Positions 1 to 64,000 of a DNA stretch of 64,000 nt are shown piece by piece (the stretch's first letter is position 1; the number at the start of each line of letters is the position of its first letter). The stretch comes from Styela clava (lineage: Eukaryota; Chordata; Ascidiacea; Stolidobranchia; Styelidae): NCBI RefSeq assembly GCF_964204865.1, contig NC_135252.1, positions 19,179,383-19,243,382 on the forward strand, given 5' to 3'. The notes below the pieces were generated by a model that saw only the letters and a list, made by a program, of their open reading frames with translations, was not told the DNA's origin and searched no databases. A program made the translations under genes and the position numbers.

Positions 1-935
1 AATGAAGAGTTTTAAAATATACTAAGAGTGTAATGGACTAAACAATGTTAATAATCATCGATTCAGCTCATTGGGCCAAAAAAACTCCCGTATTTAAAAT
101 CTTGAAAAATCGAAGTAAACGGGATTTGGTTCTCATACAGTGGGGTTTATATATCAATAAAAATGGTTGGAGATATAGGCGGATTTTCTTTTCAAATTAC
201 AACATTTTATTTCATTTCTGCACATTTACCTTGTTACCTATTTGTGAATTAGTCTTTGATAATTTTACTTTTTCTTTGATATACTTAATGGGCGAAAAAT
301 AATAAATGGACTTGAAGTCACTCTTTGTTTGATTAGTGTTGCTTACAGAAAATATTTGAATGTCTTGAACAGCTCTTTTATAACAAAACAAAATTTGCTG
401 GCCGGGTTTTGAAATAGGAATTTTATAAAAAGGATTTAATATACTTAAGGTCAACAACCATTCATTGATAGTCATCTGTTCATTTTCAAGTGGAATAGAT
501 ATACTCAATTACTGGCTTACACTAAAAAAAGATGAGAAAAACAAGCTTCTTACTGGGCGGATCGCAGATCACAACTGACTGTGTTTACCCGGCAAAGCAA
601 AACAGTAAAACTGTAGCTGTATAATAATATCGACGAACCTCAGTTTGTTTGCGTAATGAGATCTCAAATTCAAAACCGGAAAAAGCTATTATAAAAAGAC
701 TTTAGTGAAAACGATTGGAGAAAAGTAAAAAAAAATATAAATTAAAATCAATAACAATATAACTCATTCCTAAACTACCATTAATTTTGAGTTTCAAAAC
801 AAATAACCTGACAATGGTTTGTGACTTGTTGTGTTTTGCTCGGATTTTTTCCAAAAGTCCAACACAACTTCTTTTGCTATTACAGCATATATGTGGTTCT
901 ACATCACCCAGGAAACAATCACCATTGAGAACCAC

Positions 936-2160
936 CTTGTAATTTTTCGAGATGTGTCATAGAAAAAAGCTTTGGCACAATTTCTTCCAATTGGGATAAA
1001 TTATGATTAATATAGAATACACCCAAAAACGAAACTTCAATAAACATGAAACAATTTGCTCTAAAGTAGCACAGTATTTTTTACATTACATTTTATATTA
1101 TTTAAGTTAAAATTCCTTCTGGTTCTTCAATAACAACCGTCTTCTTTTTCACAATATCTTCAATTTGAGCTAAAAACACGATAAATATTAGAATATAGGA
1201 AAAAATGAAACTTTAATAATAATCACAAACAAAAAACATCGTTTTCAGTTTAATTTTTTCTATAAAATAGGACAAGGGATACAATGCACATTTTTAATAT
1301 GTTCAATACCCTCAATACTTTTATAAAAATCAAAATCCAAGAGAAGCAGTTTCAGTTTATTTCCATTTGATCTTCCAATATAATACAAGTAATTCCATGC
1401 TTGTTTCAAATATTTTCACTACCCCCATTATTTATTACATATGTTAAATCAAAAAATGACAATTTTACGGCTTCAAGAACACTTTCTCTATATATGTATG
1501 AAACAGTGTTTTTATTATTATTAGATTTTTGACTATTTTACTTAAAATCGGGTAATACCTTTTGGTATTTCAAAGGCTTCTGTTGGTTTTGGGACAATAT
1601 CTTTTATTTGGTCTAAAAACATAATGAATATAAAATAAATTTATAAAATTAGGCTTGTACTATTTCCTCTGAAGTATAAAAAAACAATTTGACTATTTCA
1701 TTTCTGAACAACTTTAAAATATTTTGTACTTTATAAAATACTACAAAACCTGGTTTTCCAGCAAATGTCACAGGCGAGAGCATTAGCGAATGAAATAAAA
1801 ATTATGGAAAATACAATATTTTAGAATTTTGTTTTATCCCCTTCTATTTGGAATATGTCTGTTATAATTATAAATTGACAAAATCTTGAATTAAGTTTAA
1901 AACGCAAAACAACATGAATTTCTCTAGTAGTAAAAGCTGTGACAAATTGAATAGACATAAAAAAAAATTATTTGAGGCGCAAATAACAGAAATAGTTAGA
2001 GTATCAAAGCACATGCATTAGAGTCTGAACATTCTTGTGGCAAACTAAACCATTTTGATTTACAAGTAACAAGTAAAAAAGTACAAGGTACAAGTAAAAA
2101 ATTATCTCACTTGGTTTGGGAAATACATTTTGGTATTCCGCTGGAAAACTGGAAACTAAT
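936..2160 (-). pseudogene. Mini-exon repeat gene, copy A (decayed)
   Basis: Five recognisable exons, 5' to 3' on the minus strand: 2160–2111 (reads LVSSFPAEYQNVFPKP), 1803–1750, 1612–1559 (QIKDIVPKPTEAFEIPK), 1169–1116 (QIEDIVKKKTVVIEEPE) and 995–936 (60 bp, QLEEIVPKLFSMTHLEKLQ). They match copies B and C exon for exon, but three splice sites are broken: 1803–1750 has lost its acceptor AG, 1169–1116 has donor GA instead of GT, and 995–936 has AT where the acceptor AG should be. The first exon with the start codon and signal peptide is not found: sequence near 2,780–2,830 matches the region next to exon 1 of copy B and then diverges. I call it a pseudogene. A partly functional gene with skipped exons is less likely. 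Confidence 0.65.
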
Positions 2161-4387
2161 CTGTAGAAATCAAGCACAAATAAATTTCAATGTAAAAAAA
2201 TATGAATAACGTTTTGATAAAATGATATCGGAAAAAACGAGAGTTCTATTATTGTAAGTGTTTGCTAGCATTACTTTTATAAAGGGAGATTATAACAGAC
2301 ATTCTTCTGTCTATCAACATGTTCGTCGAAATTCCAATTTAGATTATTTTGCCACAACAATGCTGAATAAAAGGAATACATAGCTCCTCCAAAATTGTAT
2401 TTTTAGCACATGGGGTTAATATAGGATTGAAAACGCTTTAAAGATTGATTTTTGTAATTACAAGTATTATGAATCGCGTAACCGACCGCCCTAGCTCTAT
2501 CGATTTCGTTTTTCGTTCTACTCTCTTCTTATTATGTCAGGGGATATTAATCTTGGTAAAAATATGATAATGGTACAGAATAATGTGTGCTTCTAAAATA
2601 TGTTATCGACTTCTACTTATATAGGTATTATGGTTCGCATTTAAAAAAACTCTACAGAACTATCTTGAAAGTTTTCCATTGCCTGAAGGAGAGTTACATT
2701 CAAAGCAATATAGTAAAAGCAGTTTAATACATCTAGCTTAGCATTGGAGAAAACAGAATCTTTCGACTGATACAGTAAAATAATCCATATCGTATTATCA
2801 AACACAAAATGTTACAGTTAGGATGTAAGTGTGTTTGAACAATATGCCTTTCTGGCAACTGACTTGGGCATGAACGATTTTTATATCATGCATGCCCGAC
2901 CGAAGTGAATTCCGCTGAATTTTCAGTTTCTTCAGTAACTGATATTAATATTAACTGGACATTTTAATGCTTGATTCTACCTTGGCATCTCCAAAAATCT
3001 AAATTTCCAATGATTTATACAATTGGATCGGAAAGACTTTGGCATTATCAAACGTTTTGCCCCGATTTTAGTTTTCTAATATATTATGTCCTCATTAAAT
3101 TTCACTCAAAATCACAAATACTAATTACTCAATGCTGTTCGAACCGTGTTTTCTCGGAGACAACCAGCCAGTTGGTTTGGCTCCGAATAGCCAGTATGTT
3201 TCTGATCTTACATAACTTTAGACTTAATCATTCGTCGCAGAAAATGATTCACGTTTGAAAGAACTGAGGCTACTCACTCCAGCGATGCTTTCATACATAG
3301 GTATCCATGTCAAAGCAAGTTAAATGTTCCGATATAAATATAAGGAATATGTCCAAATATTCCCAGCAGATATTTCACAAACTATATGGCAACCGGAATA
3401 TTAACATGTATACATAACGCTTTAACAAATCTGTATTTATGTTTACGTTACGAATTCACCGTACTAAAATACGATATTTCATATTATATCGCGGGAGAAG
3501 AAAACCAATAATAGGGCCAACCCAGTCCTCTACCATGCTTCAAGGCTAGGCCAGAAATGGATGTAAATTTCTGACAAATACGTTTAGATGTATTTCCAAA
3601 ATTCTGTTTGTCGTTTTATGTCTACGACATTTAAATGTCGCATGACTAAATGCCACAGTCACAAATTCTATCCCGAGGCACCAAATCTTATGTGAATTAA
3701 TGTCTACAAGCATTCCAGTTCAAGCAATGAGTTTATAATCTATTAAACTGTCAGTTAATCTTTAGATGATACTAATAGGACTAATTATAAAGACATAGCT
3801 GCTTTGCAGAAAATGTTTTGTTGTACTAAAAATCATTAGAACTGTAGTCAGTGAAGACTATTGGCCAAGAATGAACGTTTCACTAGCAAAGAAATGCTTT
3901 GAATGCTTGTTATTTGGTCAATTATATGCAAGGTAGCGTAAATTTGTTTTTCTAATTACAAACGACGCCCAGCAATTTTTTTTTATCCAACATTTGTTGT
4001 CTCTGCACTGCTGGTATATCACTCCAGCCAACAAATTATGCAATAATCTAACATATTGAGCGGTATGTGAAAATATATTTATAAAGGCCATATTACGTTT
4101 ACTAGTGGGGATTATGGCAATGTTAGGGAGAGACAATAATGAAGGTTGACAATCAAATCTTATTCGCGAATACTTGAGCTTCTATTATGTGGAATCCACT
4201 CTGTATAATACCGAATAAAATAAAGTAAGCCACTGGCACCAAATGCGGTATCGAAATACCACAGAAAAAATATCTTTATATATTCATTAGCATATTGTTT
4301 TCTGGCACGAAATAATACTTGTTTAGATCTTCGAAAACCTGTGAAGAGACGAAATAAAAGTCTACAAGAAGATAAAGTTTTATGTTT
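2161..4387. other. No gene seen
   Basis: Non-coding stretch between the decayed mini-exon gene and the collagen-like gene. It aligns in parts with 34.8–36.7 kb, including lost sequence around the missing first exon of copy A. The short open frames here are not shared with the duplicate. No RNA gene or clear mobile element was recognised. Confidence 0.5.
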
Positions 4388-4484
4388 TATAAGATAAAGT
4401 TTGTGATTCCTTGCATATTTTTATTGTTGTAGGTAAATAATAGTACCAGTTTGTGGGAAAGATACGTGAAGATTCTTTGCTAAA
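4388..4484 (+). promoter_or_regulatory. Conserved leader upstream of collagen-like gene 1
   Basis: The 95–100 bases before the ATG are strongly conserved with 36687–36771 upstream of the second collagen-like gene, while sequence further upstream is less alike. The segment holds a T-rich run followed by TTGTAG, which resembles a 3' splice acceptor about 50 bases before the ATG. It could be the end of a 5' UTR intron or a trans-splice acceptor. No TATA box is assigned. Confidence 0.35.
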
Positions 4485-6849
4485 ATGTCTAAGTTGATAA
4501 GTATTGCATTCATTATTTTAATTCTAAACTTGTGTGTTTCTGGGAACGAGGATTATTGCTGTCGTCCTAACTACAAGCAAGGAAGGCCTGGTAAAAGAGG
4601 AATTCAGGGGCCGGAAGGTCCAACGGGATCAGCGGGTAAAAATGGCTCGCCAGGTTCCGTGGGGTCAGCAGGACCTCCTGGGAGTAGTGGAAGTACCGGC
4701 CCAAAAGGGGACAGAGGCAGTTCAGGTTCTCCAGGAAAGTCAGTCGATGTTAACCAGATAATCAAAATGGTTGATGCAAAATTAGCTTCACTAAGAAGTG
4801 GGTGAACTAGATTTATTTAATTTTCATCGTTTTCCATATTAATACCTTGGAATCCCGAAGCAGTAGAAATTTTTAAGTTTATACATCCTATCAGCCTATT
4901 AAACAAATTGAGGTTTGTTTCGTTCATATCTCTAATTTGTCCTCAACAAGAACAAGTTTACAAAGCTTATCTGCCTATTAAACGAAATAAAATTTCTATC
5001 GTTTTGTCTCTAATTCGTCTGAAACAAAAACCTAATTTTAATTGTTGAGTTCAAGTATAGGTCTGAAATTCTCATTCTCGCGTTGAATTTTTGTGTAAAA
5101 GTGCCTTAGTTGGTATACCTTGGTGAGCTCTCAGCTCTGAGTTTTCATAACCTCAGCTAAGACTGGAAATTGTGCTCATTTGTGATTGTCCACTATCCTA
5201 CAAATTAATATTTCAAGATTTCATTTTTATGAATAAAAAAAAATATTAATAAAAAACTTATTATTCAAAAATTCTATCAATAGACAAATTTTTTTTTTTT
5301 ATTCATAACGAGATTGTCATTACACTTTTTTCAGTTGAGAATTCTGCACTTGAACTGCGAATCGAAAAACTTGAAAGTAAGTATTATAATTAATATTACA
5401 TTCAAAATTTGTGACTGGCATATCAACTAAAAATAGGTTTTGGACAATTCTTTCGTTATATTTATTGATGTGGCTTTCTCGACCTTTGTCTCCATATGCA
5501 TACTTTACATTTATGAGATCTGTTTAATTAAAATGATTTAGTATTTTATGACAGAAAAAATGTTACAATATTTACTATTGTGATACAATATAGTAAAATA
5601 CAGATCTTTGTATTTATCATAAATAACTAGGAACCAAAAACAAGCCGCGTTGATCAGCATTGAGCAAAAAAGTATATAATTACATACAGTTCAATGACTA
5701 ACACATCAACACTCATCAAAAGGGTATACCCCCTCCCACGAAAAGTTTGCATTGTAGGAAACTTTAAAAAGCTCTACTTGGTGACCCTAGGTTTATTGAA
5801 ATACAAATATGAATATTATATACTACGGGATGTACATACATAAGTCTCTTTACAATTTCAATTTTGTTATGAAGTCAGTTTTCAATATATGTTAACCAGG
5901 TTTGTTGTTTTTTATTCAGTAACTGTTAAAGCATTTTTACTTCATTTGATACATCTGTAAGGGTCAAAACAATATATGGTATCGATAAATTCTTTTTGCA
6001 ATTTTTAAAAAATTTAGGACTTTATGGACACCCTATATTTAGAAAAGTTCTATTGTAACCGCAAAATTCAACAACTAATACTTTAGTAATTAATTGAGGA
6101 AAATTATTATTAGAGTTGTGATTTTATGTAAGTCAACTAAAAACAATGATCATACTAATGCAGACAACCTCGTATGAAGATAGGTCTCCGCGGTGCTTCT
6201 TATATAAGTAATTGCAATTAAAACTATGATTTGTATTTAAATGTCTAAAAGTATATTAATCAGTGAAATACAAATATATTATATGTATAATCTTAGTTGA
6301 TGGCATGTGAACAGAGGACATAAACATTTTACGCTCGTGAGAGCACAATAAAAGTGGCCCGACAGCGCTATCTCGAGTGCATGGGTGGAATAAGATGACC
6401 ACACATACCCTGTGCTAACGATCTGACAATTTTCTTCAGCATTACCCTTGCGTATTTTATTTCTAACGACAACATAAGCACAGCATTACGCTAACAATGA
6501 AATAGGTCGTAATTATTTTGAGTTGTGGATTTGCAATTATTAGCGCATTGGATCAAAATGTGAGTTAGCGTTTATATCTTTGTTTGGTAATACGTTTCCT
6601 AATAATGATGCAGCCTTTGCTTGATATATTGAGTGTGACTAAAGTCTACTTTTGTTATGACAAATACTTGAATTTCTTGTATTTTCAGAGTGTCGATGCG
6701 TCAAAACTCCCATAATCAAACCTCTTCCATCGAAGGTTCCTTTCCCAATAACAAGAGGACCCATTTTTACAAGATTTCCGCTTCCAGATTTCCCCGGTCC
6801 AATACCACACTTTCCGGATGGTGGACGGATCCCATTCCAAAAGAAGTAA
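4485..6849 (+). CDS. Small secreted collagen-like protein, copy 1
   Basis: Three exons: 4485–4797, 5335–5376 and 6689–6849 (stop TAA), giving 171 residues; both introns are phase 1. The protein starts with a hydrophobic signal peptide (about residues 1–20), then a short Cys-pair segment (EDYCCRPNYKQ), 18 uninterrupted Gly-X-Y triplets (about 32–85), a helical stretch (DVNQIIKMVDAKLASLR) continued by the 14-codon middle exon (ENSALELRIEKLE; probably a coiled coil that aligns the trimer), a CRC motif, and a Pro/Phe/Ile/Arg-rich tail. It is far shorter than fibrillar collagens. The first donor is GTGGGT, weaker than the GTAAGT of copy 2. A secreted trimeric structural or mucus-type protein is my inference; no named family is recognised. 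Confidence 0.85.
5940..6050. repeat. Mariner-like MITE fragment
   Basis: Sequence ending in GGACACCCTATA, with a preceding stretch (ATATATGGTATCGAT onward), is shared with 47,170–47,245 in an intron of the second Hsp70-like gene. The AGGGTGTCC-type end is common in Tc1/mariner-related short elements. The other end was not identified. Confidence 0.4.
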
Positions 6850-6928
6850 TGTCGACTGAATGAATATATTAGTCTAAGAAATACATAACATATTTTCTTC
6901 TATATATATCAATATTTGAAACCGTTAA

Positions 6929-7138
6929 CTGCTTAAATTTACTAAAACTTTTGATTGCAAGGAAATTGAAAAAGCGGTGGATGAGTTTTTGGTCGAAAAC
7001 TTTACCCAAATCACAGATGAGAAAGAATTTCTTTCACTCGATGGTGATGTTTTAAAATCATATTTGTCATCGGAGGAAATTTATCGATGTACTGAGAAGA
7101 TTATTTGGAACGCAATAAATCGACGCGGACCCAAATAA
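6929..7138 (+). pseudogene. BACK-domain (BTB-Kelch type) fragment
   Basis: A 69-codon open frame without an ATG ends in TAA at 7136–7138. It reads like the first part of a BACK domain: FDCKEIEKAVDEFLVENF, then EKEFLSLDGDVLKSYLSSEEI, then EKIIWNAINRRG. This matches the family pattern 'C..l...a..fi..nF......eFl.L....l...Ls.d.i....E..vf.ai..W'. It stops where kelch-like proteins normally continue into the rest of BACK and the kelch repeats. It lies 80 bases after the stop of collagen-like gene 1, with AATAAA at 7175. It could be an inserted gene fragment or a terminal exon of an unseen gene. It is absent from the inverted copy of this region at 13–17 kb. Confidence 0.5.
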
Positions 7139-7174
7139 TCGATTAAATATATTTTCGGACATTTTTCGGACAAC

Positions 7175-7180
7175 AATAAA
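7175..7180 (+). other. Polyadenylation signal AATAAA
   Basis: AATAAA on the plus strand, 37 bases after the BACK-fragment stop and 326 bases after the collagen-like gene 1 stop. It could serve either transcript. Confidence 0.4.
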
Positions 7181-7689
7181 GGATTCTTAGTAGAATTTCC
7201 ATTAGTGAAAAGTTAAGGTGTCATCACTCCAACTCGTCTTTGTTACTCTGTATCATCTGAATACCACCAACGAAATAATGCGCGTTTGAAAGAAATAATA
7301 CAGTCAACAATTAACTCCCTAATAAATTTAGCAACCCTTACAGAATCATTAGTATGGTGTGGCAGAAATTTTTTCACTTTAAAAGCATATACTCTTTTTC
7401 TAGTTATGTTGTTTACGAGGTAATTTATCCCAAGTTCCTGCTATATATTTTTAATTTTATTCTCTGTTGTTGTGTGTGTGTTAATTTAATATTCATAACA
7501 TAATGAAGTGAAAACGTACCACTACCTTTGGCAAAACCTTTCTTTTTTGTACGCTTTAAACATTACTTGGGATTTTGTTTGCTGTCCTGATTCCATAATC
7601 AGTTTCAATACTTTGTTTTTATTGTTTATTTATCATCTCTATTCTGTGCTAAGATTACAGATGTTAGTTATCGTCTTTCATCAGACACG

Positions 7690-7900
7690 GTGATTGGGAA
7701 CCATGCTAAGCGTTAGGAATACGGTACGCCTCCCATCTCGCCTCTTATAACGCTGTGTTGTTTCGCTGGTTCAAATTTTGCTTGACTCCTCACCGACGTA
7801 GGCTGGTTTACGTAAAAAGTAACCACTGGTCGGTTACGGTTTCCTTCACACCAAGACCGTGTATCTAAAGCAAATACCTGATTAAGTAATCCCATACTCG
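7690..7900 (+). repeat. tRNA-derived SINE-like copy
   Basis: Related to the minus-strand copy at about 13,905–14,085: both contain the stretch GGAATACGGT-CGCC and, about 55 bases on, a tRNA T-loop-like B box. Here the B box is degraded (CTGGTTCAAATTT). It lies inside the nested inverted repeat. Confidence 0.4.
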
Positions 7901-8057
7901 ACATGGACTGGTATTCGGAAAGAGGCCATGGTATATCATATGCTTAAGTCGTCTTATACCCTTTCCCTTCCTCCGAGATAAGTTTCCGAATCCGGAATTT
8001 ATTTTGCCTAGAATCTGCTCTGAGCACGCCCATATTCTGCCGGCCTTATACACTTTC

Positions 8058-8660
8058 AGTTTATATGAGCTGAGAGCGCCATCAACCGGGTGTTAATATA
8101 CAGGTCGAACGTCAATTCGAATGAATATTATTACTTGCGATGGAGGCTATGTCTATCAATTTATCTATTCGGTTAAGATATTAGTGGAAGCTTGTTACCT
8201 ATATTAAAACAAGTCAAACCGTCAGAATACTGCAATATATTGTAATAGTTTTCAAAAAATTGATATATCTAATCGAAAAGATAAACCTGGTTCAGTACCA
8301 CAAAACAGACTTTTATTTTATATTGACTGTCTCAATACCACTACTGTGAGATAGATAATATTTGCTGAGCACAAAATAAAGGTTTAATGTGTAAAATTAA
8401 TTCCTTCAATGCAAGTTAAATCCATGTAACATTTTTATTATAAATATTGTAAATTCTATAAACTATGAGGTCTTCAGTCTTCTTTTATTCATTGCTTGGT
8501 AATATCTGAAAATAATTAAATAATTGCTGAGTTTTTAGTCGCGAAGCTAATATAACAGATATTGCAGAAAAAAAGCGCAAGTTAGCCAAATTTGGTTTTT
8601 ATTTCATTCCTAAACTTATATTCATTTTTTACTAATTAGTCACAGATCATTTTGTTTGTA
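8058..8660 (+). repeat. Dispersed repeat R1, copy 1
   Basis: About 600 bases starting near AGCGCCATCAACCGGGTG. It recurs in the same orientation at 31407–31990 and inverted at about 13,140–13,650. Shared internal landmarks include the ATTCGAATGAA region, a TTGTTACCTAT stretch and a distal CAAATTTGG motif. No coding frame is conserved. It precedes mini-exon genes B and C, so it may be part of the ancestral duplicated unit rather than an independent element. Confidence 0.6.
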
Positions 8661-9292
8661 CTTTAAATATTGGAGTGAAAATATCAAAAATGAATTTGAA
8701 GATCTTTGGTGGATTACTGTTGCTTACAGAAAATGTTGGAATGTCTCGTATAGCTCTTTCAAACAAAATGAATTTTCTGGCCGATTTTGAAAATAATAAA
8801 ATTTTTAAAACATTTTAATCGACTTAATGTTTACAACCATTCATTAATAGTCTTTTTTTCATTTTCGAGTTAAATATCTAAACTGAATTACTGACCCAAA
8901 CTCACGAAAGAAAAAACAAACTCCCTACCGGGCGGATTCCAGATCACAATTGACTGTGTTTATCCACCAAAGCGAAACATGAAAACTGCAACTGTAAATA
9001 TCGACATTAGATTTTGGCCGTGCAATTAGACTTTTGGGCTTTATGGGGGATAGACAAAATTAAGATAACTGACAAGAGAAATAATTCGCAAAAAATAATT
9101 TAAACTAATTCCTAAATTTTCAGTATTACCATGCTTGTTTTAAATATTTTCAATGTTCTCAATAACCAACATATATTAAATCAAAGAATAACACTTCTAT
9201 GACTTATTGAACAGTTTTTTTCTCTATATAGGTTTGAAACAGTATTTTTCAATATTAAATATTCGATTATTTCACTTGTAAACGGGTAAGAC

Positions 9293-11398
9293 CTTCAGGT
9301 CTTTCAAGAGCCGTCACAGAAGAAGGCTTTGGCACAATATCTTCCATTTGGGCGGAAAACATAAAGAATACAGGAATATAATGAAAAGTGAAACTTCTAT
9401 ATAATTTAAAAACTCAAATCAGCGTAACCCATTTATTTGAAATAAAACAAGTAATTCCATGTTAGTTATAAATATTTATTTTCACTGTTTTCAATAATTA
9501 ATTCATATATAAAATAAAAAATGACACTATTATGACTTCAGAAACAAATTTGTTCTATTCGAGTATCGCTGTTTTCAATAATTAATTCATATATAAAATG
9601 AAAAAATGACACTATTATGACTTCAGAAACAAGTTTGTTCTATACAAGTATCACTGTTTCCAATAATTAATTTCTATATAAAATTTAAAAAAATGACACT
9701 ATTATGACTTCAAAAACATATTTGTTCTATACAAGAATCAAACAGTATTTTTATTATTAGATTTTTGACTATTTTAATTGTGAAATACCTTCTGGTTTTT
9801 CAAAGTGACGTGTCGGCTTTGGTACAATATCTTCAATTCGAGCTAAAATATGATAAATACAAGAACATTATAAAAATAATGAGACCAAAAACATCGTTTT
9901 CAGTTTTAATTTTATTTTATTCTTCAAAATAATACAAGTAATACCTTTCACTATTCTCAATAACAATTATATATATTTGATCAAAAAATATCAATTTTAT
10001 GACGTCAGAAACACTTTCTCTATTCAAGTATGGAACAATATTTTTATTACTATATTTTTTACTATTGTTGATTAAAATTATATAATACCTTCTGGTCTTT
10101 CGAAGGCTTCTGTCGGCTTTAGAACAATATCTTCCATTTGGTCTAAAAGATAACGTATATTTAATAAATTTATAAATGAGACTTTTACTATTTCAGAACA
10201 GTTTCTTCTGAAGTATAAAAAAGCAATTTTGCTATTTCATTTCTGAGCTACTTTGAAATAAATATATCGAAACCTGGTTTTTCAGCAAACGTCACAGGAG
10301 AAAGCATTAGCGAGTGAATTATAAACGCTGAAAATACAATATTTGAAAATTTTGATTTATCCCTCGCTGTTTTACATATGTCTGTTATAATAGTTACCAA
10401 CATCTTGAATTATGGTTTAAAACGCAAAACGATAATAAAACTCTCCAGTAGTAAAATCAATGATGAATTATATGACTATGTAACATTACGAAGACTTCTT
10501 CTGGGCATTGTATACAGAAACGGTTAGAGCGCCATAGCACATGTGTTAGAGTCTGAACATTTTTATCGCAAACGAAACCATTCCGATGGATAGAAGTAAA
10601 AAATTATCTTACTTGGTTCGGGAAATACATTTTCATTTGCTGCTGGAAAACAGGAAACTATTCTGTAAAAATCAAGCATAAATTTATTTAATTTAAGAAA
10701 ATTTGGAAATATAAATGAACTTTTTATGAAATCCTATCGAAAGAAAAGCTTTAATACTGTATATGTGTGTTAGTATTAGATTTACAAAGGAAGCATATAG
10801 CAGACAATTATCTGTGTATCATATTGTAAAAATGAAATATTTATTAACTTTTTATGCCTCAACAATTGTGAATCATAATGATAAATAAATCCTCGAAAAT
10901 TTGTCTTTTTAGCACATGAGGTTTGTACAGGATTGCTTGAACATTGATTTTTCCGTAATTAAAAGAACGTAGTATGAATCGTGTAAGTAACTGCTACAAA
11001 TCTAACTCTTTGTTTTTTCGTTCTTCTTTTCACTTTTTTATTCTTACGTCAGAGCACGTTAATCTTGAGATAATTATTTTTATAATGGTACAGAATAATG
11101 TTGTTTCCAAACTCGGTTATCAACTTATATTTAAATTGTAGATATCATGGTTCGTATTCAATGAAGGTCTACGGAACTATCTTGAACGTTTCCCGTTGCC
11201 TACAGGAGAGTCCCATGTTTAAATTTACATTCAAATCATTATAGTAAAAGCAGTTTGATACATCTTGTTGGACCTTAGACAAAACAGCATCATCTGAATA
11301 GAACAGTGAAATAATCCATATTCATATTATCAAACACAAAAATCAGATGTTGCAGCTTACCCAATCACGCCGAATAGCAGTAGAACCCTTTGAATCAT
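9293..11398 (-). CDS. Secreted mini-exon repeat protein, copy B (3' end not found)
   Basis: Exons 5' to 3' (minus strand): 11398–11361, ATG and MIQRVLLLFGVIG; 10662–10613, IVSCFPAANENVFPEP; 10327–10274, FIIHSLMLSPVTFAEKP; 10142–10089, QMEDIVLKPTEAFERPE; 9842–9789, RIEDIVPKPTRHFEKPE; 9352–9293, QMEDIVPKPSSVTALERPE. Exons 1 and 2 together make a plausible signal peptide ending near VSCFPA. From exon 3 on, every exon is 54 or 60 bp and is flanked by phase-1 introns, so exons can be added or lost without frame change. The 60-bp exon has CG instead of AG at its acceptor and may be dead or skipped. I could not find a terminal exon. There is no recognised family; the likely fate is secretion. The protein has no dibasic cleavage sites and is not cysteine-rich. 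Confidence 0.65.
9485..9731. repeat. Three tandem copies of an ~84-bp unit
   Basis: Three adjacent near-identical units starting at the CACTGTTTTCAATAATTAAT motif and running to CTATACAAG, in the intron between mini-exons 9352–9293 and 9842–9789. The unit is the intron sequence that also lies between other mini-exons, so local tandem duplication has happened inside the array. Confidence 0.75.
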
Positions 11399-12177
11399 AT
11401 TGTAATCGTTCTAATCGCACACATCCAATTGAAATGTTTGAGTTCATTTTGTACTTATGTTCGAAAAGGCAGGAAATTATCAACGGATTCCGATTTCCTA
11501 ATTATATTTGCTTGCGCACAACATGCCAGCCGTTAAGTCTCAGAACTCTAGCTGAATGTTGCTATGACAGGAAATATTCATATGTTGTTGTGTATCCTGA
11601 CTCTTAACTCCGTGTAGAAATTTACCGTAATTGATATGATTGACAAATCGATCATTATTTATTATTCATAATAAGATCCCTGTTTTGTTCTGAACATTTC
11701 AATGTTTGAATACTTTGTGATTCCCGGTGAGAACTCGTTTTTCTTTTATTTCGTTGTTGTGAACCGGTAATCTTTGGCTATCAGAAGTCTATCACGAAAT
11801 ATCATGAACATTTAGTCGAGTGATGCTTTATAAAAAGACCAGTATTTTTTGAAATCAGATGTATCTGGAAAATGTATTTTGAATGCCATGCTGATCCACC
11901 AATGCTTCAAGTCCAATATTCCTTCCCTATATCTTCAATAATTAAGTATAGGAAAAGATCCAAATGATCCATGACTAATTTTTAATTAACTAAAGTGAAA
12001 GTTTAGGAATTAAATAAAATGGTATTATTTGAAAGAAATGATTATTTGTTTGACCGACTATATCTTCAACCATTTCCATCGACATATAAACAACACTGTC
12101 TGAACGCTGAATCTCGTTTACTCTTATTTTTCTTGATCTTGAACGAAGGTGTTTGAGTTTGGTCAAATTAACTAAAT

Positions 12178-12480
12178 CAGTGGTTCCCATAACATTTTTG
12201 ATACAATATTCCCTATTTTCAAACTCTCCCTTCCTCCCTTCTTTCCTACTAGTCGTAAAAAGTCTGTTTCATTTGTTGTCCAATCTTTTGTAAGTCAATA
12301 GCTTGTGATACGCGAAACTCGCACTCGACTTCTGCGAATAGAATGTAAAGTCTGCCTAATTATGTATTACAGCGATACTAAGTTAGTAAATATATTAGTA
12401 TTGCATCCAAACACATAGTTACAATGCTACCAGTGAAAGACTTTTCTGGGGAAGAATTCCTCCCCGGCTGGGAAACACTG
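12178..12480. mobile_element. hAT-type MITE
   Basis: Starts CAGTGGTTCCCA and ends CTGGGAAACACTG, inverted and imperfect, as in non-autonomous hAT elements. The flanking 8-mers are only roughly alike. A related inverted copy ends near 32,540–32,580 upstream of mini-exon gene C. Confidence 0.55.
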
Positions 12481-12497
12481 CACTAACATTCTCCTTA

Positions 12498-12518
12498 GGG
12501 GGGGGGGGGGGGGGGGGG
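12498..12518. repeat. Run of 21 G
   Basis: An uninterrupted G21 homopolymer in otherwise AT-rich DNA, just outside the hAT-type MITE. The exact length is unreliable in sequencing. Confidence 0.9.
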
Positions 12519-12539
12519 AGGAAAATCACTGCCACAACA

Positions 12540-12900
12540 CCACTTTTAATGCTACCATACGTATATGGTTACAGTTTCAAAACATTGATTTCTCGGTGGT
12601 GGGTAAACACATTCAGCAGTGAACTGAGATTTGCTCGGTGAGATAATTGGTTGTTCTGGTGTTACTATTATTTCGTTATTTTCAAAGGATTAACTTTTAT
12701 ATTCTCCGCCTACTCCAATGGGCGCAAACATCACTTTCAATGCTACCGTTCTTATATCGTTACAGTTTTTTGGTACAGATATGGAAGAGGGTAAACACAG
12801 TCAGTCCTGAAGTACGATTTCCGCGGTGAGATAATTGGTTTTTCTGACATTCCCGAGTGGGGAAATATTCCCACTACTGTGCGAGCAAAATGTTTCAAAC
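12540..12900 (-). repeat. Dispersed repeat R2 (inverted match to 32.19–32.53 kb)
   Basis: Contains internal sub-repeats (CAATGCTACC...TTACAGTTT twice) and matches about 32,190–32,530 in reverse complement, including the CTCCGCCTACTCCA segment. No coding potential is visible. Confidence 0.6.
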
Positions 12901-13139
12901 CTAAATCATAAATAAATATTGTGAAAATTTAGGTTTCTATTCCACTGCTATTTCATCATCAACTTATCTTGAACTAACTTATTCATCGAATTTGAAGGAA
13001 AAGAACTTTTCATCAATCGGTCTGAATTCTGATAATTCAACCACGCCAGGACGTGCACATCACTAATTGTATAATAAGTGCTGTTCTGTTTATGAAATTT
13101 TGTTAATTTAAATGAATTAATTTTTTTTATTCGCCTCTA

Positions 13140-13650
13140 ATTCCTAACCGTCTCTTGCACTGTATAAACACTACAAATGCAATATTTGAAAACCAAATTT
13201 GGTGAACTTATGCTTTTTCTGCTGTAATATCTGTTATATTAGCTTCACGACTAAAACTTCAGCAAATATTTATTTTCAGATACTACCATGCAATGAATAG
13301 AAGAAGAGTAAAGACTTTTATAGTTCATAGGATTTACAATATTTATAATAAAAATATTACATGGATTTAACTCGCATTAAAATGAATACATATACAAACT
13401 TTATTTCGAGCTCAGCAATTGTTATCTATCTTATATTAGTGGTATTGGGTACAGTCAATATATAATAAAAGTTTGTTTTATGGTAGGGAACTAGCCTTTG
13501 TCTTTTTGAATTGGATATTTTTTTGAATTCCATATCTAGCAGTGCCTTGACAGCTTTTGACTTGTTTCAAGTTAGGTAACAAGCAGTAACCACTGATATA
13601 TTTATCGAATAGATCAATCAAGATACATAGCCTTTATCAAAAGAAACCGT
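13140..13650 (-). repeat. Dispersed repeat R1, copy 2 (inverted)
   Basis: Reverse-complement match to 8058–8660 and 31407–31990, for example the ATCTATTCGATAAA-type segment and the TTTGGTTAACTTGT-type end. Together with 8058–8660 it forms part of the inverted repeat around mini-exon gene B. Confidence 0.6.
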
Positions 13651-13904
13651 AACCGATCAGCAGTTACTCAATTACTAAACCAGCCTAAGGCGCGATGAGG
13701 AGTAGTCCAGCAATCCTTCGTACATAATTGTCCCCGTGGAATTCGATCCAGCGAGAAGCCGATAAGACGACTTAATTAATCATTTGTGTACTATAGCATC
13801 TCATCCGGTTACCAGTCCATGACCGGTATGGTATTAGGTAAACAGTTATTTCTTTCAGATACACGATCTTGGTAGTGAGGGAGACCGTAACCGATCAGGG
13901 TCAA

Positions 13905-14085
13905 TTGAATACGCATACCAGCCTCCAGCGGTGAGAAGTCCGGCAATCTTCTCGCACATAATAATCCCCCGCGGAATTCGAACCAACGAAACAACCCAGC
14001 GCAATGAGAGGCGCGTGGGCAGGCGAACCGTATTCCTAATCGCGCTAAGCACGATGCCCAATCACCGAGTCTGGTGGCTGACAAT
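13905..14085 (-). repeat. tRNA-derived SINE-like copy
   Basis: On the minus strand it carries a well-formed B box (GGTTCGAATTCC at about 13,971–13,984) and, about 60 bases upstream, a GCTTAGCGCGATTAGG stretch that could be a diverged A box. It is related to 7690–7900. A partial third copy lies at about 13,690–13,790 (GTGGAATTCGATCC). The open frames of 62–91 codons here come from this repeat and are not genes. Confidence 0.55.
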
Positions 14086-14636
14086 AATTAACATCATTAC
14101 TGTAACAATATATAAGTAAACGTTTATTTCATCTCCATAATCAGCATAATGTAAAGATGATAAAATAATTAATGAAAACCAAGATTACAAACTGATTACA
14201 AAATCAGGATAGCAAACAAAATCTCAAGTAATGTTTAAAGCGTACAAAATGTGATTTGGAAGGTTTTGCCAAAGGCAAGTGGTACGTGTTATCTCACATA
14301 TGCATATTAAATTAACACACACACAACCACATAGAATAAAATAAAAATATATAAGAAAACTTGGAATAAATAATTTGGTACACAAAAAAATAGAAAAATA
14401 ACTATAAGCATAAACAATTAAAAAATTCCTGCCCCACTTTACCAATAGTTTTAAGGTTGCCAAATTTAATACGAATTAATTGTTGACTGAATTATTTCTT
14501 TCAAAATCGCATTAGTTTATTGGTGTTATTCAAATGGTACAGGTTAACGAAGACGAGTTGAAAGGAACCTTAAGTTTCAACTAATGAATGGTCAACTAAG
14601 AATCATTTATTGTTACCCGAAAACTTTAGTCTATAA

Positions 14637-16359
14637 CAGTGTTTTCCAACCCGAGTCCGCGGTCTCAAATGAGTCCGCGGAGCGTTTGAATGAGTCCGCA
14701 ACGAGCCAGAAATTTACTGCGGGTCGCAAACGTTTTTGCGAAACTTAACTATCAGCCAAGTTACGATTTAAGTTAGAATTTACATAAAACATAATAAGCA
14801 AGTTCATTCACATAACATTAATCGAGTCAATAATTACTGGTTACTAAGTAGGGCTGCTCATATATTCTAAAATTCAACTATTAGAATATAAATTTACTAT
14901 TCGAAAATTTAGTAACAAGTGACGCGACGGGTCACTTGCGCGCGCTTAATCAAACGATCGTATTTCCCAATTCATCTACGGATTTCCGACGAAAACACGA
15001 GTCTGCACACGCTTCGATAGATACCTAAATGGTGTTTCGCGAGTTCGAACAACGAGGAATATATTTTTTTTCTGATGCTGAGTGTCAAGGGTGGTAACCC
15101 AAATTATTTAAATTGAAAAGCGGAAATACTAGAAATAAAACGGAGAACACCTTAAGTTTTGTTTTATGATGGTCCGCGATTAAAAACGCTTTTTTAGACA
15201 CTACGAATCGCAAAATTTCGGGTGTGCGGTAATATACGTACCAGGGCATTTTCCCTCAGAATTCCTCAAGATTTTTTGAATTTTCCCTCAGGATGCCTCC
15301 ACATTGGTACGAACAGCTCAGATTTGTCGAATTCACAAAAATACGAATCAAAACAAAATATAGTCAGACACTTTCACGCATTTTTGTGTCCACGCATTGT
15401 CATGATGATTTCTGAGTAGTATTGCTTTTATTTCGTCAACACGTCCGCAGATTAAAATGATCACAATTAATCTAATATTAAAACAAGGCGATAAATGTGT
15501 ATTTTTGATATACTAATATACTCAAAATATATTTTTAATAAGTACTAAATCAAGTTGCACTTTCTGGAAATTTATAGCAGATAGTAGGATTTTTCTAACG
15601 GCGATAACAAATTCGCAAGATCGCAAAAAATATGTATCCAAACTAAATATAATCGGGCAATATATTCTCATCTCATCATAGTCCAAGATTGCCTTGCCAT
15701 TTTAAAGCAGTAATGCTTTCATCGAAGCAACCGCGAGTTACCATGAACACAATTAAAATAAAATAAAAGGACATTTTAAATTCTCGTCGTCGTCATTGGA
15801 TTGAATATTGTGCGACAGAAAAGGCCATTTTATACACTAAAAAATTGGGCACTTTTAACAAACGCGTAATTGCGGCGAATTTCCGGGTTTATATCGGATC
15901 CCGCAGGAGGAAATGTGATGAACATTTCATAATTTTCTTAAATTTGAAAAAACATTCACTTCTCACTCATAGTCTGTGTCAACTTCAACAAAGACGAACA
16001 GGTAAAATCATTGCTATACCTTTTTGTTCGAAATGCAGATTTATGGAACGATTGATCATAGGATGTTGGTGGTGAATACTTACTGACCGAATATTGTATT
16101 GAATTAACAGATTAGAGATATCGAAATTATAATTGTTCACTAATTAAACCTAGGCTTTGACCTATTTCCCCCCAGGCTGGAAATTACGTGTGAGGAAAAA
16201 TAAAAAGTGTCATTACTCGCCAACAGGTGGTTCACATGATTGATGTTTTCATTCAAAATCTTTATATAAACAAAATTCACCAAGTTGTTGTGGCGATCTA
16301 TCTTTTAACAATAAGCATGATCTAAAGACTGGGCATTTTAAAAAGTTTGAGAACCACTG
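14637..16359. mobile_element. hAT-like element, about 1.7 kb, non-coding
   Basis: Begins CAGTGTTTTCCAACC and ends AGTTTGAGAACCACTG, imperfect inverted ends of hAT type. Open frames inside are short and none resembles a hAT transposase (no BED finger or dimerisation region recognised). The flanking 8-mers do not match well. It interrupts the inverted duplicate of the 6.3–8.7 kb region, which is otherwise traceable on both sides. Confidence 0.5.
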
Positions 16360-17269
16360 ATGTAGAGTATACACTGACAGAAAACGAACGAGAACTCTCA
16401 GTCAAACGAGTATAACGACTAAAAAAATATTTGAAGAGAACAGTTCGGAAAGTATAGAATAGCAATATAAATTATAAAATCTATGGTTATCATCCCACAT
16501 GCGGTGGTTTACAAAATATTACCATGCATATTGTTGAGATTTATATTTACTTAATCAGATCTATTCTCAAAAATTTTAGCCGCTGAAACTGGGCCTACAG
16601 ACAATAACAAAATTATTCCACGCTGCCGATAAAGAAATAATTTCTTGAATTAATCAGACCAGTCAACAATTTTAATTCACTATAAATGTGAACAGGACGA
16701 ATATTATTTTCTTTTTTTTAGCGAATTTTTTGCCGCTATTCAGTGTATCATTCTAAAATTCGAGACATTTCTTAGACAAAAAAATTATAAATAACATGTG
16801 CTCCGCTTTTTTATTTTAAAGCTGAAATCTTCTATTCTAGGTCTATGAATTGTTTGTGAATCAATTTTCATTGTATATTTTATCGTAATAGATTTATTCC
16901 ACCATCAAAAAGTGGTCGAAAAAACCTCGTGGATATTAGACAAATTTGGAGGAATGAAAGGAATCAATTGAATTAAAGGAATCAAAATGAATGGAAATGG
17001 ATGAATGGAAAATGAAAGGAATCAATTGAAATATAAAACACATACAACAATTACATGAACGCTTTAGGTTCATTTGGTTGTGACTATCTTAAACTTTGGC
17101 CATCTTATCAGTATAAATACCGTAAATATGCAATATAATACTAACTCATTGCTGTCCTTAAATCTAAAGTGTTACGTTTACTAAGCAGTTCACGGTCTCG
17201 AATATTTAATCTAGAAGAAAGTATGTTGTGCATTTCTTAGCCCAACATATTCTTTCTATTTTTCGGCCG
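16360..17269. other. No gene seen
   Basis: AT-rich non-coding DNA between the hAT-like element and the collagen exon relic. A simple repetitive patch of GGAATCAA/GAATGGAAA-type sequence occurs at about 16,950–17,030. There is no counterpart of the BACK fragment, although neighbouring inverted-duplicate sequence is present. Confidence 0.5.
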
Positions 17270-17419
17270 ACGTTAGTTCTTTTGGAATGGGTTCGGTCCA
17301 CCATTCGGAAAATGTGGAAATCAGAAAACGGAAATCTTGTAAAAATGGATCCTCTTGTTATTGGGACAGGAATCTTAGATGGAAGAGGTTTGATTAAGGG
17401 AGTTTTGAGGCATCGCATT
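17270..17419 (-). pseudogene. Relic of collagen-like gene last exon
   Basis: Minus-strand match to exon 3 of collagen-like gene 1 (6689–6849), with the preceding acceptor (TTTTCAG) still present. In the live exons the reading enters as TGC-CGG-TGC or TGT-CGA-TGC; here one base is missing (TGCGATGC), which shifts the spliced frame. Read in the other frame, the tail (CLKTPLIKPLPSKIPVPITR) is still recognisable. No Gly-X-Y exon lies nearby, so this is an isolated duplicate fragment. Confidence 0.75.
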
Positions 17420-18155
17420 CTGAAAATACAAAAAAATTTGGCATTTGTGATAACAAAAGTTACTTTCAGTCACACTCAAAGTCACACTCAATATATATCA
17501 AGGGCTGTATCATTATTAGGAAACATATTCCTCAAACGAAATGATCGGAACGATCGATTGAAAAGATCTTAATGCTAACTCACATTCTTTTCTAATGCGC
17601 AAATAATGTAAAATCCACAACTACAAATACATTACGACCTGTCCTATACCATTGTTATCGGAATGCTGCGTTAATGTTGTCGTTTGGAATCAAGTACCCA
17701 AGAATAACTAATGCTGAAAGAAAAATGCCAGCATCGTTAGATCAGTGAACTAATCACCATGCTACATAATATATAATAATTCGAGTCATAGTACCTTTGG
17801 AGTTTGTCTGCACTTTATGTTCTCATATGCTGTTTTAAGATCCGCTCTCTTTGAATTCAAATAATTTGTAGTGGCATTCTAAATATGAGTGAAATGAGCA
17901 TATGAGCGACATATAAATTTAGAAATGACAACATTGCGAGAAACATTCCATATTCAACCAATGTTGGTATTTCCAAAGAAATTGGTCCGTAATTAGGGAA
18001 ATAGTGCTATTTTAGCCTCATTAACGTTTCTGGTATCATGATTCTCATATAGACTGTGAATAGACCTGTAACTTTAACCCAACCAAGGAAACAATTCGGC
18101 AAACGATAGATAAAGCGTTCAAAAACGTTCAGAGTTCTACTTTAGAGTTTAATCT

Positions 18156-21100
18156 CTAAATATATAAGAAATTGTTCACATTTACATCTCCATGTTCTTC
18201 AAGCCATGTTATAGTTGCATCACATTCTTTCACGATGAGTCGCTTTTGTTCCTCGTCGAGTGTACTTGGCGAAGCTTTTGCACGTTGCGTTATTTTGTGA
18301 ATGTAGGCTTCTAAATTGTTTCTTGCTTTATTAAGCTGTCTCGCTTTCTCGTCTTCTTGATTAAAAACCATGTTTTCCTGAATCTAGAATGCATGTGTTG
18401 GTAATATTCAACATCAGGAATTTCATATAGCTCTATTTACAGCGAACCTTGGCTTTACGATACTTGACCTTTTAGTTTATATAGTTTAAAAATATTTATC
18501 TTCAAATTGTTTTGAAGGGCCCATAAGATTTGCTTTGGTACCTCACTCATTCGATCAGAATAAAACCATATAACGACAAAAAAAAAACTTCTTCTAAATT
18601 TTGTTGAATAAAAAGCGCGAATAGAGGTTATCACGTGTCACTCAAATTAATCAGGGTTGGAACCCGGCGTGCAATCACAGAGTCGTTCGTACGTTATAGT
18701 TTTGCTTTGACTTTCGAAATGCTTAGTCATAGTCAAGATTTTGTTTAAAATATATAAAATCTGGCTCTTACCATTGCACGTATTTCCGAAGTCAACATGT
18801 CTTCATTCTAAAATAATAAAAAAATTATGTTTATGCAATTGCGTTACGTAGATTAGCTGATTGCATTCGTCTCATTTCAAAACATTTTAGACTACCTCAG
18901 CTGGGCTACAGTTAATTGTACTTTATAGCAAATAAAATAGGATTCTTAGCTCTCACATAATCAATTTATATTATTGTAGTAGACAGTTTATAATAATGGT
19001 ATTTGTGTCCTCAATTAAAGAATTGTAAATTTCTGAGTAAGCACATGTATGCGTATCTTCATATCACATTTTTACTTTTTAAAATTAACTACTTTTTAGC
19101 TCCGACATAATGCCTTATTATTATTGTAGCACACAAACTATATAGGACCTATGTCTTTCTACTTCAATTAAAAAAAACTGAATGTTATGGGCTCTACAAC
19201 ACCTGATTTTACGTTTATGTATATATAAACGTACCTCTGCAGCGGAATGCGCATTACTTTTAGCCTTGTTAAAGACTTGTTTAGCATAATAAGCAGCACC
19301 ACATGCAATCGCCTCATCCGGATTTAGGGTTCTGTTTAACGCTTTTCCATCAAAAATTTTTTGAAGAAATTCTCTGATTTTGGGGATTCGTGTTGAACCT
19401 CCGACGAGTACGATGTCGTCAATCTGTTAAAGTAACAATCGCATCTGAGTCTCGTTGCAATTTTTACATGGCCAACCTTAACCAATGCGGGAAGATATAT
19501 CACGGTAGAGTTAGCGACAAACACATAATTGACACATATGCCAGATACCTCAGATCGCATTTAAAAAAGATACATATTGTATTGAACAAGGGCTCAGCCT
19601 GAAATTTTCAAGGGCAGGGCGGTTCTGAAATTTCTAATTGACAATTTATATCGGAACAGTTAGCGGTTCCGGGTTTTTCCGAGTGAGTTTTCAAAAGTCT
19701 TGAGAATCTAAATGGCGTTTTAAGCTACGAAAACGAAATTGAATAAAATTAATATATTTCACCTGGTTGGCGCCAATCTTCGCTTTTGTTAAAACATTGC
19801 GAAGAACTTGTTCGATACTTTCAAAACTATCTTTATTTATTTCTTCAAATTCGGATCTTCTAAATGTTCTGTTGTAAGGTTCATTCCCATCAATGCAATC
19901 GGCTTGGAGTCTGCAAAATATTAGGAGTTAGAGTAGTGTCAGGTAAGATTGAACAACTCAGCAGTTGCTTCACGTATTTGCTAAATATTTTAAACGCGAC
20001 CGATTTATTAATTTCTAGATTACTCATACCCGTCTTGGTTTATAACTACTTATCAAAATGTAGTATCTATTCTGCCGGCGAAACATATTTTCATGGAGTT
20101 GGAATTTGTTTGCCAAAGGTTTAACACTTTATATGCCAAGATCAGTTTTTTCAATTTTACCGTTCCGTGCCAAGGTGAAAACGAGAGAGTTCTCTCCTAT
20201 TCATTCCCTCTCGTATTTAGTTTTTGATTCATCGGGAAAGGGGCGAACCCAGCGGTGTCATCAGTTATCGTTCATTCCGACACTTCAGTCGTAGGTGAAA
20301 GAACTCACCTACACACGCGTATCTTGTCGGAATTGCTCTTTCATGCTATTATAACATAAGTTGATGATAACTTGTCTTGATCTCTCATTGCGATAAAGAT
20401 TCAATTCGAACATTTTATTCAGCAATCAGAATCATTTTATTAAACGAAAATATCAAATTTGGACAAAGAAAACAAAATCGTTTACTAGCATAAAAATATA
20501 TCCTTCATTCGCTATATATTCCAATAACATTAATAATGGCCAATTATTGTCACTCACAAGGATAACATATTGCAAAATAAACAAAGTAGTCACATTGCAT
20601 ATTCATACAACTGTAACACATATGTAACTCTATGACCTCGTCACCATTACAATACGTCGAAAGTATTGAAATCGGCCTCTTATCTTGCCATAGTAGTGCG
20701 AGTAATTGTCCTTTTCGTAGTGAGATGATTTCCCCTTTCTTTAGTTTTGTTTTTATTTCTACTGGAAGTCCCTTCCGGTTTACAATGACTGTTCCCGTTA
20801 TCGATGTTTTCCTTCGCTGCAATTCCTCGGCTAATGCGACAGAGTTATAGAGTCTAAATTAAAAATGATTATTATTAAAAATTGGTTGTGATAAAACAGT
20901 TTATGCAATTGATTGATATATCCGACAATGATTCGTTATCTAAAATAGAACGCAGTATGGCGCCGAGACGTAAATTATCTAATTTGTCTTATCAATACCG
21001 AATAATCAACATACCTATCAACAAATACGTGATATCCTCTATCCAGATGACTTTCCATTAGTTGCAAAACTAAATTCGAAGTTTTTGTGACGCCGGGTGG

Positions 21101-24100
21101 AAGTTGTTCCAAGTTTGGATTACCATAATCTATTTTTACATTGAAAATGTATCCAGTTGTTGAATCACTCGCACTACTATGGCAAGATAAGAGGCCGATT
21201 TCAATACTTTCGACGTATTGTAATGGTGACGAGGTCATAGAGATACATATGTGTTACAGTTGTATGAATATGCAATGTGACTACTTTGTTTATTTTGCAA
21301 TATGTTGTCCTTGTGAGTGACAATAATTGGCCATTATTAATGTTATTGGAATATATAGCGAATGAAGGATATATTTTTATGCTAGTAAACGATTTTGTTT
21401 TCTTTGTTCAAATTTGATATTTTCGTAAAATAAAATGATTCTGATTGCTGAATAAAATGTTCGAATTGAATCTTTATCGCAATGAGAGATCAAGACAAGT
21501 TATCTCCAACTTATGTTATAATAGCATGAGAGAGCAATTCCGACAAGATACGCATGTGTAGGTGAGTTCTTTCACCTACGACTGATGTGTCGGATAATAC
21601 CGAAACATGCGTAATACATTTCAGGTGCGTTTGTATCTTAGTATTGCTCCTGAGTTTTCGTCGGGCGCTTCCAGATTTGGTGGGTTCAGTCAGTAAACGA
21701 TGAAATTCGAAGTCTTTACTTGCCTCGGCAAACATTTCATTCAATCTGGTATTTATAGCGAGCAAATACTTATTTGTGTGGATATTTGAACTAATATTGG
21801 CGTGCAAATGAAGTATTTCCAAATGCAATTTCAATATTCATTATACGCATCCGGTGTCTCTAAGTTGACATAATAAAAAGGTTTAAAGCTTCATCGAAAT
21901 TCGTCAGTTGATCTGTCAAGAACACGATTTTCCGAAATTGTCATCTCACGCAATTTGCTACGCAAGTCGTCTCGACTGCACGTAGTCCCGTCTTCGTGGC
22001 GCCAGACACGTGATCGCTATTGCGTAGCTACGTAATCAGTACGCCATGGCTGCTTATTGAACTTGTTCATCCGACACAAAGTCGTAGGATTGCATATTTT
22101 GCTATAATTATGGTTATACAATAGCTACGGAAGTAATTCAATATGAGCTGAAAGCATACGAGGGGCTCTGTGTTGTTGGTAATATATTTCCCACTAAATT
22201 ACTATATCTCGGATCATATCTCACTGACAAGTAGAAAAATATATATTTCTGAATATTTTTGAATAATATCAATTTCTCACTTTATTATTTCAAAATGTAA
22301 CATTTCACCTCTCAGGACGATAAAATTTGCTTTCGTTGCAGATGTCCGTCAATCCGTTACCCAAAAATGATAAAAAATTAAAAAAACGTTCAAAAATACC
22401 AACATTTTGAATCATTTCATCGTCCTGCCAATAAGACGACGATCATGCATATAAAAATATTCGAATTATTTCCCGGTTTAGTAATGTTTTTCTACATCTT
22501 CGTAACATGATTGATAATATTATCATCTCTCCTCACACCTTTCAATCATTTCACCGTAAAAAGTTGAAACCGTGTGTTGGCGTCAGTCGGTCTCGTACAA
22601 ATTTTTGATGATAATTTGCGGCTAATATGTACCTCGGCCATGCTAAATAAGTTGATAATTTACTTCATGGCAGACCCTCCTTCCATCTTGGTATTTCTTG
22701 AATGACGCGATTGGCTGACGACGTCATTCTTTCTCCCCAACTTGACAACAAGAGAGAGAGAGAGAAGAAAAAAAGACGGCAAATACCTGAACTCGACCTT
22801 CTTCTATCTATTAAACTTTTTCCTTTTCGAATGACGTATATATACGTCATTTTGCATTGATGGCACGGAACGGTTGGCGCCAAATGACGTATATATACGT
22901 CCTTGGCATCGAAAGTGTTAAAGCAATGTTAATATGTTTGACTCCGGTTGAAATTTTTTTAGAATTTTTTATCCCCATCTGATTACAATCTCAAATATTA
23001 CAAAAGCAAAATGAGGAATTATGGTATATGCAAAACTTCCCCCAAAACGACTCCAGAATAAATTTTTATTCTGTGACGTCATCGTAGTTATGTGTGTACT
23101 GATTTCTATAACTTGTACCCTTGTATGTTCCTAAAAGTTGATAAAGTTTTGTATCTGGCACAACTCGTTTATATCTTTCGCAATATTTTAAGTAATGAAT
23201 GCTGTTGTAAGTATAATAAAAGCATAAATTATAATAGAGTATATCTTTAATTTTATTTATTTTAAATACCTGGTTTGCTTTGAAGCGGACAATGTTTTCT
23301 TCGCTTTTTCACAGGCCACTCTCAGTCGGAACATTCCCTTCTTATTACCAGAACATACGTTTAACTCATTCATGACATCAATGTCAAAATCGTCTCCTGA
23401 AAATCAATAAAACAAAGTGAAATACAAGTTTAAAACTTGTAACTTGAGACACATAGTTGTCATAACATCTATACAGAAGCCAAACTTCAAGTCTCAAATA
23501 AAGGGTTCAATAATATATGCACCTCACCCAGGGTGCAATACATTGAGAACTCAATGACAAGCCGGAAAGATTACGGCCATTCCAAATAACAGTATAGCTT
23601 CATATTTATTGTGGTCAGTGTTCCCTCTAAGTCTAAGAAAATGTTACACTGTTCAAATGTTTAATGAGCAAGAATATTCTGAGACTGAGCAAAGTACACA
23701 TTCAACTCGTAAACATGGAATGAGCATTATAGCTAGGCGTTAGAAAATATGACGAGCCACGCTTTAAAATGTTGCAAGTGAGCGAGAATGAGATGTTACT
23801 GCGCAATTGGCCTGGTGGTAGTGCGTAATGGGGCAGTTGCGCACATTGAGGAGGTCGTGAGAGATCAGAAGCTGCTTGCAGGGGGATCAATACAGAGCGA
23901 GTTAGTACCGTATATATAAAAGGAAAATTGCACGAAAGTAGAAACGTAACTGAATGATAAGCCTAATTGCCTGGAATTTAGTTAATTATCGGAATTTTCT
24001 CACATCAACACTGAATATTTTAGAAGCAAAAAATATAGTTCCAGATATTTTGACTTTTTGTTCAATTTATTTAGGATTACCTATTAAGTAATAAAAATAG

Positions 24101-27041
24101 ATGGCACATTTTTGTACTTGCTTTGTTTTAAGCTTATATGACAATTGAATTTTATTTTTTCATATATATCCACAAAATAATATTCATTGTTTGTTAATCA
24201 ATCGTTCTTAGTTAATTAATTTGAAGCATTTCTGTTTAAAGGACTTCACACCACAATTGAGAATTTGCTATTGTTTTTTGAATCGCATTTCATCAAACAT
24301 CAAAATCTATCTTCTTGCCTCCAAAATTAGGATTTCCGTTTGCGGTCAAAATCTGAACGACATTGCTTCCTTCAATAACGTAAATGGCCGCATCAAATTT
24401 CCCTCCTCCAATGTCGAATATCAGAACGTTATGTCTGTCAGACATCTGGTAAATGAAAATACTAAACTTTACAATTTTGCATATTGCGAGAAAGATATGG
24501 ACAAATTCATTTTTTTATAAATGTTAAAAATATAAAACGATTTAATGGCACTAAGGTGCTATGACTGCAATTGATGCCGCTGAAGTTGATAAAATATACG
24601 GATAATATATGTCACTCCCATATGAGCACAGATTTTCTGACATTCCGCTAGAAACGAGACTCGTTACAGATCATCCAATGTTGAGATTTAAGAAGGAGTT
24701 TTGCATTACGATTCTGTGAGCATACTGATTAGATTGGTTCAGGGGGCGTAGAGTTTTGTTTTACAACGGCCACATTCAGAAAATCATTAGGTCGCATTAG
24801 GAAATTGACCATGACGTCCCATTTATAATTCCCATCTGTGCACAAAATGCTTTGACGGGTCGCCGGCAGTTTGCCCCACTCGAAATTAGTATAAATTTTC
24901 GTACATTACGATTCTCTGCAAATGCCTTTGCTGCAGCCATAGGTTCGTCTATCAATCTGACATCCTTGAATCCCGCTATGAATCCTGCGTCCCGGATTGC
25001 ATTGCGTTGTTGCTCATAATAACACACAGGAACTGATATGCAGGCGTTTTCGACATTTTTGTTAAGATATTCTTCAGCTATCTGTTTCATTTGCTCGAGT
25101 AGCATCGCTGCGATTTGTTCAGGTCGGAGACGATATTTCTTATTTCTGAAGGTTATCTGTAACGATTCAGTTGAAACCAATAGTGAATAAAATTTGAAAT
25201 AGAATATTGTAGTGGTCCAGTGGTTCCCAATCTTTTCTGGCTTGTGGCCCCCACTTTTTAGTCCCCTGTTTCCCATTACAGTAGTGTTTATAGTGTTATT
25301 TATATTGATAGCTTCTGATTCTCATTATGTTCAAACATTCATGCTCAACAAAGTGAAAAACCTTTGGAAATATCCTTGTTAAGCAATTAACTGGGAAGAA
25401 CGGGGAGTTTTCTTGTCAAGAGCAAAGCAAAACCAGTTTTGCTCCCGGCATTATGGCCCTTGCTGGGAACCGCTGTTATAGTCTATGTATTTTGTTTCTT
25501 TACATTAGGCCTGCCGCCTAACTTGGACTAGAGTTTGCGCAATTGTGTTTTGTTCTTGACCAAATTCAAACGAAGGTCATAAATATGACTGGCTTAACAT
25601 TAGATGGCCAAATTTTTTTTGATTTCAAAATGTAGCATATGTGGAGGTATTGCTTGTTAGTGGAATTTATATCCAAAACGTTTATCAAAGTTCCATCAAT
25701 TTTTTGAATTTCCTATCTTATTTATTACCCTTGTAGTGTTTGCTCAAATTGATACAAGTCTCGCTTTAGAAAATATCAGTAATAAATTTATTAAAGATTA
25801 TACGCTCGCATCTACAGCGTGTTAAAAAAAGTTACACAAAATTGAGGTATCATTTTTCGTCATGGCAACGTTAAAAACGTAGCGTCAGTCGTGAAATGTC
25901 TAAATGGCATTTCATCGTAATTTAACACTATTAATTAAAAGGAGTCAGCCGTTCAATGTTTCAAGTAGCATTTCATCTTAACTTCTGTTAATTTTGCGTT
26001 ACTTTTTAACACCCTGTATCGATTAACAAACTTTTTCTACCTCAAATTGAAGTCATGGTTTTGATCGGATTAATATTCTTGAAAAGAAAAAAGTTACCGG
26101 TATTTGAAGATGATAGTCCTTCACGTCGACATCAAAGCCCCAATATTGCTTATATTTTTGTACAGCTTCGTCATCGTTCGTTCGACCTATGAGACGTTTA
26201 ATTTCTGGGATGGGATAAAAATAGATTAAATTATTTTAAAGTGTAACCTTCGAACGTAGTCCACAAGTCCTATTCCCAACGTGTTTTCTATCTCTACAGT
26301 TCCTTGGTTGGAGCGAAAGGTGCGAGTAAGCGTCGTAAAAAAAGTGTCAACAAGGTAACCAAAATACAGATTTCATGACCAAGAAAATCAAAACTTACGA
26401 TATACAGTATTCTTTAGATTAACTGGAGCTTGGTTTTGCGCTGAATCTCCGAACAACCTTTCATCTTCAGTAAAGGCGACATATGAAGGTGTCAGTCGAC
26501 TGTTGAGTTCATTCGATATAACTTCTACCTGAGTAGTGTTAAATTGGTAAATCGGTAATATAGTAGAAAATAATAGAATTTTAATATGGAAAATTTAAGA
26601 AAAATAAAAAGAATAACGTCACGACTAAAAGCAAGAAGATCGGAATATTTACATTAAAAGAGGTCTGGGAATATAATAGAATATCCGAATTTGACGAACA
26701 AGTAAAAAGAACTCCTGAAAATTAGTTGTGGCAGGGGATGATTACTAGACAAGAATGTCAGGTTGAGAGTAGACAATCTTTCGAAGAGAAACAGAGGCAG
26801 CGATGGGACAAGTAGAAAAGAAGTAAAAGATAAGATGAGAAAAAGGAGTAAAAACAATGAGTTGAAAGGCTGTAAGAAATTAGAAAAAGTGCAAAAATAA
26901 TTTCGATAAATAGGAGACAAGATCTATTTCTAGAAGAAAAATAACTAGAAATATAGAATGGACTGAATAACTTACTTTGCCATCAATACAAGTAGCAACG
27001 CAGCAAAAAGACGTTCCAAAATCAATTCCAATACTGGCCAT
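18156..27041 (-). CDS. Hsp70-like ATPase without β-sandwich domain, copy 1
   Basis: Ten exons on the minus strand: 27041–26976, 26528–26399, 26204–26098, 25156–24905, 24445–24319, 23396–23270, 19910–19763, 19423–19235, 18807–18772 and 18383–18156 (stop TAG); 469 residues. NBD motifs: phosphate loop 1 [24 protein letters not shown] (catalytic Lys kept), IDEPMAAAK (family NEPTAAA), phosphate loop 2 [11 protein letters not shown] (family GGGTFD), adenosine loop [17 protein letters not shown] and [11 protein letters not shown]. After the NBD only about 30 residues precede the lid helices ([20 protein letters not shown], then WLEEHGD). The usual β-sandwich of about 120 residues is absent from the exons and from the introns around it. 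Exon 5 uses a GC donor. The 3' end of exon 4 (weak donor GTACGA) is the least certain junction. It diverges from its paralogue at 43928. A cytosolic ATPase or co-chaperone role is inferred; peptide binding is doubtful. Confidence 0.85.
20290..21595. repeat. Internal foldback inside the piggyBac-type element
   Basis: About 20,271–20,703 and 21,170–21,600 are near-perfect reverse complements (arms about 425 bp) around about 470 bp of unique sequence. The left arm holds the 3' part of the transposase frame, and the right arm repeats it antisense. The break lies at about 20,703/21,170. Confidence 0.85.
20632..21168 (-). pseudogene. piggyBac transposase fragment (DDE_Tnp_1_7), spliced
   Basis: Minus strand, two segments joined by a 161-bp GT–AG intron (20854–21014). 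Segment 1, 21168–21015, reads [13 protein letters not shown], then [20 protein letters not shown]. Segment 2, from 20853 down, reads [20 protein letters not shown], then [20 protein letters not shown] and [17 protein letters not shown]. These match the piggyBac pattern 'GHhvyvDNFYTS..L...L', 'GTvr.NRkglP', 'W.DkR.v..LST'. The N-terminal half with earlier catalytic Asp residues is missing, replaced by the foldback arm; the last part runs to about 20,550 without family features. It is not functional as it stands. Confidence 0.8.
22833..22901. repeat. Two identical 16-bp palindromes near the piggyBac right end
   Basis: GACGTATATATACGTC occurs at 22833–22848 and 22886–22901, 53 bp apart, inside the right end of the piggyBac-type element. 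Paired sub-terminal palindromes could be transposase binding sites; this is inferred from position only. Confidence 0.8.
25218..25475. mobile_element. hAT-type MITE in Hsp70-like intron
   Basis: Starts CAGTGGTTCCCAATC and ends GCTGGGAACCGCTG, inverted. It lies in the intron between exons 3 and 4 of copy 1. The flanking 8-mers are similar but not identical. The matching intron of copy 2 carries a different hAT-like fragment. Confidence 0.6.
25813..26018. mobile_element. Mariner-type MITE in Hsp70-like intron
   Basis: About 206 bp with inverted ends: TACAGCGTGTTAAAAA at the left, and TACAGGGTGTTAAAAAG read inward from the right. Interior matches (GTAATTTAACAC and GTGAAATG-type stretches) suggest internal repeats. 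TACAGGGTG ends are typical of Tc1/mariner-related MITEs. Confidence 0.65.
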
Positions 27042-28544
27042 AGTTTTCTTAAGTTGTTAATTTCTAAAAGCCAGATAGTGATGTGTGAGAATTTTGATGA
27101 CCTAAATTAACATTACATTTAAAAGCGAATTGAATTTCAATAAATTTGAATACTCAGTCTTACGACAAGGACTGTAGAACAAAATATTTTTGTCTTGTTT
27201 GGCATAAATTTGTGTTAAATTTAACGTCTTGAAATGCCGTGTTTTCCAGTGGTCTCAGTCTCAGGCTGGTGGGCATTTTTGGGTGAAAATTTCACGTAAG
27301 TTTTAAAATGGTCATATACATATATTGCATTTAATTAGTTGCATTAGTTGCTTTACAATTTACCAAACAAATATTAATACGTGTAACTTGATTTAAACGG
27401 ATTTGCTTGCTTACTGTTATCGGCCGCATACATCCACCAAACATCGATATTGTTTATAATCATTAGAATATGAAAAAGATATTGTAATTACTAGCAAAGA
27501 CTTAGTTTTTTAAAGTTAGGCAAAATTAGATATATTTTTGGTTAAAAGTTGAAGTTTATCTATTCATTGTTCAATCGTTGGTGTGTTACTTGTTACTTGG
27601 AGTTACTTGACCTGATTTATATTAGTACGCATGATTGCCTTCCATTATTAATAGGAAAATATGGAAATCTCAGTAAACTCTTTCAATTTTTGTCCAGCCA
27701 TTACAATGTGAACATGCATCTGAAATTTTATTATTTTCGATCAATGATGCTAACTTTTGCCACAGCGTCGCTCTGATCACCTTTACTGTCTTTACCTGTG
27801 GCTCCACAGCAAAACCCTATGCTAGGTATCACCATTTTTAGCAATCACTGTTACATCTAACTCTTGTATGACTAGCACTAGTGCATTTGAGCTTTCGCGA
27901 TAAACTGTCCCGACTCGTTTCAATAATAAACTTACTATTTTCTCACAGAAAACACTGACACAGCAAAACTAGCACTACTAAGCAAAACTATACGATTCAG
28001 GAAGGGTTACCTATTGTGTATGTCCCAACACTATAAACGAGAAAGCAATTGGAGACCGCCGACTTATTGATCTAGCGGCGTGTATCCTTCGCTCTGACTT
28101 AATAGCGACACCACGTGTCCCATCACTAATTAAATAATAACTCGCTAGGTATACGACATAATTCATTCGAAATCAACAAGCTTCTGGTTCGACATATGAT
28201 AAATGCACATGCAAAATCGCTTTTGTGAGATATCGCGTAACATACAAAAGTGTTCAACAGACTAACAGACAAATACCTATCAACATACTTACCGATCGAC
28301 ATCGATAAGTAACAATTCATTAAAGCGATGCGCTCAGGTATTCAGTGACTGCTCTATTGACAGTAACTATCTCTGAGCCGTGCCTTGTTTTTATTTAACG
28401 AACAAACAGGCGTTCGTACATTAGTTGTCTTCGTTTGCACAAGTTTATCATTATTGGCCTTGAGTTGAGATTTAAAATATGGTGTGTTGTACAGCAATCT
28501 ATTGGTAATTGAAACCGATATTTCTTTAGTAGGCATTTCTGGAT

Positions 28545-28685
28545 ACTCCCGTAGTAGGTGTACCAGGTTAGCTAAATAAATATACCCTCTGCCCATAGGC
28601 TTCCGTCCCTCCACACAACTTGATGTAAAGTTGGCGAACAAAATTAGTTACCTCCATATTGATACACAAACTTTTGGCGCGCCCA
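28545..28685 (-). repeat. Short TIR repeat (GTGTACC family), partial
   Basis: Ends match the family seen in full at 41,121–41,334: CCCGTAGTAGGTGTACCAGG on one side and TTGATACACAAACTTTTGGC on the other. It is shortened internally. Confidence 0.5.
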
Positions 28686-29216
28686 TTGCTGAACGAAGTG
28701 CTCTCAGGGTTACCAATATCAATGTGTCGCACACAAATAGCAAATCAAACTTTAAATCATAAATGTGAATTGAATATTCAAGATTACATAGGATTGATGG
28801 AAAACTGAACTAACAGACACAAGTGACTGCTTTAGTTAACCCAATAGCAATAGCAATAAACCCATATTTATCGGTATAAATTAGATGACCGATCAAGAAG
28901 TGCCAATATAACAATTGGAGAGGGCACGTATGTAATTCCCAATATTTTTTTGTAGAATCATAAGTTTCTGATCTGCGTATGTCTTGTCCAACCAATTTCT
29001 GTGGTAGACCATAGATTTTATTCTTTGGCGAACTACGACTTCTATTATGGTTGTTTATTCCCTGTTGTCAATGTATACTTTAGTTATGTAAACAATCTTC
29101 ATTTACGATCGCCTATTACTTCGTCGTTAGGGATTATATGCGTTTGAACATGCTACACCGTTCGTCAGTCTCAATGCCCAATACAACAGAATACAGAAAG
29201 TCTAATACAAGAACAG

Positions 29217-29418
29217 GCGCTCCGGAAGTGTGTGTACCAATATGAAGATAACTAATTTTGTTCGCCTATTTTACATCAATTTGTGTAAAGGGACTGAAAC
29301 AAGGAGATATTCACTTGGGTAACAAAGACAGTTCCCGAACTCGTAATAGAACTAAAATAAGGAAAATCGGAATAAAAAATGGCCAAACCCTAACCTGGCA
29401 CTCATACAACGGAAGTAT
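29217..29418 (+). repeat. Short TIR repeat (GTGTACC family)
   Basis: About 200 bp from GCGCTCCGGAAGTGTGTGTA to a degraded inverted end (CTCATACAACGGAAGTAT). It contains the inner AACTCGTAATAGAACTAAA segment shared by all longer copies. Confidence 0.6.
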
Positions 29419-31406
29419 CCAAGAACATAAAAAGCTCTTCTGTCTTGAATTTATAAAACGAAATCACTTTCAGGGGTACTTACTTCCTATTACGTCATCA
29501 ACGGACTGTACTAATCAGCTGTTGATTTTTACGAATGGGTTAATTTTAAAAAAAAACTGAGTCTTGCAAACTCAAATAAATTTTACATTATTAGTAATTG
29601 TTTGACTCAAATTCAAAGAATTGACTTTAAACACAAATACATGTTTGACAGTTAGCAGACTTTGTTTTATAAAAATGTTTGCTGTGGGCAAATTTACGTG
29701 CGCTCACTCAGAAGTAAAAACACCGATCTCTAAGCGAAGTTACGATTGACCACTGGAATGTAAATGAGACAACAAATATTAATAATGAGAACTGTGCGTT
29801 AGTAAATGTAGAATGACGCAGAACTTGAAACCTCTCGAGTTTATGCAATCGGAAAAGCAGATGTGGAGATGTGAATTCAACATATCTGAAGTTTATGCGA
29901 AACTATTTGGCAAATTTTTTCTATTTTAGAAACTATTTGCATGATTTTTTTTTATTTTCAGAAACTATTTGCATAATTTTTTTTTGAGTATATATATATA
30001 TACAATTAAAAAACGAAGGAGAGCTCCCGGTAAAACGAGTTTGATAACTGAAAACTCATTGAAATTAACAGTTTCAGAAAGTTCTGAATTACACTATTCG
30101 TTTAAGGATTTCTAGATTGCGTTTCACACGTGGTTCTTCACGAAAAGTTACATCTTGTTGATTTTTATATTGTTCTAATCAAATATGTTCTTGAAGACCT
30201 ATGTAATAGTAATATTATTCTATGTACCTCTTCCTATATAGCACAGCAATACTGACATTGTATGTACATCTGAACAATTCTAAATTTTAATAATTTTCAA
30301 AGACAAGAATTTTGATTAGTAACATTTGTATTATGAGTATCGTTGTTATTTTAAAGCTTTACGGTTTGGAATTATTTGTGAATTAATTTTATTGGTATAT
30401 TCATTTCATCATAATTTCACGAAAAGTTAGCTGACAAAAAAACAGTCTTTGATTGTTACAAAACTTAGGCACCTTGATGGAATTTGTGAAGTCGAGCACC
30501 CCACCTTATAAATAACTAGCTAAAAATAGGCTACAAATAACAGATAGTAAGGCGAAAGTATGTTTTATTCAAAATACACTTTGAAGATATGTTGATGGAA
30601 TTGCAATCTCTGAACAATAAAGAATTTAAAAATTCAAAATAGGGCGGGTAAGATTAAATCTAACAATTATTTTTATTTTTGATTAGCTCCAGGCCTTCAA
30701 AAAATTGTCTTCGCCCCTTTTGTAGGGCACGCAATACCGCTTGGGAACCATTTACTTACAGAAAAGGAACGATTATTGGTTTGCCGCGAAAAGATTTCAT
30801 GTTTGAATTTATTTCTATATTATTCAATAGACAGTTGAAGGTTAGCACCTCGACTTACAGACGCGCATTTCAATTTGAAACTTGGAAACAAAATGTTAGT
30901 CATCCTGTAAGCCAAGCACTGAAAACGCTTACTCACGTCGGGTTACGCCGTGAACCTTCTCAGCAACTGTTTATTTACAGTCTGGATTAAATTAACAATG
31001 TCACTGATACTTGACATAGTTCCCAGGCTTGTTCAATAAAAGTAGAATTTGTTATCATATTTTACCATGGGGCGGTAGTAGATGTGTGATCAGCACTTGG
31101 AGAGTGTGTGTGCGCAAGACAACCAGGGCCGAACACTTTCCATAATTTTTGGGGAGATGGGAGGACGAACTTGAATCGCGAACCAAAAAATCACCGCGTC
31201 GTGTATCGTTACGTAGCAATAACTATTCGTTGTCGTTCTCTAAAGTATCAGCAAGTCATTTTACTACTAATATATCTAGTACTTAGGCTGCTTTGCTTGG
31301 GCATAGAACTTATGCGTCACTAAACCGATCCCTTGAATTCCGCGAGAATTACTCCACGGCTCTTGCTAACTAACAGAAGCGCACCCGACTGCGGTCAGAT
31401 CAGATA

Positions 31407-31990
31407 GAAGATGAAAGCGCCATCAACCGGGTGTTAATATACAGGTTGAACTTTAATTCGAATGAACATGATTATTTGCGATAAAGGCTATGTATACCAA
31501 TTGATCTATTCGATAAAAATATCACTGGTGAGCGATTGTTACCTATAAGTTAACACATGTCAAAACCGTCACAGTACTGCTAGATATGAAAATCGGTTTA
31601 AAATTTTTATAAATTCAAGTTGAAAGATGAAAACTGGTTCCAAACCGTGAAAAAAACTTTTATTATATATTGATTGTCCCACTACTGTTAGATAGATGAT
31701 AATTGCTGAGCACGAAATGAAGTTTTATTGTATGAGAATATTCATTTTAATACAAAGTAAATCCGTGTAACATTTTCATTATAAATATTGTAAATCCTAT
31801 AAACTATAAAATTCTTTAGTCTTCTTCTATTTATTGCATGGTAATATCTGGAAATAAATAAGTATTTGCTGAATTTTTAGTCGTGAAGCTAATATAACAA
31901 ATATTGCAGCAGAATAAGTACAAGTTAACCAAATTTGGTTCTCAAATAATGAACTTGTAGTGTTTATACAGTGCAAGAAAAGGTTGGAGA
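31407..31990 (+). repeat. Dispersed repeat R1, copy 3
   Basis: Same orientation and content as 8058–8660, again located upstream (on the plus strand) of a mini-exon gene array. Followed by repeat R2-like sequence to about 32,620. Confidence 0.6.
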
Positions 31991-32189
31991 TAATTGGCGG
32001 GAGGAGAAAAATGAATCATTTTCAAATAACAAAATTTCATAACCACAACAGCACTAATTACACAATTAGTTATGTGCACTTCATAACGTGATCGAATTAT
32101 CCGACTTCGGACCGATTGCTTAAAAATTCTTTAGTGTTAAATTTGGTAAATTTTGGTAGCACAGTATTGAGAATAACCCTAACTCGGGA

Positions 32190-32620
32190 ATGTCGAAACA
32201 GCCAATCAATCATCTTACCGAGAAAATCTTAGTCCACGACTGAATGTGTTTATCCACCGCCAAATCCGTTCGCAAAAACTGTAACGATATAAGTACGGTA
32301 GCATTAAAAGGGGTGTTTACGACCACTGGGGTAGGCGGAGAAGAGATAAATTGATCTTATAAAAATACGAAAATTTCATAACAATAACAGCACTAATTAC
32401 TCAATCATACAACGTCAGGACAGCCAATTATTTAATCGAGCAAATCTCAGTTCACGACATAATGTGTTTACGCGCCACCGCCAAATCCATGCTTTGAAAC
32501 TGTAACCATAAGTATGAAAGTATTAGTGGTGATTGCGCCCAGTAGTTAGCGCGGTTTTCCCAACCGGGAGGGAATTCCGCCCCACGAAGGACTTTTACTG
32601 TTAAGGTAGCGATTTAACTA
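32190..32620 (+). repeat. Dispersed repeat R2, copy 2
   Basis: Reverse complement of about 12,430–12,900. It contains two internal sub-repeats beginning with a GTGTTTA(T/C)CCGCC motif and ends with a hAT-MITE-like part (TTTTCCCAACCGGGAGG). Confidence 0.55.
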
Positions 32621-33361
32621 TGTGTTTGCATGTATTACTAATATCCTTTACTCACAAGTATCACTGTAATACATAATTATGCACACTTTACAATATATTC
32701 GGAATAGCCGAGTGCGAGCTGCGCGGATCGCTAGTTAATGATTTATTAACCCACAAATGAAAACAGGCTTTTTATGCTTAGTAGGTAGGAAGGAAGAAGA
32801 AGGTTTAAAATATGCTAACGGAGTAATGTATCAACAAACGTTTGGAAGGAAGATCTGATTTAGCTAATTGGGCTGAACTCAGAATCTCGTATTGAAAATC
32901 GTGAAAATAGAAGTAAACGAGTGTAAACAGTGTTGTTTATATTATATAATATATAAATTATATATCAATGAAAATGTTTTGAGATATTGGCGGCTAACAT
33001 ATTACTTATTTCTTTCAAATACCAAGATTCTATTTCAATTGCCTATATGCGAATCATTCGTGGTTATTTGTGGAAAATATAAAAAATGGACTTGATGCAA
33101 CTCTTTGGTGAATTAGTGTTGTTTACAGAAAATATTTGAATGTCTTGAATAGCTTTCAAAACAATACAAAATTTTCTGGCAGATTTTTAAAATAAACAAT
33201 ATACACTTTGACACAATATCTTCAAATTGGGCCATAATATGATGAATATAAAATATATTCAAAAACGAAACATTTCTAACTTAAGAAACAATCTGCTCTG
33301 ACGTCTAAATCAGTATTTTTCACATTACATTTATACTATTTTGGTTAAAATTAAGCAATAC

Positions 33362-34798
33362 CTCTTGATTTTTCAATAACAGCTGTCTTCTTTATCACAA
33401 TATCCTTAATTTGAGCTAAAAATAATAAATGAAAGAATATAACAAAAAATGGAACTTTTATAAAATTCAAAATCCATGAACATGATTTCAGTTATAGTTT
33501 TGTTTTTATCTTTTGAATAAGTCGAGTAATACTATGCTTGTTTTAAAATATTTTCACTGTCTTCAATAACCAATACATATACTAAATCAAACAATGACAC
33601 TTTCATGACTTCTGAAATAATATACTCTATAAAAGTATAAAACAGTATTTTCAATATTAGATTTTTGACTATTCTATTTATAATTGAGTAATACCTTCTG
33701 GTTTTTCAAGAGACGTCATAGAAGAAGGCTTGGGCACAATATCTTCTATTTGGGCTAAAAACATTAAAATACGAAAATATAATGAATAATGAAGATTTTA
33801 AAAAATTCAACAACTAAAATTACCGCCTTCAGTTATATATTTATTTTCTTATTAAAATAAGACGAGCAATTTCATTGTTTGTTTTAAGTATTTTCACTGT
33901 TTCCAACCAGCTAAAGTAATACCTTCTGGTACTTCAAAGGCCTCTGTCGGCTTTGGCACAATATCTTCTATTTGGTCTAAAACAATAACAAATATATAAA
34001 TAAATTTATAAAATGACACTTATACTATTTTAAAACAATTTCCTTTGAAGCGTAAAAAAGCAATTTCGCAATATCATTTCTGAGCAACCTAAAATCCTTT
34101 TCACTTAAAAATATAACAAAACCTGGTTTTTCAGCAAATGTCACGGGAGAGAGCATTAGCGAATGAATTATGAATGCTGAAAATACAATATTGTTGAATT
34201 TTGGTTTATCTCTTGCTATTTGACATATGTCTGTTATAACTATAGATCAACAATATCTTTAATTAAAGATTTAAAACGTAACAAATTATAAACCTTTAGT
34301 AGTGTAAGCTATGACAAATTATATGAGTGTAGAAATTAACGAAGACTCTTGGAGGTCAAAAATAGTTAGAGCACCATAGCAAGAGTCTTAGAGTGTGAAC
34401 ATTTTTTGTAACAAACTAAAAAATTGTCTTACTTGGTTCGGGAAATATATTTTCATATTCTACTGGAAGACAGGAAACTATTCTGAAAAATCAAACATAA
34501 CTTTGATTAAGTCAATAAAAGCTATAAATAAACTGATGAAATCTTATCAGGGAAAATTTTGACACTGTACATGTGCGTTAGCATTACGTTTATTCGTCTG
34601 CGTTTCCTATTGTCTAAAGACGAGTCACTTTGTGTAAATTTACATGCTATATAACGAAAGAATGTAGTTTGGCCTTAGACAAAACAGCATCCTCATACTA
34701 GTAAAGTATACAAATCCATAATAATATTACTAAGCACAAAAATCAAATGCTGTAGCTTACCCAATCACAACGAAAAGCAGCAGAGCCCTTTGAACCAT
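33362..34798 (-). CDS. Secreted mini-exon repeat protein, copy C (best preserved)
   Basis: Exons 5' to 3' (minus strand): 34798–34761, ATG and MVQRALLLFVVIG; 34482–34433, IVSCLPVEYENIFPEP; 34176–34123, FIIHSLMLSPVTFAEKP; 33976–33923, QIEDIVPKPTEAFEVPE; 33754–33695, QIEDIVPKPSSMTSLEKPE; 33415–33362, QIKDIVIKKTAVIEKSR. All six have AG acceptors and GT donors; intron phases are 2, then 1 throughout. A seventh, decayed repeat exon lies at about 33,204–33,231 (QFEDIVSK, no acceptor AG). A signal peptide covers exons 1–2. The terminal exon with the stop was not found, so the 3' end is open. It sits back to back with collagen-like gene 2 (1,973 bp between start codons, divergent). No family recognised; a secreted repeat protein is all the sequence supports. 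Confidence 0.75.
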
Positions 34799-35204
34799 AT
34801 TGCAATCGTTCTAATCTCAAACATCTAACTGAAATGTTTGAGTTCATTTCGTACTTATGTTTGAAAAGGTAGGAAATTATCTACGGATTCCGATTTCCTA
34901 ATTAATTTTGCTTGCGCACAACATGCCAGCCGTTAAGTCTCGGAACTCTAGCTGAATGTTGCTATGACAGGAAATGTGCATACGTTGTTGTTTATCCTGA
35001 CTTGTAACTTCTTGTATAAATTTGCTGTTATTGATATGATTGATAAATCGATCATTAATTATTTATTATTCATTATGAGATTCCTGTTTTGACCTAAAGA
35101 TTTTGATGTTCGAATACTCGAATCGATCTCAAAAATCTTAAATTATAAAGGCTCAGCAGATATTTCACAAACTATGACAATCAGAATGCTAATAACGTTT
35201 TAAC

Positions 35205-35622
35205 GGTATCCAAGCCGGATAGCGACTGTCAAAACAGCGACTGTCATAATGGCGACGCATTAAAACAGCGACTGTTATGATAGCGACTTAACTTTTTGTA
35301 CTGGAATGACAAAACAAAGTTAGGTTTAGGGTGTGGGGGATGGAAGGTGTTTGTGTGTGTGTGTGTGTGGAGGGGGGGGGGGTGAAAGAGTGCGTATGCG
35401 CGTAAGACTTGGATTTAATAAAGGAAGTGATGTCGCTGTTGTGGCAGTTGCTGTTTTAAATGAATCGCTGTCGTGTAGTCGCTCTATTGACAGTCGCTGT
35501 TTTAAATTAATCGCTGTCGTGTGGTCGCTCTATTGACAGTCGCTGTTTTCAATTGATCACTGTCGTGTGGTCGCTCTATTGACAGTCGCTGTTCTGACAG
35601 TCGCTATTTGAAAACCGAGCCC
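35205..35622. mobile_element. Foldback element with GACAGTCGCT repeats, defined by an empty site
   Basis: Inverted ends built from ATAGCGACTGTC and AACAGCGACTGTCA modules. The right half is a tandem array of about three 46-bp units (CGCTGTCGTGTGGTCGCTC core). The duplicate at 3,418–3,440 reads straight through (CGCTTTAACAAATCTG), whereas here the element splits it, with TTTAAC/TTTAAAC on the two sides. It is non-coding. Confidence 0.8.
35351..35383. repeat. (GT)n followed by a G run
   Basis: GT dinucleotide repeat running into GGAGGGGGGGGGGG inside the foldback element. The 67-codon open frame beginning at 35,333 is an artefact of this repeat. Confidence 0.85.
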
Positions 35623-36686
35623 GTTTAAACAAATCTGTATTTACGTTTACGTTACGAATTCACTCTATAAAAATACGATTCTTCATGTTATCTCGCGGGT
35701 AAAGAAAACCAATAAGAGGGCCAACCCAGCCCTTTACCATGTTTACAGGCTATGCCAGAAATAGATGTAAATATCCGATAAATACTTTTAGATGTTTTTA
35801 TTTTTGAAAAATATCGTTTGTCGTTTATGTCTACGATATTTAAATGTCGCATGACTAATTGCCACAGTGACGAATTCTATCCCGAGGCGCCAAAACTTAT
35901 GTGAATGAATGTCAACAACGAGTTCAAGCAATAAGTATATAATCTATTAAACTGTTTGTCAGTCTTTAGGTGATACTTATGTGACTAATTAAAAAAGACA
36001 TAGCCGCTTTGCAGGAAATGTTACGTTGTTCTGTTGCTCTACATATCGTTATGTCTTACTCGTGTTTCGTGAACGTTTTTAGGAAAAATTAGGATTTGTT
36101 ACTTTACTTCTTCATTACAAAATGCATTATTATTGTCATTTAGCAGTTATATATGGCAGGTTGCTAAAATGTGCATATTAGTTTAAAACGACGTCGAGCT
36201 AAGTTTTTAACCGCCAAACATTTGATTTTGTACGAATTTGAAAATGACCCTTTTAAAATTTCAAGAGTGAAACTGCTATGGTTGCTCCTAGTTGAACTAC
36301 GTATGTCTGAGGAAACGTTAACGTTACAGAAATATATTTGTGTTAGTGTGAAGCAAGTCAATTGAATCCCCTAAAATTGCTATTATAGTTTTAATATATT
36401 TTCACTCTACGTATTTTACAAATACCTATGATGTCTCATGAATCGAATATCAATGTAGATATGTACACGTATATGACTAAAGTGAGCATGCGATGAACGA
36501 AAACCGATCGCTTACTCGTATAGTTGAGAGAATTTATTTTCAGGTGAAGGGCCTGAATTTGGCTAAATTTACCCATTCACTTTAAAATTCAAACACTTTT
36601 AATCAATGGACACAAAATCTTTAAAAATGAGGCTAAAGTAAAACGTAAGGATAACGTTTAACGTTTTATACGGTGGTAGTCTAAAA

Positions 36687-36771
36687 CTTGTGATTCCTTT
36701 GCATATTTTTGTAGTTGTAGGCAAACTAATAGTACCAATTTGTGAGAAAGATACTTGAAGTCTTTGCTAAA
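36687..36771 (+). promoter_or_regulatory. Conserved leader upstream of collagen-like gene 2
   Basis: Closely matches 4388–4484. It contains TTGTAG after a T-rich run, a possible 5' UTR splice or trans-splice acceptor. An in-frame GTG at 36742 precedes the ATG at 36772, but the signal peptide and the match with copy 1 support the ATG. Confidence 0.35.
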
Positions 36772-39226
36772 ATGTCTAAGTTGATAAGTATTGCGTTCAT
36801 TATTTTAATCCTAAACTACTGTGTTGCTGGCAACGATGATTATTGCTGTCGTCCTAACTACAAGCAAGGAAGGCCTGGTAAAAGAGGAATTCTGGGGCCA
36901 GAAGGTCCAACGGGACCAGCGGGTAAAAATGGCTCGCCAGGTTCCGTGGGGCCAGCAGGACCGCCTGGAAGTAGTGGAAGTCCGGGTCCAAAAGGGGACA
37001 GAGGCAGTTCAGGTTCTCCGGGAAAGTCAGTCGATGTTAACCAGATAATCAAAATGGTTGATGCAAAATTAGCTTCACTGAGAAGTAAGTTTTCTAAGAT
37101 TATTTAATTCAATGTTGCTCATAACAATATGTATAATTTTAAAATTGAAAATGAAAATGCATTTTTTTTGTATATATCTGTACATGCTATAAAATGGTAT
37201 AGCGTAAAATGAATGGATGAATAGGTTTTATTAGACGAGAACTAAAATTTTATACATCGACCTATATCAGGTATTCAATTGCTATCTCGCATTAAATACA
37301 TAATGAGTATGTATGTGTATCTAGGTTAGCTTACCCCATCCGAACCAACTCTGAAAATAAAATTGGCTATATTAAATAGTGGTTCCAAAAATATATCTCT
37401 GTCACCGACAAATGCACAATGAATCCAATGCATTTAATTTTCACTAGTTGAGGTCTGTCGACAAACTTATAATTTAGCATTATTTGATAATAAATTTATA
37501 CTTATTCAAAAATTTCAAAGAGACGCAATATATTGTTTTTTATTAGTTCCGAGAGTACCACTGATTTTTTGTTTTTTCAGATGAGAATTCTGCACTCAAA
37601 AAACGAATCGAAAAACTTGAAAGTAAGTATTATATTTATTATTACGATTTCAAATTTTACTGGCATATCAATGATGCAACTTCAATTTTAAAGCAGAATT
37701 ATTGGGCTATTTCAATGTTATTTTAACATATATGACTTACCCGACCTGTTTAGGCGTATGTTGCATTTAAAAAACCTCTGCAAATTAAATTGTAAATACC
37801 GGGAATATGTTTATATATTCACAATTCATAATGCGATAAAATATCGAATTTTATATTTTGAATTAAAATGAAATTATTAAAATAGAAAATTAACTTTATA
37901 AAATAAAAATTACTTAAAAATCAAAAAATCAAAAATAACAATCGAAAATGAATCCGCGATAATCAGGTTTGCGCAAAATAGAATAACATCAGGTACTGTT
38001 CGATTACATAAAAAATGTGTATATGGTATAAACATTCTGAACAACTCGCAACTGATATACATTTAATCCTTATATTTCAAATATCCTATTATTTCTTATT
38101 GTTTCCTATTGTTATAGTTTGAAGATCCCAAATTTGGATTTTGATTGAATTTATCCCGTCTTGCCGAGACCATATCAACCAATCACTGTTTCTTCTTTCT
38201 GTGTGGCAATTATCATCACCGAACAAAAACCAATTGGTTATTTCCAATACGAAATGCTCTCATAATAGAAATATTTCGATAGCTCCTCTTCCTGCCTCCC
38301 GACGTATATAAATATAATATATAACTATGACTTATGTAGAATAACTAATAACTCAACAGATCATTTCGAATCTCCAGGAAGTTGCCATCAGTGACTTAAA
38401 ATTTCAGAATAATATATATATTAAATAACTAGTAGTTCTTTAAGCACAATTTGAATCAATTAGAGTTAGACGAATTTAAAAAAAAAAATGGACAGTAATT
38501 GATAAATGACTGACTATTTGTATCATAATTGAAGTTTTTTTTTGTGTCGTAATGGTTTAGCAGTCTTAGTAAAATTTGCTTTGATTTGATTAGATAAATA
38601 CACAAACACGTTTCTTTATGGCAATTCAACTAGGTTTTTTTTCGATAGAATTAAATGCCCTACTTTGTGTTTACGAGCTAAATTTTTTCCACAGACAATT
38701 GCAAATCTCTCCTGAAATTAAACTAGAATTGCATTTAGCTAGAACATTGAGTCATATTATAATATATATTGTTTTGCAATAAGCATATTGCAACAGAATA
38801 TTGACATTACAGGTTTTATATAATGATAGCGATAATACCTAAAATCCAGAATCCCAAAATCCCAAGTCCTTTGAAACACATTCTACAGAGAAATACTGTA
38901 CAAATCGTCCAAGATTATTAAATCTTTTAGGTACAATTAAAAACAATCAGAAGTTCAAGAGTTAAAAATTCTTTCCACTTTAGTTGGATAAACTAACAAA
39001 TGTATGGGTTCTGTTTATTTTGAGTCACCAAATGTTCTTATATTTTTCAGAATGCCGGTGCCTCACGACTCCTATAATCAAACCATTTCCGTCAAAGCGT
39101 CCGGTTCCAATAACACGTCCAATCCCGATAACTCCAAGAAGACCAATTCCGACGAAGTTTCCTTTTCCAAATTTCCCGAGGCCAATGCCAAATTTCCCGA
39201 TCGGTATAAGAAACCCATTCCGATAG
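36772..39226 (+). CDS. Small secreted collagen-like protein, copy 2
   Basis: Exons 36772–37084, 37581–37622 and 39051–39226 (stop TAG); 176 residues. Exons 1 and 2 have exactly the same lengths as in copy 1, and all splice sites are canonical (GTAAGT donors). Order: signal peptide (LISIAFIILILNYCVAG), Cys-pair segment (DDYCCRPNYKQ), 18 Gly-X-Y triplets with more GPP/GPA/SPG triplets than copy 1, helical neck (DVNQIIKMVDAKLASLR, then ENSALKKRIEKLE), CRC motif, and a basic tail of Pro-containing repeats (RPVPITRPIPITPRRPIPTK) ending NPFR. The tail is 5 residues longer than in copy 1. The more regular Gly-Pro content and strong donors suggest this is the better-preserved copy. Role inferred: secreted trimer whose Pro/Arg tail may bind partners. 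Confidence 0.88.
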
Positions 39227-39283
39227 AAGTAACAGAAATTACATTGACAGCAGAAATTGCAAGACTATATTAGCCTTATATAA

Positions 39284-39304
39284 AATAAAAAATACACAAT
39301 AAAC
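39284..39304 (+). other. Polyadenylation signals of collagen-like gene 2
   Basis: Two AATAAA motifs (39284–39289 and 39299–39304), 58 and 73 bases after the stop codon at 39226. Confidence 0.6.
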
Positions 39305-41120
39305 TTTCTTCTCTATAAATATTAAATTGAATTGCTTTTAATATGCTGATACCTAAAATGAAAATATACCGATTTAGATTTTAAAATAGCAATGAGATAT
39401 AACAGGAATTGCTCATTATTTACTGAATGGGTCGAGCAAAATATTTTTATTATAAGAAGAAAACTGTGGGCCGTAGATTCAATTGGTGTTAGCATCAATG
39501 AAAAACAGGCTGTAGCGTCTTTTCCGCAAATATCTTAATTCTGGGTTTGTATTACGTTTTGGGATTTAAATATGCAGCACTGACTGTCACTAAGCAGACT
39601 GCCCATAATTTTTTATCACTGAGAATAACAAGGTGAGTCACTTTGTTATCCACTGGTCCGTGGTTTGCCATCCTTGAGATATACCTATGACGCATATGTG
39701 CATTGATAACCGTATTTACACTAATAATAGACCTTGATGACCAAATTGTAATATTGTTGCACTCAGGCTAAATTTAAGCTTATAGCATTCTAATGCACCA
39801 GTCTTGTGTGATACCCATTTCTCTGACGGAAAAATGAAAAGTTAATTACACACCGTCATACTCGTCACCGTTCTTAGTCGATCATTAAGCCCAGGTTTTG
39901 TGATCTGCAAAGCTCTTTACTGTTGGTCGGCTAACCTTTCGTGAAATATATATATATATGAATATAACATTAAAATTAATTCACAAGCAATTCCTAAATC
40001 TGAAAGATTCAAAACAACAACGAAGCATATTATGTTACTCATCAATATTTTCATGCATGAAAGTTATTGAAATTTAGAATTGTACATACAATGTCAATAT
40101 TGCTGTGCTATATTGGAAAAAGGACATAGAATAATATTGCTATTACATATGTCTTCAAGAATATATTTGATTAAAACAATATGAAGATCAACAAGATGTA
40201 ACATTTTGCGAAGAACCTCGTGTGGAACACAAACTAAAAATATTAAAATAGGTAATATAATTTAGAAAATTGTGACGCATAAAACCCCCAAAGACGAAAT
40301 AATAGGCGATCGTGAATGAAAATTGTTTACCTCTCTGAAGCATACATTAACAACAGTGATTAAAACAACCATAACAGAAGTCGTAGTCTGCCAAAGAATG
40401 AAATCCGGCGAGCTGGTCTACCATATAAATTGGTTGGACAAGACATACGCAGATCAGAAACTTATGATTATACAAAAAATATTGGGAATTACATACGTGC
40501 TTTTTCGAAATATTTTATTGGCAGTTTAGATTTGTAGTTCAAATTTATATCGATAAATATTATATTATTGCCCATATCGTAAGTTTGCAAATCTGAACTT
40601 AACACAATTCACTTTACCACAATTTTTGCGCTAAAATACACACATAAAATTATTTTGGGTTGATAAACGAGCTCAGTCTGCTGGGTATCATGAAGATGTA
40701 CGATGGTGTAAAGTGATTGCTGCTGAGCGCTTGTGTATTTGACAGATTAGGAGATTTCCGCCCGTTCATATATGTATGCATATTCAAAGTAGCCTAAATG
40801 AATGAAGATTATAATTTTAAGTGGGTATCACTAGAAGGCTATTACTTTTCTTAGTTCCTAAATTTTCTGTGAGGTCTGATATTGTATATAAAATGCACTA
40901 GATAATTTTTTTAATTAAGGGGAACACGTTTTATGACATCGTGACAGATTGCATAGCCGTGTTTCCTCTTTTTGGATTTCGTGTCTATATATTTGAGCAT
41001 TGCTCTCTTATTTATCATATGAAATTTAGCGCTAATAAGGTGACATTTTTGTATAAAATTTTCCCAATAGATAATCTTGTTATATATCTTTTTATTTTGA
41101 AATGTTCGAATTAAATATAT

Positions 41121-41334
41121 CGGTACTCCCGAAGTATGTGTACCAGGTTAGGGTCAGGCAATATTTTAATTCCGATTTTCCGTATTTTAGTTTTATTACG
41201 AGTTCGGTGACTGTCTGTATTAGCCAATTAAATATAGCCCCTGCCATAGGTTTCAGTCACTTTACACAACATAGTGTAAATTGGACAAAATTAGTTACCG
41301 TACCTCCATATTGGTACACACACTTCTGGAGCGC
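41121..41334. repeat. Short TIR repeat (GTGTACC family), complete
   Basis: About 214 bp with inverted ends: GGTACTCCCGAAGTATGTGT at the left, and GCGCTCCAGAAGTGTGTGTA read inward from the right. Non-coding MITE-like repeat; other copies at about 28.55, 29.2, 43.13 and 56.6–57.3 kb. Confidence 0.65.
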
Positions 41335-42039
41335 TAATATATTATAATAAAATATAAAAATTGAATTCACATTTATGTTTCAAAGTTTGATCTGGTGTTT
41401 GTGTTCGACACACTATTATTGGCAGCTTCGTGAGCAGTTCGTCCAGCAATGCCTACTAAAGAAAGTCGTTTGCAATTGCCTGTAAAATGCTGTACAACGC
41501 ACCATTAAATTTTAAATCCCAATTCAGGCAAATAAAGATGAATTTGTGCAAACAAAGACGACTTACATACGGAGGCCTGTTTGCTCGTTAAATAAAGACA
41601 CGGCACGGCTCAGAGATAGTTACTGTCAAAAGAGCAGTCACCAAATACCTGAGCGCGTCGCTTGAATGAATTGTTTGTCGTGTTGGGACATACACAATAG
41701 GTAATCCATGACTCACAAAATGAAAACCTCTGCTTCATAGGCGACATGCTTCGCTTATTTAGAATGTATGTGGGTGTCAGTTCGCTTTGTGAGAAAAGAG
41801 GAAGTTTATTTTTGAAGCGAGTCGGGACTGTTTATCGCAAATGCTCAAATGGACTAGTGATTTCATAAAAGGGCTTTAGATGTAACAGTGATTGCCAAAA
41901 ATTGCGCTACACATAGTGTTTTGCTGTAGAACTACATGTTAAAAACAGTAAAGGTGATAGAAGCGACTCTGTAACCATAGTTGTGTTCACTGGATAAAAA
42001 CATTGAAATTACAGATGCATGTGCATTGTAATGGTAGGA

Positions 42040-43660
42040 CAGCAAATTAGGAGAGTTTACTGGGATGTCTATATTTTTCTTTTAGTAATTTTATGCTGCA
42101 ATCATCCACACTAATATACAGCGGGTCAAGGTAACTCAAAGTAACAAGTAACACGAATTACGCCGTTATTGCATATAATGGAGCTATTACTTTAATTGCT
42201 TAGCATGTCACGTAGTCTAAATATTCGAGAAAACCCAAAAGGGTCAGTGATATTTTCACATAAATACCAAGACATCACGCTATGGTATTTTAAGTCTATG
42301 CATGTATGTACAAAACTATATTTATCACTCTTGTGGGTACGAACGGGGACATTCTCCAAGGGTTATAAACAATAACGCAGCGGCTGCAATCGCTCAGGCT
42401 TGTCATTTCACGACAAACTGAGAGTTTGCTGGTAATTTACAATATTTCATTTTTCCTTTAGTCTAGATTAAACCAATGTTGCGTTGGGATCGTTCGATTG
42501 AAATGTACGACTCGCAAACTACCTGATTTTAAAGATCTTTGGTGAATGTGTGCGACCGATAACAATAAATATATCTTTTTAATCAAGTTACACATATTAA
42601 TTGTTTGTTGAATTCTAAAGCAACTAAGTCTGGTTATGTAATTGCAGAGATAGTAGGGATTCATTGTAGAAACAAAAATGAGTATTACTAAGTAGTCAGA
42701 ATGCAATCAACGAGTATGACTCTGTTAAAGCATACGTTTGAAGTTTCTCCCAAAAATGATCCCAAGCCACTGGGACTGCTGTAATACATATTGTAATGGT
42801 TGGAAGGCAAATTGAAAGAGTGTACTGAGATGTCTGTAGATATTTAAAAACTGCAACCATTTGTACTGATATACGGCAGGTCGATTTAACTCTAAGTAAC
42901 AAGTACCACAGCAAAGATTAAACCCTTACTTGAAAAACTTCCAACCACTTGAATATATTCAATAATAAAATCGAATTTTGCTGTTATTACATATAATAAT
43001 GCTATAACTTTAATTGTTTGGAATATATTGTATGTTAACTATTCGAGAAACCTCAAAAAGGTCAGCGATAACTTGACATATATACCCATTACGATATGGT
43101 ATTTTAAGTCTGCATTTATGTACAAAACTCGGCTCTCCAGAAGTGTGTGTACCAATATGGATGTAACTAATTTTGTTCGTCTATTTTACATCGAGTTGTG
43201 TAAAGGAACTGAAGCCTTTAGACAGGGGGTATATTCACATGGCTAACACAGACAGTTGCCGAACTCGTAATAGAACTAAAATAAGGAATATCGGAATAAA
43301 ATTATGACCTAACTCTAATATTGTACACATGCTACGAGAGCACCGAAAACTCGATATTTATCACTCTATTGCGTACAAACGGGTCATACTCGAATGATTA
43401 CAAACAATAACGCAGCGACTGCAATCGCTCAAGCTCATCATTTCACGTATAAGCCTTTGCTATTGATTCTCAATATTTTATTTTTCATTCAGTCAAGTTT
43501 AAACCTATATTGCGTTGAGATCGTTGGTTTGAAATGTACGACTTGCAAACTACTTGATTTTAAAGATCTTTGGTGGGTGTAAGCGGCCGATAACAGTAAG
43601 CAAATCCTCCTAAATTAAATTACATATATTATTGATTGTTTGTTGAATTCTGAACCACCT
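42040..43660. repeat. Tandem duplication upstream of Hsp70-like copy 2
   Basis: About 42,040–42,600 and 42,800–43,600 are direct repeats, in register by about 1,035 bp at the distal end. Examples: 42,341–42,410 against 43,376–43,445 (AACAATAACGCAGCG), and 42,440–42,570 against 43,474–43,600 (GAAATGTACGACT, TTTTAAAGATCTTTGGTG). The second copy contains a short TIR repeat (43,131–43,342). Confidence 0.75.
43131..43342 (+). repeat. Short TIR repeat (GTGTACC family)
   Basis: GGCTCTCCAGAAGTGTGTGT at the left and TACACATGCTACGAGAGC at the right, with the family's inner AACTCGTAATAGAACTAAA stretch. The element may be what separates the two upstream tandem copies. Confidence 0.6.
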
Positions 43661-43927
43661 AAGCCTGGAGATGTTTCTTCAGAGATAGCAGAAATTCATT
43701 GTAGAAAAGAAATTGAGCATTCCAAACGCAATCTATGAACACAGACTTGTGCTAAACAAGAAAATAAATGCTAAACATTATGTTATACAGTTAAAGGTAT
43801 TATTCTTGTCGTAAGAAATAGTATCTAAAGTTAATGCAATTCAGTTTGTTTCTAAATGTAAATTTAAGACATCAAAATTCCCCCACATCAGTATCTGACT
43901 TTTGGACATTAACAACTGAAAAAAACT

Positions 43928-46900
43928 ATGACCAGTATTGGAATTGATTTTGGAACGTCTTTCTGCTGCGTTGCTGCTTGTATTGATGGCAAAGTAAGTT
44001 ATTTAGTTCATTCTAGTTTTCTATTTATTATTTTTCTAGATCTTCTCTATTCTTTCTCTAAATTATTTTTGCACACTTTTTTTACGACTATTCAATTTAT
44101 TGTTTTTACTTTTTTCTCTGATCTCACTTATTACTCTTTTTGTCTTGTCCCGTCGCTTCCCCCGTTCCTTTTTAACTAGTTTCTCTCAAAATTACCTTCT
44201 TATCTAGAAGTAATCTCTTGTCACAACTAATGTTTTGAAGTTCTTCCTGTAGATTCATCAAATTTTCTTGGATATCCAATTATATTTCCAGACCCTTGTA
44301 ATGTTGGTATTCCTATCTTCTAGCTTTTAGTTGTTTCGTTATCTTTTCTATTTTTTTTTTTCAATTTTCCATATTGCACCTTCTACTGTTTATTACTTTA
44401 TCATCAGCATATCAATTTATTACCTCTTAGGTTGAAGTTATATCCGATAAACTCGACAATCGACTGACACCTTCATATGTCGCTTTTACCGAAGACGAGA
44501 GATTGTTCGGAGATGCAGCGCAAAACCAAGCTCCAGTTAATCTAAAGAATACTGTATATCGTAAGCTTTTATTTCTTCCGGTTGGGCAATCTAAATCATG
44601 ATTACTTTTTTGCATGCCTATAATTCAGTTCTCGGTAAATGTTTACTTAAACAAATGAGAAATAATGTCGTTGTATCGAAATGCACAACGAGTATCATTA
44701 TCGTTGGTTGTAGCTGAGATGATAAAAATACGTTTTTGCATTGCCTTTCCCTTCGTGCAATAGATAGATGATATATTTCCTTAATCGACTTTTTATACAT
44801 TTCCCCATTTCGAAACAAAGTTTTGTACTTCTACGTAGAGATCTCGACTTTACTTTAGAAAAATCGGAAACTGTTTTGGTTATTTTGGCATTGCCCACCC
44901 AACACAGTAGGCAAAGTAGAGGGCAAGATTGAGAGAACATATACAATTGATATCAGTAATTTTGTTTCCCCATTAACAATTATAATAGATAAATAATCGT
45001 TATTTGTATGGTCTTCTTTGAAAGAATTGATCCTTACTGGGCTTCCATTAAGACAGCATTCAAAAATTTAATTTAAATAATTATTTTGTCTTATTCTATT
45101 TCAGAAATTAAACGACTCATAGGTCGGACAGTGGATGACAAAGCTGTACAAAAATATCAGCAATATTGGGGTTTCGACATTGACGTGAGCGACAATCATC
45201 TTGGAATACCGGTAACTTTCAATTTAAAAAAAAAAAAAAGTTAATAGGGTGGTTTTAATTCTATCAGAGCAGTTGATATACTTAGTTCAAATCTCGATCC
45301 CATCGTTTGTAGTAGTTTTCGTTATATAAGTTTACTGAAAGCACGGTTTCCACCACTAAACTTGAAGGGGGAAAGCTACTGCAAATCACCACTGCTGTAT
45401 TGGAATGAACTTCTCGACAAGAATGCCAATAAATACAGGTTTTTCCAAATTTGCAATAATGGAGTGCTAGCAGTTCGAAGTCCATTTTCCAATCGATGGG
45501 TGGATTCCATGACGCCCACTTTAGAACAAAAATTGTTTGCACGAACATGTTGAGCCAAAAAGTGCCATTTTTGATTTTTTTCAAATGTGGAAAGTTATCT
45601 TGGTTTATTTGTTTTCATTAAAATTGCTAACATTGGCTCATCTCCGCGGGCCGCACAATTTTTCCTCCTGGGTCGCATTTGGCCCTTGGACCGCAGTTTG
45701 TACATCCCTTCATAAATCTCTAAGGTCAAAGATCAAACTGACTTCAATTGATTTGTTACAGATAACCTACCGGGAGAAGAAATACAAACTCCGACCTGAA
45801 CAAATCGCAGCAATGCTGCTCGAGCAAATGAAACATATCGCCGAGGAGTATCTCAACGAGAATGTCGATAACGCCTTCATATCTGTTCCTGCGTGTTTTA
45901 TTGATCAACAACGTAATGCAATTCAAGACGCAGGTTTTATAGCGGGATTCAAGAATGTCAGATTGATTGACGAACCTACAGCTGCAGCAAGGGCATTTGC
46001 AGAGAATCGTAATGTACGAAAATATATACTAATTCCGGGTGGGGCAAACTTTGGCTCGCAGATAGGAATAATGACGTCACAGTTAATTTCCCAATGTGAC
46101 TCTTCGCAAAAAAAAATCTGAATGGGGGAAAAACTCGGCGCATCCCTGGGCTCCAGTATTGTCACGACCTCGAAAAGCAAAACTCGCTCCAAAATCTCAA
46201 CATTTAGGGATCTTGGGTATTTTATGTTCACGTAAAGGTCGTAATATTGGGAAGCACAGATGAATTTAACAATTCAATATAGTCATAGATTCACATAGCA
46301 AAACTCCTAACGTCTCAAAATTTGATTGGTCTAAACTAAAGTTTACAATATTTTTCGCATGACAGACGGATTTACCTGTAAATGAATCAAAATCTGTAAA
46401 TGAATAAAAATTTTGAGAAATAGTTTTACCCCCTCCATAATATAGGTTCGCTCTGCAGAAGTTCGAAGATTTTGATATTTTTGAAAATATTGGCTGCTTT
46501 ACCTCGTTTCGAAAGAAATGTCAGAAAACCTGATCTCATCTGGAAGTGACCTATATATCCGTATAACAGCCACTTCATCGCCATCAATTGCTTTCATAGC
46601 ACCCCAGTGCCATTAATCGTTTTATTTTGTTACTTTTATGAATAAAATATTTGATCATATCTTTCTTGCAATTTTTAAAAGTTTTATTTGTATTTTCCTT
46701 TACCAGATATCTGACAGACGTAACGTTCTAATATTCGACATCGGAGGAGGGAAGTTTGATGTGGCCATTTACGTTATTGAAGGAAGCAATGTTATTGAAG
46801 CTTTGGCCGCACATGGAAATCCCAGTTTTGGAGGCAAGAACATAATTTTCCATATTTGATGAAATGTGATTCAAAAATCAAATAGCAAATTTCCGATTGT

Positions 46901-49900
46901 TGTGGACTCAATCAAACAGAGAAGCCTCTAAATTAATTGATCAAAAACGATAGATTTACAAACAATTAATATTATCTTGAGGGTATATAGGGATAAATAA
47001 AACTAAAATTTGTCATATAAGCATGAAGCAAGGCGAGTTCAAAAATGGGTCATCCATTTTTATCATTTAATAGGTAATCCTAGATTAAAAAAAAGATTAA
47101 TATTTCACAAAATATCTGAAACTCTATCTTTAGCTTCATTTTTACTTCATTCAATACTTCTGTGAGTTTTAAAAAAATATATGGTATCGATGAATTTCCT
47201 TTGCAATTTTTAAATTTTTCAAGACTTCATGGACACCCTTTTATACACCCTGGGTGAGGTGGGGTGCATATTTTATTTGACCTCTCACTTCAGACTTGAA
47301 GTCGTTTAATCCGTATATCGATGATATGAGAATCATGTATCTCAATTTACAAATTTTAAGCTTGTATTTTACATTATTTTTTTGATTTCTAGGAGACGAT
47401 TTTGACATTAACATGATGAATAACATAAACGTATGTTCTGGTAATAAGAAGGGAATGTTCCGACTGAGAGTGGCCTGTGAAAAAGCAAAGAAAAAATTTT
47501 CGGCTTCGAAGCAAGCCAGGTATTTAAAATAAATAAAATTAAAGATATATTCCGTTATAATTTATGCTTTTAATATACATACAAGAGCATTCATTACTTA
47601 AAATAGCGCGATAGATACAAACGAGTTGTGCCAGATACAAACAAATTTTAAAATTTTAGTTAAATAAAAAGGTAAACAGTACACATATGACTATGATGAC
47701 GTCATATAATAAAAATGAGACTACATGCAAAACTAAAGCGGTTTCTATCATTCCAAAACACGCCTACACATTAGTGATTGTCTGTCAATATCTATGTTTG
47801 GCACGTTTGTCTTGAAACAGCTTGAAGATAGTTAACATAGCTTTTAACTGGATAAGTGGAATGCTTGATAACGAGTAACACATTGTTAGTTTTCAATTTT
47901 AGCTTCACATTGATGACTTATCCATCATACATCAAATATTCTGCTATACTTATTTCTGTTTTATCTGTGCCTAACATAAGAATTTCCTTTTCCATAAGCA
48001 TTGCCTTTTTTATGCGATAAATCTTGATTTTTTTATAATAATGATTCGTTTTTGGAGTCAATTTCGCATTTACCATAATTTTTGATTTTGTCTTTAAAAT
48101 ATTTGAAATTGTAATCAGGTGGAGATATAGCATTCCAAATATTTATTTAACTGGAGTCAAACAAATTAACATTGTATTTAACATTTGGCAAACAAATTCC
48201 TTCATGCACATCTGTTTCGCCGGCAGAATAGATACTACATTTTGATAAGTTTTGATAAGATAAACCAGGACGATTGAGAGCAATCTAGAAATTGATAAAT
48301 CTGCTGCGTTTAAAACATTTAGCAAATACGCGAAGCAATCTTTCTAATATTGAAGCCTGCTATACAACCATCTAGGAAGGCTAATTTCATATTTTGCAGA
48401 CTCCAAGCTGATTGCATCAATGGAAATGAACCTTACAACACAACGTTGACGAGGTCCGAATTCGAAGAAATAAACAAAGAGAGTTTTAAAAGTATCGAAC
48501 AAGTTCTTCGCAATGTTTTAACAAAAGCGAAGATTGTCGCCAACCAGGTAAAATATATTACTTTTACCTTTAATTTTGTATGGTATTCGAACAAACAAAG
48601 TCGGTGCCAGCATAGCGTAAGATTTACCACGTCAATTTCGCAAATATGTTCCAACCAACATATGTTCCCTGTCCAAATGCGATCTAAGATCTACCCTGAT
48701 TTTAGCAAATGTGTAAATTAAGGTTTTATCGCTAAATTGAATATACAGAAACAAGTGATATACAATAGAGATAGAAATTGCAACGGCAGGCCTCGCGCTA
48801 TAGTACTGACTTGAGGTTAATCCTATGGTAGCACTATGAAATCGAATCAAGTGAATCCCGTACAATTACAAGGAATTTAAATTGATTACCTTATTCAATT
48901 AATGAATAACTAAAATAATTAGGATTGTACAAGCTCAATCAAGCTTGTTTAGTTTAGTTTTATTGCCTCAATTTTATCTATAATATGTAATTCGTGATAT
49001 TATGTACTTAGGTGGAAGATAAACAAATTCAAAGACGAATTTAGTTTGTATTATACCAAATATTAATTTTCAGTTATTATCTACCGTGATATATCTCCCA
49101 GCATTGGTTAAGTTCGGCCATGTAAAAATTGCAACAACAGTCAGATGCGATTGTTACTTTAATAGATTGACGACATTGTACTCGTTGGAGGTTCGACACG
49201 AATCCCCAAAATCAGAGAATTTCTTCAAGAATTTTTTGATGGAAAAGTGTTGAACAGAACAATAAATCCTGACGAGGCGGTGGCATGTGGTGCAGCGTAT
49301 TATGCGGAACAAGTCTTCAACAACGATAGGAGACATGAGCATCCAAATGCAGAGGTTAGTTTATATATACATAAATGTATAATCATACGTTTCCGTGTTG
49401 ATAAGATTGAGTTAATATTTTCAAAAAATAAATTTTAACAATGAGAAATTATTCAATCTTGAATTGAAAATATAAATCTCATTTCTAAAGGCAGGGGTCG
49501 GCAATCTTTTGTCGCTCGCGGGCCAAAATTAGGGTTGCAAGTCATTGGCGGGCCGCACATATTTTTAGAAAGGAAAAAAACCGAACGAATGGTACTTTTT
49601 ATCATGAAAAGCAAGCAGTGATACATTTCTCGAATAGAATATAGATTTATTTTCTCATTGCATCTCATAAAATTCCATTTCATTATTTTCAGCGTCATTG
49701 AACTTTTTGCACTTAGAATCAACTTTTCTGCGTTTTGTTGCCATTTGCCTAATTAAAATTAAATTATATGCTGTTTAAACGAATAATTGTGAAATATATA
49801 ATTGTTAGGTTATAATATATTCAGTCTAAAGAATATATTTGTCAAAACGGATGTTTTGTTACTATAATTTAGTGAAGCGTCGCGGGCCGGATTATAGTTC

Positions 49901-50652
49901 TCCGTAGGTTGCCGACCCCTGCTATAAGGTAACTAAAATGGCATACTTACGGAATCTCATAATACAATTTTTCTTATTTTAGAATGAAAGAAAGTTGACT
50001 CAGGAAATACGTGTAATGGTAAGACCTCAATATACATATATTTGAAACAATGGCTTGACTATGACTGGGCAATTACAAAGTCGAGTCTCAGCTGGTTTTT
50101 TAACGCAATATCAATAATCGAAGCATAAGATACAAACAGCTACACGCTGATGATTCCGGGTTCCAACCCTGGTTAGTTAGAGTGACAAATGAAAACCCTT
50201 TATTTGCGCATGGGTTTTATTTACCAAAAATGAAAACTAGTTCTTTTTTTTTCGTTACATATTTTTATTCGGATCGAATAAGGTAACAGATGAAACCTCA
50301 TAGACCTTCAAAACAATTTGAAGATATATATTATCATAACTTCAAACATTGAAAGGACATGTATCGAAATGTCCTACTGTAAATATAGCCATGATATTCA
50401 TGATATTCCTCATTTTGGCATGCAATTTAGATTAAAAAAAACGCGATTTTCAATCAAGAAGACGAGCAAGCGAGGGAGCTTAATGAAGCAAGGAACAATT
50501 TAGAAGCCTACATTCACAAAATAATGCAACGAGCAAAAGCTTCACCAAGTAAACTCGACGATGAACAAAAGCAACTCATTCTAGAAGAATGTAATTCAAC
50601 TATATCGTGGCTTGAAGAAAATGGCGAGGTGAAAATTAACAATTCTATATAA
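43928..50652 (+). CDS. Hsp70-like ATPase without β-sandwich domain, copy 2
   Basis: Exons 43928–43993, 44431–44560, 45105–45211, 45762–46013, 46707–46833, 47393–47519, 48400–48547, 49166–49354, 49983–50018 and 50431–50652; 467 residues with the stop at 50650–50652. The first nine exons match copy 1 in exact length, as does the tenth up to the shared splice/stop point. NBD motifs: [44 protein letters not shown] (Lys for the usual Thr), [28 protein letters not shown]. Helical lid: [20 protein letters not shown], then WLEENGE. The β-sandwich between NBD and lid is missing; 49355–50430 holds only a hAT MITE, a 12-codon exon and non-coding DNA. Exon 5 uses a GC donor. AATAAA lies 29 bases after the stop. 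GTG right after WLEENGE could instead act as a donor to exons at 51.7–55.2 kb. Exon 4's 3' end is uncertain. Confidence 0.87.
45620..45716. repeat. hAT-like MITE fragment in Hsp70-like intron
   Basis: CGCGGGCCGCAC and GGCCCTTGGACCGCAGTTTG followed by TACATCCCTT resemble the right half of the element at 51241–51597. The left end is not clear. It is in the intron before exon 4 of copy 2. Confidence 0.45.
47155..47260. repeat. Mariner-like MITE fragment
   Basis: Shares ATATATGGTATCGATGAATT and the GGACACCCT end with 5,940–6,050. It lies in the intron between exons 5 and 6 of Hsp70-like copy 2. Confidence 0.4.
49492..49921. mobile_element. hAT-type MITE
   Basis: 430 bp with strong inverted ends: CAGGGGTCGGCAATC at the left, and CAGGGGTCGGCAACC read inward from the right. 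Flanks TCTAAAGG and CTATAAGG look like a decayed 8-bp target duplication. It is in the intron just after the last NBD exon of Hsp70-like copy 2. Confidence 0.8.
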
Positions 50653-50680
50653 ATTCAAAGCTTGAATTCTAAGGTATATA

Positions 50681-50686
50681 AATAAA
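50681..50686 (+). other. Polyadenylation signal of Hsp70-like copy 2 (short form)
   Basis: AATAAA 29 bases after the TAA at 50650–50652, supporting a short transcript that ends at the lid. Confidence 0.55.
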
Positions 50687-51240
50687 AATATTACTGCTAC
50701 TCTGAACGTTTTTGAACGCTTTATAGATCGTTTGCCGAATTGTTTCATCAGTTGGGATACAGTTACCGGACTACTCGCAGCCCATATTCGATTCATGATA
50801 CAGTAAATGTTAATATGGCAAATAGGGCTATAATAGCACTATTTTCCTAAATACTGGACCCTTTGCTTTTTAAGTACCATAAGCCATAGAATATAGAATG
50901 TTTCTCGCAATTTTGTCATTTCTAAATTAATATGTCGCTCATATGCTCATTTCACTCATATTTAGAATGCCACTACTGACCATTTGAATTCAACAAGAAA
51001 GGGGCTCAAAACGTCATTTACCAACATAAAGCACAGACAGACCGCCCAGGTATTATGACTCGAATAATTATATAATATGTAGCATGGTGAATATCTGACT
51101 GATCATGAATATATGAATAAACAGAAAAGTACCAGGGTATTTAATTTCTTATATCTCAGTGATTGCTTCTATAGCGTAACAATGGGTCCGTTCAATATTA
51201 TGAATAGCCGACGAAAAAATTGTTAACAAGTGCATTAAAG

Positions 51241-51597
51241 CAAGGATGTGCAACCTTTAATACAGGAGGCCCGGATACAAACAACTGGATGTAACGGCGG
51301 CCCGCACATTTGCTAAACATATCCTTTCTAGTAGTTGCAGAAACGAAATTTTTTGTTACTGATCTTATGACATGCGTTGTTTTCTTTGCACAAGCTAGCT
51401 GTTTGGGTATTTTAACGTCATATAGCCATAGATAATGATTTGGACTCAATTGGCTTTACAACGCAAAGGGATCGGAATTACTCGCTCGTACCAAATTGAA
51501 CTAAATTAAAAACATGTTTCGTGGGCCCAACACAATGCAAAATTGGCACTTCCCCGCAGACCACATTTGGCCCGCGGGACGCACGTTGCCATCCCTA
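51241..51597. mobile_element. hAT-type MITE with target duplication
   Basis: Ends CAAGGATGTGCAACC and (read inward) TAGGGATGGCAACG; flanks CATTAAAG and CATTAAAA are an 8-bp target duplication differing at one base. The internal CGGCCCGCAC/GGCCCGCGGG composition is typical of these elements. Confidence 0.75.
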
Positions 51598-51743
51598 CAT
51601 TAAAATAAAACACTAAGATAGAAAAACTGACGAAAATGACATATGTGCTCAAAGAGTTTGTCGACCAAGTCTCATAATATTTCTTATAAAAATGACGTGT
51701 GCGATTCCAGGAATCGATTGAATATATCACTTTATAATTTTAG

Positions 51744-54700
51744 AATGACATTAACTTCAATCGACAATTGGACAACGAAGAGATTCATCCATTCATAGAA
51801 CGACAAGTATGGATTATCCATAATAGTTTTTATTAATAGCTAGGGAGTTTGTTATTAAAACATTGAAATTGTTCACCAATTTCCAATAGCGTCTAGTTAT
51901 ATTAATAATAAATGAATAGTTTTATATCAAAATGTTAATATTTTACTCAAGCCATGTTTCGTAATTCAACAAGCATTGGCCGATCTGAGAGGCCTAAAAA
52001 GAACCATAAGAGATAAGCCTATATGAAAACTCATTGAACATCAATGATAAAGAGAGACAGAAACTCCTAGAAGAATGTGGTGAAACAAAGGATTGGGTGG
52101 CAAAAACTCAGCTAAATCTAGAACACCGTGCGCTCAATTATGTATATTTATGATGTTTCCTTGTTTCTCTATTCAGAATCCAAACTTAGAACAAATCAAA
52201 GTAAAAGGTCAGAATCTTGAGAGATCATTTAAATCAAAAGCAAACAAAGCAGCAAAAAAGGTTAGTGTTACATCATTTGTTTAGTTTATAAATTTTGCAA
52301 TTTCTGCTTATTCAGTTCGCTATTTTTTTTCTTGTTTTTGCGTTTTAGAACCCCCCACTTACTGATGTTTCTTATCATCCAAACATTGATCATTTGTTTA
52401 GAGAAAGCCTGATTGCGAGACTGTGGGACCAGGACCAATTCGAAAATATAGAAGCACTAATCATCCTTCCACATCCAGAGTATCAACACGGAGCTTACCA
52501 AACGTAAATAATTTTATTTATCTCTCTCATTTTGCTTTACATTTGTATTTTCGTGATTGTTGATATCACAGGTTCCGTGATACCGGGGTTTTGTTTTGCA
52601 ATTCCAATAGCGCAATCTTGAATCGCAAGATACAATACTACCGATATCGAAAACGTTACCGTTATAGCACTGGAAAAGCTTTTACCAAATAGAAAATCTA
52701 AATGTACCGAAGTAGCATATCTTTGGCACTCGAACTTCAGTTAGTGGAATTCCTAAGCTATTTTACGATGGTATTGACACAAACTGCCTCCAGTCTCGAG
52801 CCGATCAGTATTTACGAACGCGCAATTTTAAAAAGATAATTCTGTCAGTAGCTCCCGTCATTCAAGTGGTCGCCCGTGTGTTCTCTCAGAGATCATAATC
52901 TTTAATTTCTAAGTGAGTTCCCGTGACCTTGCTTTGAGCAAATTTTCTTTAAAAAAATGTATAGTGCGATTTCGTATAATGAATAACATTAAAAAAAGGT
53001 AAATGTCACACTCTATAATTTTAGAATGACAAATATAGACCTGCAGGGGAAAAGGAGAGGCAGCCGTTAATGCAATCTCAGGTGTGGATTGTCTATAAAG
53101 CAATGTCTTTTTTAATTTCTAGCGACCGAGATTGTTTTTTAGAAAAACGTTCGACAGTTTTAACGAAAATAAGTCAATGTACAATATTTAAAAAAATGAT
53201 TTATTAAGTAGTAGTGATTATTAAGTAAAAATTTAAATATTTTACATAAATCATCACAAATCCAAAGAAAATTGAAGAAGTCAAAAGAATAATAGATAAA
53301 GTTTTTTTTTAATTCAAGATTAATTATTTTAGCTATGGGATTACTTCTTTCTCATTTTCTTCATTGGGCACAAGGTGGACCTATGGATTGTTTGGGATTA
53401 TGTTGTCGTGATTATTCTCTTGTTGTTGTGAAAAGAAATTGCTTTTTATTTATTCCAAAAATTTTTGTGGGCTCTATGTGATTCGTTTTTCACTTTTGAA
53501 GTTTTGTGTGATGACGTCATCAAAGATAAAAATTTTGACACCACGCGGCGGTTCCGCGATTGCATTTCAGTAATCTGGTGGTCAGCAAAGTTGGGGTGTT
53601 TATATAAGAAAAGCTACCTGTACTGTAGAATATTTGAAGCCACTTCATATTGGTTTTCGTGTCCATATATCTGAGCATTGCCCTCTCGTTTAATTTTGTC
53701 GATTTTTGTCTCAAATTTTTAGTTTCTTTTTATATATCCACTTGTTGATTTTTCCCAACATTTTTGTTTAGCGGGAGATTGATTACGATGAAGTGAAACA
53801 TCATGCAACTCCAAACAAGAAAACAAATGGTGATAATACTCATTCTAAGTTTGGAACATGGAATACGCCAACCGTAAATACTATTTGTTTTATGCTACCA
53901 GTGTTCGTTTTACCTTTATCATTTAGGAAAGTCATGAAATTACAAATTGAATACATTACAAGTGATCGACCCTTAACGCAAACGCTACCGCAAAGATAAA
54001 ACTCAACTATTGAGGGGAAATAGTGGGACCAAATAGCAGTTGATTTTCATTCAGATTCATTGTCTTGAATATTTTCGATCAGACAATGGCATTCCTCTCG
54101 TGCGCTTCTCAAAACCTAACCCCCAAAGCTACCTAATATAGAATCATCCAGCCATCTTAATTAATGATGAAATGTTTGTAAGAAAACATAAATTCAATTC
54201 AATCTGGAATTATCTTTTAACAGTCGACGCCTGTAATGTCGCAACCGATTCGTGACAGTAGAATGGATTCGCTTCGTGATAGACATCATGTCGGAGTAAG
54301 TGTATATGTTTAAATATTGTCAACACAGCAATTTAGATAACCGTTCAAATTTTTTGTTTATGTTTTGTAGCATATTTTAAAACACCCTTTGAATGCAGTA
54401 GTTTCCTGAATCATGTAACAATGATTTTTAATTTATGACCACTAAATTTGTTAAACCACTAAATTTGACAAATGACATGTAAAATGTAACCTATTAATAT
54501 CACTATTAGTTCTATTCCACATTTAGTTGCTGCTTGTTTTTATTTATACTCACTGCATAAAAAGGCGAACGTGGTAACTGAATCATACTTTAGCTATTAT
54601 AATTATCAGTATATATCAGGGGTGGGCACGGTTTTTGGATCGAGAGCGAAAAATTTTCCTCACCTAGACTGGCGGGCCATGTGAGTATGACATAAAGAGT

Positions 54701-55241
54701 TACATTTTATGAACAATATTTACAGTGTTTTAAAAGAAACAGTGGAAAACAATAAACCTCGTGCCAAAATTAAATTTAACAGCAATCTCAACAATATCCT
54801 TGAGCTATTTTTAACTAAATCATCAAAATTTGGTTTCAGCTTGGTTGTGGCAGCATCAGGCGGGCCAAATTGAATAATCCAGCTGGCCGGATTTGGCCCG
54901 CGGCCCGCACTTTGCCCATGTCTGGTCTATACAATTCAAGAGTCCTGCTGCACACGAACACAAATGTATTTCTGTGAATACATAAAATTCTCTTGGAATA
55001 CTTAGTGAAAAGCGTAGTATGGCATGTTTATTTCTGCCACAGCATCATTGCATTATACGCATACGGACCTATTGGCGCAAAGGCATTCAGGAGGAATTGG
55101 GATTTAGTCTCGCGTATCCTCTACTGATAGTTATATTTATCACTTTTTATGTATAAATATAAGTCTCTTAGTTTTGTCTTTCAGCAACCATGTAGTCAAA
55201 ACTACTCAACTGAAGATCATGTAGGCGTAACTTGTACATAA
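51744..55241 (+). CDS. Phase-0 exons downstream of Hsp70-like copy 2 (likely alternative 3' exons)
   Basis: Six exons with AG/GT borders, all phase 0: 51744–51806 (NDINFNRQLDNEEIHPFIER), 52177–52260 (NPNLEQIKVKGQNLERSFKS), 53025–53081 (NDKYRPAGEKERQPLMQSQ), 53772–53873 (REIDYDEVKHHATPNKK...), 54224–54295 (STPVMSQPIRDSRMDSLRDR) and 55185–55241 (QPCSQNYSTEDHVGVTCT, stop TAA). An additional exon, 52349–52507 (NPPLTDVSYHPNID... to a stop), is out of phase for onward splicing and would be an alternative terminal exon. Joined to lid exon 50431–50628, they give a hydrophilic, probably disordered tail (about 604 residues in all; 561 with the alternative end). They could instead be a separate gene lacking an identified start. 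No family is recognised. Confidence 0.55.
54617..54924. mobile_element. hAT-type MITE
   Basis: 308 bp, CAGGGGTGGGCACGG at the left and CAGACATGGGCAAAG read inward from the right; flanks GTATATAT and GTCTATAC resemble each other in 6 of 8 bases. It lies in the intron before the last tail exon. Confidence 0.7.
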
Positions 55242-55299
55242 TTAATTGTCAACACGGAAATAGAATTTTGTTTTTTGCAAACATCTCATTTACTGAGAG

Positions 55300-55305
55300 A
55301 ATAAA
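55300..55305 (+). other. Polyadenylation signal after last tail exon
   Basis: AATAAA, 59 bases after the TAA at 55239–55241. It supports 55185–55241 as a real 3' terminal exon. Confidence 0.6.
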
Positions 55306-57329
55306 AGATGTAGGCAATTAAACAATCAATACTGAACTCATAAATATCTTAATAACTCTTACGAAAATGAAGAAGTAATTTTATAATTTTGTGCTTGAAC
55401 TTCTGTTTGTGTATATGATTGTACCCTAAAGTTTCCTAAATATAGGACGCTTAGCGCAAAAGTAATGTTCACTCTAGAAAATTCCTCAAATAACCTGAGT
55501 TCTGTTTTTGGGCCATATTAGCTGAAGTACAGTCACAGCCAGCCCTCGCATGAGATAGAATATCTTCTAATGAACTTGGCTTCTCTTTTTGTTGAGTCGC
55601 CAGATAAAAAGTATATATACTTTGCAGACAAGAGAGATACGGGGACCATCATTATGGGATAGATTTGTGGAGTGGTTAAATCGGAATTGTTTTGGACCGG
55701 TGAGCTCATCTATTATTAAACAAGACCGATCGAAATGAAATTAATTCAGGCTTGTCCATCGGTTTCATTCAATCCAATAGTAATTTATGCCCGATTCATA
55801 TCATCCCAGAACGTTTCTGATGGGATCCCAAGGAAATGTCAATCCCATTGGCCAAGCCTGGTGACTAATATTAAATCTAAAAAGCCAAGTGAATTGATTT
55901 TTGTATCCGGTGCTCGCAGCAAAATAAAAACTCTTGCAATGAAAAAAAATCTGAAAATCAAGGGTAACTGATATTACCTCGACACAACTATTATTAATTG
56001 ATAAAAAAAAGCTATGTGTATTTATTAATTCGGTTTGAAATAAATATTAAATACAAAGTGCTCATGGGAGGTATAAGTATGAAACTTAAGGGTAGTTCTA
56101 TACAATCAAGTTTTCATGGTGCTGTCCTATCCTATTCCATGGAACGTTTTCCATGACTAAGCCGGTAGGTCATGCAATTTCAACGGCTGCGTACATTCAC
56201 CATTTTTAAAAATTGTAATAAACGAACTCACGAGTTAGTGTAGTTTGAACGAATTTATTTATTTTTATTTTAGAGAGTCGAGTCAGATGATCAATCGAAT
56301 TTGGTATAGCAGCTTGATGCAGATTAAACCAATACAGACAACGATAATTAATATTGCAATCCTTGGTGGGAGAGTTAATTTACACAAGAGACAAGAAAAA
56401 GCGATGAAAATAGGACTAAAATTATGAAGCACATAAATATATAAAGTTATCGTATTTACATCGCAAACGTAAATTGTTTTCTGGTTAGGTCACTTTGTTA
56501 ATCATGTTGAACTAAGTGTCGTTCTAGCAATCTGAAGGTACAAAACCTGCTTATATGGCATGTATAGGTATTTTTGCGGCGCTCTAGAAGTATGTGTACC
56601 TATATGAAGGTAACTAATTTGTGTGAAGGAACTGAAACATATGGGCAGGGAGATATTCACTTGGCTAACAAAGACAGTCTCCGTCACTAAGTCACTAATA
56701 TATAAGAAGTTTACAAAAACTATTATTTGGAGGAATCTTTCCGGGCCGATATCGCCTACTCAGTTTATTACAACCTGTGTAAGGTGGTGGGCATTAAATT
56801 TGAACATACGATTTGTAATCTGCAATGCCGCCACAGATTAGTGTTAAAAGTCATCTAATATATGCAGTTGCTCCTATTTACAAAAATCTTATGTGTAAAT
56901 GTGCTATGTGTAAAATATTTCGTAATTGTAATCGCTATATTGTGACTTCCATACCCTATATTATATTCCACTATTAATTCATTGTTTATACTTTTATCTT
57001 GTTAAATATGCTTCAAATAAATATTTGATCTAGTGATCTTCAATACAGAAATACAGATTTGAAATATGCATTACAAAAATAGGTACTCACGCATACTATG
57101 TGAAACAAGATGCTAAAAACCTATTATGTGTACCAGGTCAGGGTTAGGCTATAATTTTACAAATACTACAGGAATCACTTGGCCAGTCCTCGAACTCGTA
57201 ATAGAACTAAAATAAGGACAATTGGAATAAAATTACGGCCTAACCCTAACCTGGTACACATACTACTATCAGGTCTCCGTCATCTTGGTTCACATACTTC
57301 AGGAATACCCACAAAAGTGGGTACTATTC
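55306..57329. other. No gene seen; decayed TIR repeats
   Basis: Intergenic between the convergent ends of the plus-strand tail exons and the minus-strand lid gene. The family of GTGTACC short TIR repeats is represented at about 56,578–56,670 and 57,120–57,310, in pieces. Open frames (for example 55,735–55,971) have no family features. Confidence 0.5.
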
Positions 57330-57933
57330 GAACTCTTTCACGAATTCGTCAAAATCATCGTGGAGGTGCAAATAAAAACTTTATTTATGCCCCGTTACTT
57401 ATATCTATGATTCACACCGGTTTATCAATCCTGACGTGCCAATTACTTCGCATCTTTTACTATTTTTGGAAACGTCATCAACTATGCTGAAATTCGGAAG
57501 ATCTCAAGATTCGATTACGTTTTTATTCTTTCCAAACAACAAATAAAACAACTTGAAGCGATACATCAGACATAAAATTATCACACGTACAGATCTTTTC
57601 TTACCAAAACGCAAATCGACTCTCGTCTGGTCCCAGCCAAAACGTAGAACATGACAACTTCTTGCTTTCTTGGTGTCTTGGTTCGGCTGGGCCAATCAAA
57701 GCAATAATACCACTCAAATAAGGACAAGGAAAAAGTCCCATCACATGGGTACGCCTTCAATTCTTTCTCACGTTTCCCTTATCTTAAATTTACAAACTAC
57801 GGTACCTTGTTATTTTAATACTCAATATTACTTATTTTAATACTATTCCAAGTAAGATGCAATTATGTACATAAGACAAATTATTATCATTCAAGAAAAT
57901 GAATATATAAAACTTCTGCTTGATTTGTTTGTC

Positions 57934-58684
57934 TTAATGAAATATTTGGATTCGTTGAGTACGATCGTTATTTTCTCCATCCAGTGATGGTTGCGACTCA
58001 GAATAATTTGTTTCGACAGTTTGCCAAGCTTTGTGGAGTTTGTTCCACTGTTCGGTAAAATCTTTTAGTTTTTTCTGACGCAATACGATAACGATCAAGT
58101 GGAGTTTCATATTAATATAACTCAAATCAAATTTTCATATGACTTACGTTCGTGAGCCAGTTTTTGGCCTGACCGCATTTCCCCCAAAGTTTTCGTTTAT
58201 CTGCAGCATCGTACTGATTTAACTTTTCCTCAATAACAGATATTGTTTTTTTAAGATTCTAAATAAAATTGTCAAGTTTTTTTTAGGAATGCAATATGTT
58301 GATTGGAAAAGGCGGGAATAAGTTTTACCAGATTATTCTCATGAAAAAGATTTTGAGTAAGAAATTTTTTAGCAAGACATTGATTTAGGAGGTCTCGGGT
58401 GCAAGCACAGTCGTCACTCCTATATCAATAAATTTAATGGATTATACACCGGATCGTTCCAAAAACGGGTATAACCAGTAGCATCTTTTTACCTATTAGT
58501 TGCTTCTTGGTTGGATTATTAATCAACTAAAGTGTGAAACATGCGCCATCTTACGAGAGTCACTAAATATACAAAGAATTTATCCACAAACCTGTCGATC
58601 GCGTTTTTTATCATAATCTGCATCATTTCTCAATGGCGTCGATGTTGCTGCTGGTTTAGGTCTCTCTGTCACCATATTTCTTCC
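57934..58684 (-). CDS. Hsp70-lid-like protein, copy 1 (5' end not found)
   Basis: Three phase-0 exons on the minus strand: 58684–58592 (...MVTERPKPAATSTPLRNDA, DYDKKRDRQ), 58258–58148 (NLKKTISVIEEKLNQY, DAADKRKLWGKCGQAKNWL) and 58074–57934 (KKLKDFTEQWNKLHKAWQTV, ETNY, stop TAA). Together they follow the Hsp70 C-terminal helical lid: 'aeDek.r....n.le' , 'i...DK.k...KC.e...WL', 'ekeefe....eLe.v...i..ly'. No NBD or β-sandwich exon lies in the window upstream. The start may be the ATG in the first exon (58675) or an exon further 5'; the region upstream is interrupted by a MITE fragment at 58741. It is probably an Hsp70-derived adaptor or pseudogene remnant, but the frame is intact. Confidence 0.6.
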
Positions 58685-58740
58685 CTACATCAACAATTTA
58701 TATTTGTAAATTGATTTGAACTTCACTTTATACGCTAGAC

Positions 58741-58815
58741 CAGGGGTAGGCACGGTTTTTGGATTAGGGGCCAAACATTTTGCCCACCTAGGCTGGGGGG
58801 CCATGTAATTATGTC
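58741..58815. repeat. hAT-type MITE left end
   Basis: CAGGGGTAGGCACGGTTTTT and following bases match the left end of the element at 54617. No matching right end was found downstream, so it is truncated or chimeric. Confidence 0.55.
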
Positions 58816-59778
58816 GTAAAAAGTTTGGCATCTACATCGAACACAATTAAACCAATGAACAATGAACAGCATCGGTCATGAATTGCTCAAATGTAAATTG
58901 TACTCATTGAGATTTTCACGCCGACCTTGGGATTTGTGTAATGGCGATATCTTGCTTAAAAATAAACTTGAGAGCTAAAAAAAAATTCGACAAAAATACG
59001 ATTCCAATCTATTTATATTTGGCAGTTTAGCACGTATTTGATGATATTTTAGAATAGTAATCTTTTATTTCAGTTATAGTAATGTGAATCGCAACTGGAG
59101 TACGGTGAACTCAAATAAATTATTATGACAAGACATTATAAATATTGAAATTATAAATAACTCCCTCACAAATTCGTCAAAATCATCGTGGAGGTGCCAC
59201 TAAAAACTTCATTTTCCCCCGTTACTTATATCTATGATTCACACCGAATTATCGAACCTGGCGTGCTCGCCAATTAGGATGCAGCCTCTTTTATATTTTT
59301 TTAAAACGTCATCAACTACGGTGAACTTCGGAAGATCTCAAGGTTCGACTTTTTTATTTTTATCAAACAACAAATAGAAGATAAAGCGACACAGCAGACA
59401 TAAAATGATCACGCGAAAAGATCTTTTCTTATCAAAGCGCAAATCAACTTTCACTTGGTCTCAGCCAAAACGTAGAACACGACAACTTCGTGCGTTCTGA
59501 TGCCTTGGTTCTGCCGGACCAATCAAAGCAATAACAAGAATATTGCTCAGACACCGAGGACATATCGATCAAAAGTTAGGGGATCCCCCAAAACAGCGCT
59601 CTTACTCCATAGTGACACCTTGTGTCTCATCACTAATTAATTAATCACTAATTAACTCGCTAATTATACTGCATAATTCGCCCAAAATCAATAGGTTTCT
59701 GGTCCGAGATATGATAAATGCACATGACAAATCTGGAGCAGATTCAATCTCGTTTTCGTGAGATATCGCGTGCATCTA

Positions 59779-59813
<35 letters not shown>
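59779..59813. repeat. (ACAG)n microsatellite
   Basis: About nine ACAG units. A shorter, degenerate version of the same context (GATATCGCGT...CAGACTAACAGACAAAT) lies at 28,230–28,275. Confidence 0.9.
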
Positions 59814-59815
<2 letters not shown>

Positions 59816-60044
59816 TTCCTATCAACATCTTTCCACATTTCTCTTATCTTGAATTCACATATACTCAATATCATTGGATTCTAATACTCAATAATACTTG
59901 AATACTTATTTTAATACTAATTCAAGTCAGATTCAATCATTTACATAAGACAAGGATTACCATGACAAAAATAAATATAAAACTTTGCTCAATGAAATAT
60001 TCAAAGATTAATATTACAGAAATAACGACCATATATTTCTAATG

Positions 60045-60876
60045 CATATCGTCACGCTAATAACCGAATTGCGTAAGTCATTTTCAGCAGTTTTGAGAAA
60101 AACGTAAAAAACTTCCTAATGATATTGCTATGCCATTGAGAGTCAATAATTTGCCATGGTTCAATTTTTTGATCGTAGCCGGATTTAAGTTAATTTGTAT
60201 GACGCAGTCATGTGACGTCATAATGGCGTACTGAGACTTAAGCAGAAATGTGTCTATGACTAGGGGACATACGCAATTTTGAAACTTGACTGTATGAACC
60301 AGTCCTGAAAACCAAACAATTCAAAAACTAATGTAATCCTTTGTATATACGATGTCTAATCCTCAAAATAGCTAATCTGTTTCAATTACATTATTTTTTA
60401 TGTTTAAAAATATATATTTCATCAATATAGCACGCTCTGCACATCCACCGAAATAAGACTAAAGTTAAATATAAAGATTAAAACAGCAATGTATCTTCAT
60501 ATAGAAGCCAACCAAGGTGAATTGGACTCAGACAGTGAATATCACAAGTGCACGCCTTTCTATACTGAGTATAAATTGAAATCTATAAGCGCTAAGTTAG
60601 AATCTGAGATGCAAAAACTCGAAAATCCTTCGCCGAGGTTATTTTGCCCATGTGACGTCACAATAGCCCTGCCTTAACATTGATAATTCTTTATGACGAA
60701 ACAATAGAACTAATTTGCATATCAAACAAAATCTCTATTTTTATGGGTTTCGGAATTCTTAAAATAAAATCTAAGTTAACAGACAGGTGCGCAGCATTAC
60801 ATAAATACCTTTTTCATGGAAAACTCAAAACTGCCAAAAATGACTTACGCAATTCGGTTATTAGCCTGACGATATG
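60045..60876. mobile_element. 832-bp element with long inverted ends
   Basis: About 55-bp inverted ends: CATATCGTCACGCTAATAAC at the left and CATATCGTCAGGCTAATAAC read inward from the right, continuing with the shared CGAATTGCGTAAGTCATTTT stretch. Inner GTGACGTCA motifs lie at about 60,211 and 60,650. Its superfamily is unknown and no clear target duplication was found. The 62- and 66-codon open frames inside belong to the element and show no transposase features. Confidence 0.7.
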
Positions 60877-60971
60877 GTGAACGATAAAATACTAAGGGAA
60901 TTCCATCATTCAATTAGGCTCTCAATAATGAACACATTATTCGAACTATGCGGATTCGTTGAGTACGATCG

Positions 60972-63959
60972 TTATTTTCTCCATCCAGAAGATGGTCGCG
61001 GCTCAGAGTACTTTCTTTCGACAATTTGCCAAGCTTTGTGTAGTTTGTTCCACTTTTCTGTAAACTCCTTTAGATTTTTCTGAAACAATAAGATAACGAT
61101 AAAGTAGAGTTTCGTATTAATATAACTCAAATCAAATTTCTATATGACTTACGTTCGTGAGCCAGTTTTTGGCCTGACCGCATTTCCCCCAAAGTTTTCG
61201 TTTATCTGCCGCATCGTAATGATATAAATATCCTTCAATAACAGAGACAAGAATTTCCAGATCCTAAATGAAATTGTCAAGTTTATTTCAAGAATGCAAC
61301 ATGTTGAATGTAAAAAGCAAAAATAGGTTTACCAGATTATTCTAAAAAAAAAAGATTCTGAGTAAGAAATTTTATAACAAAACATTGATTTCATTTAAGA
61401 GATCTCGGGTGCAAACTACGTCTTCTTTTCTGTATGGGAGTCAATAAATCTAAAAAGAATTTATCTACAAACCTGACGATTGCGTTTTTTACCATAATCT
61501 GCATCATTTCTCAGTAGCGTCAATGTTGATGCTGATTTATGTCTCTCTGTTCCCATCTTTGTTCCCTACATTAACAATTTATATTTGTATATTGCTTCTA
61601 ACTTTACTTTATACGTTGGACTTACTAGAGGTTCATAGTACAAATAGGCTAAGTCTTCGAACTTCTTGTATCTTTGTATTATAGATTTTGTGAACTAGTG
61701 TAATAAAGATTCGACTTACTTTGACAAAAATTGTCTCGCCATGAGGTGAAATTACCGCGTAAGAAGGTTCCAATGGATATTGCTTTGTATTTTTGCCGTG
61801 GTGTTGTTGAATATTGGTGGCGGTTGATTACTCTTGCTGTAAATACTAAATAGAGAATTTAATCGAAATTGTTTCCGCAATATTTCTTGTAATTCTGAAC
61901 TCTTTTGATTAACTAGTTGAAAAATAAATACCAATACGTAATGACTCATTGTTTAGAGCGCTGGACTTGGTTGTCATTGCAAGTTCTACAGCTCGGTTTA
62001 AAATCCCATGTCCGCAGCTAATCCGGTGTGTATTAAATTGAATATGCAACACCCAACTGGCAAGATTTCTTTTGGAATCTTCTACAGAACTTTGCTCGTA
62101 GCAAAAGGTGCGAATGCGTCATATATAGTATGATATATTACAAAGCTGAGCAGTGTTGGCACTGAGGAAGTTTGTAAACTATCTCTAAGTATGTGAAAGG
62201 CCTCTGGTTTGAATCTGTTGTCTTCAGCTTCACAAAATCCGGTATTCCCAGCGGTCAATGCGTGAGTTGGTCAGTTGCGGAGGTTTGAAATATTTACCTC
62301 AGGAATATTAGATGTGTTAGGCGATACATATTTTGCACAAAAATATTTTTGCTTCTACAAAACTATAGCCCAGGGGTCGGAAACATTTTTGATCAAGAAA
62401 GCCATAAAAGGTACATATTTTCAACTGTATTTCCGTGCTAGCCATATAGCATTTTTTCACATAATCAGGCCTGAATTTTTTACTTAAAAGTCAACACATA
62501 CATTGTCGATATACATTTAATGTGACTTCTGATGCTACATGTTGTCGCTGCGGGCCTACGGGTACTCACATGTAGCACAAGTTGACATATACGATACTCA
62601 TCAAGTCATCACCCTTCGTTAGTTTAGGCATCTCCGTAGTATTTTAAAAACTATCTCTGCTAGTTCAATTTATATACGACAAATACTGTAACTAAGTTTT
62701 TGAATTACATCCGAAATGAACTTGACTGATATCTGTGGTTCTAATTTCCATCATTACTTCCACGGCTAAATATGAATTAAATGTTTGTTTATTGTTTCGT
62801 CATAATTGATTTGAGATTTCATTTTAAGAAAAATTCATGTATCGCTATATTTGAACTGCATGATTTTTCATTTCTTGCCATTGTTGTAAACTGCTTGTCT
62901 GAGAAAGTCTGACTTTGGTCGGACGAAATGTCGGATACATTTGTGTTAGTGTGCAACTGGACTCTTTAATTGGTTATAATACTGTAACTAGGACGTATAA
63001 ATGGACGAAACGCTTTATTGTGTTGCTCTGTGACCATTTCGTATTGCGATGTCATAGAATATATTCCAGAATCCCCTAGTCTTATCACAATGCCTGTCTG
63101 GTAATTTCTTAGATAACGTAGACATGCGCTGGGCACACATTCTCACGTATTGGCCAATTCTGCCAAATTTGGTTATAAAGGAGTTTAAAATCTCATAACA
63201 ATAGTAAGCTTAGCCTTAGAATACTATTTTATACTATTTTTCTGGAAGCCATATCTCGTTGTTAAAAGAGCCATATATGGCTCGCGAGACATGGGTTCCC
63301 GACCTCTGCTATTAGCCGCTTAATACATTCCAGGAATTACTTGTGCAGTTTCGTTCAGGGCAAAGCCAAGCAATAATTCATAAAACGGGAAATAAATGGG
63401 ACGTCAAAATCATGCAGATTACAAAATTAGAAGACGAGGAAACAGGACGCTAGTATTGTTTATGGGCTTTTACATTTCAGAAAGAAATTTAATTATAACA
63501 TGCTGAAAATATATTTTATATGATCTTTCGCGGATGAAAATTTCAAAAACTGTTAGACTATTACAAGAGATTCAAGTGTCTTGCTGCGCACTAACACAAA
63601 TATAATTATGTAACGTTTCATCTGAGCAAAGACATTTACCCTACATTAAAATATATAGTCTTCACTGTTACTACACCACCCTTGCATCATGTGCATACCG
63701 ATCCACCGACCAAAAAGTATAGAAAAGGGTTAGTCACGCATAAATCCGATAAATAGCACTATAAACTAATTGTGTAGTCTAAAATGATGAGAAAAACCTT
63801 TCAAATGCATTCTGCCAGTTTTCTACGATTTGCAAGTGCACATCCAATAATACTTTTATAACATACCGAAAATGAAGGTGAATGTGTCTTTGACGTGGTC
63901 TGAGTTTGACTAGTATCAATGCCAACTTTCGGCCCGTTTCTGCTCTGCGCTGACATTGG
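60972..63959 (-). CDS. Hsp70-lid-like protein, copy 2 (5' end outside window)
   Basis: Minus-strand phase-0 exons: 63959–63867 (PMSAQSRNGPKVGIDTSQTQ, TTSKTHSPSFS), 61782–61720 (QYPLEPSYAVISPHGETIFV; acceptor weak), 61565–61473 (MGTERHKSAS..., NDADYGKKRNRQ), 61263–61153 (DAADKRKLWGKCGQAKNWL) and 61079–60972 (NLKEFTEKWNKLHKAWQIVE, stop TAA). The last three match copy 1 exon for exon. One extra base in the last exon shifts the frame, giving SSGWRK and a stop 11 codons before the position used in copy 1. The lid part resembles the Hsp70 C-terminal helical bundle; the N-terminal exons are Ser/Thr-rich and unrecognised. The gene continues beyond 64,000. Confidence 0.6.
62371..63308. mobile_element. 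hAT-like non-autonomous element, 938 bp
   Basis: Left end CAGGGGTCGGAAACA, right end read inward CAGAGGTCGGGAACCC; flanks CTATAGCC and CTATTAGC are a near 8-bp duplication. It contains AGCCATA/ TATGGCT stretches near both ends. It sits in a large intron of lid-like gene copy 2, and no transposase was seen. Confidence 0.75.
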
Positions 63960-64000
63960 CTGCAAAAGGAACAAATAAATCTATTTATAAGAAATATTAC

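Follow-up and report, generated by a model that had tools for sequence, protein, structure and literature searches.

Background

The nucleotide-binding domain (NBD), the linker, the β-sandwich and the helical lid of Hsp70 act together in the allostery of these chaperones, and the usual client cycle is impossible without the peptide groove and the linker. Both Hsp70s that are devoid of the client-binding domain (SBD) and large expansions of the family are already known. In particular, HSPA13 (Stch) is described in passages of PMC9691929 and PMC12692333 as lacking the SBD and, in the former, as located in the ER, whereas a passage of PMC6079275 on bivalves gives 88 Hsp70s for the oyster, 97 for the pearl oyster and 61 for the scallop, mainly the product of tandem duplication; that passage does not mention loss of the β-sandwich. 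Among the titles and abstract openings of the open-access literature, we found no Hsp70 that keeps the NBD and the lid without the sandwich; most subscription papers fall outside this scope, so that novelty is unproven.

Here we describe two genes of this kind, G1 and G2, in a window of 64,000 nucleotides (C3:19179383-19243382; the whole stretch of DNA that was analysed) from a genome of 376.6 Mb in 379 contigs. With a probability that we put at roughly one half, G1 and G2 are members of a paralogue group within a large Hsp70 array that have turned into client-less pseudo-Hsp70s. The proteins share with the canonical cytosolic Hsp70/Hsc70 (HSPA1A, HSPA8) an NBD that aligns over about 370 residues, as well as the lid helices, but differ in the absence of the linker and the β-sandwich, a Lys in place of the catalytic Thr (DnaK T199), a 9-residue gap in subdomain IIB and a shortened C-terminus. 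With HSPA13, which was compared by description, they have in common the Hsp70 NBD without a client-binding domain; HSPA13, however, is an active ATPase of the ER, whereas the window proteins carry a lid and the Lys at T199. The N-terminal ER signal of HSPA13 is missing, given that GIDFGTS starts at residue 4 in both proteins and the three residues before this first NBD motif leave no room for a signal peptide. The bivalve expansions, likewise compared by description rather than by gene, resemble the array as large lineage expansions. A further comparison is with the intact genes of the array itself (e.g., L090, L093 and L100), which lie on the same contig and have the same intron-rich build and the same phase-0 border before the lid exon, but possess two β exons and the phosphate motif GGGTFD.

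Gene models and domain make-up of G1 and G2

As read from the splice sites, G1 (27041-18156, minus strand) and G2 (43928-50652, plus strand) each consist of 10 exons and encode proteins of 469 and 467 amino acids, respectively; all exon joins are in frame, with zero internal stops (Table 1). The exons are of equal length in the two genes except for the last one (228 vs 222 nt), and the intron borders given in the preliminary description are exact. The donors are GT throughout, with the exception of a GC at exon 5 of both genes; this GC-AG intron (window positions 24318 and 46834) is common to the two paralogues, and in L110, a third gene discussed below, the corresponding donor was read as GT. 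Intron 6 of G1 contains a recent inverted-repeat insertion (20276-21594) with two 432-nt arms that are 97% complementary and 455 nt apart.

Table 1. Exons of G1 and G2 and the introns on either side of the 12-codon exon (window coordinates)
Feature	Position	Strand	Basis
G1 exon 1, start	26976..27041	-	gene model
G1 exon 2, NBD	26399..26528	-	gene model, HMM match
G1 exon 3, NBD	26098..26204	-	gene model, HMM match
G1 exon 4, NBD	24905..25156	-	gene model, HMM match
G1 exon 5, phosphate motif GGGKFD, GC donor	24319..24445	-	gene model, residue comparison
G1 exon 6, NBD, shortened IIB	23270..23396	-	gene model, HSPA1A alignment
G1 exon 7, NBD	19763..19910	-	gene model, HSPA1A alignment
G1 exon 8, last NBD exon	19235..19423	-	gene model, HMM match
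G1 intron 8, expected site of linker and β exons	18808..19234	-	no β exon found
G1 exon 9, 12 codons, apparent stub of second β exon	18772..18807	-	gene model, comparison with intact β2
G1 intron 9	18384..18771	-	gene model
G1 exon 10, lid and stop	18156..18383	-	gene model, lid HMM
G2 exon 1, start	43928..43993	+	gene model
G2 exon 2, NBD	44431..44560	+	gene model, HMM match
G2 exon 3, NBD	45105..45211	+	gene model, HMM match
G2 exon 4, NBD	45762..46013	+	gene model, HMM match
G2 exon 5, phosphate motif GGGKFD, GC donor	46707..46833	+	gene model, residue comparison
G2 exon 6, NBD	47393..47519	+	gene model
G2 exon 7, NBD	48400..48547	+	gene model
G2 exon 8, last NBD exon	49166..49354	+	gene model, HMM match
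G2 intron 8, likely insertion at 49491-49922	49355..49982	+	no β exon found
G2 exon 9, 12 codons, apparent stub of second β exon	49983..50018	+	gene model, comparison with intact β2
G2 intron 9	50019..50430	+	gene model
G2 exon 10, lid and stop	50431..50652	+	gene model, lid HMM

Both proteins belong to the Hsp70 superfamily according to Pfam (PF00012; E-values of 4.5e-111 and 5.1e-115), with two stretches passing, the best of which covers positions 2-372 and 2-373 of the 599 profile positions in the two proteins, respectively. The claim that the ATPase domain is joined straight to the helical lid in both genes is borne out by the open spliced models and by the alignment with HSPA1A, which falls into two blocks: residues 2-372 of the query correspond to HSPA1A 5-383, and residues 376-458 to HSPA1A 499-584. 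The match thus jumps from 383 to 499, leaving out about 115 residues that comprise the linker and SBDβ. With a score of 17 bits, the second block marks a lid that is clear though diverged; a lid HMM matches the two lid exons with E-values of 8e-6 and 3.6e-5, and no C-terminal helices are seen past the WLEE stretch in either protein. Pfam, the alignment and the HMMs described below all fail to reveal the linker and β-sandwich of a canonical chaperone in G1 or G2. The domain loss is real and is not an assembly gap.

Elsewhere in the window, Pfam was applied to one strand of each flanking stretch (about 28 kb in all) and yielded a single collagen match. Two copies of a short collagen-like ORF that starts like a secreted protein (4470-4802 and 36733-37104) are 94% identical over 300 nt. 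Repeated exon-like blocks of families D1, D5-D7, D10 and D18 occupy 1109-2206, 9782-10708 and 33355-34528; the first two of these gave no Pfam match on the one strand scanned. The heat-shock element pattern is not enriched in the window, with 35 matches against a mean of 30.1 expected and 23 of 100 shuffles reaching at least 35.

Searches for a hidden β-sandwich exon

The preliminary description had noted that the introns between the NBD and lid exons hold no readable β-sandwich, and profile searches of the introns and of the window agree. Pfam detected no family in any of the six queries that represent three sense frames of both intron pairs. A general HMM was built from 80 full-length Hsp70s, 79 from viral contigs plus Escherichia coli DnaK (1 of the 81 translated proteins was left out as short), and run against the six-frame translation of the window, cut into 2,943 pieces; the best match to its SBDβ part in the whole window has an E-value of 1.8 and lies outside both genes. 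With E <0.1, the same HMM recovers exons 2-5, 8 and 10 in each gene plus exon 6 in G1; it is weak on exon 1 of both (0.41 and 0.48) and, in G2, on exons 6 (1.0) and 7 (1.6), and gives no match to exon 7 of G1 or to either 12-codon exon. Thus, this model misses some true exons, and short diverged ones can escape detection. HMMs derived from 18 β exon pairs of the same genome produced a best E-value of 0.79, with nothing in introns 8 or 9.

It is very improbable, in our estimate, that a highly diverged β-sandwich is present and went unrecognised. A precedent for such an oversight is locus L115, whose diverged β exons (E-values of 1e-5 for β1 and 0.0018 for β2) escaped the one-exon genome searches described below. 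However, the HMMs from the same genome, as noted above, find nothing in introns 8 and 9, and these introns offer little room or open frame: the longest open stretches in introns 8 and 9 are 37 and 60 amino acids in G1, and 52 and 60 amino acids in G2. Intron 8 of G2 is 628 nt long; a 14-nt inverted repeat flanks 432 nt of it, which likely represent an insertion (Table 1), so that about 196 nt lie outside this insertion. Furthermore, the 12-codon exon itself finds its explanation as a relic of the exon that is missing.

Origin of the 12-codon exon and age of the loss

The β exon pair of the intact array genes, located between the last NBD exon and the lid, ends in ..M/gt in phase 0 (the slash marks the exon border); in L094, for example, the second β exon ends with ITNDERRLAEKEIDDM followed by gt. 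The 12-codon exon ends at the same phase-0 border as the second β exon, and the intact codons around AAT GAT align with the new TTTTAG/AATGA acceptor of the stub exons. The 12-codon exon is best interpreted as a remnant of the ancestral second β exon, namely its 3' end, and would encode the beginning of lid helix A. The possibility that exon 9 arose de novo as a linker was considered and dropped after the comparison with intact β2 exons. The deletion would have taken β1, the following intron and most of β2, whereupon a new 3' splice site may have arisen inside the old coding sequence, such that the NBD became spliced in frame to lid helix A. The reading frame survived because the borders are in phase 0.

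The loss was claimed to be older than the duplication that produced G1 and G2, and this holds: the third gene, L110 (C3:19279900-19289800), has the same 36-nt stub exon and no β match, with exons 2-10 open and exon 1 not seen in 1 kb upstream. L110 is 51-54% identical to the two window genes (225 of 438 aligned residues with G1 and 237 of 437 with G2; pS of 0.75 and 0.74, and pN of 0.31 and 0.29, respectively), and the presence of the same stub in so distant a gene implies that the domain loss is old. The original argument for a shared loss rested on the introns and does not stand in that form, since intron 8 is alike in G1 and G2 only over the first 27 nt; the shared stub exon shows the shared loss instead. 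Near L110, a lid-like match lies about 5 kb past its lid (C3:19292160-19292351), and positions 6986-8745 of L111 contain a partial copy, the last three exons only, of an L110-like gene.

The Hsp70 array and its β-less members

Counting the NBD exon at about profile positions 97-183, which yields lower bounds, we identified at least 52 Hsp70 NBD exons, in both orientations, in a 3.6-Mb stretch of C3 (19.2-22.8 Mb); the window sits at the low end of this array. Beyond the array, C17 has three intronless-looking Hsp70s, and further Hsp70s lie on C5, C8 and C9. The first 20 loci retrieved have the best-scoring NBD exons and hence are a sample biased to conserved genes; in 18 of them, two β exons separate the last NBD exon from the lid region, and for the other two, L097 and L103, the 10-kb piece was too short, and a same-strand β2 place lies 10.0 and 10.4 kb away. 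A search of the genome with one β2 exon gave 48 places, 41 of them on C3, and a search with a β1 exon gave 47 (all 48 and all 47 candidates, respectively, were scored). When NBD exons were paired with β2 places downstream on the same strand at a distance of up to 25 kb, 35 of the at least 52 NBD exons obtained a partner and 17 did not, and 4 β2 places remained without an NBD exon; by our reading of the β1 search, none of the 17 has a β1 place within the pairing span.

Sequence was in hand for 11 of these 17 loci (G1, G2, L110 and L112-L119). Nine of them (G1, G2, L110, L112, L113, L114, L116, L117 and L118) have no β1 and at most a stub of β2. L119 shows no β1 match and weakly matches the final portion of β2 (profile 467-517, E 0.15, general HMM), and L115, as mentioned, has both exons in diverged form, so that absence from the β2 genome search does not prove loss. 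The stubs end with ATG/gt in phase 0 and, as splice-site readings rather than transcripts, measure 12 codons in G1, G2 and L110, 26 in L114 and L117, and 36 in L118; that of L112 also has 36 codons if the furthest acceptor is used and may be shorter. Together with the weak match of about 50 codons in L119, these form a series of β2 remnants. L113, L116 and L119 yielded no such stub.

The phosphate motif GGGTFD is altered in 10 of the 11 sequenced loci from the 17, compared to 0 of 21 others (L090-L109 and L111). The variants are GGGKFD (G1, G2 and L119), GAGKFD (L110), GGGKLE (L113), GGGFLD (L114 and L117), GGGFFD (L115), GGGVCE (L118) and GGGTTE (L112, where T199 itself is kept); L116 has GGGTFD unchanged. 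Accordingly, the equivalent of DnaK T199 is Lys in G1, G2 and L110 and Thr in all 21 others. The equivalent of DnaK N170, a J-domain contact, is D, D and K in G1, G2 and L110, respectively, and N in all 21 others. At position 167 of DnaK, where the Arg likewise contacts the J-domain, 14 of the same 21 loci have another residue (G in 11, S in 2 and Q in 1), even in genes with the β-sandwich.

In a phylogenetic tree of the NBD (36 sequences, 282 columns, LG+G4; HSPA13 not included), G1 and G2 group with array genes, and 10 of the 11 sequenced loci from the 17 form one clade with an ultrafast bootstrap of 97. All ten are long branches, so long-branch attraction may account for part of this grouping, and the motif changes should not be counted as independent events. 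L116 (C3:22485000-22490300) falls among the intact genes, and its β loss is probably an independent event; given that it is β-less yet keeps GGGTFD, loss of the β-sandwich and loss of the motif are separable.

Selection on the β-less genes

G1 and G2, with 376 of 467 aligned residues identical, evolve under purifying selection that is relaxed relative to the intact genes yet still constraining. The dN/dS ratio for this pair is 0.303 (bootstrap 0.22-0.41), with values of 0.247 (0.18-0.35) in the NBD, 0.451 (0.23-0.99) in the lid and 1.07 over the 23 codons of the junction; the differences at the three codon positions number 54, 35 and 98. For comparison, six intact array gene pairs have ratios of 0.113-0.255, the β-less pair L114/L117 has 0.327 over 223 codons, and L112/L113 has 0.113 with nearly saturated synonymous sites.

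The higher ratios in the β-less pairs (0.30 and 0.33), along with the lid estimate, whose upper bound approaches 1, the junction value and the truncated copy in L111, are what one would expect if the β-less genes were pseudogenes or nearly so, and the missing domain and motif changes were symptoms of decay. We regard this as distinctly unlikely, because neither the ten exons of G1 and G2 nor the nine of L110 contain a stop or frameshift, the G1/G2 ratio is well below 1 even at its upper bound, and L110 has diverged from both genes to saturation at synonymous sites while pN stayed at about 0.3. The broken frames and neutral evolution of pseudogenes are not observed, although the interval for the lid alone is wide.

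Proposed function

The peptide groove is lost, and hence ordinary client binding is as well, in support of the preliminary description on this point. Judging from residue and domain comparisons, G1 and G2 most likely are client-less, hydrolysis-impaired Hsp70 derivatives that would still hold nucleotide. The equivalent Thr mutants DnaK T199A and BiP T229G keep ATP binding and lose at least 95% of hydrolysis, and mutation of the same Thr in the SBD-less HSPA13 results in stronger interference with protein import, according to passages of PMC9691929. By extension from these mutants, neither of which carries Lys, the NBD of G1 and G2 may still bind ATP and hydrolyse it poorly. The protein would then rest in one nucleotide-bound shape with the lid attached, and might regulate or scaffold other Hsp70s or partners instead of folding clients; this last step is the weakest of the scheme.

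Two roles suggested previously fare less well. A nucleotide switch is now less supported, since T199, needed for hydrolysis, is replaced in G1, G2 and L110, and competition for J-proteins is weakened by the disappearance of the linker and by Asp at N170 in both window genes. For possible competition over nucleotide-exchange factors, likewise suggested, the pertinent observation is the 9-residue alignment gap in subdomain IIB. An NBD that still cycles with Lys at position 199, making the NBD-lid protein an active switch or a co-chaperone competitor, is in our view unlikely. It would fit the retention of D8, K70, E171, D194, D201, G342 and R345 (DnaK numbering) in G1 and G2 and the behaviour of Caenorhabditis elegans Hsc70, which, in passages of PMC3315512, still hydrolyses ATP without the whole SBD and has turnover and cofactor binding affected by its lid. 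Set against this are the Lys shared by all three genes and the missing linker, through which J-domain signals run to T199 in the account given in a passage of PMC13012618.

Returning to hydrolysis-impaired derivatives, a broader proposal, tentative and somewhat doubtful, is that a multigene Hsp70-derived class has formed in one lineage by keeping the ATP-binding domain and the lid, shedding the sandwich exon by exon, as the series of β2 remnants may illustrate, and losing hydrolysis in the process; its members would act as ATP-locked NBD-lid modules in the regulation of the many intact Hsp70s of the array. If true, nature would have uncoupled the switch of Hsp70 from its grip. What the NBD and the lid can accomplish by themselves would be revealed by a natural gene series that retains both parts after loss or erosion of the sandwich, and such a series would parallel the engineered ATPase-dead or SBD-less mutants. 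Since intact and altered members are neighbours on the same contig, the order in which the losses occurred can be studied within a single genome.
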